DNA of 64,000 nt from Olivibacter domesticus (GTDB taxonomy: Bacteria; Bacteroidota; Bacteroidia; Sphingobacteriales; Sphingobacteriaceae): positions 372,001-436,000 of the forward strand of contig NZ_FOAF01000002.1 in assembly GCF_900109575.1 (NCBI RefSeq), given 5' to 3'. Under the pieces are notes generated by a model, which saw only the letters and a list, made by a program, of their open reading frames with translations, searched no databases and was not told the origin of the DNA. Position numbers and translations under genes: made by a program. Shown here piece by piece: positions 1 to 64,000 of the stretch; within the stretch, counting starts at the first letter, position 1, and each line of letters starts with the position of its first letter.

Positions 1-1049
1 ATTCTTTTTGGGACAACATGGTTCCTGGTGGTTTTTCAGGCGATTTTTCGAAACTTAAAGATTTTGTTAACTATTGTAAAGAAAGAAACTTGGAGCCCGG
101 AGTTTATTGGGCCCCCTTCACAGATTGGGGATTCAAAGACACGAACGAACGGAAAGCAGAGGGAAGCGACTACAAATTCTCTGAAATGTGGACACGAACG
201 AAAAATGGATACCACGATTTAGATGGTGGTAGAGCATTAGATCCCACTCACCCCGGAACACAGAAAAGAATCGCCTACATTATTGAAAAGCTTAAAAACT
301 GCGGCTTTAAAATGATTAAAATTGATTTTCTAAGTCATGCAGCTATTGAATCTACACGTTTTTATGATAGTACTATTACCACCGGCATGCAAGCCTACAA
401 GCTTGGCATGGAGTGTTTAAGCGATCATTTGGCAAATACGATGTTGGTATATGCTGCTATATCACCTTCAATGGCCACAGCACCGTATGCACATATGAGG
501 CGAATTGCTTGCGATGCTTGGAAATCTATTGAAGACACCGAATATACGCTCAATAGCGTTAACTATGGCTGGTGGCAGACCTATTTATATGATTATATAG
601 ATGCTGATCACCTCGTTTTTGAAAACGAGAACCAAGGAACCAATCGTGCCCGATTGATATCGGGATTGATCACCGGCCCAGTTGTTTTGGGAGATGACTA
701 TTCAATACAGGCATCATGGCAAGAAGAAGTGAAGAAGTGGCTGCAACTTGATGCTGTTAAAGCACTTATCAAATCGGGTAAAGCATTCCAACCTATTGAA
801 GGTAATACAGGTGAAAAAACCACGCAGATTTTTGTCCGCCAAGATGAAGATTGTACTTACTTAGCCGTTTTTAATTATCAAAAGGGGGCTGCTAAAATAA
901 CCCTTGATGCCAATAGAATTGGCCTATCTGTTAAGAAAAAACATTTACTTACAGAATTATTAAGCAATGAACAGTTAACATTACAGCACAAGTTAACAGT
1001 AGCATTTAAACAAGAAGGTGCTTATATTTACCGCATCAGTAATAAGTAA
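1..1049 (+). CDS. Alpha-galactosidase-like glycoside hydrolase (clan GH-D), 5' truncated by window edge
   Basis: The reading frame is open from base 3 (residues SFWDN precede the first ATG at 18), so the true start lies outside the window. The visible 348 or so residues hold the C-terminal half of a (beta/alpha)8 barrel and a beta-sandwich tail. The motif KMIKIDFLSH (Asp about residue 103 counted from the ATG at 18) fits the clan GH-D nucleophile strand, and RRIACDAW (Asp about 166) fits the acid/base motif. The family hydrolyses alpha-galactosides, but related GH27/GH36 members act on other sugars, so substrate is open. It is followed 16 nt later by a GntR regulator and then a sodium:solute symporter, which suggests one sugar-use operon continuing from the left. 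Seen: motifs and open 5' end. Inferred: substrate class. Confidence 0.8.
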   Translation, partial: SFWDNMVPGGFSGDFSKLKDFVNYCKERNLEPGVYWAPFTDWGFKDTNERKAEGSDYKFSEMWTRTKNGYHDLDGGRALDPTHPGTQKRIAYIIEKLKNCGFKMIKIDFLSHAAIESTRFYDSTITTGMQAYKLGMECLSDHLANTMLVYAAISPSMATAPYAHMRRIACDAWKSIEDTEYTLNSVNYGWWQTYLYDYIDADHLVFENENQGTNRARLISGLITGPVVLGDDYSIQASWQEEVKKWLQLDAVKALIKSGKAFQPIEGNTGEKTTQIFVRQDEDCTYLAVFNYQKGAAKITLDANRIGLSVKKKHLLTELLSNEQLTLQHKLTVAFKQEGAYIYRISNK

Positions 1050-1065
1050 TCAATTATAGGTTCCA

Positions 1066-2103
1066 ATGAATAACAAACCACACGATCAGTCTCTCATTTT
1101 TGAAAAAATCCGTTCACTGGAACATGTCCAATCACTTTCTAAACATGAACAGCTTGTGCAAGGAGTTTTGGATGCAATTGATGCAGGAAATCTTAATGCG
1201 AACGATGTTTTACCCTCTGTAAATAACATGGTAAAAGAACTCGGATATGCAAGGGAAACCATCGTAAAAGCTTATAAGGAACTTATAGAGCGTGGTGTGA
1301 TCGCATCAAAAAATCGAAAAGCCTATTTTGTAATCAGTGAAAACACCAAGCAACAACAGAAAGTGGCTTTGCTTATGTATGCCTTCGACACCTTTCAGGA
1401 AACACTGTATCAACATTTAAAGGAAAACCTGGGTAGCGATACACAGGTTGACCTTTACTTTCATCATAATAATCCTGAAGTATTCGAAGCGATATTTAAC
1501 CGAATAGTGGGGCACTATGGGTTATATATTGTTGCACCAATTCCTTCCGAAAGAATAAAAGAACTATTAATAAGTATCCCGCCATTTAAATTGTTGATTA
1601 TAGATCGATATATTAATTTGGGTACGGATTATTCTTACATCGTTCAGGAATTTGAGGATTCCTCTTATCAGATTTTTAACGAATTAAAAAACAAGCTTTC
1701 TAACTATAAAGAGATTATTTTTTTCTTTAGAAAGAATACGGCAGAACCACAGGAAATTGTCAAATCATTCAGAAAGTTCTTAAAGAAAACTGGTTTAAAT
1801 GGAAAAATCGAAACAAATTACAAACCCGGCACCATCAAAAAACATATTGTGTACTTTACCATACATAACCCTGAACTATATGCGATACTTAAAGACGTAA
1901 TGGACAAAAATTGGGAACTGGGAAAAGATCTAGCTGTTTTGGCCCATAATGATGATGTGATTAAGGAAATTTTGGCAGGCGGTATTACCACCTTTTCAAC
2001 CGATTTTAAAAGAATGGGTCAGCTCGCAGCTACTTTTATAAAGAAAAGAGAAAAAGTACAAGTTATAATACCCACTGTATTATATCCACGCAAATCATTG
2101 TAA
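1066..2103 (+). CDS. GntR-family transcriptional regulator with sugar-binding-like C-terminal domain
   Basis: A 345-residue protein. Residues about 29-90 form a GntR winged helix-turn-helix (LPSVNNMVKELGYARETIVKAYKEL, with the two-part helix and wing ending in a KAYFV strand). Residues about 95-340 resemble a periplasmic-binding-protein/LacI-type effector domain, a layout common in Bacteroidota sugar regulators. The stop is followed after 2 nt by the GTG start of the symporter, so the two are translated together. It probably senses the sugar released by the upstream glycoside hydrolase and controls this operon, though no operator could be identified inside the window. Confidence 0.85.
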   Translation: MNNKPHDQSLIFEKIRSLEHVQSLSKHEQLVQGVLDAIDAGNLNANDVLPSVNNMVKELGYARETIVKAYKELIERGVIASKNRKAYFVISENTKQQQKVALLMYAFDTFQETLYQHLKENLGSDTQVDLYFHHNNPEVFEAIFNRIVGHYGLYIVAPIPSERIKELLISIPPFKLLIIDRYINLGTDYSYIVQEFEDSSYQIFNELKNKLSNYKEIIFFFRKNTAEPQEIVKSFRKFLKKTGLNGKIETNYKPGTIKKHIVYFTIHNPELYAILKDVMDKNWELGKDLAVLAHNDDVIKEILAGGITTFSTDFKRMGQLAATFIKKREKVQVIIPTVLYPRKSL

Positions 2104-2105
2104 AA

Positions 2106-3701
2106 GTGGTTACCTTTTTAAGCTTCGTTGTTTGCACACTTTTAGTTGCTGTAATTTCCTGGTATAAAACAAAGTCCACTAATTTAAAGACTATTAAGGG
2201 TCTCTTTTTTGCAGGAAAAAACAATAATTACCTAATCGTTGCAAGCTCTCTTCTACTCACTAATCTGAGTGCCAATCAATTTATTGGGGAGAATGAATCT
2301 GTCTATATCAACAACATGTCTGTAATGGCTTGGGGTGTTACCTCTGTTTTTGCCATGCTAATTGTTTCGGAGTATTTTTTACCTGTTTACTTAAGAGGGG
2401 GAATGATTACCACCGCAGATTTCCTCTCTCTCCGATACGATTCGGGAACCAAACAGATGGTTTCCATTATTTTTTTACTCAGTTACGCTGTTAATCTCCT
2501 TCCTCCCGTACTTTATGGAGGTGCTGTCGCCCTCACAGGAATGTTTAACTTTCAGGAAATATGGGGACTTTCCTACTGGCAATGCATTTGGGTCATGGTC
2601 TGGATATTAGGGCTCATTGGAGGAGGTTATACTATTTTAGGTGGATTGAGGGCCATCAGTATATCTGATACCTTGCTAAGTCTTGGTTTACTTCTACTAG
2701 CGATCCTACTTCCGGTATTTTCGCTACATCACCTGGGGCATGGCAACATATTAAGTGGCATTAAACAACTATTAAGCACTCACACCGACCATTTAAATGC
2801 AATAGGTTCCGCTAATGATGCCATTCCATTTGGCACTATCTTCACAGGGATGCTCCTCGTTAATCTCTATTATTGGGGCGTTGAACAATATATAATTCAG
2901 CAAACACTGGCTGCCAAGAGTTTAAAAGAGGCACAAAAGGGGATGGCTTTAGCAGCCCTTGCTAAATTATTCACGCCTCTTCTAATTAATCTGCCGGGAC
3001 TGATTGCTGTTCACTTGTACACCAATGTAGACAATACTGCGGCTATTTTTCCTTTACTTGCCTCGGATGTATTGCCTAATATATTACAGGGAGTAACGGT
3101 AGCGCTCTTGTTTGGTGCAGCCATTACTACTTATAATGCCGGATTACATAGTAGCAGCACTTTATTTGTAATGAATATATACCTACCATTCTCTAAAAGA
3201 AAAGGTGTCAATCTGAGCGATCTAAAGCTTATACGCATTAGTAGGCGATTTGAAATGCTATTATCTTTGATTGCCATGTTCTCTGCTCCTTTTATTTTGT
3301 TTGTAGACAGTGGCTTTTATACCTATTTACAACGCGTTGCCGGTTTATTTAGCTTACCTATTTTTACCATCATCGTAGTGGGTTTTTTCACCAAAAAGGT
3401 ACCACCAATAGCTGCTAAAATTGGATTATTATTTTTTATGCTCGTGTATTTTCTTTGTGAATATGTCATACAATTACAGCTCCACTACCTACATGTTTTG
3501 GCGATACTTTTCACCCTTACTGTCTTACTAATGCTACTGATAGGAAAAATCTATCCTCTTAAACAAGAACGCAAAAAATATCAATTTGAAAACACCGCTA
3601 ACCTGGTTGCTTGGCAAAACAGGCATTGGGCCTCCCTTATCTTACTTTTAATGATGGTGGGAATTTATTTGCTTTTCTCTCCTTGGGGTATAGCTAAATG
3701 A
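2106..3701 (+). CDS. Sodium:solute symporter (SSS/SLC5 family)
   Basis: A 531-residue polytopic membrane protein with about 13 hydrophobic segments. The stretch LLLTNLSANQFIGENESVY near residues 49-67 matches the unwound TM1 region of SSS sugar transporters, and the block NLYYWGVEQYIIQQTLAAKS is the typical SGLT-like SSS signature region (residues about 250-270). The start is GTG at 2106, two bases after the stop of the GntR gene; no ATG nearby would preserve the first membrane helix. It should import a sugar or related solute with sodium, coupled to the preceding hydrolase. Transcription is likely ended by the strong hairpin at 3705-3752. Confidence 0.88.
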   Translation: MVTFLSFVVCTLLVAVISWYKTKSTNLKTIKGLFFAGKNNNYLIVASSLLLTNLSANQFIGENESVYINNMSVMAWGVTSVFAMLIVSEYFLPVYLRGGMITTADFLSLRYDSGTKQMVSIIFLLSYAVNLLPPVLYGGAVALTGMFNFQEIWGLSYWQCIWVMVWILGLIGGGYTILGGLRAISISDTLLSLGLLLLAILLPVFSLHHLGHGNILSGIKQLLSTHTDHLNAIGSANDAIPFGTIFTGMLLVNLYYWGVEQYIIQQTLAAKSLKEAQKGMALAALAKLFTPLLINLPGLIAVHLYTNVDNTAAIFPLLASDVLPNILQGVTVALLFGAAITTYNAGLHSSSTLFVMNIYLPFSKRKGVNLSDLKLIRISRRFEMLLSLIAMFSAPFILFVDSGFYTYLQRVAGLFSLPIFTIIVVGFFTKKVPPIAAKIGLLFFMLVYFLCEYVIQLQLHYLHVLAILFTLTVLLMLLIGKIYPLKQERKKYQFENTANLVAWQNRHWASLILLLMMVGIYLLFSPWGIAK

Positions 3702-3704
3702 ATT

Positions 3705-3752
3705 CTATTTAAAAGGAAAATAGCACGAATAGGCTATTTTCCTTTTAAATAG
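3705..3752. terminator. Bidirectional hairpin terminator, perfect 20-bp stem
   Basis: CTATTTAAAAGGAAAATAGC at 3705-3724 pairs perfectly with its reverse complement at 3733-3752 around an 8-nt loop. It lies between convergent genes (stop of the symporter at 3701, stop of the PLP enzyme at 3770), so it can end transcription from both sides. Confidence 0.85.
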
Positions 3753-3769
3753 ATGGCACCAATACATTG

Positions 3770-4987
3770 CTAAACAGCCGCACTTAAAACTTCTCTCACT
3801 TTTTTAGCAACAATCTCCTCTTGCCCTGGCTTCAACATCCAGGCAGTTAAAACAATCTTATTTTCCTCACTGCCACCAATCTCAATGGAGGGTTGTCCTC
3901 CTCTTAATTTTTGTTGCAATTCCTTGCCACTTGTCTTAACAAGATTTTTATCCCATGAGATATGTAAAGTAGGTGTAACATTTCCTAGCGGGGGAACTTT
4001 AATTTCAGTCGACACACCTTTAACGGTTTTAGCTGCAGTGGCAATTAAGTCTACCTGAGCCCTTTGCATAGCAAATTCCTTATCATGATCAAGGCTCATA
4101 AATTTCTCCAATGCTACATACATCCCCACAATCTCTTCCTTATTAATCTTCATCCCTCTACCAATATTGAATCCGCGAGGAGGCATATGCACTCTTGCAG
4201 CTTGTATATAAGCTTTCTTACCCATTAAAAGTCCGGCACTTTGCGGGCCACGAATGGCTTTTCCACCAGAAACACATACTAAATCAAAGCCCATATCATT
4301 AAACTTCCATAAATTCGAAACAGGAGGAACATCTGCCGCTATATCAATTAGGGTCGGGATACCGTGCTTCTTAGCGATGTCCACCCACTCTTGGTGCATT
4401 ATTTTTCCTTGATCAGATTGCACGTTTAAAAAGAACATCAGTGCAGTCTTGTCGTTAATAGCGTCTTCTAGTTCCTTGACAGTTTCTACCATTATAATCT
4501 TACACCCCGTATTTCTAAGTGCATGGCTATACACGATATTATGCCCTTTTTGGCAGATCACTTCCGATTTTAATCCTGTGCCTTCCAAATGAGGTAAAAG
4601 TGTAGCCTTTTCTTCACTAACACCGGTCAAGACGCCTGCTAAACCTAATGTCATAGCAGAAAAACAACCTGCAGTTACCACCGCAGATTCAGCATGAACT
4701 AGTTTTGCTATCTTCTCTCCTACCTTATCCTGTAGCTCATCGAGCATACAAAACTCAAGGGAGCTGCTATTAATGGCATCCATAACCTCGGCACGCATCA
4801 ATGAACCTGTCATTGCTGTATACGTTCCCGCAGCATTAATAAATGTGCGTACTCCCAATTCCTCAAATAGATTTCGATTTATTCCAGGAACGGGTGCAAA
4901 CACATGCTTATCAACTTCTACATACCTGCTTAGCATACTACTAGCAGGCATAACTGATAAATATTTAAGTAGTTCTCGTCTTCTCAT
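3770..4987 (-). CDS. Exported PLP-dependent enzyme of the SelA / D-glucosaminate ammonia-lyase-like family
   Basis: A 405-residue fold-type-I PLP enzyme. The Schiff-base lysine is probably K243 in VSGGKAIRGPQSAG, with a PLP-contacting Asp in PTLIDIAAD (about 215-219); this pattern is typical of the selA-related group that includes D-glucosaminate-6-phosphate ammonia-lyase (DgaE). The N-terminus (RRRELLKYLSVMPASSML) resembles a twin-arginine signal, which would suit export of a folded, cofactor-loaded enzyme; without a cleavage-site test this remains an inference. It is the last gene of the susC operon, 12 nt after the BASS carrier. Family members eliminate ammonia from amino acids or amino-sugar acids, giving an enamine/imine that fits the RidA encoded two genes upstream. 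Exact substrate unknown. Confidence 0.8.
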   Translation of the reverse strand: MRRRELLKYLSVMPASSMLSRYVEVDKHVFAPVPGINRNLFEELGVRTFINAAGTYTAMTGSLMRAEVMDAINSSSLEFCMLDELQDKVGEKIAKLVHAESAVVTAGCFSAMTLGLAGVLTGVSEEKATLLPHLEGTGLKSEVICQKGHNIVYSHALRNTGCKIIMVETVKELEDAINDKTALMFFLNVQSDQGKIMHQEWVDIAKKHGIPTLIDIAADVPPVSNLWKFNDMGFDLVCVSGGKAIRGPQSAGLLMGKKAYIQAARVHMPPRGFNIGRGMKINKEEIVGMYVALEKFMSLDHDKEFAMQRAQVDLIATAAKTVKGVSTEIKVPPLGNVTPTLHISWDKNLVKTSGKELQQKLRGGQPSIEIGGSEENKIVLTAWMLKPGQEEIVAKKVREVLSAAV

Positions 4988-4999
4988 TTTTATTGTTAA

Positions 5000-6118
5000 T
5001 TAATTTTTAACATCAACGTTTAAGGCTGTCACTTTTTCTTCCGGCAAAGGTTTTTGCTGCCAGTAAGAAGCTAATAGCGAGCCTGTAATATTCATAAGCG
5101 GACCAAAAATTGCTGGTGCTAAACCTACAGTGGCCAATTTTCCCATTTCTTTAGCAATACCCGAAGCTAAACCACCATTTTGCATACCAACTTCAATGGC
5201 CATCGTTCTGCAATCTTTTTCGGTCATTTTAAATAGTCTACCACAACCATATCCAAATAAATACCCGCATAAATTGTGAATCAAAACCAATAAGATCAGC
5301 TGAGGACCGATACTTAATAAACTGTCTCTCCCGGCAGCTGTAATAATGGCAATGATCAAGGCGATGCCACCCATAGACATTTTCGGCATAAAATGATCTA
5401 ACCACGCTATTTTTCCATGCAACAACTTATTAAAGAGTAAACCGAACCCGATCGGCAGAATCACCATTTTTAAAATATCCCACATCATATCGAGTAGGTT
5501 AATTTCTACAAATGCTCCTGCTAGGGCTTTCATAAGTAAAGGTGTTACCAAAGGTGATAATAGGGTGGATACTGCCGTAATGGTAATAGACAGCGGGAGA
5601 TTTGCCTTTGCCATATAAGACATTACATTGGAAGCCATACCGTTTGGAGAACATCCAATTAAGATAATCCCCGCAGCGATCTCCGGCGGAAATCCACTTA
5701 AATTAGCTAAGGTATACCCTATTAAAGGCATGATAAGGAAATGACTGAATACGCCAATAAAGACCCCTTTAGGATGTTTAATTATCCCTACAAAATCTTG
5801 CACGCTCATAGCGGTTCCCATACCGAACATGATGAGTTGGATTAAAGGGGTTATTAAATTGGCTAGCGTAAAGCCGTTTATCGTCAAAAAATATTGAGGA
5901 TAAAATAGCGCAAGACTTACCATCGCGAAGATGAGCAGCGAATAGGCATAACCTTTTAATAAGTTAATTCCCCTAAAAGCTAATGAGGTGGATAAGAAAA
6001 ACAGCACTACTAAAATGCCAATTGCATGCTGGATGTTAAACAGGTAACATAAGATGCTTAAACAGACACAGCATAGCGCGACAACCAAAGCACCTTTATA
6101 AAAAACACTTATTTTCAC
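5000..6118 (-). CDS. Bile acid:sodium symporter family (BASS) carrier
   Basis: A 372-residue membrane protein with roughly 10-12 hydrophobic segments. The sequence GCSPNGMASNVMSYMAKANL followed by LSPLVTPLL is the conserved BASS crossover region, and GMQNGGLASGIA is the second one. Two to three hydrophobic segments precede the usual BASS core, making it longer than compact bacterial members (about 300-320). The family moves organic anions with sodium; characterised members include bile-acid, pyruvate (plant BASS2) and ketopantoate-type carriers. Placed between RraA and the PLP enzyme, it could bring the keto-acid product of the periplasmic pathway into the cell. Direction and substrate are inferred. 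Confidence 0.87.
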   Translation of the reverse strand: MKISVFYKGALVVALCCVCLSILCYLFNIQHAIGILVVLFFLSTSLAFRGINLLKGYAYSLLIFAMVSLALFYPQYFLTINGFTLANLITPLIQLIMFGMGTAMSVQDFVGIIKHPKGVFIGVFSHFLIMPLIGYTLANLSGFPPEIAAGIILIGCSPNGMASNVMSYMAKANLPLSITITAVSTLLSPLVTPLLMKALAGAFVEINLLDMMWDILKMVILPIGFGLLFNKLLHGKIAWLDHFMPKMSMGGIALIIAIITAAGRDSLLSIGPQLILLVLIHNLCGYLFGYGCGRLFKMTEKDCRTMAIEVGMQNGGLASGIAKEMGKLATVGLAPAIFGPLMNITGSLLASYWQQKPLPEEKVTALNVDVKN

Positions 6119-6145
6119 GTTATTTTCAATTAAAAGGTTTAATTA

Positions 6146-7102
6146 TTACCAGGTCCTCTTTTTCATCAGCTCATCAAGCTGCGTTTTACTCATCTTCACT
6201 TGATCCTCATGCTGTTTCAACCACGACAAAAAATCACTTTTAATTTGATCGTCCCATTGATTATCAATTTGCCCGACGCTATAAGTACCCGATTTAATCC
6301 GTTCATTCCCAAAGGCATCCCTTAACTGAATAAATTCCGCCGTAACAATCACTTTTTCAGCCAAGTGGGCAGGAATAAACAAAGCTCCCTCTTTATTGGA
6401 AAGTACCAGATCACCTGGAAGAACAACCGCTTTCCCTATTCTTATGGGCGTATTAATCCCTATCAGCATAGATTCTTCGAGAAATGAAGGATGAAAGCCT
6501 CTTACAAAGGCATTAAAACCCTTTATTTCTTTTAAACCATTAAAATCCCGCACCGCTGCGTCAAAAACAACTCCATTTCCAGTACGATTAAAAATGGCAT
6601 TTCCAAGCGTTTGACCAATCAATGTACCCCCTGCAATCTTACCAAATCCGTCGGCTACATATACGTCGCCTTTCTGTAATAAATCAATTGGCCATGAATT
6701 GGTATTACCCTTTTTACCTTGGTTGTGTCCGCGCGTTAAAATAGATTTCTCAACGTCGGGTCTGCTGGGAATATACATGGCTGTAAGTGCCCGCCCAGCA
6801 ATCAGGGCATCCTCATGTAGCATTTGCCATCCTTGCTCAAATTGGTTATTATATCCCTCATTTCTTAAAATGGTCCATGCGTCATCAAAACCAATGGCAC
6901 GTGCACGCGTAATGAGCTCATCAGGTATTTTTGGGCGGCCATCGTCAAATCGTGCCCCACTCCATTCGGCTGTTAAGAATAATAACTCCTCCTTCGGAAT
7001 ATGCTGCGCAAAAACAATTGACTTTCCAGCAAAAAAGCATAAGCAAAAGCACCACCACAGTTTGCTAATCAGGTTCATAAAAGGTTTGCTTTTCTTAAAC
7101 AT
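6146..7102 (-). CDS. Exported RraA-family protein (aldolase/decarboxylase-like)
   Basis: A 318-residue protein: a hydrophobic Sec-like signal (residues about 10-32, ending VFAQ), about 100 residues of linker/helical region, then an RraA domain. The stretch GNGVVFDAAVRDFNGL carries the Arg-Asp pair (R185, D186) that is catalytic in HMG/CHA aldolases of this family, and KGDVYVADGFGKIAGGTLIG supplies the glycine-rich metal/substrate site. These aldolases cleave 4-hydroxy-2-oxoacids to pyruvate; others in the family only bind RNase E, but that role needs a cytoplasmic protein. The start overlaps the end of the RidA gene by 8 nt. The added signal peptide is unusual for the family. Confidence 0.8.
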   Translation of the reverse strand: MFKKSKPFMNLISKLWWCFCLCFFAGKSIVFAQHIPKEELLFLTAEWSGARFDDGRPKIPDELITRARAIGFDDAWTILRNEGYNNQFEQGWQMLHEDALIAGRALTAMYIPSRPDVEKSILTRGHNQGKKGNTNSWPIDLLQKGDVYVADGFGKIAGGTLIGQTLGNAIFNRTGNGVVFDAAVRDFNGLKEIKGFNAFVRGFHPSFLEESMLIGINTPIRIGKAVVLPGDLVLSNKEGALFIPAHLAEKVIVTAEFIQLRDAFGNERIKSGTYSVGQIDNQWDDQIKSDFLSWLKQHEDQVKMSKTQLDELMKKRTW

Positions 7103-7556
7103 AGGCTATACAGTCCATCTCTACTAATGAATCCCCCGGTACACCTCCATAAGTTGCCACGGTGGTGCGAACAGGAGGTTTGTTGCCGAAACGCCCCTTG
7201 TATACTTCATTCATGCTTTTATAGTCGCCTAAGTCTGCTAGATACACATTTACTTTCAGCACTTTTTCCATAGACGAGCCAGCTTTCTTAAGCTCAGTTT
7301 CAAGTTCTTTCAATACATGGTCTGTATGTGCTTTTATGTCTCCATCGAAATGTGCACCCTTACCTGCAACGAAGATTAACCCATTGTATTTCGTGGATCC
7401 TGAGAACAAGGGTACATCTTGGTGTTTGGTAACATTGAAGGCCTCCTTTTCAGTTGTCGAGGTACTAACGGCCGCTTTTGCAATGGTACTAGCCCCTGCA
7501 ATTCCAATTAACGAAGTGAATAATCGTTTTAGAACCGATCTTCTTTCTGTTTTCAT
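7095..7556 (-). CDS. Exported RidA-family (YjgF/YER057c) imine/enamine deaminase-like protein
   Basis: A 153-residue protein. The C-terminal 110 residues are a RidA domain: the substrate-carboxylate arginine is R130 in PPVRTTVATYGGVP and the acidic residue E146 lies in LVEMDCIAYV, so the active site looks intact. The first 30 residues (ERRSVLKRLFTSLIGIAG then AKAA) look like a Tat signal, whereas canonical RidA is cytosolic. RidA hydrolyses 2-aminoacrylate-type enamines made by PLP enzymes to keto acids plus ammonia. Its presence two genes from a PLP ammonia-lyase-like enzyme with a similar export signal suggests the two act in sequence in the periplasm. Confidence 0.85.
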   Translation of the reverse strand: MKTERRSVLKRLFTSLIGIAGASTIAKAAVSTSTTEKEAFNVTKHQDVPLFSGSTKYNGLIFVAGKGAHFDGDIKAHTDHVLKELETELKKAGSSMEKVLKVNVYLADLGDYKSMNEVYKGRFGNKPPVRTTVATYGGVPGDSLVEMDCIAYV

Positions 7557-7595
7557 AATAAATTTGTTTAATTGTTTAAAATTGAATTATTGTAT

Positions 7596-8855
7596 TTAAT
7601 GATGATTTCCTTTTTTTTGGAATACTACAGGGTTTGCTATTCCATTCAAATCATATACGATCTCCCCTGCTCTAATGGTCATTTCACAACCTAGCTTCTC
7701 CTTGCCTGCAATCTTAAATCCGGTATAATCAAAAAAACCAAAGTCTCCCTTTTGTAAGCCCAAAACCGCCACATCGGCCTCCGAGCCTACACTTAAACTT
7801 CCTAATGCTGGGCGTTTAATAATCTGGGCTGGTTGCCAAGTACTTGCAGCGATAACTTGCTGAAGGCTCATGCCCATTACCAGACATTTGGACATAACGC
7901 TTAGCATATCTTTCATGGCATTGTTCATACTACCGGTATGTATATCGGTACTAATAGCGTCTGGATAAAAGCCTTCGCGAATAGCTGGTATAGCTTGCGA
8001 AAAAGAAAAACTGATACCCCCATAACCAATATCAAAATAGCGCCCCTGTTTTCTGGCTTCCCAAGCAAATGGCTTGACTTTGTTTGCTGTAACATCTACA
8101 ATAGATTCGCGACCGTTTATTTGCGCAAAGCAGTGTGTTAAAATATCGCCTTTACGCAGGTGTTTAAGTAATAATTGGTCTAAAGGAAGCGGCGGATTGC
8201 TCCCTCCAAAGTCTACCATAACAGGTATTCCGCCCGCACGTTCGCCCGCTTCTACCGCATGGTCTACTATCGTCCAATCATGTCCTTCAAAATGCGCAAC
8301 TTTAAATCCTACCACGTAATCACGGTTCTGCTTGGCAACAAGTGCCGCCATCTTGGGGTCTGTATCGTTCAAATCTTGTTCATAAGCGCCGCCACGCATA
8401 CCTTCTCCAATGATATTTAAGAAAGCCAGCACCCTTGTTTTAGAATGATCAATGGTTTGATCTTTGTAAGTTTGAAAACTTTTCCAACCAGGACTGCCTG
8501 CATCTACTACTGTGGTTACACCAACGCGAAAGGTAAAACCATCTGGAGGTAAGGCGGTAAAGCTATTTCTAAGGTAGTTATATGGCTCCGTCCCAAAAAA
8601 ATGATGCGTATGGATATCTATTAATCCTGGGGTTACATATAAACCTTTTGCATCAACGGTCTGTAAAGCCGTTCCTTCTATCTGCTTGCCTACCTTTACT
8701 ATCTTGCCGTCATTAATAGCAACATCCATTATTTCATCGATATTATTCTTAGGGTCGATCACGTGCCCACCTTTTATTAATATGGCATATTCCTGGGTAT
8801 AGCCGCTAAACCAGCATAAACATAGGAAACTTATAAAAGCAATATAGGATTTCAT
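7596..8855 (-). CDS. Exported amidohydrolase/deacetylase metallohydrolase (EF_0837/AHA_3915-like)
   Basis: A 419-residue amidohydrolase-superfamily enzyme with an N-terminal signal (residues 1-20, FISFLCLCWFSGYTQ). The metal site is visible: HxH in DIHTHHF (H82, H84), a probable carboxylated lysine in VGFKVAHFEGHD (K185), a histidine in ILTHCF (H241) and Asp in AISTDIHTG (D304). Members similar to this are often encoded beside SelA-like PLP enzymes, as here, and are annotated as dihydroorotase-like deacetylases. It probably opens a ring or removes an acyl group from a nitrogenous substrate delivered by SusC/SusD. It starts 24 nt after susD, in the same operon. Confidence 0.85.
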   Translation of the reverse strand: MKSYIAFISFLCLCWFSGYTQEYAILIKGGHVIDPKNNIDEIMDVAINDGKIVKVGKQIEGTALQTVDAKGLYVTPGLIDIHTHHFFGTEPYNYLRNSFTALPPDGFTFRVGVTTVVDAGSPGWKSFQTYKDQTIDHSKTRVLAFLNIIGEGMRGGAYEQDLNDTDPKMAALVAKQNRDYVVGFKVAHFEGHDWTIVDHAVEAGERAGGIPVMVDFGGSNPPLPLDQLLLKHLRKGDILTHCFAQINGRESIVDVTANKVKPFAWEARKQGRYFDIGYGGISFSFSQAIPAIREGFYPDAISTDIHTGSMNNAMKDMLSVMSKCLVMGMSLQQVIAASTWQPAQIIKRPALGSLSVGSEADVAVLGLQKGDFGFFDYTGFKIAGKEKLGCEMTIRAGEIVYDLNGIANPVVFQKKGNHH

Positions 8856-8879
8856 TTTATAGTTTTTTAATTATTTAAA

Positions 8880-10427
8880 TCAATTTGCAACATCCCACCA
8901 TACCCGGCTCGTCAACGCATTGGTTCCTCCTTGCCTTTGCATGGCTTCCATGTAGTTCTCCCGATTATAACTTTCTTCTGTAAGTGGTACCACAAAACGT
9001 CTGGGAATTGTTCCCCCAGTTAAATTACCTGGGTAATTTGTTGGCGTTAAGCGTGGATAGCCCGTTCTTCTCCAATTCGCAAAAATTTCATATTCATCCT
9101 GCAAAAACAGTGAAACCCATAACTGAGTATATATCAACTCTAATTGTTCTTCCATACTTCCGGCAGCATTATAAGGGTGTTGTTTTAGATAATAGTCGAC
9201 TCTATCACGACTGATTTCACCATCTTGACCAAACAAAGCCCACTGGCTCATTCCCGCGCGCACAGCGATTTCATAAGTCTGCGCCGGATCACCATCATAC
9301 CAGCCTCTTATTGCAGCCTCCGTTAATAGGAGGTTCATTTCAGCATTCGTTAATACCAAATGCGGGGCATCAAATCGCAGAATAGTGTTCGGGTGGGGTT
9401 CAGAATAAGTAGCAAAGTCAGCAGGGAATGAATTAAACGCCGCATTTGGCATACCCTTTTGGATAGAACTGGTGGTATCTGCCACATAAGTTCCTGTTGC
9501 ATTCCGTACCCATACAACTGCGATGGCATTGAGTCTCGGATCATGCGTATTTTGCAGATGATCAATAAATGTTTTAGCTAATTTTCCTCCTTCAATATTG
9601 TCTACTGCTTGTGGATTTAAGTAATCAGTATTCAATAATGCCGTAGCAATAAAGTTCCGCTGCGCCACTTGTGAACCGTCCACATATTGAATGCGAGCCA
9701 ATTCATTATCATTCGTAATAACGCCTCCGGCAATAGCTTTTCTCACCCACTCTTCCGCCAGGTCAGGAGCAACTTTTGTTAGGCGCATACCTAAGCGCAG
9801 CATCAATGAATACGCAAATTTTTTCCATCTCGTAATATTTCCACCGTATATTAAATCACCATTCCCAAACGATGGAAAACTGGCATCTAAAGCTAAGGCC
9901 GACTCTTCTAGTTCTTTCAAAAGGTCATTATAAATATCTGCCTGTACATCATAACTCGGTGTGTAACTTTGGCTATCTGAGGCTAAACCGGCTGCCGTAT
10001 AGGGAATATCTCCATACAGGTCAGTCAATCTGTGAAAAATCAACACTTGCCATATACGCGCAATAGAAAGCTTATTGATATCATTAGGATTAGAAGAAAC
10101 GCCTTCAATAACTTTCTTGATCTCAATAACGGCGGTAGCATATGCATCCCAACTACCATATGATTGCGTTTCATTAAAATATTTATCGCCCGCAGCTGGT
10201 ACTTCTTTATAGGTAGCCGTTTGTTGCATCGCCCCACCAATTGTAAGATAGGCACTGCCTGCATAATTTACGCTTACAGCATCTAAAAGCGCCTTTGTAA
10301 ACATATATTCGGGCACCACCGTGGTAGAGGCATTAGGATTTACGTTCATCTCTTCAAACCCCTTATCACATGCTGATAGGATCAAAAGCGAAGAGAAAAT
10401 AAATGCATGTTTAAAGAATCTTTTCAT
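8880..10427 (-). CDS. SusD/RagB-family outer-membrane lipoprotein (SusD-like_2 type)
   Basis: A 515-residue nutrient-binding lipoprotein. The signal peptide ends in LILSAC with Cys20 as the lipid anchor, and the mature start DKGFEEMNVNPNAS is typical of the SusD-like_2 group. Helical TPR-like segments run through the middle, and the C-terminal region contains NWRRTGYPRLTP, a family hallmark. It caps the partner SusC barrel encoded 20 nt upstream. The group is associated as often with peptides, glycans or small nitrogen compounds as with starch, so substrate must be judged from the enzymes downstream. Confidence 0.93.
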   Translation of the reverse strand: MKRFFKHAFIFSSLLILSACDKGFEEMNVNPNASTTVVPEYMFTKALLDAVSVNYAGSAYLTIGGAMQQTATYKEVPAAGDKYFNETQSYGSWDAYATAVIEIKKVIEGVSSNPNDINKLSIARIWQVLIFHRLTDLYGDIPYTAAGLASDSQSYTPSYDVQADIYNDLLKELEESALALDASFPSFGNGDLIYGGNITRWKKFAYSLMLRLGMRLTKVAPDLAEEWVRKAIAGGVITNDNELARIQYVDGSQVAQRNFIATALLNTDYLNPQAVDNIEGGKLAKTFIDHLQNTHDPRLNAIAVVWVRNATGTYVADTTSSIQKGMPNAAFNSFPADFATYSEPHPNTILRFDAPHLVLTNAEMNLLLTEAAIRGWYDGDPAQTYEIAVRAGMSQWALFGQDGEISRDRVDYYLKQHPYNAAGSMEEQLELIYTQLWVSLFLQDEYEIFANWRRTGYPRLTPTNYPGNLTGGTIPRRFVVPLTEESYNRENYMEAMQRQGGTNALTSRVWWDVAN

Positions 10428-10447
10428 ATTATCTAAGGTCTTAATGA

Positions 10448-13400
10448 TTAAAATTTTACGATAAGATTTACACCAAAACTTCTGGTACGAGGAACACCAA
10501 ATGCTTCCAAGCCCTGCGCATTACTATTGGTATAGCTTGATTCTGGGTCAAAGTATTTATTGCGTTTATCTTTGTAGAGTGTAAGAAGATTCCGCCCCAC
10601 TAGCGATATCGTTGCTCCTTGCAATTTTGCCCAATGAAATTTCTCTATCGGCAGGTTGTAAGACAATATCACTTGCCGTAGTTTGACAAAATCATTGTCA
10701 AACATGAACATGGATGTATAAAATTTGTCATTATCATAATAAGTATCAATATCTTTTGGCTCCCATGTTTTACTGAAAGCGGCACCACTTTGATCTACTC
10801 CTGTAACTGTTAAACCGGCTTCTCTACCGGGCAGTGTTTCTGTCGGCAAACCGAACCGATAAGCATACTGATAAAGATTAGAATACATCATCCCCCCAAA
10901 TTTTCCATCTATGAGCACATTCAGCGAGAAGTCTTTATAGCTAAACGTATTATTAAGTCCCATTATCAACGGAGGCACCCCTTGTCCTATTTCTTCAAGT
11001 GGACCACGAACGGCATAGCCGCTCTCCGCGTTATATACCGTCTGACCATTCTGATCTGTTAATTTTCTATATCCCCATAAAGCACCGTAGGGCCTGCCCA
11101 CTACGTTACGTATGCTACCTCCACCAACACCGTCACCCACCACAATAGCGTCTAATCCATCTGCAAGTTGCTGAATCTCACTTTTGTTATACGAAACATT
11201 ATAGCTTACATCCCAATTGAAATTTTCCGTCTTAATAGGCTTACCACTTAATAAAACTTCTATTCCTCTATTGTTTAATTCACCTACATTAAGTAGTGCC
11301 CTATTATAGCCCGAAGCTTGCGAAATATTGGATTCTACAATATCATCGGTAGTTTTACGATTATAGAAAGTTAAGTCAGCACCGAAACGACCATCAAAAA
11401 ATTGGGCATCCACACCAAATTCGTACGTAGTAGAAGTTAATGGTCTTAAGCCCGGATTATTTACTAAATCTGAAGTAAGCTCTTGAACGGGACGCCCATT
11501 ATGGCCACCTTGCACCATAGAATATGTTTCATTCAAAATATAAGCCGTTGGTGTCGCTCCGCCAACTTGCGCCCACGAACCACGGAGCTTCAAACCACTG
11601 ACGGCCTTAGGCATATGCAACGCTTCTGATAACACCAACGTTCCTCCAACAGAAGGATAAAATATACTGTTATTCTGTGAGCTCAATGTTGAGAACCAGT
11701 CCTGACGGCCCGTGAAGGTCAGGTAGGCCAGTCCCTTATAGCCTATATCGGCAGAACCAAAAAGGGAGTTGATACCTGTTTTTTGATAAAGAGGGGTTGT
11801 TGTTAAAATATTTAAATTCGTATAGCTATAGAAATACGGAACGGTAAATTCACTTCCCGCAATAGTGGTTAAATCATATTCATTTCGTTGAATATTACCA
11901 CCCCCCATAGCAGATAGGCTAAAATCATTGAAAGTAGTATTGTAATTCAGGGTTAACATGTAGTTAGTTTCTGATGAAGTTGCCTTAAGGCTCTCGTAAG
12001 AACCTAAAGGTCGGAAGGCGGTGCCCGTAGGCTGGATCGCCTCACTTTCAGAACTGTAGAAATCACGACTTGCACTCCCCTTAATAAATAGATTATCTAA
12101 AATATCATATTGCAAATTACCTTGCATGATGAAACGATCTTTTTTGTCGCTATTCTCATAACGATTAACCACAAACCATGAGTTTGGAGCTTCAGCAACA
12201 GGGTTCCACCTTACTTCATTACCATTTGCATCATAACCGGGCGCTAGTGACATAATGTCTACCGTATTGGCAAGCATATAAACTGCCCAAGCAGCATTAT
12301 CGTTTGCATAACCTACCTTTGGCCTATTTTTACCATGATCGTAATTGTATTGTGACACCGCTTCTAGATGTAATTTCTTTCCTATGTTAGCATTTACAGA
12401 CATATTGGTCGTCAATCTTTTGTAGGTAGAGTTTGGCACAATGGCTTGCGCATCGGTGTTTGACACACTCGCTCGATACCTGACCGCTTCATTTCCGCCA
12501 TTTAGCGCTAAAGAATTAATATAGGTCTGCCCAGTTTCATAAAATTGTTTAGGATTATTAGTAACTGGTGAGTATGGTCTTTCAACGCCATCAAACTGGA
12601 CATAAGGTGAACCATCCATTTTTGCTCCATAAGACAGTCTTCCAGTAGCAATCGCTTCCTCCTGAGTCGTCGGCTTTTTCCCATCAACACCCTGCCCATA
12701 TTCATATTGCCACTCCGGGTAAGTAGACGGGCGTTCAAATGTAGACGAACTATTAAATTCTATACCTATACCCTTCTGTGCAATACCTTTTTTGGTGGTA
12801 ATAAGAATCACTCCATTAGCCGCACGTGAACCATATAAGGCGGAGGCAGGACCTCCTTTTAGTACACTGATACTTTCAATATCATCCGGGTTTATGCCCG
12901 CAATACCGTCACCACGGTCAATATTCCACCCCATTCCTCCTGAGCTTGTACTTCCGCCAGGGGTAGAATTATCCATTGGCATTCCATTAATCACATATAA
13001 AGGTTGGTTATTTCCACTTAATGAGCCGTTTCCACGTATGATCACTCTACTTGATCCGCCCGGTCCCGTAGCCATTCCTGAGACGTCTACACCAGCCACT
13101 TTACCAACCAAAGCATTCGCCACATTCACCTCTTTTGCCTGTGTAAGCTGTTCACCGCCCACTTCTGCTACTGAATACGCAAGTGCTTTCTTCGATCTAG
13201 AAATCCCCAAAGCAGTCACAACAACCTCATTAAGCGCCTGATTATCTTCAGATAATTGTACATTAACAATGTTTTTACCATTGATAGTGATGGATTGTGT
13301 TACATATCCCATATAACTAAATTCAAGTTCCCCGGTATTGGTAACTTTCAATACATAATTGCCTTCCGCATTCGTAACGGTTCCCTTTGTTGAGTTTTTT

Positions 13401-13837
13401 AGGCGTACACTTACACCAGGTATCGCTTGCCCTTTTCCATCGGTAACGGTTCCTTTTATATCTATGTCTTGAGGAATGGCATTTTTTTCGTTTTGAGCCA
13501 ATACGATACGATTTTCAATTACGTTATAGGTGATATTATGAGCACTTAGTAATTCATCGAATATCTTTTGTAAAGGCTGTTGATTCGCTTCTATTGAAAC
13601 TACCTGATTTAGATCTACAACTTGCTTGGAATAAATAAATTTTATATCAGCCTTACTTTCAATTAGTTTCAGAGCATTTATTAAGGTCTCACCCTTAATC
13701 GACAGAGATATGCGCTTGGTAAGACTTAGTTTAATTTCGGGTTGCTTGGAATAAGCCATAAAAATGCTCCCCACGAAAAGGGATAAACCTAGAGCAAAGA
13801 TTCTTATATAATCAGCTTTTTTCAGGTTGACACTCAT
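10448..13837 (-). CDS. SusC/RagA-family TonB-dependent transporter with STN signalling domain
   Basis: A 1129-residue outer-membrane barrel. After the signal/hydrophobic start (residues about 10-30) comes an STN domain (about 45-118, beginning RISLSIKGETLINALKLI), then a carboxypeptidase-regulatory-like domain (about 128-210), a plug (about 215-345, with GNGSLSGNNQPLYVINGMPM and PDDIESISVLKGGPASALYG) and the barrel. The STN domain marks it as a receptor that signals to the FecR anti-sigma factor encoded upstream, so the operon should be induced by its own substrate. The 192-nt gap after fecR holds an AT-rich palindrome. Confidence 0.95.
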   Translation of the reverse strand: MSVNLKKADYIRIFALGLSLFVGSIFMAYSKQPEIKLSLTKRISLSIKGETLINALKLIESKADIKFIYSKQVVDLNQVVSIEANQQPLQKIFDELLSAHNITYNVIENRIVLAQNEKNAIPQDIDIKGTVTDGKGQAIPGVSVRLKNSTKGTVTNAEGNYVLKVTNTGELEFSYMGYVTQSITINGKNIVNVQLSEDNQALNEVVVTALGISRSKKALAYSVAEVGGEQLTQAKEVNVANALVGKVAGVDVSGMATGPGGSSRVIIRGNGSLSGNNQPLYVINGMPMDNSTPGGSTSSGGMGWNIDRGDGIAGINPDDIESISVLKGGPASALYGSRAANGVILITTKKGIAQKGIGIEFNSSSTFERPSTYPEWQYEYGQGVDGKKPTTQEEAIATGRLSYGAKMDGSPYVQFDGVERPYSPVTNNPKQFYETGQTYINSLALNGGNEAVRYRASVSNTDAQAIVPNSTYKRLTTNMSVNANIGKKLHLEAVSQYNYDHGKNRPKVGYANDNAAWAVYMLANTVDIMSLAPGYDANGNEVRWNPVAEAPNSWFVVNRYENSDKKDRFIMQGNLQYDILDNLFIKGSASRDFYSSESEAIQPTGTAFRPLGSYESLKATSSETNYMLTLNYNTTFNDFSLSAMGGGNIQRNEYDLTTIAGSEFTVPYFYSYTNLNILTTTPLYQKTGINSLFGSADIGYKGLAYLTFTGRQDWFSTLSSQNNSIFYPSVGGTLVLSEALHMPKAVSGLKLRGSWAQVGGATPTAYILNETYSMVQGGHNGRPVQELTSDLVNNPGLRPLTSTTYEFGVDAQFFDGRFGADLTFYNRKTTDDIVESNISQASGYNRALLNVGELNNRGIEVLLSGKPIKTENFNWDVSYNVSYNKSEIQQLADGLDAIVVGDGVGGGSIRNVVGRPYGALWGYRKLTDQNGQTVYNAESGYAVRGPLEEIGQGVPPLIMGLNNTFSYKDFSLNVLIDGKFGGMMYSNLYQYAYRFGLPTETLPGREAGLTVTGVDQSGAAFSKTWEPKDIDTYYDNDKFYTSMFMFDNDFVKLRQVILSYNLPIEKFHWAKLQGATISLVGRNLLTLYKDKRNKYFDPESSYTNSNAQGLEAFGVPRTRSFGVNLIVKF

Positions 13838-13898
13838 AATTCATTAATTAGATGGTTAAAATTTGGACAATAAGCTTCCACTCCAATTGCCTTAAAAG

Positions 13899-13920
13899 AT
13901 ATTTTATATATATAAAATAT
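13899..13920. promoter_or_regulatory. Perfect 22-bp AT-only palindrome ahead of susC
   Basis: The 22 bases from 13899 to 13920 equal their own reverse complement and contain only A and T. The element sits 62 bp upstream of the susC start and 110 bp beyond the fecR stop. It could be part of the promoter driven by the cognate ECF sigma factor, or a weak attenuating hairpin; AT-only palindromes also arise by chance more often in AT-rich spacers. Confidence 0.35.
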
Positions 13921-14029
13921 TACAATTGAACTATATAATACTAAATATTAAATATTAGTTAATTAACAATGCGTAGTTTAAGTTTTCATAGACTGCATTT
14001 TTTAATATTCTGGTGAAAATGGATGTTTT

Positions 14030-15070
14030 TTATTTCTTTTTAAGCAGTATTCTGTCTCCGGAAACCTCATACTGCAGATTAAGCGATTGACTCATTATTT
14101 CCATAATGGAAAGCAAATTAAGTTGTTTAAAGTCGGCCGTTAAGGTGTAGTTGTTTAATCTTGTATCATTCAATTCTATTTGGACCTTAAACGCGTTATT
14201 TAATGTATCAACAATTACTTTTAACGGCGTGTCTTCAAAAGAAATATTCTTTCGCCTCCACATTCCTACAGAAGAATCCTCTGTTTCTTTTGCTTTAACT
14301 AATTTCGTTTTCTGTTTACTAAAAGAAACTTTCTGATCGGCTACTAATAATACTTCCTGTGTTTGGCTCTCTTTCTGTACCAATGCTTTTTCAAGCAAAT
14401 TTTGACTTTGCGATTGACTAACGGAAACCATTCCAGTAATAACAGAAACTTCTTCTCCTGCCTGCTCATCAGTTTTAATACGAAAACTGGTACCCAGCAC
14501 CTTCGTTGTTAAGGCACCGCTACTGATAATAAAGGGTCTATTTTTATCTTTAGCTATTTCAAAGAAAATTTCACCTGCCATGGATAATTCCCTTCCATCT
14601 TGTTGAAAATTGGCTGAATATTCCACAGTAGATTTAGGATTTAACCAAATGATACTGCCGTCGGGTAGTTTATGCTTCATGATGGTTTTCGTCTTATTTT
14701 CTACCAAAACTACCTTTGTAGAAATTCCAAGCACATTCATTAACTGCCCTTGAAAGAGTACGATTGCTACCACCAATAGGAATAATGCAGCCACCCCCAT
14801 AAATAACCTAATGGAATACCTATTAGATCGTATCTTATGAATTTCAGTAGCGGTCGACTTCGCTACAGAAGTAGAAATGCCCGACTTATGTTTTATATTC
14901 TGCAACATACGCAAGCGTATATCATCACGTTTTCTTAAGGCACTCATTTCCGAATTTGACCAGTTATCACCGATCGACTTATACCAATCCTCAACGATAC
15001 TCGCCTCTTCAGGACTGCACGTTTTATCTAAATATCTTTTTAATAACGCTTCGGAAATTTCTTCTTTCAT
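14030..15070 (-). CDS. FecR-family anti-sigma factor
   Basis: A 346-residue inner-membrane signal transducer. The N-terminal about 85 residues are the cytoplasmic sigma-binding part (EEISEALLKRYLDKTCSPEEAS is typical of Bacteroidota FecR), followed by one membrane helix (LFMGVAALFLLVVAIVLF, about 90-107), a FecR domain (about 125-225, with HKLPDGSIIWLNPKSTVEY) and a C-terminal STN-like/DUF4974 domain (about 272-345, beginning ISFEDTPLKVIVDTLN). It receives the signal from the STN domain of the downstream SusC and releases the ECF sigma encoded 115 nt upstream. Confidence 0.93.
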   Translation of the reverse strand: MKEEISEALLKRYLDKTCSPEEASIVEDWYKSIGDNWSNSEMSALRKRDDIRLRMLQNIKHKSGISTSVAKSTATEIHKIRSNRYSIRLFMGVAALFLLVVAIVLFQGQLMNVLGISTKVVLVENKTKTIMKHKLPDGSIIWLNPKSTVEYSANFQQDGRELSMAGEIFFEIAKDKNRPFIISSGALTTKVLGTSFRIKTDEQAGEEVSVITGMVSVSQSQSQNLLEKALVQKESQTQEVLLVADQKVSFSKQKTKLVKAKETEDSSVGMWRRKNISFEDTPLKVIVDTLNNAFKVQIELNDTRLNNYTLTADFKQLNLLSIMEIMSQSLNLQYEVSGDRILLKKK

Positions 15071-15185
15071 CTTCGGTCTCTTAAAGCCTTCGTTAATATA
15101 TGTCTTGCAACATGGGCGTATCCCCTACTCTATCTTTAAAAAAAACATCTTTTTTTAAAATATTTATCTAAAATGACTATGCGAA

Positions 15186-15764
15186 TTAATAAAAGAGTAG
15201 AAAAACATATATAATTAGCGCTTTGACGGCAATTTTTAATCTACCAAGCGCTTTCGTGAGTTGGTTTTCAACAGTTTTTTCAGAGATTCCAAGCAAATCA
15301 GCAATCTCTTTGTTTGTCTTAAATTCCTTCCTGCTCAATTCATAAATGTATCTACACTTTTCGGGCAGCAATCGAACATGTGATTCTATCTGCTCTTGAA
15401 GTTCATTAAATGAGATGATCATCTCAGTAGAATTATCAACATCTTTAAAACTACCTTTGACATAAGATTTATAATTATTTCTCACAAGTTCCTTCTGAAG
15501 ATAACTTAAAACCAAGTATCTTACCGAAGTAAACAGGTAACCACTTATAGAGCTATGTATGGTAATTTTTTGACGGTTTAACCAAATACTTGTAAATAAA
15601 TCTTGTATTATTTCTTCTGCTATTTCCGCCTTTCTAAGGCGTTTAAAAGCCTCTGCATAGAGCTTATACCAATATCGATTGTATAGTTCTTCAAATGAAG
15701 CTTCATTACCATCAATGCAGGCCCTGAAAAGATTTTCATCAGAAAACTTAGTTAAATCTTGCAT
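15186..15764 (-). CDS. ECF RNA polymerase sigma factor (FecI-like, Bacteroidota type)
   Basis: A 192-residue sigma-70 factor. Region 2 spans about residues 18-90 (FEELYNRYWYKLYAEAFKRL to IIQDLFTSIWLNRQ), and region 4 about 125-180, with a helix-turn-helix in TNKEIADLLGISEKTVENQL. It heads the sigma-FecR-SusC-SusD arrangement and most likely transcribes susC and the catabolic genes behind it. A 12-bp palindrome CTGTTGCAACAG at 15812-15823 lies 48 bp upstream of the start and may be an operator for this gene. Confidence 0.93.
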   Translation of the reverse strand: MQDLTKFSDENLFRACIDGNEASFEELYNRYWYKLYAEAFKRLRKAEIAEEIIQDLFTSIWLNRQKITIHSSISGYLFTSVRYLVLSYLQKELVRNNYKSYVKGSFKDVDNSTEMIISFNELQEQIESHVRLLPEKCRYIYELSRKEFKTNKEIADLLGISEKTVENQLTKALGRLKIAVKALIIYVFLLFY

Positions 15765-16176
15765 AATTAAGCTTTAGACAATTCATGTAAGTTAAGCGAT
15801 TCTTTACCCATCTGTTGCAACAGGTATTATATTGTATTTAAAACAATTTTCTTAAAACCCAAAAACCCTACGATGTTTAAAAAATTTATAATTTGGTCAG
15901 CGTATACTGTAAATGATATTCTTTGAAGAATTTAGTTCTTACCTTCTCGCAAATATTGAAAAAAAAACATTATTATCAAATTTTATCAATGCGAGTTAAT
16001 ACGATCATGTCTATCTTTTGCTAACTACCCCTTAAGCAGCTTACTATTCAAAAACCCGATCTTAGGTAAATTAAAATTGCGCTTTCTTAGTCTCATAAGA
16101 ATAAGTATCGCCAGAATCCGAATAGTATGTAAGTTTAACAAGAGTAGGGATGATTTTTTTTCAGTGAGAAAATCTA

Positions 16177-16212
16177 AAAAAAAAGCTGCTTACCTAACAC
16201 TAGATAAGCAGC
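16177..16212 (-). terminator. Orphan intrinsic terminator, minus strand
   Basis: GCTGCTTA (16185-16192) pairs with TAAGCAGC (16205-16212) around a 12-nt loop; on the minus strand the stem is followed by at least eight T residues (16184 down to 16177). The nearest minus-strand gene upstream of it would have to start inside this same spacer, because the gene to the right runs the other way. Confidence 0.6.
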
Positions 16213-16308
16213 ATTCTACTTTCATTGTAGTATCCAACCGTAATTACCTGTAGAAATTATTTGAAGATGTCTAGATTTAATCAAACATCGTTAAAATCAC
16301 AAGATTAT
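16177..16308 (-). ncRNA. Candidate small RNA of about 130 nt
   Basis: Inferred only from signals: a Bacteroidota -7 box TAACTTTG on the minus strand (16313-16320) and the orphan terminator ending at 16177. Between them is a small hairpin CTAC..GTAG at about 16221-16235 on the minus strand. A clear -33 TTTG is missing at the expected distance, so the promoter is weak by consensus. No known RNA family recognised. Confidence 0.25.
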
Positions 16309-16543
16309 GAAACAAAGTTAACTATCAAAACACGTATTTATTGCATACTTTTATAAATGAGATAAAATTGTGCATTAATAAGAAAATACGTGAATTATTA
16401 TACAAAAATTCACCACTTCGACACTGTCAAGCAAATAGCAAATCCTAATAGATTTTAATCTGTTTATCTGCCAGCTATCGTTTTTTTTGTTAAATTGCCT
16501 AAAGGCATTTTGCATCTAGGCCGACAATAATATTTATTGAAAA

Positions 16544-17812
16544 ATGGAAATTTTAATAATTTTATTTCTGATACTTCTCAATGGCATATTTTCTATGAGC
16601 GAAATTGCTTTGGTTTCTTCTCGTAAATTCAAGCTGGAAAGTGAAGCAAATAAAGGAAACAAAAATGCAGAGAGGGCTTTAGGCTTAGCGAACAGTCCAA
16701 ATACCTTTCTTTCCACGGTACAGATTGGAATTACACTTATAGGCATCCTTACAGGTATTTTCAGTGGAAAAACGCTGACTTATGATCTTACCGGAATCAT
16801 AAGTCGGGTACCAATATTATCACCCTATGCCGATTCTATAGCAGTGACCCTTGTTGTTGTCATAATCACTTATGTTACTATTGTATTTGGCGAACTGATA
16901 CCAAAAAGGATAGGATTGAATTTCCCTGAGAAAATATCGGCCGCTGTTGCACAACCTATGACGATCTTATCAGCTATAGCAAAACCCTTAATCTGGCTGC
17001 TGGCAAAGACGAACGATCTTTTCCTGAGATTGTTCGGCATTAACGAAAAACAAGATGGCACCGCTACTGAAGACGAGATAAATGCGATCATTCGGCAAAG
17101 TACTGAAAGCGGAGAAATTCAAGAAATAGAACAGGATATCGTCAGGAGAGTTTTCTCATTGGGAGATCGAAAGGCCAGTGAATTAATGACTCATCGAAGT
17201 GACCTGATATGGTTGGATAAAAAGGACGATTCTTTAAAGATTAAAGAGAAAGTGAATAGTAATCCCCATTCGGCCTACCCTGTTTGTGATAAATCTCTTG
17301 ATCAATTACTAGGATTTATTTCGCTAAAACAGTTATTTAGTAGGTCTACGGAAGAAGATTTTAATATCGAACAACATCTTAATAAACCTCTTTATGTTCC
17401 TGAAAATATGGCGGCCTATCGTGTATTGGAGCACTTTAAACAAAGTAAAATTCACAGTGCCATTGTAGTAGATGAATATGGCAGCATACAGGGTATCATT
17501 ACGATGGATGATGTGACGGATGAATTGATTGGTGACACAATAGAAATTGATGAAGACGAATATCAGATTACTGTAAGAGATGAAAATTCCTGGCTGGTAG
17601 ATGGCCAGTTTCCTTATTTTGAACTACTCGAACATTTACAGATAGAGGGAGAAAAAGAATCCGAAGGATTTACAACAGTAGGCGGTTTAGTCATTCATCA
17701 AACCAATCACATCCCTAAAACGGGAGAAAAAGTTAGATGGAAAGATTATGAACTCGAGGTAGTTGACATGGACGGTCAGAGGATCGACAAGGTACTTATT
17801 ACCAAGATATAG
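16544..17812 (+). CDS. CNNM/CorC (hemolysin C-like) family membrane protein with CBS pair
   Basis: A 422-residue protein. Residues 1-190 are the four-helix DUF21/CNNM membrane domain (ILLNGIFSMSEIALVSSRKFKLE, then IVFGELIPKRIGLNFPE), followed by two CBS domains (about 205-335, containing SAIVVDEYGSIQGIITMDDVTDELIG) and a C-terminal CorC/HlyC domain (about 345-420, WLVDGQFPYFELLEHL). The family is linked to magnesium or other cation efflux rather than haemolysis. Single-gene unit; length is normal. Confidence 0.92.
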   Translation: MEILIILFLILLNGIFSMSEIALVSSRKFKLESEANKGNKNAERALGLANSPNTFLSTVQIGITLIGILTGIFSGKTLTYDLTGIISRVPILSPYADSIAVTLVVVIITYVTIVFGELIPKRIGLNFPEKISAAVAQPMTILSAIAKPLIWLLAKTNDLFLRLFGINEKQDGTATEDEINAIIRQSTESGEIQEIEQDIVRRVFSLGDRKASELMTHRSDLIWLDKKDDSLKIKEKVNSNPHSAYPVCDKSLDQLLGFISLKQLFSRSTEEDFNIEQHLNKPLYVPENMAAYRVLEHFKQSKIHSAIVVDEYGSIQGIITMDDVTDELIGDTIEIDEDEYQITVRDENSWLVDGQFPYFELLEHLQIEGEKESEGFTTVGGLVIHQTNHIPKTGEKVRWKDYELEVVDMDGQRIDKVLITKI

Positions 17813-17885
17813 TAGATCAAGGCTACTGAGCACCATTAGTCTATATTTGCATTTAATTATAAATATATTCTGATCAATGTATATA

Positions 17886-17929
17886 TGAGTCCGTGGTGAG
17901 TCCATAGTAAGTCCGTTATGAATCCATAT
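17886..17929 (+). repeat. Four degenerate 11-bp tandem repeats
   Basis: TGAGTCCGTGG, TGAGTCCATAG, TAAGTCCGTTA and TGAATCCATAT follow each other without gaps. Each keeps TGARTCC in phase; one unit is close to one DNA helical turn. They lie about 120 bp upstream of the start of the hypothetical gene at 18051. Confidence 0.7.
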
Positions 17930-18050
17930 ATTTTAGTTAAATATTGGATTTATAACACATAAAAATTGGGTTATATACCTAAAAATATATAACTTAGTAT
18001 ACTGTTGCTCTCCAATTAGCAAGAACAGGCTTTACCAGATTATAAACATT

Positions 18051-18959
18051 ATGGCAATAAACGATAAGAAAGGGCATGTACATGGAAAAATTGGCCCTTT
18101 AGTCTACCGCTCGAGTGGCGGCACACAAATAGTTCAAAGTCGGCCACGAAAATTCGAGCAAACGGAAGCAACAAAATTAACCGGACACGAATTTGGCTTA
18201 GCGAGCACACAAGCAGCATTTATACGAAAAATAATCAATACACTGATAGATGCATCTGATGGACGGATGTTAAATCGATTTACCGGTGCAATCCGAAATT
18301 GTTTGCACCTTGCAGAAAAGGTGATCGGCAATAGAGACTTACATGACGTCAGCTTAGATAAGCTACGCGGGTTTCAATTTAATTTGGACGCACCTTTTGA
18401 ACGGGTGATGAAAAAACAACCCCTCTCGCATGTAGACGATCAGGGCAATCTTTTCTTTCAACTAGCGATCGATGATCCTTATAAAGATTTCGCCTTTTTA
18501 AATTCAAAAAGAAACGCCACTGCAGGCATTAGAATATCCACTATTGCTTTTAACTTCAAGGATGAGTATTTTCAGGTTGTAGATTCAAAAGAATTTGAAG
18601 TTAAAACAACCTCTATTCAGTGGGAATCTAAGAAGAATCTTCCTTCCGGCGCCGTTATCTTCGTGATACTTTCCTTGCATTATTATCAAGCTGGCTGGTT
18701 AACAGATTTAAAACCGGTTATCGACCAGAAATACAATGCTTCTGGTATTCTACATGCCTTTCATACAACAGAAGCTATGTCTAATAAAGGAACTGGAGAA
18801 GAGTGGCACCCCATCGCACAAGCGATTGCTGCCCCAACAGCTACTAAAAACAAGTTGAAAGACATCGAAAATGTTATTATCAAAGAGCAGAAAAAGAAGA
18901 GTAAAAAAAGCAAACAAAAAACAAAAGAAGAACCACGATTGATTTATACAAAGAGCTGA
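18051..18959 (+). CDS. Conserved hypothetical protein, basic and soluble
   Basis: A 302-residue protein without signal peptide or membrane helix. The N-terminus (KKGHVHGKIGPLVYRSSGGT then QSRPRKFEQTEATKLTGHEFG) resembles a group of Bacteroidota hypothetical proteins that I know only as unannotated families. The middle (residues about 110-240) looks beta-rich. The C-terminal 35 residues are a Lys-rich tail (KEQKKKSKKSKQKTKEEPR), possibly for nucleic-acid or membrane contact. No function can be assigned; it appears to be a single-gene unit ahead of a convergent reductase gene. Confidence 0.75.
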   Translation: MAINDKKGHVHGKIGPLVYRSSGGTQIVQSRPRKFEQTEATKLTGHEFGLASTQAAFIRKIINTLIDASDGRMLNRFTGAIRNCLHLAEKVIGNRDLHDVSLDKLRGFQFNLDAPFERVMKKQPLSHVDDQGNLFFQLAIDDPYKDFAFLNSKRNATAGIRISTIAFNFKDEYFQVVDSKEFEVKTTSIQWESKKNLPSGAVIFVILSLHYYQAGWLTDLKPVIDQKYNASGILHAFHTTEAMSNKGTGEEWHPIAQAIAAPTATKNKLKDIENVIIKEQKKKSKKSKQKTKEEPRLIYTKS

Positions 18960-18980
18960 GCCCGTCTTTTGAATTTTAAT

Positions 18981-20036
18981 CTAAGGAATTATTTTCTTAT
19001 CCTTTAATTCATCGAATAGATCAAAGAACATTTTTTCTGTATCCATAAATTCGTAAAAACCCATACGCCTTGCCTTGGTTCCATCCGAAAAAAAATCGTA
19101 GTCCCAAGAAAAAACAAAATCACCAAAACCCCATGCCGATACTTCCTGAAAGCTATGTTTTTCTAAGTTATATTTATCTTGTATCTGCTCCCACACCGTT
19201 GCTTTATCAGCCATAACGGTATGTAAAGGCATGTGTAATGGCGGTGCTACATCCATATGAAAATAAGCGGCTATTTTTGGCCAGAATTCGTTCCAACGAA
19301 TAAGATCACCGTTAGTGATGTTGAATGCTTGGTTGGCACACTTAGGGTCTGTAGCCGCCCAAACCGTCGCTTTGGCCAATAAACCGGCGTCTGTTAGGTC
19401 CATTAATTTATCATAAGCGCCAGGTTTACCGGGAAATCGAAGGGGCAGTCCCAATTCTTTAGATATCGTTGCATAAACGGCAATGACCAAAACGAGGTTC
19501 ATCGGATTTCCTAATGCGGTTCCAGCAACAACTGATGGCCTTAGCGCCGACCAACTCCATTTCTTTCCTTCTTGCTGCTTTTCCAAATACTGTTGCTGAT
19601 CAACATTAAATTCTGGTGGCATATGTCCTGCATCACTTTCTTTGGCTGGGGTTTTAAAGGGCCCGTAATGTGCACCGTAAACCTTGTAGCCTTGCATTAA
19701 ACTGATATGTTGCAAACCCGTTGCGACACGTTCGATTTCGGTTACGACATTCACCAGCATAGCAAGATTTGGCGGCACCAATTCTGCCCAGGAAGGTTTA
19801 TCTTGATAGGCAGCATAAAAAATATGCGTGACGGTAGTTAACGATTGCAATTTTATTTTGCAATCTTCTTTATCAAGCAGGTCAACCGATAAATATTGGG
19901 TTTTTTGCGTGTTCACACCACCACGTCGTGAAAGTCCGATAATTTCCCAATCGCCCAGTTCTTCGAGATGCTTAATCAGATTACTCCCGATCACACCGTT
20001 GGCGCCTACTACCAGTGCTGTATTTTTAGCTATCAT
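18981..20036 (-). CDS. PRISE-type SDR (progesterone 5-beta-reductase/iridoid-synthase-like enone reductase)
   Basis: A 351-residue extended short-chain dehydrogenase. The NAD(P)-binding motif is VVGANGVIG (GxxGxxG at residues 11-17). The block QGYKVYGAHYGPF matches the PRISE lysine/GPF motif, EFNVDQQQYL occupies the place of the catalytic-tyrosine NFYY-type motif, and WSALRPSVVAG and DLTDAGLLAKATVWAA are also characteristic. PRISE enzymes reduce activated C=C bonds of enones, usually with NADPH. It is divergent from the AraC-type regulator at 20117, which may control it. Confidence 0.82.
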   Translation of the reverse strand: MIAKNTALVVGANGVIGSNLIKHLEELGDWEIIGLSRRGGVNTQKTQYLSVDLLDKEDCKIKLQSLTTVTHIFYAAYQDKPSWAELVPPNLAMLVNVVTEIERVATGLQHISLMQGYKVYGAHYGPFKTPAKESDAGHMPPEFNVDQQQYLEKQQEGKKWSWSALRPSVVAGTALGNPMNLVLVIAVYATISKELGLPLRFPGKPGAYDKLMDLTDAGLLAKATVWAATDPKCANQAFNITNGDLIRWNEFWPKIAAYFHMDVAPPLHMPLHTVMADKATVWEQIQDKYNLEKHSFQEVSAWGFGDFVFSWDYDFFSDGTKARRMGFYEFMDTEKMFFDLFDELKDKKIIP

Positions 20037-20074
20037 ATTCTTAACTTTAAATTTGATTTATCTTCTATTTTAAA

Positions 20075-20082
20075 CAAAGGTA
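20075..20082 (-). promoter_or_regulatory. Candidate -7 box for the PRISE-type reductase gene
   Basis: The minus strand reads TACCTTTG, a full match to the Bacteroidota -7 consensus TAnnTTTG, about 39 bp upstream of the start at 20036. No TTTG lies at the matching -33 position, so the call rests on one box. Confidence 0.4.
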
Positions 20083-20116
20083 CAGCGAAAGAAACAGTTG
20101 TTTATTGTATAAAACT

Positions 20117-20926
20117 ATGATAGATTTGTATCTATCTATGATGAAACGTTATAAGCAATTTGCCCCCATCCTTATTTCAGACTTTGAAGTATTGAAATGG
20201 CAACACCCTGTCCATAATCACAATCATTATGAATTGATCTATATCAGGCATGGTTCGGGTATACACTTTATTAATTCCGTGCCTATGAAGTATCAACAGG
20301 GTAATGTATTCTTGCTTGGGCCGGAAGAAGAACACTATTTTGAGGTTATTGAAAAGACACGGTTTATTTATCTTAAGTTTACCGATGTCTATATACATCA
20401 GCACAATATCATAAATAGCACGGTAAAACACTTGGAGTATCTCATCAAAAGCAGGGAAACACATCATTCAGGATTTAACCTTTCTCCAGTAGATCAGACT
20501 ACTGTAGACCTTTTGTTCGAAGTAATTATTTCACTTAAAAATGATTTGATGAGAAATGAGCAGGTGATCTGGATGCAGGTACTTGCGTTATCTGAGATCC
20601 TGCAGCGAAACCTGCCGGAGATAAAAACCAGTATGAACCGAAGTCGTGATATGCAGGCTATCTTTTGCTATATCCACAAACATATCTACAATCCCGAAAA
20701 TCTAAAGGCAGCCGTGATGGCAAGGCATTTCCATATCACGAGCGACTATATGGGGCCTTATTTTAAAAGGAATACGGGCACCACACTTAGAAAATATATC
20801 GGCGAATATCGGAATAGTTTGATCAGGAAAAGGTTGCACAGCGGACGGTTCACCCTTAAACAACTTGCCGCTGAATTTGGGTTGACGGATGAAAGTCACA
20901 TAAGTAAACTGCTTAAAAATAATTGA
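20117..20926 (+). CDS. AraC-family transcriptional regulator
   Basis: About 269 residues from the ATG at 20117; the longer frame starting at 20105 needs a TTG start and adds only four residues, so ATG is preferred. The N-terminal half is a cupin-type sensing domain (HPVHNHNHYELIYIRHGSGIHFIN and MKYQQGNVFLLGPEEEHYFE). The C-terminal about 100 residues hold the two AraC helix-turn-helix units (LKAAVMARHFHITSDYMGPY and FTLKQLAAEFGLTDESHISK). It is divergent from the PRISE reductase gene, its most likely target. Confidence 0.88.
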   Translation: MIDLYLSMMKRYKQFAPILISDFEVLKWQHPVHNHNHYELIYIRHGSGIHFINSVPMKYQQGNVFLLGPEEEHYFEVIEKTRFIYLKFTDVYIHQHNIINSTVKHLEYLIKSRETHHSGFNLSPVDQTTVDLLFEVIISLKNDLMRNEQVIWMQVLALSEILQRNLPEIKTSMNRSRDMQAIFCYIHKHIYNPENLKAAVMARHFHITSDYMGPYFKRNTGTTLRKYIGEYRNSLIRKRLHSGRFTLKQLAAEFGLTDESHISKLLKNN

Positions 20927-20944
20927 AGAAAAACAATTTTTTAA

Positions 20945-20969
20945 GCTGGAAAAATTTAATTTTTCCAGC
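20945..20969. terminator. Hairpin terminator between convergent genes
   Basis: GCTGGAAAAA (20945-20954) pairs with TTTTTCCAGC (20960-20969) around a 5-nt loop. It lies between the stop of the AraC gene and the stop of the GH51 gene; the minus-strand side continues into a T-rich run, so it serves the GH51 gene at least. Confidence 0.75.
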
Positions 20970-21038
20970 CTTCAGAAGAATGTTTTCTACCTTCTTTTGA
21001 GATATTTGATTGGTTACGATCGGATCCAACTAGGACAT

Positions 21039-23654
21039 TTAGCTACCAACGCCCATTTTCGTTTTTATTCTATAGACCGTAAAAGAGTAGGGCGAAATCG
21101 CTACTTTAAACTTATTAGAGACCTGCTCCCCTATTTCAACTGGCTGACATTTAAGATCGGTAGGATCGCCTTTCAGCGTAATTTTGGTTGCCTCTTCGTC
21201 TAATACGATATTGTCTCCAAAATCTATATTGGTTTGCACTTCCGTAGGTAACAGGTTTACAATTTTCAAAATCAAATCTCCTGATTTTTCTTCTTTTACA
21301 GCAGACACGCCAAAACGTTTGCTAACGGCTGGTTTGGATTCAGAAAGTACAATGTCCGAAGAGAAATAGGTATCACCACTATGTTGTCCATACAGTTGTT
21401 GCACGTAATATCCAACAGTAGGCTTAACTTCCTCATTATTAAAGTAAATCAAATCTGGATTCCACTGGGTATGCCCCTCCTTCGCTAATAAAGGAGCATA
21501 AGAAGCCATATGTACGACATCTCCATTCCGTTCCAAAGACGTTAAATATAATGCTTCGGCTAGGGCAGTTTCCAGATTATTAGGCCTTCCGGGTAAATGA
21601 GCTGCATACTCCCCTAAATAAACCTTTGATTTTGACCGGTCATAGCGATCATAATAATCTTGATTATGGATAAACCAACCTGGCGACTGATAATAATGTT
21701 CATCTACCATCGGAATTTCCAGCGCATCGGCAAGCTCCCAACCTTCGCGGTAATCTGTTCCATCTGCACTAGGCCCCACGGTACCGATAACAGTAATCGC
21801 TGGATATCGCTTCTTCATAGCCGCAAAAATCAAGCGAAAGCGTTCCTCAAATACATCTGTAATGAGATCTTCATTTCCTATACCGATATATTTTAGGTTA
21901 AAAGGTTCAGGATGTCCCGCGGCAGCACGCTTTTTACCCCAAATACTGTTCTTGTCGCCGTTGGCATACTCTATCAAATCAAAAATCTCTTGTATATATT
22001 CATCCATATCTTCCATAGGAATTCCTCCCTGCTGTCCAGCCCCTCCCGTTCCCGAATTTTGACAAGGTACCGCTGCAGGCACAACTGGTAGCGGCTCTGC
22101 GCCTATATCCTCGCAAAATTGGAAATATTCAAAATAACCAAGACCGGCAGACTGATGGTAACCCCACAAGTTCCTCTGAGGTACACGCTCCTCTAAGGGG
22201 CCAATCGTATTCTTCCAGCGATACATATTTTCCAAGCCATCGCCATGGGCCACACATCCGCCCGGGAAACGGACGAACCGTGGTCGCATATCGGCAATAG
22301 CTTGAGCTAAATCAGCCCGCAATCCATTCTTTCTATTCTTAAAGGTACTCTCCGGAAAGAGCGATATCAAATCAAAAGCATAAGTGCCAGCTTTTAGCGG
22401 TTTTACTTCTAACGTAGCGGATACCGCCGATGTATTTGCCACAATCTTATCCTGGTATTGCTTCCAATTACCGGCAATGCCCTTTATAATAGTACTTCCA
22501 TAAACAGTGCCATCGTCGCCAACCAGACGAATCTCTACACCAGTTTTTATACCATTCAATGCGCGAGCAAAAAACGAGCAGAGGTAAGTTGCTCCCTGCT
22601 TAATTGAAATACCATCGAAACCTTTGTTTTGCAAACCGGCACCAACTGACGGAAGATCAAGTACAGCGTAGAACTTGTTATTTGGATGAATAGGACTCAC
22701 GCTATCAATATGGAGCGAACCTTTACCTTGTACCTTCCAAGCTGTTTGATGATTCCATGTTTCGTCCTTCCCCTCCTTATCAGACGGGCGATATTCAAAG
22801 CCTCTATTTTGCACCAGTTCAGCATAAAGTCCGCCATCAGCTGCGTAGTTAATATCCTCAAAAAAAACACCCATTAAAAGATCACTTATTTTACGTGGGT
22901 CGCCCGTTTGAACATGTATGTCCGCCTTTAAAGAATCCAACGAAGCAAAACGTTGATGATCGTCTTTCGTTTGTTCGGACCATAGTGTGTACTTGTACGC
23001 AGCCAACGCTTGCGCATTCAGCAAAGCATCTATCTCTCCCCAAGCAACTTTATTAATGGATCCGATTTCCCGCTTATTGCCTATATATATCTCCTCCCTA
23101 TGGGTGGGTAAGGTATCAATGACAGCAGCCTTACTATAGGTTTTAAAATCGGAAGTTGCAGTTTTGTAATACTGTATTTTCCCTTCCTTTTCAGTGCGCC
23201 AGCCGATTGTAGTATTTCCCGAAGCATCCTTATATACAATAGGGTCTAAGCAGTTCCCATCTTGTATCATTTCGGTATAAGATTGTCGCTGCCATTTCAC
23301 CAGATCTTCCGATTGCGCATGCGCTAACACATTGTCTTCTTCGTTCACCGACCAAACGCAATGCCACATACCGTTGGCGTCTCTATAAACAAACGGTCTA
23401 AGCATCCGTTTCTGTGCTCCCCAACGGCCATAGTCGCACCGTAAAAAACCGTGGTCTGGTCCAATCGCATGCCATATTTGTTTATCCGTGCTCCAAGCAA
23501 AGTGCAAACCGGCTCTACCGCCGTCGTTTAAACTTGCATAAGCAAACAGGTAAGCAGAATCAGGTTTCAACGAAGTACCACTATGAAAACTCCAAGTAGT
23601 AAGTGGAAGAAACAGTGAACAAAACATCAAAAAAAACAATCGATTTATCATCAT
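21039..23654 (-). CDS. Exported GH51 alpha-L-arabinofuranosidase with extra N-terminal domain
   Basis: An 871-residue protein with a Sec signal (residues 1-23). Residues about 30-235 resemble a GH43/GH32-type beta-propeller: repeated short blades with WSTDKQIWHAIGPD, MLRPFVYRDANGMWHCVW and LDPIVYKDASGNTTIGWR. Residues about 255-435 form a carbohydrate-binding-like beta-sandwich, and about 440-800 the GH51 barrel with acid/base E595 in GIGNED and nucleophile E682 in VYLGEYAAH. GH51 removes arabinofuranose from arabinan or arabinoxylan. Whether the propeller is active or only binds sugar is not clear. It appears to be transcribed alone from a promoter box at 23671-23678. Confidence 0.9.
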   Translation of the reverse strand: MMINRLFFLMFCSLFLPLTTWSFHSGTSLKPDSAYLFAYASLNDGGRAGLHFAWSTDKQIWHAIGPDHGFLRCDYGRWGAQKRMLRPFVYRDANGMWHCVWSVNEEDNVLAHAQSEDLVKWQRQSYTEMIQDGNCLDPIVYKDASGNTTIGWRTEKEGKIQYYKTATSDFKTYSKAAVIDTLPTHREEIYIGNKREIGSINKVAWGEIDALLNAQALAAYKYTLWSEQTKDDHQRFASLDSLKADIHVQTGDPRKISDLLMGVFFEDINYAADGGLYAELVQNRGFEYRPSDKEGKDETWNHQTAWKVQGKGSLHIDSVSPIHPNNKFYAVLDLPSVGAGLQNKGFDGISIKQGATYLCSFFARALNGIKTGVEIRLVGDDGTVYGSTIIKGIAGNWKQYQDKIVANTSAVSATLEVKPLKAGTYAFDLISLFPESTFKNRKNGLRADLAQAIADMRPRFVRFPGGCVAHGDGLENMYRWKNTIGPLEERVPQRNLWGYHQSAGLGYFEYFQFCEDIGAEPLPVVPAAVPCQNSGTGGAGQQGGIPMEDMDEYIQEIFDLIEYANGDKNSIWGKKRAAAGHPEPFNLKYIGIGNEDLITDVFEERFRLIFAAMKKRYPAITVIGTVGPSADGTDYREGWELADALEIPMVDEHYYQSPGWFIHNQDYYDRYDRSKSKVYLGEYAAHLPGRPNNLETALAEALYLTSLERNGDVVHMASYAPLLAKEGHTQWNPDLIYFNNEEVKPTVGYYVQQLYGQHSGDTYFSSDIVLSESKPAVSKRFGVSAVKEEKSGDLILKIVNLLPTEVQTNIDFGDNIVLDEEATKITLKGDPTDLKCQPVEIGEQVSNKFKVAISPYSFTVYRIKTKMGVGS

Positions 23655-24036
23655 TCAAGAAATTGGTTTGCAAAAATAAATCTGACCCAGTGAGGTCTTT
23701 AACAATAGTGCTATTTAACCGCTTATGTTATAAGTGTTATTAACACATTTATTTTCAAACTTAAACAAATTTACTTTCAATCGCAATTATATTTCCGTTA
23801 CATGTACAGTTAAGGCATCAATCTGTTCATTGCTCTTGAAACCTATCAATGTTTGTAAGCTAAGACGATCATTACCGAAATATCAGATGTTTTGTATAAT
23901 GTACTATAAACTTATTTCATACATCAAGATGAACTTTAATCAATATGTGGATCATGAAATGAAAAGGCATTACCAACAACATGTAAAAGGATCGCTTCCG
24001 ATAAATTTTATATTTTTCCGTTATCCTCTCTGTGGC
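23655..24036. other. 382-bp spacer, no supported gene
   Basis: Upstream region of the GH51 gene on one side and 3' flank of a minus-strand gene on the other. The minus strand has TATTTTTG at 23671-23678, a match to the Bacteroidota -7 box, 17 bp ahead of the GH51 start. A plus-strand frame of 107 codons crosses the region but its composition (many Cys, Tyr, Asn, Lys; no domain) does not look coding. Confidence 0.55.
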
Positions 24037-24669
24037 TTAGAAAGACTCAGAAATTAGAAAAGAATTAAAGAAACATAAATCTAATTGGCTGTTCTTGGAC
24101 AGATAATCAATTTTTGGTTGACTTTCCTGCCATCGTTTCCAGTACGGCAACATACTCCGTCGATGTTCAAGATACTCGTCCGGAATGTTTTCAAAAGGTT
24201 CCATTACAAAAGTAACTGACTTGTGCGCTGTCCAGATCCAAGTATCATCCTTCAAGATGGAATCAGACGAACGCATATTCCACTCGGGGATATTTATCAT
24301 GCTAAATTCATCTGTTTCAGTATCAAAATAAATCCCGGCTTCAGCAAGTACTTTCGGATCAGTGTAACTACCTTTTAAAGCAGCATTCAACTGTTGGTTA
24401 TGCTTGTTTAAAATTATCTTTTCTACAGTCAGACCATTAAAGTTTTTCTGTTTAACATTCGTGCAGAATTCTGCTATTTTTCGTAATTCATTTGCTACCA
24501 TTAAGCTATCATCCGTTAATATAATAATCGAAAAAAGGTCTTCCTGAAGAATTTCAAAGGTTTTGTCAACAGGATTAATTGTAATGCTCACTTTTCGGCT
24601 AACAATACTAGCATCTTCCATTCCGATAATGGAAGCAATTGCAAAAAACAAAATGTTTATCGGATTCAT
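24037..24669 (-). CDS. Hypothetical exported protein
   Basis: A 210-residue protein I do not recognise. The first 20 residues (INILFFAIASIIGMEDA) could be a short signal peptide. The rest looks like a soluble alpha/beta domain with several Trp and Tyr residues near the end (IPEWNMRSSDS, TWIWTAHKSVTF). It is the last member of a minus-strand operon of small envelope proteins. Confidence 0.65.
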   Translation of the reverse strand: MNPINILFFAIASIIGMEDASIVSRKVSITINPVDKTFEILQEDLFSIIILTDDSLMVANELRKIAEFCTNVKQKNFNGLTVEKIILNKHNQQLNAALKGSYTDPKVLAEAGIYFDTETDEFSMINIPEWNMRSSDSILKDDTWIWTAHKSVTFVMEPFENIPDEYLEHRRSMLPYWKRWQESQPKIDYLSKNSQLDLCFFNSFLISESF

Positions 24670-24726
24670 ACGTGTGAAATGTTTTAGAATGCTATAATTT
24701 TTTTACTCTTTTCAACTTTTACTCTT

Positions 24727-25281
24727 TTACCAGAAATTAGCTGTAGGCAAAGCATAAAAGGTCGTATCCTGTACATCCTGCCATGGTGCCTGATTAAACT
24801 GCCAACATTTTTCGATCTTGTCAAAGCTTTTTCCGATATCCATTGTTCCCCATTGGTAACCTGTTTTGTATGTGTTCCCATTGACTGTTATCGTTCCGAA
24901 TATGGTGGGATAGGACGATCCGGATACGCCATTGGTATATTGAATGGCATTTTCCAGTTTCAAGGTTGTACACGCCGGAAATTTAACAATCTCTTCAATA
25001 TCTCCGATATTTTTCTGCTCTTGTGCATACTGCCATTTCGGATGCAGGCTGTCCAACAAAGTGTAGGGGTATTGACTATTTTCGTTCGATCTAAGTTTTT
25101 CCTCGAATAAAACCGTTTCCCTAGTAAGCAGAACGGTCTGTCCGATCCATTCTTTGAATGGCTCATACTTATTGAGATTGGTGGATTTGGTCTTTACTGT
25201 TGCATAAATGATAAAGATAAGAAAACCAATCCCCCCAACGATGACCAATGCAATAATGCCCATAATTTTCTTTGTTGTCAT
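24727..25281 (-). CDS. Hypothetical membrane-anchored protein
   Basis: A 184-residue protein with one N-terminal membrane helix (GIIALVIVGGIGFLIFIIYA, residues 8-27) and a globular domain predicted to face the periplasm. Two cysteines (in FPACTTLK and EKCWQF) could form a disulfide. The start codon lies 1 nt after the stop of the preceding gene (25283), so the two are translationally coupled. The 3' end runs into an 8-bp-periodic AT-rich stretch (24697-24728). No family recognised. Confidence 0.7.
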   Translation of the reverse strand: MTTKKIMGIIALVIVGGIGFLIFIIYATVKTKSTNLNKYEPFKEWIGQTVLLTRETVLFEEKLRSNENSQYPYTLLDSLHPKWQYAQEQKNIGDIEEIVKFPACTTLKLENAIQYTNGVSGSSYPTIFGTITVNGNTYKTGYQWGTMDIGKSFDKIEKCWQFNQAPWQDVQDTTFYALPTANFW

Positions 25282-25282
25282 C

Positions 25283-25969
25283 TTACTTTTTGTCTGTAAT
25301 GTATATTTCCGTCAGGTCATCGTCTGATATGAAACGTATGTTATAGCCCGTCTGCTCCTTTAATTTCACCAAAGGCATACTTTCTGTTTCAAAATCCGTA
25401 CTGTTGAGCTTTTCTTTTGATTTATGGCCTCTGTTCATCTCGGTCGACTTCGCGATATGATAAAGATCACCATCCACCTTGAGTACTTTAAACCATCCAA
25501 AACGGATTTCTGCACCCATCGGATTTCCTTTTTCTTTATAGATTTCATAATTGCCGAAATAGATATCACCTTCCGCCGGAGCTTGATCCATGGCCACGTA
25601 TTCGGCAGGTTTGGGTAAAGGAGGTTTGACACTTTCATAGGTCAGATAGCCAAAGAATGCGATGATCAGCAATATAAATATCCAACCTACGATAGTCAAT
25701 TTGAATATAAAGGGTGGTTTGGGTGCTTCGGCTACTTTATGCGTAGCGAAGGTCTTCATCTCCGATGTCCAGTAGCGTCGGGAAATTTTCTTCCGCGCTA
25801 CATCGTCCCAAAATTCACCATACGCTTTTTTGGAATAGACCGAACAAATGGCTGTTCTCATCAATGTCCGATAAACACCCAATACCATAGGGTTGTTTGG
25901 GGTCTTTGGATTTTGAAGCCCATCGGCATGATGGGCACCTTGTTCTATTTTATTAATTAAAAAAAACAT
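25283..25969 (-). CDS. Hypothetical protein with one membrane helix
   Basis: A 228-residue protein: about 90 N-terminal cytoplasmic residues rich in Arg and Lys, one membrane helix (LTIVGWIFILLIIAFFGYLTY, about 91-111) and about 115 extracytoplasmic residues. It begins 1 nt after the stop of the small lipoprotein gene. The first about 20 residues (MFFLINKIEQGAHHADGLQN) have no signal. No known domain recognised; the tight gene order suggests a complex with its neighbours. Confidence 0.68.
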   Translation of the reverse strand: MFFLINKIEQGAHHADGLQNPKTPNNPMVLGVYRTLMRTAICSVYSKKAYGEFWDDVARKKISRRYWTSEMKTFATHKVAEAPKPPFIFKLTIVGWIFILLIIAFFGYLTYESVKPPLPKPAEYVAMDQAPAEGDIYFGNYEIYKEKGNPMGAEIRFGWFKVLKVDGDLYHIAKSTEMNRGHKSKEKLNSTDFETESMPLVKLKEQTGYNIRFISDDDLTEIYITDKK

Positions 25970-25970
25970 A

Positions 25971-26120
25971 CTAATTTGTATTTATTTCGTTTAACGATTT
26001 GTTTGAATGCCTGTTAATCATTTCCCAATTGAATGGATCATCCTCTAGCTTATTATCCTCTTTATTACAAGACGCAAGCACCAAAACCATGCTTGACACG
26101 AATAAAAAATTACTTCTCAT
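25971..26120 (-). CDS. Small lipoprotein, 49 residues
   Basis: An open frame from the ATG at 26120 to the TAG ending at 25971. The N-terminus reads MRSNFLFVSSMVLVLASCNK: basic start, hydrophobic core and lipobox LASC with Cys18 as the lipid anchor, followed by an acidic stretch (EDNKLEDD). It fits exactly between the DUF4870-like gene and the next hypothetical gene (1-nt spacing), which supports translation. Such short lipoproteins are easily missed by gene callers. Function unknown. Confidence 0.7.
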   Translation of the reverse strand: MRSNFLFVSSMVLVLASCNKEDNKLEDDPFNWEMINRHSNKSLNEINTN

Positions 26121-26130
26121 AATAATTATC

Positions 26131-26457
26131 TTATTTGTCAATAAAATCAAATTTGTCTTCGAACAGTTTTCCGATAACCGGTAGAGGCTTTTTTACTTCA
26201 TTGGCAGCGGTGATGATACCCAATACCATTAAAATCAAGAAAATGATACTGACAGCACTGAGTATAGTGCCCAAAGAAGGAATTATCATCAACACAACAC
26301 CTACTATCGTATTAAAAATCAATGCAATGATCAGCAATCCCAATCCTTGTTTCAGATGATATTTACTCAAATCGTTTCGTTGCTCTTTTCCGGCAAAAAA
26401 AGCTACCAGCCATAAAATGCCAAGATAACTTAAAATAGATTGTACTTTCGGGTTCAT
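26131..26457 (-). CDS. DUF4870/Tic20-like small membrane protein
   Basis: A 108-residue protein with three hydrophobic segments. The sequence SYLGILWLVAFFAGKEQRNDLSKYHLKQGLGLL, rich in the family signature YH..QGL, fits the DUF4870 (Tic20-like) group of small bacterial membrane proteins with no assigned function. It is the first gene of the minus-strand operon that continues to 24037 and is divergent from the TPR/HTH regulator at 26695. Confidence 0.82.
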   Translation of the reverse strand: MNPKVQSILSYLGILWLVAFFAGKEQRNDLSKYHLKQGLGLLIIALIFNTIVGVVLMIIPSLGTILSAVSIIFLILMVLGIITAANEVKKPLPVIGKLFEDKFDFIDK

Positions 26458-26694
26458 AATTTTTTAAAAATTTATTAATTCAAAAATCAGCATAACCAGG
26501 AAGACAAGACCTATTCAATCCTTCACATAGCATCTACACGATTTATAGATGTATATACAAAGTATCTACATGAAATTAAAACATTTGAATATCAATACAT
26601 TACACCTATATCACTAAGCTATTTTAACAGGGAATAATTCGGATATGGTCTGCTTTTTTCATTATTTTGTTTCTGACTGTAGATAGAAAGAAGC

Positions 26695-28497
26695 ATGAAA
26701 ATAAGATTTGCCCTATATCACATTATAATATTGTTGCTCTGTTCGTCCGTTAAAGCACAACATATACAATCTTCCACAAAGAAGATATTGGATGAGTTCG
26801 ATGAGTATCAATTACAAAACCGATCATTGGAGGCGAGTAAATTACTGGATTCCAGCATAAATATTACCGCATTACCTGTTGATCTTGCATATCTGTATGC
26901 TTATCAGAGCGGCATATACGTTTCTATGGACAGCTTGCTTTTAGCCAAGAAGCTTGCTGACCTGAGTATGAAAAATGCTCAAAAAGCAAAAAGCAAGACA
27001 GCAATGGCGGTTGCTTATCGTGCCAAAGCGTTTCTCAATAACAGGATGGATATGCCGGATGCAGTGGTGAAAGATGCTCTGGAAGGGTTAAAGCAGGTAG
27101 AAAACACCGATGAGGACCTTGCTACCAAATATCATCTGAATTATTTGTTGTACGGAGCTTATAGTAAATGGGATGACAGTGATAAAATGGAGCATTATAT
27201 CCACAAGGCCCGTTATTGTGCCATAAAAGCAAATAATGTCAACCTTCAGGTCAACATCAGCAACGGAATTTCCAGTATGTTCCTGACACGTTATCGAAAG
27301 GACAAACAGCATGCCCTGCTCGACAGCAGTTTTCATTACTTGAAGACTTCATACGAGTTATTGAAGCAGTATCCCGAAAAGATAAGCGGTAATACCTTCG
27401 TGATTACCTGCATCAATCTGGCTAATCATTACCTGGATTTTTCGGACGAGTCTCTTTCTACACGACAACAAAGAGCGTTTGACTACCTCGATCTGGCGGA
27501 AGAAAAAATGATCCGTAAAAAGGCTACCTCCGAAAAATGGGGCAACATTTTTGGCATCAGGAGCAGTTTTGCCAAAAAGCAGGGAGATCTACAGCTTTCC
27601 GAGCAATATCTATTGCGCGGGCTGAGCCAGTTAATGAATTCCAGCGGTAATTATTTTAGGCTGGAGTATGCGATCAATAAGGAGCTCGCAGACCTTTCGC
27701 TGAAGAGGAACGATCCTAGGACTGCATTTTCTTATCAGCAAAGAGCGGAGGAACTGCTCAAAAGGTCATTTAACGAACAGCAGCTCTTCAACGCACAGAA
27801 ACTGGAGATACAATATGAAACCGCAAAGAAAGACCAAGAACTGAAGCTATCAAAACAACGGGAAGATTTCCGCCGCAGGCAAAACTACCTTTATGGTGGT
27901 ATCGCCTTTACATTACTTATTGGGCTGATATTCATGTTTATATCCTACCACTTCAAGCTTCGGTATTCCATTGAACGGGAGAAAAAATTGGCACAGGAAA
28001 AAGATGATGCCGAACTGCACGCACAAATGCTATTGAAATTAGAACACGAAGAACAGGCACGCTTAAAAGCTGAGCAGGAATTATTGGACATCCGAAAGCA
28101 GCAATTGGAAAAAGAAGCACTGGCAAATTCGTTGATCATTGACCGTAAAAACAATACGCTCAAACAGATACAGGAAAAGATACAGACAGGAGAAGCCAGT
28201 CATATTCAAAAGCTGATCAAAGAAGAAATGTTACTCCAATCTGATTTTGAAGAAATCAAGATGCAAGTGCAGGAGTTGCATCCCGATTTCTTCAACAGGT
28301 TAAGTGAAAAAGCCGTACAGAAACTAACCCCACTGGATCTGAGATACTGTACCTATATTTATCTCAAAATGACCACTAAGCAGATAGCACAAGTGCTACA
28401 TATAGAACCACAGAGCGTTCGGATGTCCAAGTACCGGTTGAAGCAGAAATTCGGATTGGGAAAAGAAGATGATCTGGAAGTTTTTTTAGGTGAGTAG
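26695..28497 (+). CDS. TPR-containing membrane-anchored HTH (LuxR-like) regulator
   Basis: A 600-residue protein: signal/anchor (residues 1-20, IIILLLCSSVKAQ), a helical TPR-type sensor domain (about 30-390), one membrane helix (YLYGGIAFTLLIGLIFMFISYHF, about 398-420), a long coiled coil (about 425-520) and a LuxR-like helix-turn-helix at the C-terminus (LTPLDLRYCTYIYLKMTTKQIAQVLHI then VRMSKYRLKQK). This arrangement is common in Bacteroidota one-component sensors, with the TPR part outside the cytoplasm. It is divergent from the unknown envelope operon (24037-26457), its most likely target. Confidence 0.88.
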   Translation: MKIRFALYHIIILLLCSSVKAQHIQSSTKKILDEFDEYQLQNRSLEASKLLDSSINITALPVDLAYLYAYQSGIYVSMDSLLLAKKLADLSMKNAQKAKSKTAMAVAYRAKAFLNNRMDMPDAVVKDALEGLKQVENTDEDLATKYHLNYLLYGAYSKWDDSDKMEHYIHKARYCAIKANNVNLQVNISNGISSMFLTRYRKDKQHALLDSSFHYLKTSYELLKQYPEKISGNTFVITCINLANHYLDFSDESLSTRQQRAFDYLDLAEEKMIRKKATSEKWGNIFGIRSSFAKKQGDLQLSEQYLLRGLSQLMNSSGNYFRLEYAINKELADLSLKRNDPRTAFSYQQRAEELLKRSFNEQQLFNAQKLEIQYETAKKDQELKLSKQREDFRRRQNYLYGGIAFTLLIGLIFMFISYHFKLRYSIEREKKLAQEKDDAELHAQMLLKLEHEEQARLKAEQELLDIRKQQLEKEALANSLIIDRKNNTLKQIQEKIQTGEASHIQKLIKEEMLLQSDFEEIKMQVQELHPDFFNRLSEKAVQKLTPLDLRYCTYIYLKMTTKQIAQVLHIEPQSVRMSKYRLKQKFGLGKEDDLEVFLGE

Positions 28498-28780
28498 TAT
28501 TCGCTGACCTGAGGTTGTGAGGCAATAAGATCGAAACTGCTGCCCTTTATGCCCCACTTGACCCAGTTGGTCCTTTGGTAGCAGGCCAGGTAGATGGTTT
28601 TATGGCGAAGGCATTGATGCGTGACGAACACCGATCGGTACAAAAAATGGAATAGCATCTCATGATTTGTACATTGATATGGAAGGTCTTTTAGTTTCAG
28701 GAGAAAAAGTTCATTTACGTTCAGTCATGTCAGGCTTAAAAGGAGGCTCTCATCTTATTAACAATAGCTTAAAAACTAAA
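28498..28780. other. Spacer with possible degenerate coding fragment
   Basis: No intact gene. A start-less plus-strand frame at 28521-28655 encodes about 44 residues with protein-like composition (NKIETAALYAPLDPVGPLV then GFMAKALMRDEHRS) and ends in TAG. Its base composition is richer in GC than the flanks. It may be the tail of a lost gene; I do not recognise the family. The remaining bases to 28780 show no signal. Confidence 0.4.
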
Positions 28781-28822
28781 AAACCCGGATTAAAAACTTT
28801 TTCAAGCTCTCAATCCGGGTTT
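28781..28822 (-). terminator. Terminator of the tRNA-Leu gene
   Basis: AAACCCGGATT (28781-28791) pairs with AATCCGGGTTT (28812-28822). On the minus strand the stem is followed by a run of T residues, directly after the 3' end of the tRNA. Confidence 0.85.
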
Positions 28823-28823
28823 G

Positions 28824-28903
28824 TACCCAGAGCCGGGATCGAACCGGCACGGTTTCCCACTAGTGTTTGAGACTAGCGCGTCTACCAATTCCGCCATCTG
28901 GGC
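28824..28903 (-). tRNA. tRNA-Leu (anticodon CAA)
   Basis: The minus strand folds into a cloverleaf: acceptor GCCCAGA with TCTGGGT and discriminator A, D arm containing AATTGGTAGACGC, anticodon stem CTAGT/ACTAG with loop CTCAAAC (anticodon CAA, reads UUG), an extended variable arm as expected for leucine tRNA, and T arm GCCGG TTCGATC CCGGC. CCA is not encoded. It lies just downstream of rseP on the same strand, with its own terminator. Confidence 0.95.
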
Positions 28904-28938
28904 ATCATTATTCCGCTAAGGGGACGCAAATATATCTG

Positions 28939-28994
28939 TTAAATAAACAACCACCAAATAAATTTTAAAATTTATTTGGTGGTTGTTTATTTAA
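28939..28994. terminator. 56-bp perfect palindrome ending rseP
   Basis: The 28 bases at 28939-28966 are the exact reverse complement of those at 28967-28994, with no spacer; in RNA the loop would be about four bases (TTTTAAAA centre). The TAA stop of rseP (28991-28993) lies inside the right arm. It probably ends the dxr-rseP transcript before the tRNA gene. Confidence 0.8.
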
Positions 28995-30331
28995 GGAAGT
29001 TTGTCGCTAAAAGCCTTTATAAGGTCATTACCTAATGCAAAAATCATCAAGGCAACGATTATAACAAAACCTACTACCTGTGCCCTTTCCATAAATTTAT
29101 CACTTAAGGGTTTACCTTTAATCATCTCAACAATGAGAAAGATTGCATGCCCGCCATCCAGTGCCGGTATTGGCAATACATTCATAAGTGCCAACGCCAT
29201 TGATAAAAGACCTACTAAGCTCCAAAACTTCACCCAATCCACTTCTCCTCCAAACATCCTTGCTATTCCAACAGGCCCGGATAATGCTTTATTTGCCTTT
29301 ACCTGTCCTGTTACCACCTTCCCTAAAGCTTTTGCATTATCGGTTAGAGAACCCCATGCTTTAGAAGCACCTATCGGCAAGGCTTCTAGAAAGGAATATT
29401 TGATCTGCTCTTGCGGAATGCGGCTAATATCTCTTCCCGTGTATATTCCCAACTCACCTTCTGCACCCAGCTTCACCTGCAGTGTATCTAATTTGCCATT
29501 CCTTGAAAAGGTAATGGATGCTTCTTTGTTCTTACTGGCCAATAGCTCATCCGACATCTGATCCCAGAAAACAATAGGCTGTTGGTTTATAGATACTAAG
29601 CTGTCTCCTGCTTTTAAACCAGCCTTTTCTGCAATGCCGCCCTTTTTTATCTGTTCAATATGGGTAATTCTGAAACGTGGAATAACAAATTCATCGATAC
29701 CTAAATCCGACACCTCATTTAATATATCACCAGGAACCGTTAAATCAACCAGTTCTCCGTTACGTGAAACGGTTAATTTTGTATTACCAAGTAACACTTT
29801 GGGACTTCTGACATCTTCAAAACGCACCACTCGCTCCCCATCAATAGCTGTAATTAAATCCCCACTTTTGAGCCCTATCGCCTTACCGATAACGCCTGGC
29901 GCCAAACCATCTGCTAAGCGATCGTTTGGAATAAACGTCTCACCATAACGAAGGGTTAGCATCCAAAAAATAAAAATACCTAAAATAATATTGACAATAA
30001 TACCTGCTAACATGACAATTAGTCGCTGCCACGCTGGCTTTGATCTAAATTCCCAAGGTTGTGGTTCTCCTTTTAATTGTTCGGTATCCATTGATTCGTC
30101 AATCATTCCCGCAATCTTCACGTAGCCACCGAGCGGTAACCATCCAATACCATATTCACATCCCTTATACGTAAACTTAAAGAGTTTTACTCCCCAGGCA
30201 TCAAAAAAAAGATAAAACTTCTCCACTTTTATCCCAAATGCACGAGCAGCTAAAAAGTGTCCTAACTCATGCAAAACAATCAAAATTGACAAGCCAAGTA
30301 ATAATTGGCCCGCCATAACTAATCCACTCAT
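28991..30331 (-). CDS. rseP: RIP metalloprotease RseP (site-2 protease)
   Basis: A 446-residue intramembrane zinc protease. The HExxH motif is HELGH at residues 21-25 in the first membrane helix, and the third zinc ligand lies in NVLPIPALDGGHAIF (Asp about 392) near the C-terminal helices. Two PDZ domains occupy about 130-290 (GVIGKAIGLKSGDLITAIDG and GGIAEKAGLKAGDSLVSINQ). The family cuts anti-sigma factors and signal-peptide remnants in the inner membrane; FecR-type regulators may be among its targets here. It follows dxr by 4 nt, a pairing common in bacteria. Confidence 0.96.
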   Translation of the reverse strand: MSGLVMAGQLLLGLSILIVLHELGHFLAARAFGIKVEKFYLFFDAWGVKLFKFTYKGCEYGIGWLPLGGYVKIAGMIDESMDTEQLKGEPQPWEFRSKPAWQRLIVMLAGIIVNIILGIFIFWMLTLRYGETFIPNDRLADGLAPGVIGKAIGLKSGDLITAIDGERVVRFEDVRSPKVLLGNTKLTVSRNGELVDLTVPGDILNEVSDLGIDEFVIPRFRITHIEQIKKGGIAEKAGLKAGDSLVSINQQPIVFWDQMSDELLASKNKEASITFSRNGKLDTLQVKLGAEGELGIYTGRDISRIPQEQIKYSFLEALPIGASKAWGSLTDNAKALGKVVTGQVKANKALSGPVGIARMFGGEVDWVKFWSLVGLLSMALALMNVLPIPALDGGHAIFLIVEMIKGKPLSDKFMERAQVVGFVIIVALMIFALGNDLIKAFSDKLP

Positions 30332-30335
30332 TCTT

Positions 30336-31520
30336 TTATTTTTCTATTTGATATATTTTTTTCTTCTTTGTTACTAATTCTTTGGCACAAACCCTTCCAG
30401 CTTCGTCAATCGCTAGGTAGTCGTCAAGAGTAGGGCTGTCAATGAAAGGTATTTTTTCCAATGTTTCACCAATTACCACACTCATCTCCACAAAGCCTAT
30501 TTGATCGTTCAAAAATGCTGCCACTGCTACTTCATTGGCAGCGTTAAGTATGCATGGCATATTTCCCCCTTTTTTTATAGATGCAAAAGCCAGTGCAAGA
30601 TTTGCAAAAGTGTCCATATCAGGTCTTTCAAAAGAGAGGTTCGGATATTGTAGAAAATCAAAGCGCTCAAAATTGCTCGGCAACCGTTCCGGATAGCTCA
30701 ATGCATATTGAATAGGTAATTTCATATCAGGAAGACCCATTTGCGCTTTTAAAGAACCATCTTCGAACTGTACCAATGAATGGACGATTGATTGAGGATG
30801 TACGACTACGTCTATTTGTTCAACCTGAAGATTAAAAAGCCATTTCGCCTCAATTACTTCCAGCCCCTTATTCATTAGAGAAGCAGAATCAATGGTGATT
30901 TTCTGGCCCATTATCCAATTGGGGTGCTTGAGCGCTTCCTTTTTGGTAATGGTAGATAAGTATGCGATGTCCTTTCCTCTAAAAGGCCCCCCTGAGGCTG
31001 TAAGATAGATTTTCTCTATAGGATTGTTGCTTTCTCCTACTAAGCACTGAAAAATCGCTGAATGCTCCGAGTCAACTGGCAAAATTTTAACATCATGTTT
31101 CTTAGCCAGGTCCATTATCAGTTCGCCCGCTACCACCAAGGTTTCTTTATTTGCTAAGGCGACATCCTTTCCGGCCTTTATGGCCGACATGGTGGGCTTT
31201 AACCCTACAAACCCTACCAAAGCAGTTAATACAACATCTACGTGCTCTCTTTGAACAACTTCACTCAAGGCTTCTTGACCGCCATATACAGCTATTTCTA
31301 GCGATTTTAGAGACGCTTTGACAAGTTCGTACTTTCGTTCATCGGTAATGACAACTGCCTTCGGCGAAAACTCTTTGGCTTGCGCAATTAACAATTCGGC
31401 ATTGCTACCCGCTGTAAGCACCTCTATCTCAAAAAGCGCTGCGTGTTCTCTTACTACGGCTAGGGTTTGTGTACCTATACTCCCTGTAGAGCCTAATATG
31501 GCTATTCTTTTTTTAATCAC
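30336..31520 (-). CDS. dxr: 1-deoxy-D-xylulose-5-phosphate reductoisomerase
   Basis: A 394-residue enzyme, normal length. The NADPH motif is ILGSTGSIGTQTL at the N-terminus; the metal/substrate site is in LPVDSEHSAIFQCL (DSE) and the catalytic loop in YLTASGGPFRGK, followed by LKHPNWIMGQKITIDSASLMNKGLE. It converts DXP to MEP in the non-mevalonate isoprenoid pathway. The start overlaps the end of the GH3-family gene by 8 nt. Confidence 0.97.
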   Translation of the reverse strand: MIKKRIAILGSTGSIGTQTLAVVREHAALFEIEVLTAGSNAELLIAQAKEFSPKAVVITDERKYELVKASLKSLEIAVYGGQEALSEVVQREHVDVVLTALVGFVGLKPTMSAIKAGKDVALANKETLVVAGELIMDLAKKHDVKILPVDSEHSAIFQCLVGESNNPIEKIYLTASGGPFRGKDIAYLSTITKKEALKHPNWIMGQKITIDSASLMNKGLEVIEAKWLFNLQVEQIDVVVHPQSIVHSLVQFEDGSLKAQMGLPDMKLPIQYALSYPERLPSNFERFDFLQYPNLSFERPDMDTFANLALAFASIKKGGNMPCILNAANEVAVAAFLNDQIGFVEMSVVIGETLEKIPFIDSPTLDDYLAIDEAGRVCAKELVTKKKKIYQIEK

Positions 31521-33015
31521 TTATGTAATGTTGTATATGGTCAGCAATAGACCTATCATTTGCTAAACGAGGCAACTTATTCTGACCCCCTAATTTACCC
31601 AAAGATCGCATATAATTTATAAAAGCGTCCTTTTTCATCGATCGAATAATCAACGGTTGCAATACTTTGCCTTCTATCAGATCAAAATAATAAGTATTTT
31701 TATGTTGCAATGCTTGATCTACTTTGCGTCTAAAATGCTCTAAATTTAACGGTGCCTTTCCAAACTCCACAAACCATTCATGATAAGGAAGTTGTCCCGC
31801 TCCCGGATTCACCTGGGGAGCTACTGTAAACTCAGAAATTTCGACACCTTCTTGGTTAGCCACGCTTAACAAAGCATATTCAACCTCTTCTCCTATAACA
31901 TGCTCGCCAAATGCCGAAATATAGTGTTTTATTCTACCAGAAACAATAATACGAAAAGGATTGAGGGAAACAAATTTTATTGTATCACCTAAATTGTATC
32001 CCCATAGCCCCGCATTTGTATTTAGTATTACCGCATAATTAACGTCCAGTTCGACTTCATTCAATCCCAATCTCGTGGGGTTTTTACTGAAAATTTCATT
32101 GACAGGAACAAACTCAAAAAAAATTCCCGCCTTACATAGGAGCAGCATTCCCTTCTCCTGCTGCGAATCCTGATACGCAATAAACCCTTCCGAGGAAGGA
32201 TAAGTTTCTATGTCGTCTATCTTTTTCCCAATCATTTCCTCGATCCTAGCACTATAGGGTTGAAAATTCACTCCTCCATGTACAAAAAGACTAAAGTTCC
32301 TAAAGATATCCTTAATCTTTTTTCCATTAGCTCTTGCCGACAGTCTTTCAAAATACATTTGAACCCATGGTGGAATACCCGAAATAAGACGCATATCCTC
32401 CTGCAACGTTTCTTCCACAATTGCCTCTACTTTTGTTTCCCAGTCGTCTATACAGTTTGTCTCATAACTTGGTAACCTGTTTTTTTGTAAATAAGAAGGG
32501 ATATAATGCGCGACAATGCCCGAAAGTCGTCCAATCTTAATACCATTTCGCTCTTTCATTTCCGGACTTCCCTGTAAAAAAATCATTTTCCCATTAACAA
32601 AGGCTGTGTTACCCGTCTCGTGTATATAACTAAGTAATGCATCCCTGGCGGCATTAATATGCTCGGGCATTGATTCTTTTGTTAAAGGAATATATTTGAC
32701 ACCTGAGGTCGTACCTGATGTCTTAGCTAAATAAAGTGGTTTACCAGGCCAAAGAATATTCGATTCTCCCGCAACTACCCGATCAATATAGGGACGTAAT
32801 GCCTCATAATCTCTTATAGGTACATTCTTTTTAAAATCATTGTATGATCGAATTGTTGAAAAATTATGGTCCCTACCAAAAGCAGTATCCTGAGCTTGCT
32901 GCAAGAGCTCTTTCAGCACGATTTTTTGCGTTTTCACAGCATTATATTTCCATTTATCAATTTTCCTCGCCACTATTGCAGCGAAAGGTTTGCTCATCGC
33001 AGCTTTTAATCCCAT
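31513..33015 (-). CDS. GH3 auxin-responsive-promoter family protein (acyl-adenylase-like)
   Basis: A 500-residue member of the ANL superfamily GH3 branch. The nucleotide-binding motif is LAKTSGTTSGVKYIPLT (about residues 92-108); IETYPSSEGFIAYQD and NLGDTIKFVSLNPFRIIVSGRIKHYISAFGEHV are the adenylate-binding and hinge regions. Plant GH3 proteins join amino acids to hormones; the bacterial members, frequent in Bacteroidota, have no settled role. It overlaps dxr by 8 nt. Confidence 0.9.
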   Translation of the reverse strand: MGLKAAMSKPFAAIVARKIDKWKYNAVKTQKIVLKELLQQAQDTAFGRDHNFSTIRSYNDFKKNVPIRDYEALRPYIDRVVAGESNILWPGKPLYLAKTSGTTSGVKYIPLTKESMPEHINAARDALLSYIHETGNTAFVNGKMIFLQGSPEMKERNGIKIGRLSGIVAHYIPSYLQKNRLPSYETNCIDDWETKVEAIVEETLQEDMRLISGIPPWVQMYFERLSARANGKKIKDIFRNFSLFVHGGVNFQPYSARIEEMIGKKIDDIETYPSSEGFIAYQDSQQEKGMLLLCKAGIFFEFVPVNEIFSKNPTRLGLNEVELDVNYAVILNTNAGLWGYNLGDTIKFVSLNPFRIIVSGRIKHYISAFGEHVIGEEVEYALLSVANQEGVEISEFTVAPQVNPGAGQLPYHEWFVEFGKAPLNLEHFRRKVDQALQHKNTYYFDLIEGKVLQPLIIRSMKKDAFINYMRSLGKLGGQNKLPRLANDRSIADHIQHYISD

Positions 33016-33046
33016 AATACCGTTGATAGCCGATTGAATTCTATAA

Positions 33047-33835
33047 TCAAATAATATTTTTGATAAAGGTAGGGTCTTCCTCGCCCTTATATTCTTTCAT
33101 CATCTGTCTATATGCCAATGCAATAGCAACACTCGAGAGAGGAACTACTAAAAACGAATTTACTAAACTCAATCCTGCCGACAGCATAGGGTATCCTCTA
33201 TAGTTCGAATAAATAGACAATAAATGTAAGATGGTCAAAAAAGTTAACAATAATAACAATTTCAGAAAATTCCCTCTTGTTATTGCAAAACTAAGACGTA
33301 TTGCTTTGAACGGCTTTTCATGTCTATCAATAATAAAAAAGGGATAAAATGCTACACGCATCATAAAACAGATCAAAAAAATTATTGAAAGGAAGGCAAA
33401 TAAGTCGACCGCCTTTGCTGTACTTTTATAAATATAAATTACTGGCAAAATAAGAACCGCCAATAACGCAAATGCTATTAGGATAATCGCCAGTAAGGAC
33501 AACATGCCTACAAAAAAATAGCTGATTTCCTTAGTTGTTGGAATAGTATCCTGAAGTGTTAAATGCTCATTATCTTTATCTACAACGTGAAAGATATATT
33601 TGAATAACGTCAATTGTATGCCAAAATAAATCACCACGAAAGAAAATGCCATAAAGGAACTTAAAATACGACTAACTTCGCTAAAATAAAAAGCTAAAAT
33701 GCCAGAGGCATTTGACGTTAAAAAGAGCAATAGGCAAAGGCCGGCAATTGAAAAATAATGCCTTTTTAGTACAAGCCAGGCATCATTTATCACTTCATTT
33801 ACAGCAAAAGTACTATCTTTAAGGAACTGGATCAT
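33047..33835 (-). CDS. Hypothetical polytopic membrane protein
   Basis: A 262-residue protein with six hydrophobic segments and short loops. The segment MRVAFYPFFIIDRHEKPFKAIRLSFAITRGNF resembles DUF975-like/GPDPase-membrane-type domains found in Bacteroidota. It is the first gene of the run leading to GH3, dxr and rseP, 31 nt upstream of the next start. Function unknown. Confidence 0.75.
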   Translation of the reverse strand: MIQFLKDSTFAVNEVINDAWLVLKRHYFSIAGLCLLLFLTSNASGILAFYFSEVSRILSSFMAFSFVVIYFGIQLTLFKYIFHVVDKDNEHLTLQDTIPTTKEISYFFVGMLSLLAIILIAFALLAVLILPVIYIYKSTAKAVDLFAFLSIIFLICFMMRVAFYPFFIIDRHEKPFKAIRLSFAITRGNFLKLLLLLTFLTILHLLSIYSNYRGYPMLSAGLSLVNSFLVVPLSSVAIALAYRQMMKEYKGEEDPTFIKNII

Positions 33836-33855
33836 TCTATATTAAATATTACATG

Positions 33856-33863
33856 CAAACCTA
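33856..33863 (-). promoter_or_regulatory. Candidate -7 box for the membrane protein-GH3-dxr-rseP operon
   Basis: The minus strand reads TAGGTTTG, matching TAnnTTTG, 20 bp ahead of the start at 33835. No TTTG is seen at the expected -33 position, so the evidence is one box. Confidence 0.4.
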
Positions 33864-34057
33864 CCACAAAATTTTTTATTAGCCTCATCTTAGTGAATAA
33901 GTATTTTTGTTCTTAAAGTTAAAAAAATATATTCACCTGCTGATCGGCAGCCGTTAAAAAACGGTATTAATAAAGTCTCAAACAATCTTATCGATCTACT
34001 GTTAACGTATCGTGAAATATGATTACTTTATAAAAATAACCTTATCAAAAAAAATAT

Positions 34058-34948
34058 ATGATCGTTGAGACCAACATCCGCGCAACGCACATGTTCCAGT
34101 TAATCGCTAAATGGATAATTATTTACCTACTTGTTGCAACAATAGTATGTATAGGATATATTGAATTGGGCTGGCATATTGCCATTCCTGAAACGGAGAT
34201 AGCGATTGTTGGTACCGCACTTTCTATTCTCATGGGTTTTAGGGTGGATGCGGCATATAAACGCTGGTGGGAAGCTCGCATCATATGGGGCGCCGTCGTT
34301 AATAATTCAAGGACTTTTGCCCGAGAGGTAATGGGGTTTGTCGGAAATCAGCATTATGACATTGGCAGAGAACTCATTTATAGGCAAATTGGTTTTGTGG
34401 AATCGATGGGGAAGCATCTGCGAAGACAGGGAGGAATAGAACATTTAAATAGGCTCTTATCTCAGGATGATTATGAGATCATCAAGACGAAAAAACATGT
34501 TCCCAATACACTCCTTATGATGAATCTAAAACAATTAGCTGATCTTAATACACAGGGAGAGCTGTCTACTTACTTATTGGTCCAATTAGAGACTATTATA
34601 CAGAACTTAACGGACGAACTGGGAAAGGCTGAACGAATAAAGAATACTCCTTTTCCCGTTCCTTATGGTTATTTTTCCTGGCTGCTGGTACATACTTTCG
34701 CCTGTTTAATTCCCTTCGCCATGGTGAAAGAACTGGGATATCTCACCATCGTGCTTTCTATCGTTATCTCATTCATATTTCTAATTATTGAACAAATAGC
34801 TATTCAGATACAAGATCCTTTTGAAAACAGACCCAATGATACTCCTGTAACCACTATAGCTAAAAACATTGAGATAGATTTAAGGGAAATATTGGGTGAA
34901 ATACCCCTGCCGGAACCGTTAAGACCAAAGGCTGGTGTAAGTATGTAG
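34058..34948 (+). CDS. Bestrophin-family (UPF0187) channel protein
   Basis: A 296-residue membrane protein. The conserved block GFRVDAAYKRWWEARIIWG with NNSRTFAREV, and a C-terminal segment with IQDPFENRPNDTP, are typical of bacterial bestrophins. Bacterial homologues form pentameric ion channels, mostly cation-selective. Single gene, ended by the hairpin at 34958-34993. Confidence 0.93.
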   Translation: MIVETNIRATHMFQLIAKWIIIYLLVATIVCIGYIELGWHIAIPETEIAIVGTALSILMGFRVDAAYKRWWEARIIWGAVVNNSRTFAREVMGFVGNQHYDIGRELIYRQIGFVESMGKHLRRQGGIEHLNRLLSQDDYEIIKTKKHVPNTLLMMNLKQLADLNTQGELSTYLLVQLETIIQNLTDELGKAERIKNTPFPVPYGYFSWLLVHTFACLIPFAMVKELGYLTIVLSIVISFIFLIIEQIAIQIQDPFENRPNDTPVTTIAKNIEIDLREILGEIPLPEPLRPKAGVSM

Positions 34949-34957
34949 CAGACAAAA

Positions 34958-34993
34958 AAACGTCTACCAGTATAAAACTAAAGGTAGACGTTT
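34958..34993. terminator. Hairpin terminator after bestrophin gene
   Basis: AAACGTCTACC (34958-34968) pairs with GGTAGACGTTT (34983-34993) around a 14-nt loop. It sits between convergent genes and has A or T runs on both outer sides. Confidence 0.75.
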
Positions 34994-35020
34994 CTATAAG
35001 AAAACTAGAAAAACTAAAAA

Positions 35021-35287
35021 CTAAATAAATTCAGCGCGACCTTCGTGCTGCGAATTCTGTGAAACCAACTTCTTTAATTCACAATTCCCGGTAGCGCCTC
35101 GGTACAACAAAGCACTCCCTATAGCCACCTGGCCTAAGGCCAGTAAAGGTTTTTTCAGCAGTTCGCGTACGCCTTTGTAAATCATATAAGTTCCTGTACC
35201 AATTGAAATGACACGTTCCGAGAAATCCATATTTTGTGTCCGATCGTTTTCTATCAAAAGGTATTCTTTATTTCCAACATTTGCCAT
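35021..35287 (-). CDS. Small DUF2892/YgaP-type membrane protein
   Basis: About 88 residues from the ATG at 35287 (MANVGNKEYLL); the longer frame starting at 35317 requires TTG and adds ten unlikely residues. The core RVISIGTGTYMIYKGVRELL and LLALGQVAIGSALLYRGATGNCELKKLV fits the inner-membrane DUF2892 fold, a short helical hairpin. Function unknown. Confidence 0.75.
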   Translation of the reverse strand: MANVGNKEYLLIENDRTQNMDFSERVISIGTGTYMIYKGVRELLKKPLLALGQVAIGSALLYRGATGNCELKKLVSQNSQHEGRAEFI

Positions 35288-35403
35288 GATAAAATAATTA
35301 CGTTTATCATATAACAAAGATTTTGCTATTAGGTTTTAAGTATTAGGGTACTAGTAGCAAGATATCAGACATAAGCAGCAAGATTAAGACGAAAACGTCA
35401 AAG

Positions 35404-35431
35404 ATTCATCACTCATCATTCATCACTAGCT
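35404..35431 (+). repeat. 7-bp-periodic array downstream of nrdF
   Basis: Units ATTCATC, ACTCATC, ATTCATC and ACTAGCT follow in phase, ending 28 bp before the nrdF stop. One of five heptad arrays in the 35.4-44.0 kb segment. Confidence 0.65.
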
Positions 35432-35459
35432 TTAAGCTCTTGCTCCGCACTAAAGTATA

Positions 35460-36443
35460 TTAAACAGGCACAGATAAGTCAGGATTGAAGTCTTCATCAT
35501 GTAAATGGCTTATCTGAGTTGCCTTCTCGTAATTAGTAGATTTTTTTGAAAAGAAATCGTGCTGTGTAGTTTCTAAATTTAAACCATTTAACACAATTGG
35601 ATTCACCTCCTTCACTTCAAAAATTTCTTCAAAACCCAAGTTCATAAGTGCCTTATTGGCATTGTAACGAACATATTCCTTCACCTCTGCTGTAAGGCCT
35701 ACATCGGTATAAATTTCTTCGGTATATTTCAGTTCGTTCTCATACAGCTGCATCAACAGATCAACCACATCATTCTTGGTCTTTTCTTTATTCGGAAGTT
35801 TTTTATAAACATCTTGTGCCAATAACCCAACAAAAACACCGTGAATGGATTCGTCTGCTACAATCTTCTTAATAATATCGGCACTGGCAACCATCTGACC
35901 TTGCCCTGCAAGCCATAGGGGAATAAAAAAGCCGCTGTAAAAAAGAAAGGATTCCAATAAAACAGAAGCCGCCAATGACATAAATAATTCTTCATTGCTT
36001 ACCTTTTTCTTGTCTAATGAGCGATAGTACTGATCAATGGTAGCTGCCTTAAACTGCAAATACTTGTTACTTTGTACCCACTCAAATAACTCATTTATTT
36101 CGGGTGTACTTGCTACTGTTGTAAATATGGTTGAATAAGATTTTGCGTGTATTGCCTCCATCATACACATGTAAGAGAGTACTGCTTTACTTTGTAATCC
36201 GTCTATGTGATCTAACAGTTTAGGCATTCCGGTATGGCTCTGCAGTGTATCCAATAAGGTTAAACCTCCAAGGGCCTTTTTGTAAGTTTCCTGCATTTCA
36301 GGAGAAAGCTTTTTCCATACATCAATATCCTTTGACGGTATATATTCCGTATCTATCCAAAACTGCCTTATATTCTGTTCCCAGAACATTCCGACATATT
36401 CATTCTCCGGAGTATTCCAGTTTACTGCTTGATATTGATTCAT
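35460..36443 (-). CDS. nrdF: Class Ib ribonucleotide reductase, beta subunit
   Basis: A 327-residue ferritin-like protein, typical NrdF length. Metal ligands are visible in TLLDTLQSH (Asp/Thr region), MMEAIHAKSYS (Glu, His), LLESFLFYSGFF (Glu) and ADESIHGVFVG (Glu, His). The EAIHAKSYS and DESIHG blocks are typical for class Ib rather than class Ia. It stores the tyrosyl radical (di-manganese or di-iron) used by NrdE. It lies 162 nt after nrdE, an unusually long gap for this operon, filled by two facing heptad arrays. Confidence 0.94.
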   Translation of the reverse strand: MNQYQAVNWNTPENEYVGMFWEQNIRQFWIDTEYIPSKDIDVWKKLSPEMQETYKKALGGLTLLDTLQSHTGMPKLLDHIDGLQSKAVLSYMCMMEAIHAKSYSTIFTTVASTPEINELFEWVQSNKYLQFKAATIDQYYRSLDKKKVSNEELFMSLAASVLLESFLFYSGFFIPLWLAGQGQMVASADIIKKIVADESIHGVFVGLLAQDVYKKLPNKEKTKNDVVDLLMQLYENELKYTEEIYTDVGLTAEVKEYVRYNANKALMNLGFEEIFEVKEVNPIVLNGLNLETTQHDFFSKKSTNYEKATQISHLHDEDFNPDLSVPV

Positions 36444-36450
36444 TACTATT

Positions 36451-36478
36451 AGTTGTGAGTTATGAGTTATAAGTTGCC
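36451..36478 (+). repeat. 7-bp-periodic array just upstream of nrdF
   Basis: AGTTGTG, AGTTATG, AGTTATA and AGTTGCC follow in phase, starting 8 bp from the nrdF start codon. The orientation (AGTT) is opposite to the array at 36576-36610 (AACT), so the two can pair. Confidence 0.75.
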
Positions 36479-36575
36479 AGACTTAAATAACATGCAGTGA
36501 CTGGCAACCGGATAACTTATTATTTTTATGAGTTATATTTTGCGTGTTACGAAACGTAAGAAATCAAAGACTGAT

Positions 36576-36610
36576 AACTGGCAACTCGCAACAGGCAACT
36601 AGAAACTAAA
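36576..36610 (+). repeat. 7-bp-periodic array at the nrdE stop
   Basis: AACTGGC, AACTCGC, AACAGGC, AACTAGA and AACTAAA follow in phase. The last unit overlaps the nrdE stop codon (plus-strand CTA at 36606-36608). Confidence 0.75.
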
Positions 36611-38732
36611 CTGAACAAGAAATACATTCGTCAATCGATGCTTTCCTAGTACGCGTATAGTAAAGTGATTTTAATCCCATTTTGTGGGCATAGATATAAT
36701 ATTTAGCTAAATCGCGTGTACCATCTTTAGTATTTGTATGTAAGATGGTTGATATACCTTGATCTACATGACGTTGAATGACCGAAATTAGACGTAATAC
36801 GTTATTTTGGTTCATGTCGTAAGCTGATTTATAGTAAAAGTAATTATCATTGCTTAAGTAAGGCATTGGATAATAGGTAGTACTATCTCCATATTCACGT
36901 ACTTCAATAGTATCGACTACCGGCATAATCGAAGCCGTAGCATTCATAATATAAGAAGTAGATTGATTTGGAGCAATGGCCATACGATAAGCGTGATACA
37001 AACCATGTTCCTTCACTTGTTGCTTCAATTGTTCCCACGCAGCTTTATCAGGAATTTCTATCCCTTCGAAGAGTTCTTTTATTCTATCCGTTACCGGTTG
37101 GTAGTTTTCAGCAGTATATTTATCAAAATAGACACCACTTGCATAGTCCGATTCTTCAAAACCTTTAAATGTCACACCCCTTTCTTTAGCTATTTCCATA
37201 GAACATTCAAGGGAATAAAAATTAACCATCATAAAAAAGACATTACAGAAATCCAAGGCCTCCTTGCTTTCATACATAATGAAATTTTTAGCTAGATAAC
37301 CGTGAAGATTCATCGCTCCCAATCCAACACTATGCAATTCCCTATTAGCTTTTTGTATGGTAGGCACCATTTTTATATCTGTTATGTCAGATACAATTGT
37401 TAAAGAACGCATAGCTGTTTTAACAACCTCCTTAATGCGCTTGTTATCCATTGTGGTAGCAATGTTCAATGAACCTAAGTTGCAGGATATACCGTAACGA
37501 ATAGTATCATCTTCATGATATGAATTCATATCCGAAACTTCAGACAGCTGCATAATTTCCGTGCAAAGATTGGAGAATTTAACGGAACCGATACCGTTTA
37601 AAGCATGCCCTTTATTAGCATTATCTTTAAAGAATAAATATGGATAGCCACTTTCTTTTTGTGTTTGAGCAATTTTTATTAATAAGTGACGCGCATTTAT
37701 TTTACGTTTCTTGACTTTAGGATTACTCACTAACTCGTCGTACATTTTAACCATGTCCATCTCATCAAGATATTTACCATACTCCTGGAATACCGTGTGT
37801 GGATAGAACAGATAACAAACCTCGTCATCCGCTGCAATCTGCATAAATTTATCCGGAATGACGACACCAATGGAAAGTGATTTTATGCGCAGCTTTTCGT
37901 CGACATTAATTTTTTTACAATCCAAAAACTCTTCGATATCATTATGAAAAATATTTAGATATACCGCTCCAGCCCCCGGTCTTTGCCCCAGCTGATTAGC
38001 ATAAGAGAACGTATCTTCCAATATCTTCATTACCGGAAGCACGCCGCTCGACCTACCTTCAACACCTTTGATAGCTTCTCCCCTAGCACGTACTTTTGAA
38101 ATATTAAAAGATACACCTCCTCCGATTGAAGATAGCTTCATCGCTTCGTCTACCGCATAGCTGATACCACTTAAACTATCACCAATCTCGTCGAGAAAAC
38201 ATGAGACCAGTTCGCCCGAACGCAATTTTCCTGCATTTAGGAAAGTCGGCGTAGCAGGTTGATACTCTTGATTGATTAAAATTTCAGCGTATTCCAATGC
38301 CTGTTTTAGATCGCCTCTTGCTAGGTAAAGAGACACACACACTACACGATCTTCGTACCGTTCCAGAAATTTTTCACCACTATCATCCCTCAGGGCATAG
38401 CTTTGAAAAAATTTGAAGGCACTCATAAAAGAAGAGAATCTAAATTTACGTGCATAAACAAAATCATATACTTCTTTCATTTGCTCAAAAGAGTAATGCT
38501 CGTAAAAATTGATGTAATATCTATTTTCTATTAAGTAATCAATTTTTTCTTTCAAGGTATAGAAGAATACCGTATTCTTATTTACATAATCCAGAAAATA
38601 TGACCTAACTGCTTCTTTATCTTTATGAAGACGGAATTCATCTTCATCCTTGGTCATGATTTCGTTATTGAGCAATATCCACTTCTTCGCAATGGAGGGA
38701 TTTTTCGTTACTGTGGTATTCATGGTATTCAT
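36606..38732 (-). CDS. nrdE: Class Ib ribonucleotide reductase, alpha subunit
   Basis: A 708-residue catalytic subunit. The pieces ATPTFLNAG, GELVSCFLDEIGDS (first active cysteine), SNLCTEIMQL and GISCNLGSLNIA (cysteine), PNQSTSYIMNATASIMPV and the C-terminal CISCSV (redox-active pair) are all present. The NrdE-type N-terminus lacks a full ATP cone, as usual for class Ib. It reduces NDPs to dNDPs with NrdF and NrdH. The annotated start overlaps nrdI by 68 nt; in-frame ATGs at 38723 and 38654 are alternatives, and the later ones would reduce or remove the overlap. Confidence 0.95.
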   Translation of the reverse strand: MNTMNTTVTKNPSIAKKWILLNNEIMTKDEDEFRLHKDKEAVRSYFLDYVNKNTVFFYTLKEKIDYLIENRYYINFYEHYSFEQMKEVYDFVYARKFRFSSFMSAFKFFQSYALRDDSGEKFLERYEDRVVCVSLYLARGDLKQALEYAEILINQEYQPATPTFLNAGKLRSGELVSCFLDEIGDSLSGISYAVDEAMKLSSIGGGVSFNISKVRARGEAIKGVEGRSSGVLPVMKILEDTFSYANQLGQRPGAGAVYLNIFHNDIEEFLDCKKINVDEKLRIKSLSIGVVIPDKFMQIAADDEVCYLFYPHTVFQEYGKYLDEMDMVKMYDELVSNPKVKKRKINARHLLIKIAQTQKESGYPYLFFKDNANKGHALNGIGSVKFSNLCTEIMQLSEVSDMNSYHEDDTIRYGISCNLGSLNIATTMDNKRIKEVVKTAMRSLTIVSDITDIKMVPTIQKANRELHSVGLGAMNLHGYLAKNFIMYESKEALDFCNVFFMMVNFYSLECSMEIAKERGVTFKGFEESDYASGVYFDKYTAENYQPVTDRIKELFEGIEIPDKAAWEQLKQQVKEHGLYHAYRMAIAPNQSTSYIMNATASIMPVVDTIEVREYGDSTTYYPMPYLSNDNYFYYKSAYDMNQNNVLRLISVIQRHVDQGISTILHTNTKDGTRDLAKYYIYAHKMGLKSLYYTRTRKASIDECISCSV

Positions 38733-39090
38733 TTATCTTGTTAATAAATTGCCGAACATCGCTCATACTGCCCGATAGTTCAAACTTAAATAGTAAAGGA
38801 AGTTGATAAAGATTTGCGATAGTATCAGCAGCCTTACCAAAATTTTGACCCCAATTTCTGTTTCCGCTTGCAGATACTGTTTTGATAAGTTCATGATTAT
38901 GCTGCATAAATTTATCAGTGCTTGATGGAATTTCTCCTTTCCCGGTAGTGAAGGTTATCAGATGCCCTGGATTGGCGATAGACATATCTTCGCTAATACG
39001 GCGAATACACCATCCTGTCGCTATTTCCAGCTTATCTGCAAATCGTGCAACATTACCCGTTTTACTATCATAGTAGATCCAATCTTGCAT
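38665..39090 (-). CDS. nrdI: NrdI flavodoxin-like protein
   Basis: A 141-residue flavodoxin-like protein. WIYYDSKTGNVARFADKL is the FMN phosphate loop, and ITFTTGKGEIPSSTDKFM and SGNRNWGQNFGKAAD are NrdI hallmarks. It provides the oxidant that builds the di-manganese tyrosyl radical of NrdF. It lies 14 nt after nrdH and its tail overlaps the annotated start of nrdE. Confidence 0.93.
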   Translation of the reverse strand: MQDWIYYDSKTGNVARFADKLEIATGWCIRRISEDMSIANPGHLITFTTGKGEIPSSTDKFMQHNHELIKTVSASGNRNWGQNFGKAADTIANLYQLPLLFKFELSGSMSDVRQFINKINEYHEYHSNEKSLHCEEVDIAQ

Positions 39091-39104
39091 AATTAGCCGG
39101 ATGT

Positions 39105-39350
39105 TTAGGCATTCTGCAAACCGCTAATCATTAAAAGTTCCTCGGGTTTGAACCCAATTACCCGCTTCACCTCTTCATTTCCTTTTGTTACAATCACAGT
39201 AGGCACTGTTCTTATCCTAAATTGCATAGCTACTTCAGGATTTTCAAAAGGATTGATCTTTTCATAATCTACACCCTTATTATCCAAAAATTCTGACACC
39301 ATATTGCATGGCGCACAATTATCTTTCTCAAATTTTATCACTCTTATCAT
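39105..39350 (-). CDS. nrdH: NrdH-type glutaredoxin/thioredoxin
   Basis: An 81-residue thioredoxin-fold protein with the redox motif CAPC (Cys12, Cys15) and a cis-proline loop in IRTVPTVIV. Position ahead of nrdI-nrdE-nrdF supports the electron-donor role for class Ib reductase, although the CxxC differs from the classical NrdH motif and a thioredoxin-like role elsewhere is possible. Confidence 0.85.
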   Translation of the reverse strand: MIRVIKFEKDNCAPCNMVSEFLDNKGVDYEKINPFENPEVAMQFRIRTVPTVIVTKGNEEVKRVIGFKPEELLMISGLQNA

Positions 39351-39665
39351 AGCTTTTTATTTTTATTATTTATAGAGGTGTAAATGCAAAGGTGCACCAT
39401 AGTATTTAGATACGATGTAAATAATTTTCAACAATGGTGGATTAATCCACATTTATAAAATAAAAGGAAATTGGTATGGTTTTTATATTGACTGACAATG
39501 CGATGACAAGTAACCCATTACTCGAATTTACAGATAGGCTAATAAGTTAATAATGAATCCTATTCAAGATTTTTATGAAATAACTGTTCAATTGATTAAC
39601 TCGCTTTGACCGGACGCCATCGGGCAAGCAAGTGGTTTGGATTAAATGTCCGCTGCTTATCTAAC
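39351..39665. other. Upstream region of the nrdHIEF operon
   Basis: No gene found. It should contain the nrdH promoter on the minus strand. A 14-bp perfect palindrome GTGGATTAATCCAC at 39437-39450 lies 86 bp ahead of the nrdH start and could be an operator; it does not match the NrdR box that I remember from proteobacteria. Confidence 0.45.
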
Positions 39666-39700
39666 AACTCGTAACCGGCAACTCACAACTAATAATTAAC
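39666..39700 (+). repeat. 7-bp-periodic array at the end of the DeoR gene
   Basis: AACTCGT, AACCGGC, AACTCAC, AACTAAT and AATTAAC follow in phase and stop 3 bp from the DeoR-family gene's stop codon. Several units match those next to nrdE. Confidence 0.75.
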
Positions 39701-39703
39701 CGG

Positions 39704-40465
39704 CTAAACAATCGTCACTTTCACTCCCCTACTTTCCAGTTCTTTTAGCATATGTGCAGGAATACCTTGATCGGTAATAACCTCATCGATTTCATCTAGA
39801 CCACAAATTCTGCCAAAACCCCGTTTACCAAATTTTGTAGAATCTACCAGTATGATTGTTTTTTGAGAAACCTCAATCATTTTTCTATTAAGATGTGCCT
39901 CCAAACCATTGGTAGTAGTTAGTCCAAAATCGGGATCAATCCCATCAACACCTAGAAATAATTTACTACAGAAAAAATCGTCTAAAATTTTTTCGGCATA
40001 AGGCCCGGCCACAGAAGCAGAAGTAGAACGCATCATACCTCCCAGTTGCAAGATCTCCACATTGGCGTGTCTATTTAATTCAATTGCCACATTTAATGCG
40101 GAGGTGACCACCGTCAAATTCCCAATCGGATGTATATGTCTGGCCATTGCAAGCACAGTAGTTCCAGAGGCAATGATGATGGAGTCATCTGCCTCTACCA
40201 ACTTCGCAGCAGTCTCTGCAATCAAGGCTTTTTCTTCCGACTGCATTTTTTCTTTTTCAATAACCGATCGATCGCTTGTATACGGGTTATTAAGCGTCGC
40301 TCCACCATGTGTTCTAAAAAGCATTTGCCTTTCTTCTAACACTTTTAGATCTTTTCTAATAGTAACAGAAGAGACGTCTAATTCTTTTCCCAATTCAAGC
40401 ACATTGATCGAACCCTTTTCTTGAAGTTGCTTTAAGATATACTGATGCCTTTCTACGCTATTCAT
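39704..40465 (-). CDS. DeoR/GlpR-family transcriptional regulator
   Basis: A 253-residue repressor. N-terminal DeoR helix-turn-helix (RHQYILKQLQEKGSINVLELGKELDVSSVTIRKDLKVLEE, residues about 6-45) and a C-terminal sugar-isomerase-like sensor domain (about 75-230, with IIIASGTTVLAMARHI and LGVDGIDPDFGLTTTN). It is divergent from glpD, so control of glycerol-3-phosphate use is likely; GlpR-type members bind glycerol-3-phosphate. Phased TTTCG sites lie between the two genes. Confidence 0.88.
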   Translation of the reverse strand: MNSVERHQYILKQLQEKGSINVLELGKELDVSSVTIRKDLKVLEERQMLFRTHGGATLNNPYTSDRSVIEKEKMQSEEKALIAETAAKLVEADDSIIIASGTTVLAMARHIHPIGNLTVVTSALNVAIELNRHANVEILQLGGMMRSTSASVAGPYAEKILDDFFCSKLFLGVDGIDPDFGLTTTNGLEAHLNRKMIEVSQKTIILVDSTKFGKRGFGRICGLDEIDEVITDQGIPAHMLKELESRGVKVTIV

Positions 40466-40524
40466 AGTGTTTTTTTGTAGCTAAATTAGGCTTTTTCCTT
40501 CAAAAACAAGTTACTTTTTTATTG

Positions 40525-40550
40525 TTTCGTTTTATTTCGAATTAATTTCA
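40525..40550 (+). promoter_or_regulatory. Candidate DeoR-type operator: phased TTTCG repeats
   Basis: TTTCG at 40525-40529 and 40535-40539 and TTTCA at 40546-40550 are spaced 10-11 bp apart, one helical turn, immediately upstream of the glpD -33 box. Direct TTTC-type repeats are typical DeoR-family sites. Confidence 0.5.
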
Positions 40551-40560
40551 ATAAATTATT

Positions 40561-40591
40561 TTTGATTTCTAATTTAGATCCTTTAACTTTG
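40561..40591 (+). promoter_or_regulatory. Promoter of glpD-glpK(-glpF)
   Basis: TTTG at 40561-40564 and TAACTTTG at 40584-40591 with a 19-bp spacer fit the Bacteroidota vegetative consensus fully. Transcription would begin near 40597, leaving a leader of about 26 nt before the ATG at 40623. Confidence 0.75.
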
Positions 40592-40622
40592 CTTTATAAC
40601 ATCACCTCAAAGTGATACACAT

Positions 40623-42242
40623 ATGCAAAATACCGCTAACAAGAACCATTATTCACTGAACCGCGATTTAAATATTGACGAAATAACCCAAATCGATCGT
40701 TGGGATATTGCCATTATAGGGGGTGGAGCAACCGGACTAGGCATTGCAGTAGACGCGGCCAGTAGAGGATACAAAACCTTATTAGTAGAACAATCAGATT
40801 TCGCAAAGGGTACATCCAGCAGAAGCACAAAATTAGTACATGGAGGAGTGCGGTATCTTGCACAAGGAGATATAAAGCTTGTATACAGCGCATTAAAGGA
40901 ACGGGGTATCCTTTTTAAAAATGCACCGCACCTAGCGCACGTTCAAAGTTTCATTATACCTTGCTATACTTTATTCGCCAAACTGAAATTTCTAATAGGT
41001 TTGAAAATATATGATTGGATGGCTGGCAAATATCGCATTGGTAAATCTTCCTTGCTATCCAAAGAACGCGTATCAAACTTAATACCCGAAGTAAGGCAAT
41101 CTCAACTGAAAGGGGGCATAGAATACTTTGATGGGCAATTTGATGATGCACGATTAGCAATTAATCTTGCGCAAACAGCTAGTCAATATGGCGCTACCCT
41201 ATTAAATTATGCAAAAGTTACGGCGCTAAAAAAAGACAATAACGGAAAAATAAAAGGATTTACGTTCGTTGACAAGGAAAGTAACGAATCGTATACTATT
41301 CATGCAAAGACTGTCATCAATGCCACTGGTGTATTTGTAGATGAAATCTTAACACTTGCACATCCTAATCATAAACCCATGGTTCGACCAAGTCAGGGTG
41401 TCCACATAGTGGTAGAACGTTCTTTCCTTGGAGGCAAAAGCGCTCTCATGATTCCCGAAACAAGTGATGGCCGCGTACTTTTTGGTGTGCCCTGGCATAG
41501 CCACCTTGTATTAGGCACGACAGATACTCCCCTCAATGAGCACAGTTTAGAACCACGTGCACTCGACACGGAAATTGATTTTATTTTAAACACTGCAGGT
41601 GAATATCTAAACAGGAAACCAACAAGGAATGATGCCTTAAGTATCTTTGCCGGACTTAGGCCGCTGGCAGCGCCTACCGACGATAAAGAAAGCACCAAAG
41701 AAATTTCGCGCGACCATAAATTGATTGTAAGCGATGAAGATCTTATCACCATTACGGGAGGAAAGTGGACGACCTATCGAAAAATGGCAGAAGAAACGGT
41801 AAATCAAGCCATCAAAACAGGGCAACTTCCCCCTGCTCCCTGTAAAACAGTCAATATAAAAATACACGGGGCAGAGAATCAAACAGCGCAAGGCCATTGG
41901 GCTGTTTACGGGTCAGACGCGGAGCCTATCAAATCGCTCATTATTGACGACGATCGTTTAGCACAGCAATTACATCCACGACATGCACATATAGGTGCAG
42001 AAGTAGTTTGGGCTGTTCGACATGAAATGGCCAGAACGGTGGAGGATGTTTTAGCCAGAAGAATGCGCATACTTTTCTTGGATGCTCGTGCAGCTATAGA
42101 AATGGCACCAAAAGTTGCGCAATTAATGTCTGACGAACTTCATAAAGACGATTCATGGATTCGCCAACAAATTGCCAGCTTCAATGATTTAGCCAATGGT
42201 TATCTAGCGGAACCTTTTTACTCAAAAACAACCGATTCATAA
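40623..42242 (+). CDS. glpD: FAD-dependent glycerol-3-phosphate dehydrogenase
   Basis: A 539-residue flavoenzyme. The FAD motif is IAIIGGGATGLG (about residues 30-39), followed by SSRSTKLVHGGVRYL, a hallmark of aerobic GlpD, and a C-terminal DAO_C domain (about 400-520, with GAEVVWAVRHEMARTVEDVLARRMR). It oxidises glycerol-3-phosphate to dihydroxyacetone phosphate, passing electrons to quinone at the inner membrane. First gene of the glp operon. Confidence 0.95.
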   Translation: MQNTANKNHYSLNRDLNIDEITQIDRWDIAIIGGGATGLGIAVDAASRGYKTLLVEQSDFAKGTSSRSTKLVHGGVRYLAQGDIKLVYSALKERGILFKNAPHLAHVQSFIIPCYTLFAKLKFLIGLKIYDWMAGKYRIGKSSLLSKERVSNLIPEVRQSQLKGGIEYFDGQFDDARLAINLAQTASQYGATLLNYAKVTALKKDNNGKIKGFTFVDKESNESYTIHAKTVINATGVFVDEILTLAHPNHKPMVRPSQGVHIVVERSFLGGKSALMIPETSDGRVLFGVPWHSHLVLGTTDTPLNEHSLEPRALDTEIDFILNTAGEYLNRKPTRNDALSIFAGLRPLAAPTDDKESTKEISRDHKLIVSDEDLITITGGKWTTYRKMAEETVNQAIKTGQLPPAPCKTVNIKIHGAENQTAQGHWAVYGSDAEPIKSLIIDDDRLAQQLHPRHAHIGAEVVWAVRHEMARTVEDVLARRMRILFLDARAAIEMAPKVAQLMSDELHKDDSWIRQQIASFNDLANGYLAEPFYSKTTDS

Positions 42243-42284
42243 TGTTATAAATTTTCTTTGCTAACTTACAAACCTGAAATTTAT

Positions 42285-43799
42285 ATGACTGATAAGAAAT
42301 ATATACTTGCATTAGACCAAGGAACAACTAGTTCAAGAGCTATTATTTTTGATCGTGCTGGACAAATCATCTCCGTTGGCCAAAAAGAATTTAACCAGAT
42401 TTATCCTAAATCTGGCTGGGTAGAACATGATCCGCGTGAAATATGGTCATCTCAAATCGCCGTAGTGGCAGAAGCCTTGGTGAAAGCCGACATTAAATCT
42501 GCCGATATTGCTGCGATTGGAATAACAAACCAACGGGAAACAACTATCGTATGGGACCGGGAAACAGGACGACCAATTCATAACGCAATTGTATGGCAAG
42601 ATAGGAGAACAGCATCTTATTGCGACGAATTAAAGGCAAAAGGCTACGATGAAAAAATCAAAGAGAAAACGGGGTTATTGATAGACTCCTATTTTTCTGC
42701 CACAAAAATACGTTGGATATTAAAGAATGTAGAAGGTGCAAAAAAGAAAGCAGAAGAGGGTAACCTTTTATTTGGAACAGTAGACACTTGGCTAATCTAT
42801 AACCTTACGGATAAAGAAAAGCATGTCACGGATGTAACGAACGCTTCTCGCACTATGCTGTTTAATATTAATAACATGCAATGGGATGAAGAGTTATTAG
42901 CATTATTTGAGATCCCTAAAAGCATGCTTCCCGAAGTAAAAACTTCCAGTGAAGTATATGGTGAAACGGCTGGCAAAATATTGACCGATAAAATACCAAT
43001 TGCAGGCATTGCGGGCGACCAACAGGCGGCACTTTTTGGTCAATTATGCATAAATCCCGGCATGGTAAAAAACACCTACGGTACAGGATGTTTCATGCTT
43101 ATGAATATAGGAAATAAACCTATCGTTTCTAAAAACAAGCTTGTTACGACCGTAGCTTGGCAAATTGGCAAAGAAGTGACCTATGCTCTTGAAGGCAGTA
43201 TCTTCATCGCTGGAGCCATTGTGCAATGGTTGCGGGATGGCTTAGGAATCATTAAATCATCTGAGGAAGTAGAAGCATTAGCAAACAAGGTAACAGATAC
43301 AGATGGCGTTTATTTGGTTCCTGCATTTGCCGGCCTGGGGGCACCTCATTGGGACTCTTATGCGCGCGGAACAATAGTAGGTTTAACTAGGGGAAGTAAT
43401 GCCTCACATATCGCTCGAGCAGCACTAGAAGGAATTGCATTTCAAACAGTTGATATCCTCAAAGCGATGGAAGCAGATGCCGGAAAGGAAATAAAAGAAC
43501 TGCGTGTTGATGGCGGCGCCACTAACAACAATTTATTAATGCAATTCCAATCAGACATTTTACAGGCCAAGGTTGTCAGGCCCAAGATTACAGAAACCAC
43601 CGCTATTGGCGCTGCGTATCTGGCTGGCTTGGCAGTGGGCTATTGGAAGGATATGGACGACTTAAAAGGTCAATGGCAGATTGATAGAACATTCGACCCA
43701 GATAGTAAAATGGATGTAAAAAAGCATCTAAAAAATTGGCATCATGCTGTAGAAGCAGCAAGAGCTTGGGCCAAACTTGAATCAAAAAATGATGAATAA
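42285..43799 (+). CDS. glpK: Glycerol kinase
   Basis: A 504-residue FGGY-family kinase. The ATG at 42285 gives the canonical start [19 protein letters not shown]; the longer frame begins with TTG at 42258. [35 protein letters not shown] and AYGTGCF-type sequence ([13 protein letters not shown]) are present, as is the C-terminal RVDGGATNN motif ([17 protein letters not shown]). It makes glycerol-3-phosphate for GlpD. It follows glpD by 42 nt. Confidence 0.96.
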
Positions 43800-43816
43800 A
43801 GCGAAAAGTAGAGAGC

Positions 43817-43835
43817 GAAAAGCTTAAAGCTTTTC
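43817..43835. terminator. Short hairpin after glpK
   Basis: GAAAAGCTT (43817-43825) pairs with AAGCTTTTC (43827-43835), leaving a single-base centre. It has no long T tract, so it may only weaken read-through into glpF. Confidence 0.45.
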
Positions 43836-43840
43836 ATCAT

Positions 43841-43890
43841 GACATTCGTCTCCCCGAGCGGAATTGAAGCGTCTCTTGAAATATTTCGAC
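43841..43890. repeat. Decayed interspersed repeat of the GAGCGGAGTCGAAG type
   Basis: The segment contains CCCCGAGCGGAATTGAAGCG followed by TCTCTTGAAATATTTCGAC. It resembles, with some changes, an interspersed element that I recall as frequent in intergenic DNA of Bacteroidota (core GAGCGGAGTCGAAGGG). No coding function. Confidence 0.45.
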
Positions 43891-43923
43891 ATCAATGTGT
43901 TAAGCTTATTCTGACAACCCAAT

Positions 43924-43986
43924 AACAAACAAAAAATAACCAATAACAGATAACAAACAACCAGTAACTAATAAAGAATAACCAAA
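43924..43986 (+). repeat. Nine 7-bp units directly upstream of glpF
   Basis: The units AACAAAC, AAAAAAT, AACCAAT, AACAGAT, AACAAAC, AACCAGT, AACTAAT, AAAGAAT and AACCAAA follow without a phase break, ending 2 bp before the glpF ATG at 43989. On the minus strand the frame reads a periodic Tyr/Trp/Leu/Phe pattern, which is only a translation artefact of the repeat. Confidence 0.8.
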
Positions 43987-43988
43987 TT

Positions 43989-44723
43989 ATGACACCTTTT
44001 ATAGCAGAATTTCTCGGCACCCTTATTTTAATACTTTTAGGCGGCGGTGTTGTTGCCAATGTGTTGTTAAAAGGCACTAATGGGAATAATGGCGGATGGA
44101 TTGTTATTACCACCGGCTGGGCACTGGCCGTTTTTACCGGGGTGGTAATCGCCGGCCCCTACAGTGGTGCTCACCTAAATCCAGCCGTAACATTAGCAAT
44201 GGTCCTCACGGGGAGCCTAGGCTATCAAGATGCACTGCTATATGTAATAGCCCAAATCGGAGGGGCTATGAGCGGTGCCTTTTTGGTATGGCTAATGTAT
44301 AAAGATCATTTTGATGAGACGGAAGATCCAGGATTGAAACAGGCTGTGTTTTGTACGTCGCCAGCTATTCGTAATCTACCCATTAATTTGATCAGTGAAA
44401 TCATTGGCACTTTTGTGTTAATTTTGGCTGTTTTCTTTTTTACAGATGGCGAAATAGCCATCGAGCAGACGAAAACACCTATCGGACTAGGTTCTATTGG
44501 AGCCATCCCAGTAGCTTTTGTGGTTTGGGTAATCGGCTTATCCCTTGGAGGAACCACCGGATATGCTATTAATCCGGCACGGGATCTTGGTCCTCGAATG
44601 ATGCATGCCATACTTCCAATTAAAAACAAAGCGTCTTTCAATGCCAGCTATGCTTGGGTGCCGGTAGTTGGCCCTTTAATAGGATCAGCTATTGCTTGTC
44701 TAATTTATATAATGCTTGCTTGA
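43989..44723 (+). CDS. glpF: Glycerol facilitator (aquaglyceroporin, MIP family)
   Basis: A 244-residue channel with six membrane helices and both NPA boxes: HLNPAVTLA (Asn64) and AINPARDLGPR (Asn195). The Asp after the second NPAR is the glycerol-facilitator signature. It lets glycerol cross the inner membrane. The 189-nt gap from glpK holds a hairpin, a decayed repeat and the heptad array, so it may also have its own control. Confidence 0.94.
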   Translation: MTPFIAEFLGTLILILLGGGVVANVLLKGTNGNNGGWIVITTGWALAVFTGVVIAGPYSGAHLNPAVTLAMVLTGSLGYQDALLYVIAQIGGAMSGAFLVWLMYKDHFDETEDPGLKQAVFCTSPAIRNLPINLISEIIGTFVLILAVFFFTDGEIAIEQTKTPIGLGSIGAIPVAFVVWVIGLSLGGTTGYAINPARDLGPRMMHAILPIKNKASFNASYAWVPVVGPLIGSAIACLIYIMLA

Positions 44724-44951
44724 TGGTCAGAAAAATCAGAAAGAAAACGTAAAAATATTTTACGAGAACAAATACTTTTAATTTTTAACCAATTATCCTG
44801 CTTTAGGCCCTCCCTATTAATGCAGACATTATATTAACAATTTCTTAATACCATATTAACCATTTACAAACCTAACTGCACTAACATTGCAGCTTTCATT
44901 TTGATGCTAAAAAACAACAAACGCATCACAGCTTAACTTAAATGAAATATT

Positions 44952-47900
44952 ATGAAAAAAACTGAAACTAAACCGAGGTATCATGGCTCATATGTGTACC
45001 TCTTAATTGCCAAGCTAATACTGTTATCGCCAATGGCGTATGCTCAGGAACGATTGAGCGTAAGCGGAACAGTTGTCTCTGCGGAAGACAAAGCCCCATT
45101 GCCAGGTGTATCCATTAGTTCCGCAGAAAAAACGCTTGGTATTACCGATGGTGATGGCCATTTCAGCGTTAACATCGCTCCTCAGTCGAAACTGAGCTTC
45201 CGATATGTAGGATATAAATACTTTGAAACAACGATAAATCAGGCGACAGCAAATTTAACTATACGTTTGGAATCGGCCAGCACCATGCTGGAAGACGTTG
45301 TTGTAGTAGGCTATGGCACACAAAAGAAAGAAAATCTTACAGGAGCGCTCAGCACACTCAACATGAAAGAGAAGGAAGGCTCGCCAACGACCAATCTAAG
45401 TAATGCTTTAGCAGGAATGCCCGGTATGTTTGTTCAATTAGGGCAAAGTCAACCTGGCGTAGATCGATCTCAGATCAGAATTAGGGGCATGGGTACATTA
45501 AGTGGGAACAATCCGTTGGTCTTAGTAAATGGCATCGAATACTCAATGGACGAATTAAACCCCGATGACGTTGAAACCGTAACGGTGTTAAAAGACGCAT
45601 CTGCTGCTATCTACGGATCAAGAGCTGCTAACGGCGTCATACTGGTTACGACTAAAAAAGGTGCTGGTGTTTCACAGGTGAACTATAACTACTATAATGG
45701 TATCCAAAACCCGACAACTATGCCTGATGTTATATGGGATCCTATCCAATACATGCGTTTGAAGAATCAGGCACTAGCCAATCAAGGTACCCAACTTCCT
45801 AATTATAGTGATGAAGAAATTGCAGAATACGAGGCCGGTATGAAGACAGACCCCTATACTTACCCGTCAAATAACTGGTTTGATATCGCTCTTAAAAACG
45901 GTAATATCCAAAAACATAATTTAAGTTTTGGGGGCAGTTCAGACAATTACCAGTATCGTCTTTCGCTTGGTTATCTCGACCGTAACGGTATTATCATTGG
46001 TCCGTCCGACAAAGAAAAAAAATATTCTTTAGGATTTAATGCATCCTTAAATGTTTCAAAGAGACTAAAAGTTGGCGCATCTATTGATGGCTACTATAGA
46101 CACTATGATTATCCTTTTTACGGAAAAAATTTCTTCCAATATTTGAGTAGATCCCTACCTATCTTAACCGATACGCTTGCCGATGGTCGTTATGGAAATT
46201 CCTGGTTAAGAACTCCCGGACGCAACAATTGGGAGAATCCAAGAATGATTGCCGAAACTGGAAATTATAGAAAAATTGTGCAACGATTTTTAGCGTCTGT
46301 GTTTGGTGAATATAAATTGCCTTGGGATATTACCTACAATGTAAGGTTCGGGGCTGATAAATACGATGGACTCCTATCAGGATTTACGCCGCAAGTACAA
46401 CATTTTAACCCAAAAACATTAGTTCCTATTAATTGGAATAGCCCTGCTACAGCGCCTAGATCCAATAAGGCAGATGATAACGTCTTAAATATCCACTTTT
46501 ATAACACGGTCGACTGGAAAAAACAGTTTGAAGAAAAACATAACGTAGCGTTAATGATTGGTTCGAGTTACGACAAATTTTCCAACAACTTTTTTGATGC
46601 AGAAATGGTTGGATACCTCGACGAAACCCTAACAGCATTGGATGCAGGCACGATTCGGAATGCCATCTCTGGACACCTTGAAGAGGATGTGCTTATTTCT
46701 TATTTTGGACGGGCCAATTATGATTACAAAGGCAAATATCTATTGGAAGCTACCTTTCGGTACGATGGTTCTTCGAGATTTGCCAAGGGGCATCGCTGGG
46801 GATTTTTCCCATCCATATCGGCCGGGTGGCGAATAGATCAAGAATCTTTCTTTCAATCTGAAGTTATCAACCTGATGAAATTACGGGCGTCAGTAGGCCG
46901 TCTTGGTAATCAAGCAGTAGATTTGTATAGCTATGAGAATAGTATCGCCTTAGGGCAGAATTACAGTTTCGGGGGCATAAATGGACTATTAGCCTCTGGA
47001 GCTGCGGCGAACGCCTATGCCGATCCGCTGACATCTTGGGAAACAACTACGACTTATAATGCCGGTCTAGATTTTGAGCTACTACAAAGTAAAATCAATG
47101 TAACAGCAGATTTTTATAAAAAAAGAACAACTGGTATTCTAAGAACGGTTAACCTGCCTTCTCAAGTAGGTGGTTTGGCAGGACCAAAACGAAATGTAGG
47201 TACAGTAGATAACTCAGGGCTCGAATTGGTCGCTCAGTATCGAAATAAGATCGGTGAAGTTAACTACGGCATACAAGGCAACGTATCCTATAACAAGAAT
47301 AAAGTAATTGACCTGGGTGGTCAGATATTGTACAATTTTGAAACTAATTTATCCACTATCACCAAAGAAGGTCTCCCGATCAATGCGCATTACTTACTAC
47401 AATCAGACGGTTTTTTCCAGAATCAGGAAGAAATTGACAACCATGCTTTTCAAAGCAATGCTACACGTCCCGGTTACATTCGCTATAAGGACATAAACGG
47501 TGATAATATCATTAATGGGGAGGACCGGGTAGCAATAAGTGAATCTTCCTCTATACCAAAATACACCTATGGCTTCGGATTTAATGTCGCATATAAAGGA
47601 TTCGAACTGAAAGCCGCGTTTCAGGGTATAGGTGGCATCAAAATTTATCCAACTGCAAACCTAGCATATCCCTTTAATAACGGTGCAGGGGCTACAACTG
47701 AGTGGTTGACAGACGCCTGGACACCTGAAAACCCAAATGCGAAACTACCTATTGTAACTGAAAGCACCGGAAATAAGGATAACTTTTTACAATCGGATTT
47801 CTGGCTGAGAAGTGGTTCTTACTTGCGTTTAAAAAGCCTTCAGTTGGCCTATTTAGTTCCGCAGGCATGGACATCAAAAATTAAGATCGCGCGGCTTTCT

Positions 47901-48038
47901 GTGTTTGTGAATGCTGAAAATTACCTTACATTCTCAAAATATAAAGGATTTGATCCGGAGACTATTATCGATGCCAATTCGCTATATCATTATCCTATGC
48001 TAAAAACCATTAGTGGAGGGGTCAACGTAACCTTCTAG
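44952..48038 (+). CDS. SusC/RagA-family TonB-dependent transporter
   Basis: A 1028-residue outer-membrane transporter without an STN domain, so not FecR-coupled. Signal peptide (residues about 15-31, LILLSPMAYAQ), carboxypeptidase-regulatory-like domain (about 36-110), plug (about 118-235, with EDVVVVGYGTQKKENLTG and NPLVLVNGIEYSMDELNPDD) and barrel. It pairs with the SusD gene 32 nt downstream. The genes before it (glp) and after it (phosphodiesterase, phosphatases) suggest uptake of a glycerol-phosphate-bearing compound. Confidence 0.95.
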   Translation: MKKTETKPRYHGSYVYLLIAKLILLSPMAYAQERLSVSGTVVSAEDKAPLPGVSISSAEKTLGITDGDGHFSVNIAPQSKLSFRYVGYKYFETTINQATANLTIRLESASTMLEDVVVVGYGTQKKENLTGALSTLNMKEKEGSPTTNLSNALAGMPGMFVQLGQSQPGVDRSQIRIRGMGTLSGNNPLVLVNGIEYSMDELNPDDVETVTVLKDASAAIYGSRAANGVILVTTKKGAGVSQVNYNYYNGIQNPTTMPDVIWDPIQYMRLKNQALANQGTQLPNYSDEEIAEYEAGMKTDPYTYPSNNWFDIALKNGNIQKHNLSFGGSSDNYQYRLSLGYLDRNGIIIGPSDKEKKYSLGFNASLNVSKRLKVGASIDGYYRHYDYPFYGKNFFQYLSRSLPILTDTLADGRYGNSWLRTPGRNNWENPRMIAETGNYRKIVQRFLASVFGEYKLPWDITYNVRFGADKYDGLLSGFTPQVQHFNPKTLVPINWNSPATAPRSNKADDNVLNIHFYNTVDWKKQFEEKHNVALMIGSSYDKFSNNFFDAEMVGYLDETLTALDAGTIRNAISGHLEEDVLISYFGRANYDYKGKYLLEATFRYDGSSRFAKGHRWGFFPSISAGWRIDQESFFQSEVINLMKLRASVGRLGNQAVDLYSYENSIALGQNYSFGGINGLLASGAAANAYADPLTSWETTTTYNAGLDFELLQSKINVTADFYKKRTTGILRTVNLPSQVGGLAGPKRNVGTVDNSGLELVAQYRNKIGEVNYGIQGNVSYNKNKVIDLGGQILYNFETNLSTITKEGLPINAHYLLQSDGFFQNQEEIDNHAFQSNATRPGYIRYKDINGDNIINGEDRVAISESSSIPKYTYGFGFNVAYKGFELKAAFQGIGGIKIYPTANLAYPFNNGAGATTEWLTDAWTPENPNAKLPIVTESTGNKDNFLQSDFWLRSGSYLRLKSLQLAYLVPQAWTSKIKIARLSVFVNAENYLTFSKYKGFDPETIIDANSLYHYPMLKTISGGVNVTF

Positions 48039-48070
48039 CACATTATTTTACATTCATAAAAATTTGAAAT

Positions 48071-49642
48071 ATGAAACGAATTTATATAATCGCCACTTTC
48101 TGTTCCATGCTTTTATTAGGTAGTTGTAACCCTGATCTGCTGGACACAGCGCCCGATAATAAATATACTGAAAGCAATTTTTGGAAAACAGAAGCTGCTG
48201 CCAATGCTGCGCTCACTGGAATTTATGCCACTTTAAAGGGAGATGGTTTATATGGAGGTGAGGCTACCCCACTATGGGAAGAGGGGGCATCGCCTAATGC
48301 TTTTTGTTATAGTGCTGGAACACAGGGTTTCGATGCTATTGGTAGAGGTCAACAATCAGCAAGTACCGGAGCTGTGATCAGCGCTAGATGGAAACAAGCT
48401 TACCAAGGGATTGGCAGGGCCAATACATTTTTGGCACGTATAGGAGAAGTAGGCTTAACACAGGAGGTACAGAGTAGAATGGAGGGAGAGGCTTACTTTT
48501 TAAGAGCATTTTATTATTTTACGCTGGCGACCTATTACGGCGGTGCACCGATTATTTTAGACGCGCCAGACCCTGACTCTCAAAAAGATTTACCGAGAAA
48601 TAGTCGAGAGGAAGTCATACAACAAGTACTAACAGACATTGATCTTGCTGCAGAAAAACTTCCGGTGAAATATACCGGTGCAGATGTTGGTAGAGCAACC
48701 AAAGGGGCGGCACTTGCGTTGAAAGCCCGCGCACTTTTATACGAAGCAAGTCCGCTATTAAACACAGATAATAATATCGAAAAATGGCAAACTGCCTCTA
48801 TTGCTGCTAAAGCCGTGATCGATTTAGCTGCCGAGGCAGGATACGCCCTTTTTGACAATTACAGAAATCTTTTCTTACCGGAAAATGAGAACAATCGAGA
48901 GGTTATTTTCGATGTTCAATTTTTATTTCCGGATGCAGGAAGTTCCTTTGATCTAATCAATAGTCAATATAATTCAAATGCACCGTTACAAGGTTTGGCA
49001 AATGCATATGAGATGAAGAACGGGTTAGCAATAAACGATCCAAATGCTGGCTACGACCCTGAAAAGCCCTATGAGAACCGCGATCCACGATTGTATGCAA
49101 CCATTGTCTTTCCCGGCGACACCTTTAAAGGAAAAGCCGTTACACCAAGCACATTTGCTCAAACGGGTTATGCTATGAAAAAATATTCCATATATGATAA
49201 AGAAACACCTCCTTCTGATAAGGCAGATTTAAAGTCCGGTCAATCTGAAACTAACTTCATTATATTTAGATATGCTGATGTGTTATTGATGTATGTGGAA
49301 GCACTAAACGAATCCAGCCCCGGACACGCCGACATATTGAATTATATTAACCAAGTACGAGCTCGCGTAGACATGCCAAATATTGCAGCTGGTTTAGGGC
49401 AAGAAGCTATGAGAGAAACCATCAGAAAAGAACGACGGGTTGAGTTCGCCGGAGAAGCACTTTACTACAATGATGTGAGACGTTGGAAAACGGCAGAATC
49501 TGTTATGAATGCACCAATAGAGAATTGGAAAAATCAAATTCTTGAAACACGAAAATTCGATGCGAAACGTGATTATTGGTGGCCAATTCCTCAAGCAGAA
49601 TTAGATTTAAACCCCAATCTTGAACAAAACCCCAACTATTAA
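48071..49642 (+). CDS. SusD/RagB-family outer-membrane lipoprotein
   Basis: A 523-residue lipoprotein; signal peptide with lipobox LLGSC (Cys19) and mature start NPDLLDTAPDNKYTESNFWK, a classical SusD N-terminus. The C-terminal RKERRVEFAGEALYYNDVRRWK and IPQAELDLNPNLEQNPNY are strongly conserved in the RagB/SusD family. It forms the substrate lid on the preceding SusC. Confidence 0.95.
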   Translation: MKRIYIIATFCSMLLLGSCNPDLLDTAPDNKYTESNFWKTEAAANAALTGIYATLKGDGLYGGEATPLWEEGASPNAFCYSAGTQGFDAIGRGQQSASTGAVISARWKQAYQGIGRANTFLARIGEVGLTQEVQSRMEGEAYFLRAFYYFTLATYYGGAPIILDAPDPDSQKDLPRNSREEVIQQVLTDIDLAAEKLPVKYTGADVGRATKGAALALKARALLYEASPLLNTDNNIEKWQTASIAAKAVIDLAAEAGYALFDNYRNLFLPENENNREVIFDVQFLFPDAGSSFDLINSQYNSNAPLQGLANAYEMKNGLAINDPNAGYDPEKPYENRDPRLYATIVFPGDTFKGKAVTPSTFAQTGYAMKKYSIYDKETPPSDKADLKSGQSETNFIIFRYADVLLMYVEALNESSPGHADILNYINQVRARVDMPNIAAGLGQEAMRETIRKERRVEFAGEALYYNDVRRWKTAESVMNAPIENWKNQILETRKFDAKRDYWWPIPQAELDLNPNLEQNPNY

Positions 49643-49753
49643 TTTAATAAAATAATATCAAAATCTTAACAATAGCGATTAAGCAATTACCCGTGTTTTA
49701 CTTGAATATTTGTAATTTGCTTAATCGTTTTTAAACAACATAATAAAAAAATA

Positions 49754-50533
49754 ATGAAAAAACATCCGTTCTTAATGACTGTAATTTGTTTATTTGCTCT
49801 TATGCAAACCACTTATGCTCAATTCAACAAAAATGTTGTTATCGCTCATCGAGGCGCTTGGAAGGTATCCAATCTACCGGAGAATTCGATCGCTTCTCTT
49901 AACCATGCTGTCTCTTTAGGCTGTTATGGTTCTGAATTTGATGTGTACTTAACTAAAGATGACATCCTAGTGGTGAACCATAATAAAGATTTTTATGGCA
50001 TTGACATCGAGACAGCAACTTACCAAGAGCTATTAGCTAAGAAACATCCAAATGGAGAGTCTATTCCGACAGCCGAAGCCTATCTTAAAGAAGGCTTAAA
50101 ACAGAAAGGAACAAAACTTATCTTTGAATTAAAGCCGTCAAAACTGGGTAAGGAACGTGTGCTAAAAGCTGCTGAAATGTCCGTTGCACTCGTAAAAAAA
50201 GTTGGTGCTGAAAAGTGGGTTGACTACATTACGTTTGATAGAGATGCCGGAAAGCATCTTGCAAAACTTGCCCCTAATGCTGAAGTGGCCTACCTCAATG
50301 GCGATTTAACACCTGCTGAGGCCAAGGCTGATGGTTTTAAAGGAATCGATTACCACTTCAAAAAATTTGAAGAAAATCCAACTTGGATTAAAGATGCGCA
50401 GAAACTGGGTTTGACAGTAAATGTTTGGACGGTGAATGATGCGGAAAAAATGAAAAGTCTTTTAGACCAAAAGGTTGACTATATCACCACGAACGAACCG
50501 GAATTACTTTTTGACATATTGAATAAAAAATAA
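49754..50533 (+). CDS. Exported glycerophosphodiester phosphodiesterase
   Basis: A 259-residue GDPD-family enzyme with Sec signal (residues 1-22, ending TYAQ). Active-site residues: His32-Arg33 in IAHRGAW, Glu43 in LPENS, Glu61 and Asp63 in SEFDVYL, and His76 in VVNHNKD. It cleaves glycerophosphodiesters to glycerol-3-phosphate (or glycerol plus phosphomonoester) and an alcohol in the periplasm. It is 111 nt after susD and 6 nt before the HAD phosphatase gene. Confidence 0.93.
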   Translation: MKKHPFLMTVICLFALMQTTYAQFNKNVVIAHRGAWKVSNLPENSIASLNHAVSLGCYGSEFDVYLTKDDILVVNHNKDFYGIDIETATYQELLAKKHPNGESIPTAEAYLKEGLKQKGTKLIFELKPSKLGKERVLKAAEMSVALVKKVGAEKWVDYITFDRDAGKHLAKLAPNAEVAYLNGDLTPAEAKADGFKGIDYHFKKFEENPTWIKDAQKLGLTVNVWTVNDAEKMKSLLDQKVDYITTNEPELLFDILNKK

Positions 50534-50539
50534 CTGGTC

Positions 50540-51493
50540 ATGATGCAGTTAATCGGTATGATAAGAAAAGCACTACTATTAGGGTGCTTTTCTTTCATCT
50601 TTATAACAAGTACTGCCCAGACCTATAAACCAATTGGGGGATGGAACCGTAACATCAATCAGCAACTGGAAAGCTTTCTGAATTCAACAACTATCATCAA
50701 AGAAAGAAAAGTTGCCGTATTTGATTGTGATGGAACGCTCTTTGGGCAGGCACCTTATTATCTTGCGGATGAAGCCATCTATGCATTTGCCAAAAAAACA
50801 TATGCACATCATACTGACAGCCTATCTAAAGCTAAAATGGCCATTATTGAGGCCATGTTGCACGGTGATAATGTAGGGGTAAATTATGTTAAAAACCGAA
50901 TTGCTTTTCTGGCCGGATTAACGCCAGATGAAGTGAAAACAATCGGAAAGAATTGCTTCCATGAAAAGTATCAAAAGAAATTCTATCCGGAGATGCGTGA
51001 ACTATTAGCCAACTTACAACAATATGGTTTTGAAATTTGGGTGCTGTCTGCCTCTCCCGAATTACTTTATCAGCAGTTTGTCAAGGAAAATTTAGGTATC
51101 CCAGAAGACCGCATCTTAGGGGTTAAGTCGGTGATTAGTAATAACCAAGTGACTGATCAAATGGTTTACCCCATCCCCCAAGATGGCGGAAAAGCCGAAG
51201 CGATCCAAACCTTTATTAAAACACGTCCCCTATTTGTTGGAGGGAACAGCAGAGGCGACTTGGAGATGATGAATGAATCAGTTGGAATAAAGTTAATTGT
51301 CAATCCTGATGATGAAAAAGTAGAGCAAGGTGCTCATGCAGGTGCGATGAATGGCTACACTGTTAAACAATATTGGGATAAGCATGAAGGGCTGACCGTT
51401 TACTGCAATGATATCCCAGAAGGGAATAACCATTATATTACAAAAGAATGGAAAGTACCTGCGAATAAAAGCAACCCTATACAAAACCATTAA
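50540..51493 (+). CDS. Exported HAD-superfamily phosphatase
   Basis: A 317-residue phosphatase with signal peptide (ending ITSTAQ about residue 27). Motif I is VAVFDCDGTLFG (Asp62, Asp64); motif II-like LSASPELL; motif III/IV in VGGNSRGDLEMM. The cap is helical, like phosphoserine-phosphatase-type HADs. In this context it could dephosphorylate glycerol-phosphate or phosphocholine/ethanolamine released by GDPD. ATGs at 50540 and 50543 are both possible starts. Confidence 0.88.
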   Translation: MMQLIGMIRKALLLGCFSFIFITSTAQTYKPIGGWNRNINQQLESFLNSTTIIKERKVAVFDCDGTLFGQAPYYLADEAIYAFAKKTYAHHTDSLSKAKMAIIEAMLHGDNVGVNYVKNRIAFLAGLTPDEVKTIGKNCFHEKYQKKFYPEMRELLANLQQYGFEIWVLSASPELLYQQFVKENLGIPEDRILGVKSVISNNQVTDQMVYPIPQDGGKAEAIQTFIKTRPLFVGGNSRGDLEMMNESVGIKLIVNPDDEKVEQGAHAGAMNGYTVKQYWDKHEGLTVYCNDIPEGNNHYITKEWKVPANKSNPIQNH

Positions 51494-51505
51494 ATAAAAT
51501 AAATT

Positions 51506-52189
51506 ATGAATCGTTTTAAGTTACGCTTACTAAGTTGTTTGCTGTTCTTGGCTTTCAACCAATCGTTCGCACAAGAAAGCAGCTGGGATAGCACTTATAG
51601 ACCAGCCGTCTATCCGTTATTAGTGGAACAATTTAAGTCTTTCCCAAAAGCATCTTCTGATATTGTCTTTCTGGGGAATAGTATAACTGCCGGCACCGAT
51701 TGGAATGAATTATTGCAACTTCCAACTGCTCGTAATCGAGGAATTTCAGGAGATATTACCTACGGTGTACTGGAACGTCTGGATGATGTTATTTCGGGCA
51801 AACCAAACAAGGTCTTTATTTTGATTGGGATCAACGATATATCCAAAAACATACCCGATGATATCATACTGAACAACTATACTAAGATTGTTGATCGTAT
51901 TCAAGCAGCGTCACCTGCTACCAAGATATATTTTCAAACCCTTTTACCTGTTAACAGTTCCTTTGAAAAATTCAAAAATCACTATGGAAAAGATGAGCAT
52001 ATTCTTTACGTAAATGAAGGGATAAGAAAGCTCACTAAAGAGAAAAAAATACAGCTGATCGATCTGTATCCCCATTTCTTAGATCACGCAAAACACCTGA
52101 AAGCGGAGTTAACACATGATGGATTACATTTAAGAATGGCGGGTTATCAGGTTTGGGCGAAAATTTTAAAAGACGGAGGTTACCTATGA
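51506..52189 (+). CDS. Exported SGNH/GDSL-type hydrolase
   Basis: A 227-residue esterase with Sec signal (ending QSFAQ, residue 23). The nucleophile block is VFLGNSITAG (Ser59), the glycine/Asn blocks are NRGISGDITYG and LIGINDISKN, and the catalytic Asp-His pair lies in HDGLHLRMAGYQVW (about Asp205 and His208). Bacteroidota members of this subgroup are esterases or lipases. It overlaps the next gene by four bases (ATGA), so the two are translated together. Confidence 0.9.
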   Translation: MNRFKLRLLSCLLFLAFNQSFAQESSWDSTYRPAVYPLLVEQFKSFPKASSDIVFLGNSITAGTDWNELLQLPTARNRGISGDITYGVLERLDDVISGKPNKVFILIGINDISKNIPDDIILNNYTKIVDRIQAASPATKIYFQTLLPVNSSFEKFKNHYGKDEHILYVNEGIRKLTKEKKIQLIDLYPHFLDHAKHLKAELTHDGLHLRMAGYQVWAKILKDGGYL

Positions 52190-53269
52190 ACAGGCTATTC
52201 AAAAAAAGCATCGTCTGCTTCATCACCTTACATTTCTTCCTCTCCGCTTCTAGTCAGGAAGCTGCCTACACGCCTCCCGCATTAACCGACTCCAATGCGT
52301 GGTCGATGATTCTTCTACCGGATCCACAAACGTATGTTAAGTTTAGCCGGAATCAACCGATTTGGGAGCTAATGACCAGCTGGGTTAGCGAAAATATTCA
52401 GCCTTTACACATAGAAATGGTACTATGTACAGGCGATTTAGTAGAACAAAATAATATCTTAATGCCTGTTGGACAAAACGGCAATCAAGCAAGTGCAAAT
52501 CAATGGAGGTCTGTCGCCCGTGGATTTAGCAGGTTAGACGGCCAAGTACCTTATATTGCCGCAACGGGCAATCATGACTACGGCTTCAAAAGTGCAGAAA
52601 ATCGTCAAACCAATTATAACCAGTATTTCCCTGCCGACAAGAACCCTAAATCGCAAGCCTTACTAAAAGAGGTTGGTTTAAACATCGATCAACAACCAAG
52701 CCTCACGAAATGCTGCTTACGAATTCATAGATCCTCACGGCATCAAATACCTTTTTATGGTATTAGAGTTTGCCCCACACGATGGAACGATTGCCTGGGC
52801 AAAGGAGGTGGTGAACAAACCTGCCTACGCCGAACATCGCGTGGTATTGTTGACGCACTCTTATTTAAATGCTAAAAATGAACATATAGAAACCGAAGGA
52901 TACGAAGTGAAAAACCCCAATTATGGAAAAGCAATTTGGGAGAAACTAGTAAAGCCATCGAAAAATATTGTACTGGTTTTTTCTGGACATATTGGTGCAC
53001 CCGACGATGAAAAAGCACATATCGCTTTCCGTACCGATACAAATGCCGCTGGCAAAAAGGTTCAGCAGATGACGTTTAATGCACAGGCCTTAGGTGGTGG
53101 CTGGCACGGCAATGGTGGAGATGGCTGGCTTAGAATCTTAGAATTCTTACCTGATGGAAAAACAATCAAAGTAAAAACATTTTCTCCCCTGTTTGCTATC
53201 TCCCCTGCTACTCAGCATTTAGCATGGAGAAGTAAAGATTATGATGATTTTACATTCCAGCTCGACTAA
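52186..53269 (+). pseudogene. Calcineurin-like metallophosphoesterase, interrupted by a single-base frameshift
   Basis: The ATG at 52186 overlaps the SGNH stop. The first part (to about 52710) encodes a signal peptide and the metal motifs LLPDPQTYVK, VLCTGDLVEQN and ATGNHDYG. The second part (52709-53269) continues the same fold in the next frame with LLTHSYLNA, SGHIGAPDD and LGGGWHGNGGDGW. Removing one A from the AAA at 52708-52710 joins the frames as ...LTNAAYEFIDPHG..., giving about 360 residues. Either a true inactivating mutation or a sequencing error at a short A run; both halves look otherwise intact, so the change is recent. Likely role: periplasmic phosphodiesterase/phosphatase. Confidence 0.85.
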
Positions 53270-53310
53270 CAAGGTTTTATCGTAAAATGCGAATAGATCG
53301 TTAAGCAACA

Positions 53311-53345
53311 AAAAAGTCTTCGACCGGGGAGATCGAAGACTTTTT
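53311..53345 (+). terminator. Strong terminator of the glycerophosphodiester locus
   Basis: AAAAAGTCTTCGA (53311-53323) pairs with TCGAAGACTTTTT (53333-53345) around a 9-nt loop; the stem ends in a T tract. It lies 42 bp after the metallophosphoesterase stop. Confidence 0.9.
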
Positions 53346-53681
53346 AACTAACCAATTATAAACCTAAATTATGAATGACACAAAAATAGTGCATACAGAA
53401 AACACTATGAAAACTATTTATTTGAATTAACAATTCAATGACAAAATATGCCTAAAACAAATTATTCAGAAATAAACAAGTCCTGCGATCTGTGAATTGC
53501 AGGACTTGACAAACCCAATATAAACAAAAAACTATTTATAAGACGTTCCGAATCCTTATTCGTTACAACACAAAAACTATTTTAACATATTTTTAACATC
53601 AACTTAATCATATTACAATAATGTTCAACTAAAATTTATCCTCATTTTACTTATATTACGCTATTGATCTGAATTCGATTA
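53346..53681. other. Gene-free spacer with a second hairpin
   Basis: No coding frame. AAGTCCTGC (53478-53486) pairs with GCAGGACTT (53499-53507); on the minus strand it is followed by GTTTATTTC, so it may end the transcript of the dehydrogenase gene at 53682. The rest is AT-rich with no clear signal. Confidence 0.5.
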
Positions 53682-54668
53682 TTAACAGGTCAGTGAATTT
53701 TCAGAAATAATACCCTTTTCAGCATTCATTAAGTTCTGGAGTGTAATATGTGCAATCTCATTTAACGCTTCTGAAGTAAAAAATCCTTGATGTGCGGTAA
53801 TCAATACATTCGGAAAACTCATAAGTCGCAAAATGTCGTCATCTTCAATAATATTTCCCGACAGATCTCTAAAGAATAATTTCTCCTCCTGATCATATAC
53901 ATCAATTCCTAAAAATCCTACTTTCCTCTTTTTAAGGGCTTCAATAATATCCCGCGTATGAACTAAACCTCCTCTACTGGTATTTATTAACATAACGCCA
54001 TCCTTCATTAAAGCTAAGCGCTCTTTATTGATTAGATGCAGTGTATCTTTGAGTAACGGGCAATGCAAAGAAATAATATCAGACTCTTGAAGTAACTCTT
54101 CCAACTGGATCACATTAATATAATCGGGGTACGATTGAATTACAGGATCATATGCCAACACCTCACAACCAAAGCCATGTATTATTTTACTAAAAGCCAA
54201 TCCGATTTTCCCTAGACCTATCACGCCTACCTTCTTTCTGTGCAGGTTAAAACCAGTTAAACCCACCAAGGAAAAATTCCCTTCTCTTACCCTATTATAA
54301 GCTTTATGTGTTTTTCTATTCAATGTTAGAATCATGGCAACTGCATGCTCTGCAACTGCTTCTGGGGAATAAGCGGGTACACGCATCACCTGTATACCTA
54401 GTTCTTTTGCCACTTCCAGATCCACTTGATTAAAACCAGCGCAACGTAGTACAAGTGTTTTGATTCCAATATTCAATAAAGCCTGCAATACCTTTGCATC
54501 TGCCTGGTCATTCACAAAAATACAAACAGCCTCACAGCCTTCTGCTAATTTTACGGTGAATAGATTTAAATCTATATCAAGATATAAAAACTCATGACCA
54601 TATTCCTCGTTTACCTTATCAAATGAAAAACGGTCGTACGATTGAGCACTATACATTGCTACTTTCAT
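53682..54668 (-). CDS. D-lactate dehydrogenase-like 2-hydroxyacid dehydrogenase
   Basis: About 328 residues from the ATG at 54668 (MKVAMYSAQSYD, the usual LdhA start); the longer frame to 54695 adds nine unlikely residues. The NAD motif is GVIGLGKIG (about residues 140-148), and the catalytic Arg, Glu and His are in INTSRGGLV, GIDVYDQEE and ITAHQGFFT. It reduces pyruvate to D-lactate in fermentation. It follows the alkaline phosphatase gene by 93 nt on the same strand; functional link unclear. Confidence 0.92.
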   Translation of the reverse strand: MKVAMYSAQSYDRFSFDKVNEEYGHEFLYLDIDLNLFTVKLAEGCEAVCIFVNDQADAKVLQALLNIGIKTLVLRCAGFNQVDLEVAKELGIQVMRVPAYSPEAVAEHAVAMILTLNRKTHKAYNRVREGNFSLVGLTGFNLHRKKVGVIGLGKIGLAFSKIIHGFGCEVLAYDPVIQSYPDYINVIQLEELLQESDIISLHCPLLKDTLHLINKERLALMKDGVMLINTSRGGLVHTRDIIEALKKRKVGFLGIDVYDQEEKLFFRDLSGNIIEDDDILRLMSFPNVLITAHQGFFTSEALNEIAHITLQNLMNAEKGIISENSLTC

Positions 54669-54761
54669 GTTTGCACTTTTACTAGTCCATATCAACCCCT
54701 GAATATAGCAATTTTGACGTTAGTTTCTGCGATACATAGAAAAAAATCAGTAAATGGAGAA

Positions 54762-56177
54762 TTAAACATTTATTGCCGTTGCTTGTAGCATAAAATTGTG
54801 AAGATCTATATTCTTAACAAAAGGTTTTAAATTTTCTCTTCCTGCCCCAAACATGGCCAGTTCTACAAAATCTGCCGAATGGTCCATTGCTCCCCAGCCC
54901 ACGGAAAGATGCTTTTCCTGAATCTGAGCAAGTAATTTAAACGGTAATTTCCGCGGGTTATACAGTCCGTCACCATCCAATGTCTTATAATGACTTAACA
55001 AGGCACTAGCTTCCTCTTTGGCAATAACATAATGTTGTGCAAATTCAATACGTTCAATCAATTGATCGGGTGTATAGGCTTGGTCCACCCCATTTAATAT
55101 CCAATTATTTGTATGTTTAAATTGCTGAATGCGATCAAAATTCTTATTAGCGTGTTCGCCATAAAACAAACCCGGGTTTGCATTTCCATGATCCGTTGTA
55201 ATAATGACCAAAGTTTCCTTATCTTCCGCTGCAAAAGCGATCGCTTCTCCTATCGCATCATCAAAAGCTAATTGATCATAAATCAAGCCCCCAGCATCGT
55301 TAGCATGTGCAGCCCAATCCACTTTACCTCCTTCAACTTGTAGTACGAATCCGCTTTTATTTTTCTTCAATTGCTGAATCGCTGTCTTTGTCATTTCGGC
55401 CAAACTTGGTGTCGTTTCTTTTAATTGCACATCCGTTTCCCTATCGAGTGCATAAGGCAATCCATCTTCATAAAAAACGCCCAAAATCGGTTTTTGAAGG
55501 TCGCTTGAAATAGCTAACAGTTCTCCCCTATTTCGAATAACTTCAAAACCACCCTGCTTAAACTTTGCCAACAGATCCTGTTTATCCCTCCGCTTATCAG
55601 CACTAAAAAATTCAAGTCCGCCCCCCATCATTACATCAAAACGTAAATCAAAATATTGAAGCGCAATGCCGGGCTGATCAGAACGTTTATTGCTATTTAC
55701 ACAGAAACCCGCTGGGGTAGCGTGTGTGATGGGCACTGTCGTCACGCAGCCTACGGCTTTACCTGCTGCCTTAAACTTTTGTAGAATAGGCTTATTATAC
55801 GTTCCATCTTCGTTTACATTTAAAGATCCATTACTCACGCGAACACCACCGCCCCAGGAAGAGCTTGCCGCGGCTGAGTCGGTGATCAGCGAACTAGCTG
55901 AAGCCGTATCCATTAAGGCTCTGCTAGCTAAATTCTGCTCATATAAGGATAGCCAATTACTTTGCTTTCCTTCCTTTCTAAAGCGTAAAAGACTTGCCAT
56001 GTTTAAGGTACCGGTACTCATCCCATCACTTACCATAAAAATAATATTCTTGGCCCCGCCTGCTGGGCTAGATACAATATTACTTGAACGACGGCGGGCT
56101 ATGGATTCAAATGGAGATAGTAAGGAAGCACCAAGGGCTGTGAAAGCCGTATTTCTAAAAAATTCTCTGCGTCTCAT
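54762..56177 (-). CDS. Tat-exported alkaline phosphatase
   Basis: A 471-residue enzyme. The twin-arginine signal (MRRREFFRNTAFTALGASLL) leads to a PhoA-like fold: metal Asp51 in MVSDGMSTG, the nucleophile Ser101 in ITDSAAASS, metal ligands in ITTDHGNANPG and MDHSADFVELAMFG. It removes phosphate from many monoesters and needs zinc and magnesium. Upstream (56206-56245) lies a promoter whose sequence resembles the divergent metal-responsive promoter at 57.7 kb. Confidence 0.92.
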   Translation of the reverse strand: MRRREFFRNTAFTALGASLLSPFESIARRRSSNIVSSPAGGAKNIIFMVSDGMSTGTLNMASLLRFRKEGKQSNWLSLYEQNLASRALMDTASASSLITDSAAASSSWGGGVRVSNGSLNVNEDGTYNKPILQKFKAAGKAVGCVTTVPITHATPAGFCVNSNKRSDQPGIALQYFDLRFDVMMGGGLEFFSADKRRDKQDLLAKFKQGGFEVIRNRGELLAISSDLQKPILGVFYEDGLPYALDRETDVQLKETTPSLAEMTKTAIQQLKKNKSGFVLQVEGGKVDWAAHANDAGGLIYDQLAFDDAIGEAIAFAAEDKETLVIITTDHGNANPGLFYGEHANKNFDRIQQFKHTNNWILNGVDQAYTPDQLIERIEFAQHYVIAKEEASALLSHYKTLDGDGLYNPRKLPFKLLAQIQEKHLSVGWGAMDHSADFVELAMFGAGRENLKPFVKNIDLHNFMLQATAINV

Positions 56178-56205
56178 GCACGATGTATTATTGATATATT
56201 AAATT

Positions 56206-56245
56206 TTTGCAATTAGCAAATATAATATCTCCGCCTCAATTGCAA
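56206..56245 (-). promoter_or_regulatory. Promoter of the alkaline phosphatase gene with overlapping dyad
   Basis: The minus strand has TATATTTG (56217-56224) and TTG (56243-56245) spaced 18 bp, close to the Bacteroidota consensus. TTTGC (56206-56210) and GCAAA (56216-56220) form a 5-5-5 dyad over the -7 box and start site. The strand order TTAGTTGCAA ... TATATTTGC ... TAATTGCA recurs in the metal-locus promoter at 57719-57762. Confidence 0.5.
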
Positions 56246-56296
56246 CTAAGATTCATTTTAATTTTATGTTAACAATCGCTCCTTCTTTAGAGAAGA

Positions 56297-57496
56297 TTAC
56301 ATATATTCCGGAAAATCGTCCTTCCAATGTTTGTTATTCCATTCCTTAGCTTCTTCATCTGTGAGTAAGCACGCTTCGAGGTCATTCAAATAAGTTTGTT
56401 TATCCAAATATTGTCCTATGAATACTAATTCGTTCTGCCGATCTCCCCATTGTTTACTCCATCTGTTTTCTATTTCTTCTTTAAAATCGTGGTAATAGGA
56501 ATATTGAATTCTTTCTTCATAAGGCATGCTGCACCACCAGGTGCCGGCATTTTCTATTCGCAGGCTCCCGCCAGCCTGACTAAAATTTATAGCTTTGTCC
56601 GGTCTGGAAGCCATCCAAAACAGTCCTTTTGCCCGTATGATATTATTCGGGTAATGCTGGTTTAAAAATGTATGCCAGCGCTCAGGATGGAAAGGTTTCT
56701 GGGAGGTAAAGACAAAAGAAGAAATTCCATATTCTTCCGTTTCGGGTGTATGTTCGTTTTCCAGCTCTTTTTGCCATCCAGCGGTTGAAGAAGCCTTCTC
56801 AAAATCAAACAGACCGGTATTCAAAATATGCGTTATATCAATCCCACCAAAATGTGACCTTATTATATGGGCATCGGGATTTAATTTCTTCAGCGCTGCT
56901 TCCAATGTCCCGATCGTTTCATCGGCTACCAAATCTGTTTTATTTAAAATAATCACATTAGCAAACTCAATTTGATCTGTTAATAGATTAACAATTGTCC
57001 GATGATCTTGCTCATCATCCGTCAAACGCCGATCCAATAAAGTTTCGTTCGTACCAAAATCTTTAAAAAAATTAAAGCAGTCTACTACCGTAACCATCGT
57101 ATCTATATAACTAAAATTCCCTAAATCAATATGCTGGTTATCATCAACATAACTCCAGGTTTGAGCTACGGGAATGGGTTCAGAAATCCCCGTGCTCTCA
57201 ATAAGTAAATAATCAAAACGATTTTCTTTTGCTAAGCGTTCTACTTCCACTATTAGATCCTCCCTCAAAGTACAACAGATACAGCCATTACTCATCTCTA
57301 CGAGTTTTTCTTCTGTACGCGATAGTACATTTTCTCTGCTTACCATTTGCGCATCGATATTTACCTCGCTCATATCATTTACAATAACGGCTACTTTTAA
57401 ATTTTGCTTATTGTGCAAAACATGATTTAACAAGGTGGTTTTTCCAGCCCCTAAAAACCCACTTAACACAGTAACAGGAAGTTTTTTTGTCGACAT
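56297..57496 (-). CDS. COG0523 (CobW/YjiA/ZNG1-like) metallochaperone GTPase
   Basis: About 399 residues from the ATG at 57496 ([20 protein letters not shown]), which follows the stop of the small upstream gene by 2 nt. The Walker A motif is GFLGAGKTT, the CxCC metal site is NGCICC (Cys72, Cys74, Cys75), and the guanine motif is NKTDL. The C-terminal CobW_C domain includes [28 protein letters not shown]0523 proteins deliver zinc, cobalt or nickel to target enzymes, often under zinc limitation. Position beside TGCAA-N5-TTGCA operators supports zinc or another metal. Confidence 0.9.
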
Positions 57497-57498
57497 TT

Positions 57499-57702
57499 CT
57501 ATGCTCCTTTTTCTATTGTTTCTAACCAAGCAACTATGTTTTGATAGTGTCTCGAACCATATAATCTTATAAATGCTGTTGTTTCAGTATGCGCTTTCTG
57601 TCTATAAATAGCCAAACGCTGCCTTGCGAATGCTGGAGAAAGCGTTATACCACATTTTACAGTGATGCAATCACGCCATGTTTCAAAGTCTTGTGGAATC
57701 AT
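57499..57702 (-). CDS. Small conserved protein next to the COG0523 GTPase
   Basis: A 67-residue protein beginning [19 protein letters not shown], with helical sections and two cysteines (in RDCITVKCG). Similar short proteins are found in Bacteroidota genomes near such GTPases, as far as I recall. It is the first gene after the -7 box at 57722-57729 and its stop is 2 nt ahead of the GTPase start, so it is probably real rather than an antisense shadow. Function unknown; a role as partner or metal sink is possible. Confidence 0.7.
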
Positions 57703-57708
57703 CTTTAA

Positions 57709-57762
57709 TGCAATTTAGTTGCAAACTTAAAAATAAGATAATATATTTGCAACATAATTGCA
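57709..57762. promoter_or_regulatory. Divergent metal-responsive promoters with two TGCAA-N5-TTGCA operators
   Basis: Operators: TGCAA-TTTAG-TTGCA at 57709-57723 and TGCAA-CATAA-TTGCA at 57748-57762, centres 39 bp apart. Minus promoter: TTG at 57750-57752 and TAAGTTTG at 57722-57729 (20-bp spacer). Plus promoter: TTG at 57719-57721 and TATATTTG at 57742-57749 (20-bp spacer). Each operator covers the start site of one promoter and supplies the -33 box of the other. Zur/Fur-family binding is inferred from the palindrome type and the gene content. Confidence 0.8.
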
Positions 57763-57801
57763 TTAATAAATATTCACTTGAGTAAAACACACATATATAT
57801 T

Positions 57802-58209
57802 ATGAAAACCAGCTTTTTGTCCAAATTAGATCAAATTGGGTTTACCGCCTCCGCGCTTTGTGCCGTGCATTGTGCGCTAATGCCCTTTGTTATTACCCTT
57901 CTTCCATTAATTGGCTTAGAGTTTTTATCAAGCCCATGGGTTGAGATCGCTGTTATTTCTCTTTCAGTTGTGGTGGGTATTAGCTCCCTTATTCCCTCTT
58001 ACCTCAAATTTCATCGCAAGTGTGGCCCTATTCTCTTATTAGTATTAGGCTTCATACTTATTTTTGGGACGCATTTATTAGGTTTTCATGATATGGAACC
58101 TGTTTTAGTTCCATTAGGAGGCTTAACCATTGCTGCAGCGCATTTTATCAATTGGAAATTAACCAGAGCACATCGTCACAGCTGCTACACTTCATCTGAA
58201 AATAAATAG
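57802..58209 (+). CDS. MerC-domain membrane protein
   Basis: About 135 residues from the ATG at 57802; the longer frame to 57778 needs TTG. Four hydrophobic helices with the MerC metal motif CAVHC (Cys20, His23, Cys24) in the first helix. The tail is rich in His, Arg and Cys (RAHRHSCYTSS). MerC proteins carry metal ions across the inner membrane; here the neighbours point to zinc or a related ion, not mercury resistance. It is 5 nt before the ABC ATPase gene. Confidence 0.85.
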   Translation: MKTSFLSKLDQIGFTASALCAVHCALMPFVITLLPLIGLEFLSSPWVEIAVISLSVVVGISSLIPSYLKFHRKCGPILLLVLGFILIFGTHLLGFHDMEPVLVPLGGLTIAAAHFINWKLTRAHRHSCYTSSENK

Positions 58210-58214
58210 CTACG

Positions 58215-58856
58215 ATGATTGACGTCCGTGAAATAAAAACCAATACATTGTCTCATAGCTATAAAAATGGTCACACCATTACGTTCCAACCCTTTATCTT
58301 AAAGCAAGGACAGCCTTGTTTAATAACTGGGAAATCGGGAAGTGGCAAGACCACCCTGCTCCACCTATTATGTGGCTTGCTAAGACCGCAAAGGGGTGCC
58401 GTGCACATTTTTGGAACAGCTATTTACCAGCTTCCCAATAGAGCGCTTGATCATTTTCGAGGCACGTCCATTGGTATAATATTTCAGAAACCGCATCTTT
58501 TGCCAAGCCTCACGGTACAAGAAAATCTAACATTGGCGCAAATGCTTGCTGGTTTAAAGAAGGATACAGCGCGCCAACATGATCTCTTAAACAAACTAGG
58601 TATATTGGAGAAAGCGAATAGTTATCCAGTTCAGCTTAGCCAGGGACAAGCGCAACGCGTAGCGATTGCAAGAGCACTTATTAACCGTCCAAAACTATTG
58701 GTGGCAGACGAGCCCACATCTTCATTAGACGACAGCAATGCCGAAAGCGTATTAAATTTATTGATAACCCAAACAGTAGACAATGAAACGTCGCTTATTA
58801 TAGCAACTCATGATCAGCGAATTAAGAGTAGAATATCAACCCTTTATCAGCTTTAA
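58215..58856 (+). CDS. ABC transporter ATP-binding protein (LolD/MacB type)
   Basis: A 213-residue ATPase. Walker A is GKSGSGKT (39-46), the signature LSQGQAQRVAIARAL (about residues 136-150) and Walker B LLVADEPTSSLDD (about 157-169). It is the short single-domain form used with FtsX/MacB-type permeases. The stop is 4 nt ahead of the permease ATG. Confidence 0.93.
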   Translation: MIDVREIKTNTLSHSYKNGHTITFQPFILKQGQPCLITGKSGSGKTTLLHLLCGLLRPQRGAVHIFGTAIYQLPNRALDHFRGTSIGIIFQKPHLLPSLTVQENLTLAQMLAGLKKDTARQHDLLNKLGILEKANSYPVQLSQGQAQRVAIARALINRPKLLVADEPTSSLDDSNAESVLNLLITQTVDNETSLIIATHDQRIKSRISTLYQL

Positions 58857-58860
58857 CAAA

Positions 58861-60072
58861 ATGACATTATTCTATTTGGTTAGAAAAAACGTAAGCCATC
58901 ATTTGTCTTCTTGTGTATTGAGTATCATCCTTTGTTCATTGGGTATAGCTACCTTATGTCTTATTTTATTAGTTAGTACACAATTAAATGAGCAACTTGA
59001 AAAGAAAAGCAGGCATATTGATTTAGTTGTAGGGGCAAAGGGTAGTCCGCTGCAATTAATACTCAACAGTGTCTATCATGTAGATAATCCGACAGGAAAT
59101 ATCTCCTTAAAGGAGGCTCATCAACTGTCTAAGAATCCATTTGTAAAAATGGCCGTTCCTCTTGCTATGGGCGATAATTATCAAGGTTATAGAATCATAG
59201 GAACGGATAGCAATTTTCTAAAATTATATCAAGTAACGGTTGCTACAGGTCGCTGGTTTACAAAAGATTTTGAGATAGTGATCGGCGCATCCGTCGCTCG
59301 AAAAGCCGGTCTTCAGATTGGTGACAAAATAATCAGTGCTCATGGATTAAGCAGCAGCGAGGACCTACACGAGACACATCCTTATTGGGTAGTCGGCATT
59401 TTAGGCGACAGCAAGAATATTCCTGATAATTTATTACTTACAAAGCTCACCAGCATATGGCATATGCATGATCATATGCAACATGAAGGTCATGCAGGGG
59501 AAGAAGATCCGCTTCACCTAATAGCTCCTTCGGAAGGTGAAGAAGAGATTACAAGTCTGCTAATACAATATAAAAATCCAGCAGCCATAGCGGCATTTCC
59601 CCAAATGGTTAATAAAAAAACGAACCTTCAGGCTGCATCACCGGCAATTGAAAGTAGTCGGATTTTTAGTTTACTTGGAATAGGGTTTGATTCCTTACAA
59701 ATACTTTCCTATCTATTAATGGTCATGGCCGGCGGCGGAATTTTCATAAACCTACTTAACAACTTAAAGAACAGAAAATATGAGCTAGCTATTATGCGAA
59801 CAATGGGTGCATCGCGCATGAAAGTATTTATGCTTACGATAATAGAAGGAACATATATAACATTTATAGGAACTATAATAGGTCTTCTACTTGCGCATCT
59901 AGCGCTGTTTTTTATTACAATTTATAGTAATAATGAAATGGTACATCCATTTTATTTCATTAGGCAGGAATTACTTATTATGTTAATAGGTTGTTTAGTT
60001 GGCTTCATAGCAGCAATGGTACCTGCCATGAAATCTTATTCGACTCAGCTGTCTGAAACACTAGCTAAATAA
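58861..60072 (+). CDS. MacB/FtsX-type ABC permease with histidine-rich periplasmic loop
   Basis: About 403 residues from the ATG at 58861 (MTLFYLVRKNVSHH). One membrane helix near the N-terminus (about 18-40), a large periplasmic domain (about 42-280) and three C-terminal helices with the FtsX motif MRTMGASRMKVFMLTIIEG. The periplasmic domain contains HMHDHMQHEGHAGEEDPLH (residues 201-219), six His and several acids, fit for metal binding. The set ATPase-permease-DUF3299 matches the layout of the Zur-controlled PA4064-PA4066 genes of Pseudomonas as I remember them. Confidence 0.9.
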   Translation: MTLFYLVRKNVSHHLSSCVLSIILCSLGIATLCLILLVSTQLNEQLEKKSRHIDLVVGAKGSPLQLILNSVYHVDNPTGNISLKEAHQLSKNPFVKMAVPLAMGDNYQGYRIIGTDSNFLKLYQVTVATGRWFTKDFEIVIGASVARKAGLQIGDKIISAHGLSSSEDLHETHPYWVVGILGDSKNIPDNLLLTKLTSIWHMHDHMQHEGHAGEEDPLHLIAPSEGEEEITSLLIQYKNPAAIAAFPQMVNKKTNLQAASPAIESSRIFSLLGIGFDSLQILSYLLMVMAGGGIFINLLNNLKNRKYELAIMRTMGASRMKVFMLTIIEGTYITFIGTIIGLLLAHLALFFITIYSNNEMVHPFYFIRQELLIMLIGCLVGFIAAMVPAMKSYSTQLSETLAK

Positions 60073-60131
60073 AAAACGGTGCCGCATGAAAGGTTTTCGT
60101 ATCCAACTTAAAAAAATAAATATGAACTGCC

Positions 60132-60617
60132 ATGTTTAAATATTTACAGAAATCCTTTCTATTAGTGGTTTTGCTATTATCCTTTTCCTATCAGGTAAAG
60201 TCACAGCTGATCCAGAACACTATTCCCGATCATAAACCAATGATGACGGCCATTTGGGAAAAATTTGATCTTCTCATGTATAAGGTTATCACTATGCCAG
60301 ACGGCACAAAAACGTACACGCCTCATTTCCCACAAGAATTGAAAGCCCTTGATAATAAAAATGTCACACTACCTGGCTACATGATTCCCCTAAAGGTAGG
60401 TAGGGATCATCATACGTTTATGTTATCCGTTTTACCGGTCATGCAATGCATGTTTTGCGGGCAAAATGGCATTCCACCACTTGTACAAATTGTGATGAGA
60501 AAAGGGAAAGTAAGATTTACAGATGAACCCTTCAAAATTAATGGCACTATACATCTAAACCAAGATCCCGACAAAGGTGCTGAGATTCAGCTTTTAGATG
60601 CATCCCTTTCGCAATAA
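60132..60617 (+). CDS. DUF3299-domain exported protein
   Basis: A 161-residue protein with Sec signal (residues 1-24, ending QVKSQ). The core includes LPGYMIPL, HHTFMLSVLP and the CxxC pair MQCMFCG (Cys106, Cys109), typical of the DUF3299 family. The CxxC might bind a metal or form a disulfide. It is the last member of the metal-locus operon, 59 nt after the permease gene. Confidence 0.88.
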   Translation: MFKYLQKSFLLVVLLLSFSYQVKSQLIQNTIPDHKPMMTAIWEKFDLLMYKVITMPDGTKTYTPHFPQELKALDNKNVTLPGYMIPLKVGRDHHTFMLSVLPVMQCMFCGQNGIPPLVQIVMRKGKVRFTDEPFKINGTIHLNQDPDKGAEIQLLDASLSQ

Positions 60618-60623
60618 ATAAGT

Positions 60624-61790
60624 TTATTTTATTGCGCGGATTTTAGCAACCAGCATACTGATCACTACACCGAAAACACCTATTACTGCGTAAGAATATC
60701 GTAGACTTGCGAGTTCTGCTATATAACCTATCAAAGGCGGCCCCATTAAAAAGCCTAAATAGCTTACGCTAGACACCATTGCCAACGCTATGCCTGGAGC
60801 TACTTTAGCATTTCTACCAGCAACACTATAGACCGTCGGCACCACCGTAGCCACTCCTAAGCCAACCAGCATAAATGCTAAAACGGCTGTAACAACATAG
60901 GGAAATATTACTGCTATAAACATACCCAGTGAAATGAGAACTCCACTTACCTGCAACACGGTCTTCCTACCTAATCTGGCAATCAAACGATCTCCAATAA
61001 ATCTTCCAGAAGCCATCATGATCATAAAAGAAGCATAACCAAGCGGTACCAAAGCATGTGGTGCTTTCACAATATCTTTAAAATATACACCACTCCAATC
61101 AAACATAGCTCCCTCTGTTGCCATGCTGCAAAAGCCTATCACACCTAATTGTATCAACGCTCCTTCAGGTTTCGAAAATAATTTTCGTTTGGTAGTACTG
61201 GTAGGGCCTACTCCCGCAATTAAATACTTATTATTTATGACTATACTGATCCATACAAGTCCGGCGATAATCCAAAAATGCAGATAGGGATTAACATGCA
61301 GATTAATCATTAAAAGACCTACAAGCGCACCGGTGAAGCCAGCAATGCTCCACGCGCCGTGAAAAGAAGACATAATGGGTTTATCAAATAAGTTTTCAGC
61401 AGCGACACCTTGTGTGTTTACCGCTATATTGCACATATTCCCTATTATACCAAAGAGGAATAGCGCGGCTCCTAGATGCCAGCCCTTAGTAGCTAAACCT
61501 AAATTTGTTAATGCAATTACATATAATGCTGCTGCAACGATCAGGACTTTTTTACTTCCAAATTTTGTCACTAAGCTGCCCGACAATGCCATTGTCACTA
61601 ATTGTCCGAGAGGAAGCGCAAATAAGAGACTTCCCAACTGACCGTCTGAAAGGTTTAATGCTGTTTTTATGTCAGGTATGCGGGATGCCCATGAAGCAAA
61701 TGCCAGTCCTTGGCAAAAATAAAACAATGCTACAGCTAAACGTACCCTATTACGATCATGAACTACAGCGGGCGGAGTATAACTTTCCAC
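60624..61790 (-). CDS. MFS transporter (YbjJ/fucose-permease-like)
   Basis: A 388-residue carrier with 12 hydrophobic segments. The start region AVALFYFCQGLAFASWASRIPDIK and the block SFHGAWSIAGFTGALVG are typical of the YbjJ-like branch of the major facilitator superfamily. Substrate unknown; a sugar or drug exporter is possible. Convergent with the metal locus and read separately from the hexuronate-type transporter upstream, which is set off by a terminator. Confidence 0.85.
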   Translation of the reverse strand: MESYTPPAVVHDRNRVRLAVALFYFCQGLAFASWASRIPDIKTALNLSDGQLGSLLFALPLGQLVTMALSGSLVTKFGSKKVLIVAAALYVIALTNLGLATKGWHLGAALFLFGIIGNMCNIAVNTQGVAAENLFDKPIMSSFHGAWSIAGFTGALVGLLMINLHVNPYLHFWIIAGLVWISIVINNKYLIAGVGPTSTTKRKLFSKPEGALIQLGVIGFCSMATEGAMFDWSGVYFKDIVKAPHALVPLGYASFMIMMASGRFIGDRLIARLGRKTVLQVSGVLISLGMFIAVIFPYVVTAVLAFMLVGLGVATVVPTVYSVAGRNAKVAPGIALAMVSSVSYLGFLMGPPLIGYIAELASLRYSYAVIGVFGVVISMLVAKIRAIK

Positions 61791-61868
61791 AATATGGCCT
61801 ACGATTAAATTTTTGTTACAAAGTTCTCAAAAAGAATTTACATATAAAGGTAGATTATAAAATAAAAA

Positions 61869-61900
61869 GACCGCCTAGCATACATATACACTAGGCGGTC
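61869..61900 (-). terminator. Terminator of the hexuronate-type MFS gene
   Basis: GACCGCCTAG (61869-61878) pairs with CTAGGCGGTC (61891-61900) around 12 nt. On the minus strand a run of T follows the stem. Confidence 0.88.
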
Positions 61901-61922
61901 AAAAACTTTTACAACGAAATTC

Positions 61923-63365
61923 CTATAGATCTGTAATGGGTTTGTAAGTCGGTACCAGTGCCTTCATTACTATCCATCCAACAATATAACAAACGGCACA
62001 GACCGAAAAAATGATAAAGTATCCCGCCTCAATTCCATGAAATCCCATAAAAGACATGTCCGTTTCCTTACTGTAATCAAATAACATTCCTGAGCACTTG
62101 TTAATGAAGAAAGATCCAATTCCGCCCGCCATACCGCCGATTCCGGTGATGGTAGCGATAGCCTTTTTAGGGAACATGTCTCCAACAGTAGTAAAAATAT
62201 TGGCCGACCACGCTTGATGCGCTGCTCCGGCAATACCTATAATAAGCACCGGCCACCAATAGCTGATATGGCCGAGTGGCTGTGCAAATAATGCTAATAA
62301 GGGGAAAAAAGCAAATATTAACATAGAACGCATACGACCTGCGTAAGGATTCATTCCCTTCTTATCTACAAAATATGTGGGTAACCATCCTCCAATGATC
62401 GAAAGAAGCGTAATCAAATAAAGCACAAAAAGAGGCAACGCGCTGTCTGTAGAATCCATTCCATAAACCGAACTTAGGTAAGCAGGTGTCCAGAAAAGAA
62501 AGAACCACCAAACGCCATCCGTCATAAATTTACCAAAAGCAAAAGCCCAGGTTTGATTATATTTAAAACATTGCACAAAAGAAACTTTCGTAGTTGTTTC
62601 CTCTTTGTAATCCACAAGTTTTCTATCATTTATCAAATCTTGCTGAATATAAGCAAGCTCCTCCTTACCTACTCTAGGATGTACCTCGGGCTTATGATAA
62701 ATAAAAATCCAAAAACCCATCCATAGAAAACCCAATGCACCTATGATGATAAAAGACATTTCCCAACCGTAGGCTGCCGCAATAAAAGGTATTGTAACAG
62801 GAGCAGCAAGAGCTCCTACGGTTGCCCCTGCATTGAAAATACTGGTAGCAAAAGCTCTATCTTTCTTTGGAAAGTATTCTGCAGTCGCTTTAATGGCAGC
62901 TGGAAAATTACCTGCTTCACCAAGCGCCAAGACGAAACGAGCAAAAATAAAAAGCGCTACACTTACCGTTATAATGTTGGCGGTATTATCAACCATTGCT
63001 ATTGACTCCTTCGCTCCTTCAAACCCAACTAACCAATTACCTGTCAGCAAACCAGCCGTAGCAATACCACAAAAGGCATGTAAGCAAGCGCCAATAGACC
63101 AGATACCTATTGCCCAAAGAAATCCCTTTTTAGTATCGAGCCAATCAACAAATCTACCTGCAAATAAAAGCGAAATGGCATAAAAAATGGAAAATAAAGC
63201 GGTGATATTACCATAATCGTTGTTGGTCCAATGAAACTCCGGGGCAATAAAATCATTCCATGTTAAGGATAGGACTTGCCTATCCAAATAATTGATTGTA
63301 GTAGCAAAAAAAAGCAAGGAACAGATTGTCCATCTGTATTTACCAATAGTTTGTTTTTGGTTCAT
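61923..63365 (-). CDS. MFS hexuronate-type transporter (ExuT-like, ACS family)
   Basis: A 480-residue carrier with 12 helices. The start YRWTICSLLFFATTINYLDRQVLSL, ALGEAGNFPAAIKATAEYFPKKDRAFATSIFNAGA and WWFFLFWTPAYL are typical of the anion:cation symporter family that includes ExuT. Uptake of glucuronate or galacturonate is likely, as glucuronate isomerase is encoded next upstream. A LacI-type operator lies 34 bp ahead of the start. Confidence 0.9.
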   Translation of the reverse strand: MNQKQTIGKYRWTICSLLFFATTINYLDRQVLSLTWNDFIAPEFHWTNNDYGNITALFSIFYAISLLFAGRFVDWLDTKKGFLWAIGIWSIGACLHAFCGIATAGLLTGNWLVGFEGAKESIAMVDNTANIITVSVALFIFARFVLALGEAGNFPAAIKATAEYFPKKDRAFATSIFNAGATVGALAAPVTIPFIAAAYGWEMSFIIIGALGFLWMGFWIFIYHKPEVHPRVGKEELAYIQQDLINDRKLVDYKEETTTKVSFVQCFKYNQTWAFAFGKFMTDGVWWFFLFWTPAYLSSVYGMDSTDSALPLFVLYLITLLSIIGGWLPTYFVDKKGMNPYAGRMRSMLIFAFFPLLALFAQPLGHISYWWPVLIIGIAGAAHQAWSANIFTTVGDMFPKKAIATITGIGGMAGGIGSFFINKCSGMLFDYSKETDMSFMGFHGIEAGYFIIFSVCAVCYIVGWIVMKALVPTYKPITDL

Positions 63366-63398
63366 TATTTTTGGTTATATCATTTAATTAGGTTAATT

Positions 63399-63412
63399 TG
63401 AAAACGTTTGCA
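63399..63412. promoter_or_regulatory. LacI-family operator ahead of the hexuronate transporter gene
   Basis: TGAAAACGTTTGCA matches the general LacI-family site TGNAANCGNTTNCA at every fixed position. It sits 34-47 bp upstream of the transporter start. The regulator itself is not in this window. Confidence 0.65.
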
Positions 63413-63497
63413 CATCTCCATAGATAATTTAAATTCACCTTTGAAATACAATGATATCAATTTTTAATCAATTTACCTTATTATTCTTATTTAAAGT

Positions 63498-63527
63498 CAA
63501 AAAGCAGACGGAGTCGTCTGCTTTTTG
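63498..63527 (-). terminator. Terminator of uxaC
   Basis: A 13-bp stem: AAAAAGCAGACG at 63499-63510 (extended by C63498) pairs with CGTCTGCTTTTT at 63515-63526 (extended by G63527), loop GAGT. Lies 5 bp past the uxaC stop. Confidence 0.9.
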
Positions 63528-63532
63528 AAAGC

Positions 63533-64000
63533 TTATTTCGGCCAGTTAAAATAGGCGCTAGCATTATTATAACAGATATCTTGGATCACTTTGCCTATCC
63601 AAGGTAGATTGTCTGGCAGTTCTCCTTTTTCAATTTCTTCACCAAAAAGGTTACATAAGATACGTCGGAAGTACTCATGTCTTGGATAGGATAAAAAGCT
63701 TCTGGAATCTGTCAACATCCCGACAAAATTGCTGATCAATCCCATATTAGACAAGGCATTCATTTGCCTAATCATACCATCTTTTTGATCTAGAAACCAC
63801 CAGCCCGATCCAAATTGAATTTTCCCTGAAGACGACCCATCATTAAAATTACCGATCATCGTGGCTATCAATTCGTTATCAGATGGGTTTAAATTATATA
63901 ATATTGTTTTAGCTAGTTTATCCTGGCTATCTAACTTATCTAAAAAACCTGCTAAGGCTTTGCCCTGTGAAAAATCACCAATAGAATCCCAACCAGTATC
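63533..64000 (-). CDS. uxaC: Glucuronate isomerase, C-terminal part, cut by window edge
   Basis: The frame is open to base 64000 ([18 protein letters not shown]), so the ATG at 63871 is internal and the true start lies outside. About 156 C-terminal residues are visible, with [36 protein letters not shown] and a C-terminus in FNWPK, typical of UxaC. It converts D-glucuronate to D-fructuronate (and galacturonate to tagaturonate). With the ExuT-like transporter it makes up a hexuronate pathway. Confidence 0.96.

Follow-up and report, generated by a model that had tools for sequence, protein, structure and literature searches.

The window, i.e., the whole stretch of 64,000 nucleotides that was analysed, contains a nine-gene operon which we lean modestly towards reading as an exported, periplasmic pathway that breaks down an amino-sugar acid under the control of an ECF sigma factor and a FecR-type anti-sigma factor and is fed by a SusC/SusD pair. 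We infer each reaction, the substrate, the order of the steps, and the cargo of the carrier from gene content, conserved Tat- and Sec-type signals, intact catalytic residues, and genome-level co-occurrence, all of which were seen directly. The substrate is probably an N-acetylated amino-aldonate.

The nine genes form one run on the minus strand, in the order ECF, FecR, STN-SusC, SusD, amidohydrolase (AHase), RidA, RraA-like, BASS, and PLP enzyme. Coordinates and profile matches placed all nine where the initial annotation had put them, on a single strand with short gaps or overlap: the intervals from the ECF gene to the PLP gene are 115, 192, 20, 24, and 39 bases, an overlap of 8, and then 27 and 12 bases.

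15186..15764, minus strand: ECF sigma factor, Bacteroidota type (TIGR02985, 144.3 bits, cut-off 126.4)
14030..15070, minus strand: FecR-type anti-sigma factor (PF04773 and PF16344, both above cut-off)
10448..13837, minus strand: SusC-type TonB-dependent transporter with STN domain (TIGR04056, 677.6 bits, and PF07660 STN, both above cut-off)
8880..10427, minus strand: SusD-type outer-membrane lipoprotein (PF12771, 254.5 bits, above cut-off)
7596..8855, minus strand: exported AHase of the COG3964/PRK09237 kind with a Sec-like start, proposed amino-aldonate N-deacylase (NF006689, 443.1 bits, cut-off 371)
7095..7556, minus strand: exported RidA with a Tat-type signal, proposed enamine/imine hydrolase (PF01042, 68.4 bits, cut-off 27.3)
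6146..7102, minus strand: exported protein of the RraA/HMG-aldolase-like kind, proposed to be an aldolase for 2-keto-3-deoxy acids (PF03737, 59.4 bits, above cut-off)
5000..6118, minus strand: carrier of the BASS family (SBF), proposed to import the product acid across the inner membrane (PF01758, 126.3 bits, above cut-off)
3770..4987, minus strand: exported PLP enzyme, DgaE-like and with an N terminus of Tat type, proposed to act as an ammonia-lyase on an amino-aldonate without phosphate (TIGR01437, 180.5 bits; cut-off 385.3 not reached)
3705..3752, minus strand: stem-loop resembling a terminator, at the end of the operon (20-pair stem, loop of 8)

The operon has the SusC/SusD pair of a polysaccharide utilisation locus. 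The profile search found no glycan-cutting enzyme or glycoside hydrolase among the nine genes, and the window operon likewise holds no dehydrogenase or lactonase. Promoter-like sites were in no excess over chance (34 found, 38.0 in shuffles).

Export signals were called with a motif rule of our own and not with SignalP or TatP. The RidA of the window has a textbook Tat-type start (MKTERRSVLKRLFTSLIGIAGASTIAKA), and the AHase and the RraA-like protein have Sec-like starts. The PLP enzyme begins with MRRRELLK, an RR motif, its hydrophobic part is short and weak, its AxA site is not clear by eye, and it passes the Tat rule narrowly (score 0.94, threshold 0.9; RidA 1.66). Among Bacteroidota homologues, a Tat-type motif was present in all 113 PLP enzymes and in 71 of 72 RidA proteins (110/110 and 66/67 when identical proteins from twice-fetched regions were taken once). 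The controls gave 31 of 815 among the other ORFs from those regions, 0 of 40 among ECF/GntR proteins, and 5.1% and 1.4% among shuffled N termini. The RR pair is invariant in aligned PLP enzymes (20/20 and 31/31) within an otherwise variable N-terminal extension; the case for export of the window enzyme, whose own signal is weak, comes mainly from these relatives. In its AlphaFold model, residues 1–4 and 6–35 have a pLDDT below 50 and the fold begins at about residue 38–40; residue 3 of the solved D-glucosaminate-6-phosphate ammonia-lyase (DGL) aligns to residue 38. TatC is encoded in the genome of the window, and the PLP enzyme and RidA carry the conserved twin-arginine motif and hydrophobic tail of a Tat substrate, the window PLP enzyme narrowly. 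A signal was also called in 100 of 108 AHase and 23 of 25 RraA homologues of Bacteroidota; the Sec part of the rule detected only 58 of 89 SusC/SusD signals, and among the 815 other ORFs it fired on 360, many of which look like envelope proteins on inspection, so that by itself it lends little weight to export of these two.

At motif level, the predicted export of the enzymes is well supported. The initial annotation had proposed Sec-like starts for AHase and RraA and Tat-like starts for RidA and the PLP enzyme; these were found, with the relatives carrying the claim for the PLP enzyme, and the signal-peptide check that it had named, run here at motif level, supported export of all four enzymes in relatives. 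It is very improbable that the PLP enzyme and RidA are cytoplasmic and the RR motif is due to chance or serves as an inner-membrane tether: the weak hydrophobic part of the window PLP signal would fit this, but the motif counts in homologues and controls, the invariant RR inside a variable extension, and the same Tat-type starts on an Acidobacteriota plasmid (see below) argue against it.

The PLP enzyme had been described as SelA/DgaE-like, of which the DgaE side held. Its DgaE matches (TIGR01437, see above, and NF047797, 145.6 bits, cut-off 600) are both below cut-off, and SelA proper was rejected at just 33.4 bits (TIGR00474, cut-off 267.9); the SelA Pfam family PF03841 matched at 28.8 bits, above its gathering cut-off of 22.8. 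Judged by these profiles, the enzyme stands closer to DgaE than to true SelA. It shares the fold and the Schiff-base lysine with DgaE/DGL of the Salmonella dga system (7LC0; Z 32.6, rmsd 4.6, 334 aligned), which aligns over residues 38–373; this lysine (Lys243, in SGxK) was kept in 20 of 20 aligned enzymes. DGL differs in lacking the N-terminal extension and in acting on a 6-phosphate made by a PTS, with Arg301 and Arg332 as phosphate arginines and His163 as proton donor (PMC9529869). In the 20 aligned enzymes, Arg301 was lost in 19 and Arg332 in 18 (Thr and Gly in the window; Lys at the Arg301 column in two enzymes of the aligned set), a comparison which covers positions 301 and 332, Arg346 lying beyond the printed alignment. 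His162/163 were absent from all 20, with an uncertain alignment of the DGL loop, which is shorter in these enzymes, and no HH was found in the loop region among 113 PLP enzymes. Loss of the phosphate arginines and of the histidine is what would be expected for an unphosphorylated substrate and release of an enamine. A possible rule by which RidA becomes necessary once His163 is lost was weakened, with 3 of 240 plasmid records examined, by two unexported-looking relatives, one from Rhizobium that keeps HH and adjoins a RidA gene, and a haloarchaeal one without HH and with no annotated RidA within 7 kb. Relatives of the PLP enzyme, not all of them exported, are encoded on 558 of the scanned stretches.

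The nearest solved fold to the PLP model is Cap15 (8T7J; Z 34.4, rmsd 3.0, 337 aligned), the entry title of which names an oxygen- and PLP-dependent enzyme. The PLP enzyme might accordingly be an oxidase of this kind instead of a lyase, with RidA handling the resulting imine, but we regard this as quite unlikely, as the sequence match to DGL is stronger (121 vs 74 bits), the DgaE models are the best NCBIfam matches, though below cut-off, and Cap15 retains the Arg301, Arg332, and His163 columns that are mostly lost in these enzymes. The enzyme is preferably read as a lyase.

Amino-acid enamines are among the substrates of RidA proteins, which are known for clearing enamines. The window RidA belongs to the Rid family by PF01042 and by the catalytic Arg130, which no fewer than 95% of 72 homologues retain; the subgroup model TIGR00004 gave 64.7 bits, below its cut-off of 106.25. 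The AHase is of the COG3964 type, with NF006689 over cut-off. In an alignment of 109 sequences (window included, one gapped), H82, H84, H241, and D304 were kept in 108, K185 in 106 (Arg in 2), and position 215 was Asp in 104 and Glu in 4. The COG3964 amidohydrolases 2ICS and 2OGJ, presumably EF0837 and Atu3266, match over the whole or nearly the whole length (E 9e-46 and 3e-43) and share the HxH, Lys, His, and Asp positions, whereas the AHase is exported and has Asp/Glu in place of their beta-5 His at position 215.

The RraA-like protein falls in the RraA/HMG-aldolase superfamily by PF03737, by its fold, and by the pair R185 and D186, invariant in 14 sequences and characteristic of the superfamily; it stayed below every listed NCBIfam cut-off. 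The closest structure to its model was 5X15 (Z 21.7, rmsd 2.6, 194 aligned), with 3NOJ fourth (Z 19.9, rmsd 3.2, 198 aligned); these HMG/CHA aldolase and RraA-like proteins share the fold and the Arg-Asp pair, and the window protein differs in being exported and in its longer N and C parts. In 77 PLP-enzyme loci, which are the best matches to the query and come in many cases from few genera, RraA was found in 16 and BASS in 21, so both are optional and not core. This qualifies the whole-pathway reading of the initial annotation, in which the exported set with conserved co-occurrence stood and RraA and BASS did not stand as fixed parts. BASS accompanies RraA (13 of 16 RraA loci vs 8 of 61 others), as counted with ORF labels from one best match each, by which the dehydrogenase treated below is labelled in 48 loci instead of 47. 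Mutual exclusion of RraA loci and kinase/KDPG-aldolase loci was considered and dropped as not significant (1/16 vs 5/61).

Co-occurrence of the exported proteins was conserved, as the initial annotation had expected, in counts that ignore kinship of the genomes. In the family draw of 201 genomes, the PLP enzyme was present in 31, all with exported RidA, which itself was found in 32; in the phylum draw of 395 genomes, both occurred in the same 8. Across the 77 loci, AHase was found in 71 and RidA in 58. A sugar-dehydrogenase-like (GSDH-like) protein with cytochrome c was present in 47 loci, on a weak match (PF07995, 22.2 bits, below cut-off 25), and lactonases in 27 (PF10282-type 22, SMP-30-type 5), 23 of them together with the dehydrogenase. 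The 20 regions from the window's own family had the dehydrogenase in 4, the PF10282 lactonase in none, and the SMP-30 type in 2. In nine genomes, 10 of 12 full-length dehydrogenase copies had an AHase gene at a distance of about 3 kb or less and 0 of 7 shorter copies did; for six of these genomes, presence of the dehydrogenase in the locus was known beforehand. Fusions of a lactonase with a Rid domain were seen in eight proteins from eight loci, with Pfam confirmation on two. A DGOK-type kinase was found in 6 and a KDPG aldolase in 5 of the 77 loci; in the genome of the window, a DGOK relative adjoins a KDPG aldolase away from the operon, and dehydrogenase and lactonase-type genes are likewise located outside it. 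On the Granulicella (Acidobacteriota) plasmid pACIX902, genes for RraA, PLP enzyme, RidA, AHase, lactonase, and an FAD protein of the BBE type form one run; the PLP enzyme and RidA begin in Tat fashion there, and the BBE protein as annotated shows no signal.

The signals could also be real and serve detoxification or signalling, RidA and RraA clearing reactive intermediates made in the envelope. The known role of RidA in enamine clearance would suit this, but the SusC/SusD pair, sigma/anti-sigma control, carrier, and dehydrogenase and lactonase neighbours are the trappings of a nutrient pathway and presence is patchy (31/201 genomes), which makes it highly improbable.

In the preferred reading of a nutrient pathway, SusC/SusD would import the substrate or an oligomer carrying it, and in many relatives the cytochrome-c-linked dehydrogenase-like protein and a lactonase would yield the aldonic acid. 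The exported AHase would strip the N-acyl (acetyl) group, the Tat-exported PLP enzyme would eliminate water from the amino-aldonate and release an enamine/imine, and the Tat-exported RidA would hydrolyse this to 2-keto-3-deoxy-aldonate and ammonia. The exported RraA-like aldolase may then give pyruvate and an aldehyde, with the acid imported by the BASS carrier; in relatives without RraA, the keto acid may be imported and handled by kinase and KDPG aldolase. The oxidation and lactone-opening steps of the relatives extend the pathway beyond the content first annotated. A fuller proposal, held tentatively though seriously, is that many Bacteroidota and some Acidobacteriota have a complete oxidative amino-sugar pathway in the periplasm, in which dehydrogenase and lactonase make an N-acetyl amino-aldonate, an exported deacylase acts on it, a Tat-exported PLP lyase that lacks both the phosphate site and the proton-donor His frees the enamine, and the last step falls to a Tat-exported RidA, joined in some loci by a second Rid that is part of a lactonase fusion.

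The same exported enzymes could instead serve N-acyl D-amino acids or beta-hydroxy amino acids, e.g., from peptides or cell-wall fragments, with deacylation by the AHase, dehydration by the PLP enzyme, hydrolysis of the enamine to a keto acid by RidA, and import by BASS. The action of RidA proteins on amino-acid enamines and the lack of a glycoside hydrolase in the window operon are in line with this, as are one-cluster proteins near the PLP gene in 3 of 20 regions (L048, L053, and L054), of which the one tested was a gamma-glutamyltranspeptidase (PF01019). Some genomes have at least nine PLP copies (at most nine were scored per genome), so substrates probably vary. The sugar-dehydrogenase-like, lactonase, and KDG-type kinase/aldolase neighbours suit sugar acids better, though, and the DgaE-type relative has a sugar acid as its substrate, so that an amino-acid substrate is considered rather unlikely.

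The prevailing view places PLP catabolic enzymes and RidA proteins in the cytosol. PvdN of Pseudomonas is a Tat-exported periplasmic PLP enzyme that is exported folded and acts in siderophore maturation, not in catabolism. An amino-sugar acid pathway of the same logic as that proposed here has already been published as cytoplasmic: the ong pathway of Pseudoalteromonas prydzensis deacetylates N-acetyl-glucosaminate and deaminates it to KDG, with TonB-dependent receptors, and its cluster joins an amidohydrolase, a PLP enzyme, and a RidA as the window operon does, a likeness of enzyme classes only (PMC9537276). The RidA-family gene ongD is reported to be essential for growth on N-acetyl-glucosaminate, with the role of OngD given as unknown, and OngC still formed KDG and ammonia in vitro when its RidA was left out (PMC9537276). 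OngB and OngC are predicted there to be cytoplasmic, whereas the window enzymes have Tat/Sec-type signals, by motif only; further differences of ong are entry of GlcNAc1A by an SSS carrier, a subsequent KDG kinase, and regulation by OngR (PMC9537276). OngB is a D-aminoacylase-type amidohydrolase, and 9KB1 matches the window AHase over residues 26–86 only (E 1.8e-4). The assertion that no system of this form had been described has to be narrowed by the ong report (PMC9537276) to the exported form: no exported RidA/DgaE-like cluster was found in the literature searched, which was thin on preprints and subscription journals.

If the reading is correct, a conserved, regulated, and exported pair would mean that enamine chemistry and PLP catabolism reach into the periplasm, and the Tat route of both the PLP enzyme and RidA would be explained, as these would be exported folded and cofactor-loaded. 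Were the complete periplasmic pathway true, PLP catabolism and Rid chemistry would take place outside the cytoplasm, and toxic enamines and ammonia would be kept out of the cell. Genes named merely aminotransferase class V-fold, RidA family, or RraA family protein would gain a testable function, and the operon suggests a route by which Bacteroidota may exploit oxidised amino sugars with neither a PTS nor early phosphorylation.

All nine genes of the initial annotation were recovered on the minus strand at 3770-15764, with the families named there, in the order ECF sigma factor, FecR, STN-SusC, SusD, COG3964-type amidohydrolase, RidA, RraA-like protein, BASS carrier (SBF family), and DgaE-like PLP enzyme. 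The RidA and RraA genes overlap by 8 bases, the remaining gaps between enzyme genes measure 12 to 39 bases, and a terminator-like stem of 20 pairs (3752-3705) lies directly past the PLP gene. The wider gaps between ECF and FecR (115 bases) and between FecR and SusC (192 bases) leave room for internal promoters; the number of consensus promoter matches was not above chance. We infer an exported pathway in which the amidohydrolase would deacylate an amino-aldonate, the PLP enzyme deaminate it, RidA hydrolyse the enamine, RraA cleave the product, and BASS import it. The genome containing the window is 6.78 Mb in size, and the closest named relative in the scan was Olivibacter jilunii (Sphingobacteriaceae; PLP enzyme 75% identical). 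Elsewhere in the window, 40623-52189 encodes glycerol-3-phosphate oxidase-like, MIP channel, GDPD, HAD, and GDSL proteins with two SusC-/SusD-size ORFs in between, possibly a locus for glycerophosphodiester use.

Export of the enzymes, as initially claimed, was borne out at the motif level. Arg3 and Arg4 of the PLP enzyme were invariant in 20 sequences from 13 genomes and in a second alignment of the window enzyme with 30 of 77 named loci, and most of the following 30-odd residues were barely alignable. Homologues of at least 40% identity were scored with a fixed rule (for Tat, RR at most 14 residues from a potential start and followed by a hydrophobic segment), and the motif was found in 113/113 PLP and 71/72 RidA homologues (110/110 and 66/67 with identical proteins counted once, three regions being present in duplicate). 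As controls, the rule fired on 31 of the 815 unrelated ORFs that these regions contain, on 0/40 ECF/GntR proteins, and on 5.1% or 1.4% with shuffled N termini. The window PLP enzyme itself passed narrowly, the hydrophobic part of its signal being weak; residues 1–35 of its AlphaFold model are of low confidence, and its fold starts where the solved relative 7LC0 begins. TatC is encoded in the window's genome. By the same rule, signals, almost all Sec-like, were called in 100/108 amidohydrolases and 23/25 RraA proteins, and the ten uncalled proteins appeared signal-peptide-like by eye too. This evidence is weaker, because the Sec part of the rule also fires on 360 of the 815 other ORFs (by eye, many are envelope proteins) and recovers just 58 of 89 SusC/SusD signals.

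The predicted co-occurrence of the exported genes in related genomes was likewise found. In a family draw of 201 genomes (E 1e-30 for both proteins), the PLP enzyme was detected in 31 and exported RidA in 32, all 31 being common to both; the extra RidA genome (G156), with no PLP match, is 68% complete. In a phylum draw of 395 genomes (E 1e-80 for the PLP enzyme, E 1e-35 for RidA), both were present in the identical eight genomes, from 7 of 171 genera. Five genus-level groups (g3, g4, g15, g16, g21) comprised some genomes with both genes and others with neither, so that gain or loss is joint. The 77 named loci, i.e., the best matches to the PLP alignment with up to 10 kb per flank (some flanks ended by contig ends), contained amidohydrolase in 71, RidA in 58, SusC in 31, BASS in 21, and RraA in 16. 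RraA and BASS go together: BASS was present in 13 of the 16 RraA loci versus 8 of the 61 loci lacking RraA (Fisher test without correction for kinship, p 4e-7). The set is not peculiar to Bacteroidota, since plasmid pACIX902 of Granulicella tundricola (Acidobacteriota) carries consecutive genes for RraA, PLP enzyme (start MANTLDQLTRRRFLGWSQALLAAFS), RidA (start MNTQSRRGLLKNAAAAAAAITTG), a second PLP protein, amidohydrolase, lactonase, a BBE-type FAD protein (no signal in its annotated form), a hypothetical protein, and an annotated beta-galactosidase family protein.

Active sites were compared with D-glucosaminate-6-P ammonia-lyase of Salmonella (DGL, 7LC0), with residue roles taken from the accessible text of PMC9529869; its Schiff-base lysine is numbered 217 there and 213 by chain index, while His162, His163, Arg226, Arg301, and Arg332 agree. 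This lysine was kept in 20/20 PLP enzymes. At the phosphate-arginine columns, Arg occurred in 1/20 (301) and 2/20 (332), with Lys at 301 in two. The proton donor His163 and its neighbour His162 were absent from all 20 (the loop is shorter and the alignment uncertain), and none of 113 PLP homologues had HH in the loop region. According to the same text, the H163A mutant remains active and releases the enamine, described as "potentially cytotoxic". For a periplasmic enzyme constantly accompanied by RidA, one would expect the substrate to be unphosphorylated and the product to be an enamine. Two relatives without signals advise caution on this logic: one from Rhizobium keeps HH with a RidA gene adjoining, and a haloarchaeal one lacks HH with no RidA annotated within 7 kb. 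In the amidohydrolase alignment (109 sequences, one gapped), H82, H84, H241, and D304 were kept in 108 and K185 in 106; the Asp215 column, the beta-5 metal-ligand position, held Asp in 104 and Glu in 4 (one gap), and is His in solved 2ICS and 2OGJ. Arg130 of RidA and Arg185-Asp186 of RraA were kept in the alignments. The nearest folds of the RraA model were tied (RraAS2, 5X15, Z 21.7; 5IR2, 21.2; 3K4I, 20.8), followed by HMG/CHA aldolase (3NOJ, Z 19.9) and classical short RraA proteins (Z ~12 to 14). The PLP model ranked Cap15 first (8T7J, Z 34.4), then DGL (32.6) and threonine aldolase (23.4).

The proposed reaction logic is that of the ong cluster of Pseudoalteromonas prydzensis, which, in the accessible text of PMC9537276, converts N-acetyl-glucosaminate via glucosaminate to the keto-deoxy acid KDG, with an essential RidA-family gene and enzymes predicted to be cytoplasmic; OngC forms KDG and ammonia in vitro without RidA protein, and the role of RidA is left open there. 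The window set is not an ong member, because its enzymes have signals for export and because the deacylase, at least, belongs to another subgroup: OngB is a D-aminoacylase-type enzyme (accessible text of PMC12017989) and matches the window amidohydrolase distantly. The Salmonella dga route differs in using a PTS and a 6-phosphate. No description of an exported version of such a pathway was found in the literature searched.

The commonest other neighbours in relatives were a ~580-residue protein with a cytochrome c domain and a weak, sub-threshold glucose/sorbosone dehydrogenase (GSDH) match (51 loci with 55 ORFs, each containing CxxCH), small cytochromes c with a second GSDH-like protein, CBM9-like proteins, and PF10282 seven-bladed lactonases or SMP-30-type proteins. 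Among the 77 loci, dehydrogenase was present in 47, PF10282-type lactonase in 22, SMP-30 type in 5, either of these two in 27, dehydrogenase with either in 23, 2-keto-3-deoxy-galactonokinase in 6, and KDPG aldolase in 5. These neighbours were rarer in 20 regions of the window's own family (dehydrogenase 4, PF10282 lactonase 0, SMP-30 type 2). In nine genomes, six of whose loci were already known to contain the dehydrogenase, two match tables placed 10/12 full-length dehydrogenase genes ~3 kb or less from an amidohydrolase gene and 0/7 shorter ones on the same contig as one. The window operon is without dehydrogenase, lactonase, and KDPG aldolase; elsewhere its genome encodes a dehydrogenase relative (71–72%) and two each of lactonase and KDPG aldolase; one of the aldolases adjoins a DGOK relative and the other lies in what we take to be a hexuronate-like locus.

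Further arrangements were observed in the fetched loci (L-numbers). L050:8898-16745 and L052:1-8923 each hold one run of PLP enzyme, amidohydrolase, KDG-type kinase, KDPG aldolase, and MFS-like carrier, L052 additionally with a sulfatase (PF00884). Variant cassettes (L048:11710-15594, L053:13892-17199, L054:15420-18761) carry gamma-glutamyltranspeptidase (PF01019, checked in L048) beside PLP, amidohydrolase, or BASS genes, and a protein presumed from its start to be MlrC-like. Eight proteins of 518–522 residues join a seven-bladed lactonase and a YjgF/Rid domain in one chain (L109 and L117 were checked against Pfam), and 10 of the 77 loci encode a second stand-alone, exported-looking Rid protein (~180 residues, Sec-like start, YjgF-type match). 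A longer PLP class (ORFs of ~520–580 residues, ~34–39% identity to the window enzyme, Tat-like start in those read) occurs at many further places in the genomes; the C-terminal part of the L046 protein had no Pfam match.

L109:133-1695, lactonase-Rid fusion
L114:7957-9513, lactonase-Rid fusion
L117:3941-5506, lactonase-Rid fusion
L118:7891-9459, lactonase-Rid fusion
L125:7919-9481, lactonase-Rid fusion
L126:7080-8645, lactonase-Rid fusion
L127:7890-9458, lactonase-Rid fusion
L131:7916-9481, lactonase-Rid fusion
L053:10758-11294, second Rid protein (example)
L046:5662-7251, longer PLP class (example)

PLP enzyme matches numbered at least nine per genome in G085, G097, G103, G108, G113, G118, G123, G128, G133, G138, G148, and G152 (all g21) and in G068 (g4), in genomes of 2.3–4.3 Mb; G042 has seven and G091 four, and several copies in fetched regions have their own SusCD. 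With the dehydrogenase, lactonase, and kinase surroundings in relatives, the substrate proposal narrows to amino-sugar acids. Other hydroxy amino acids are possible substrates, and the striking expansion of the PLP enzyme to at least nine copies per genome suggests that several substrates are used.
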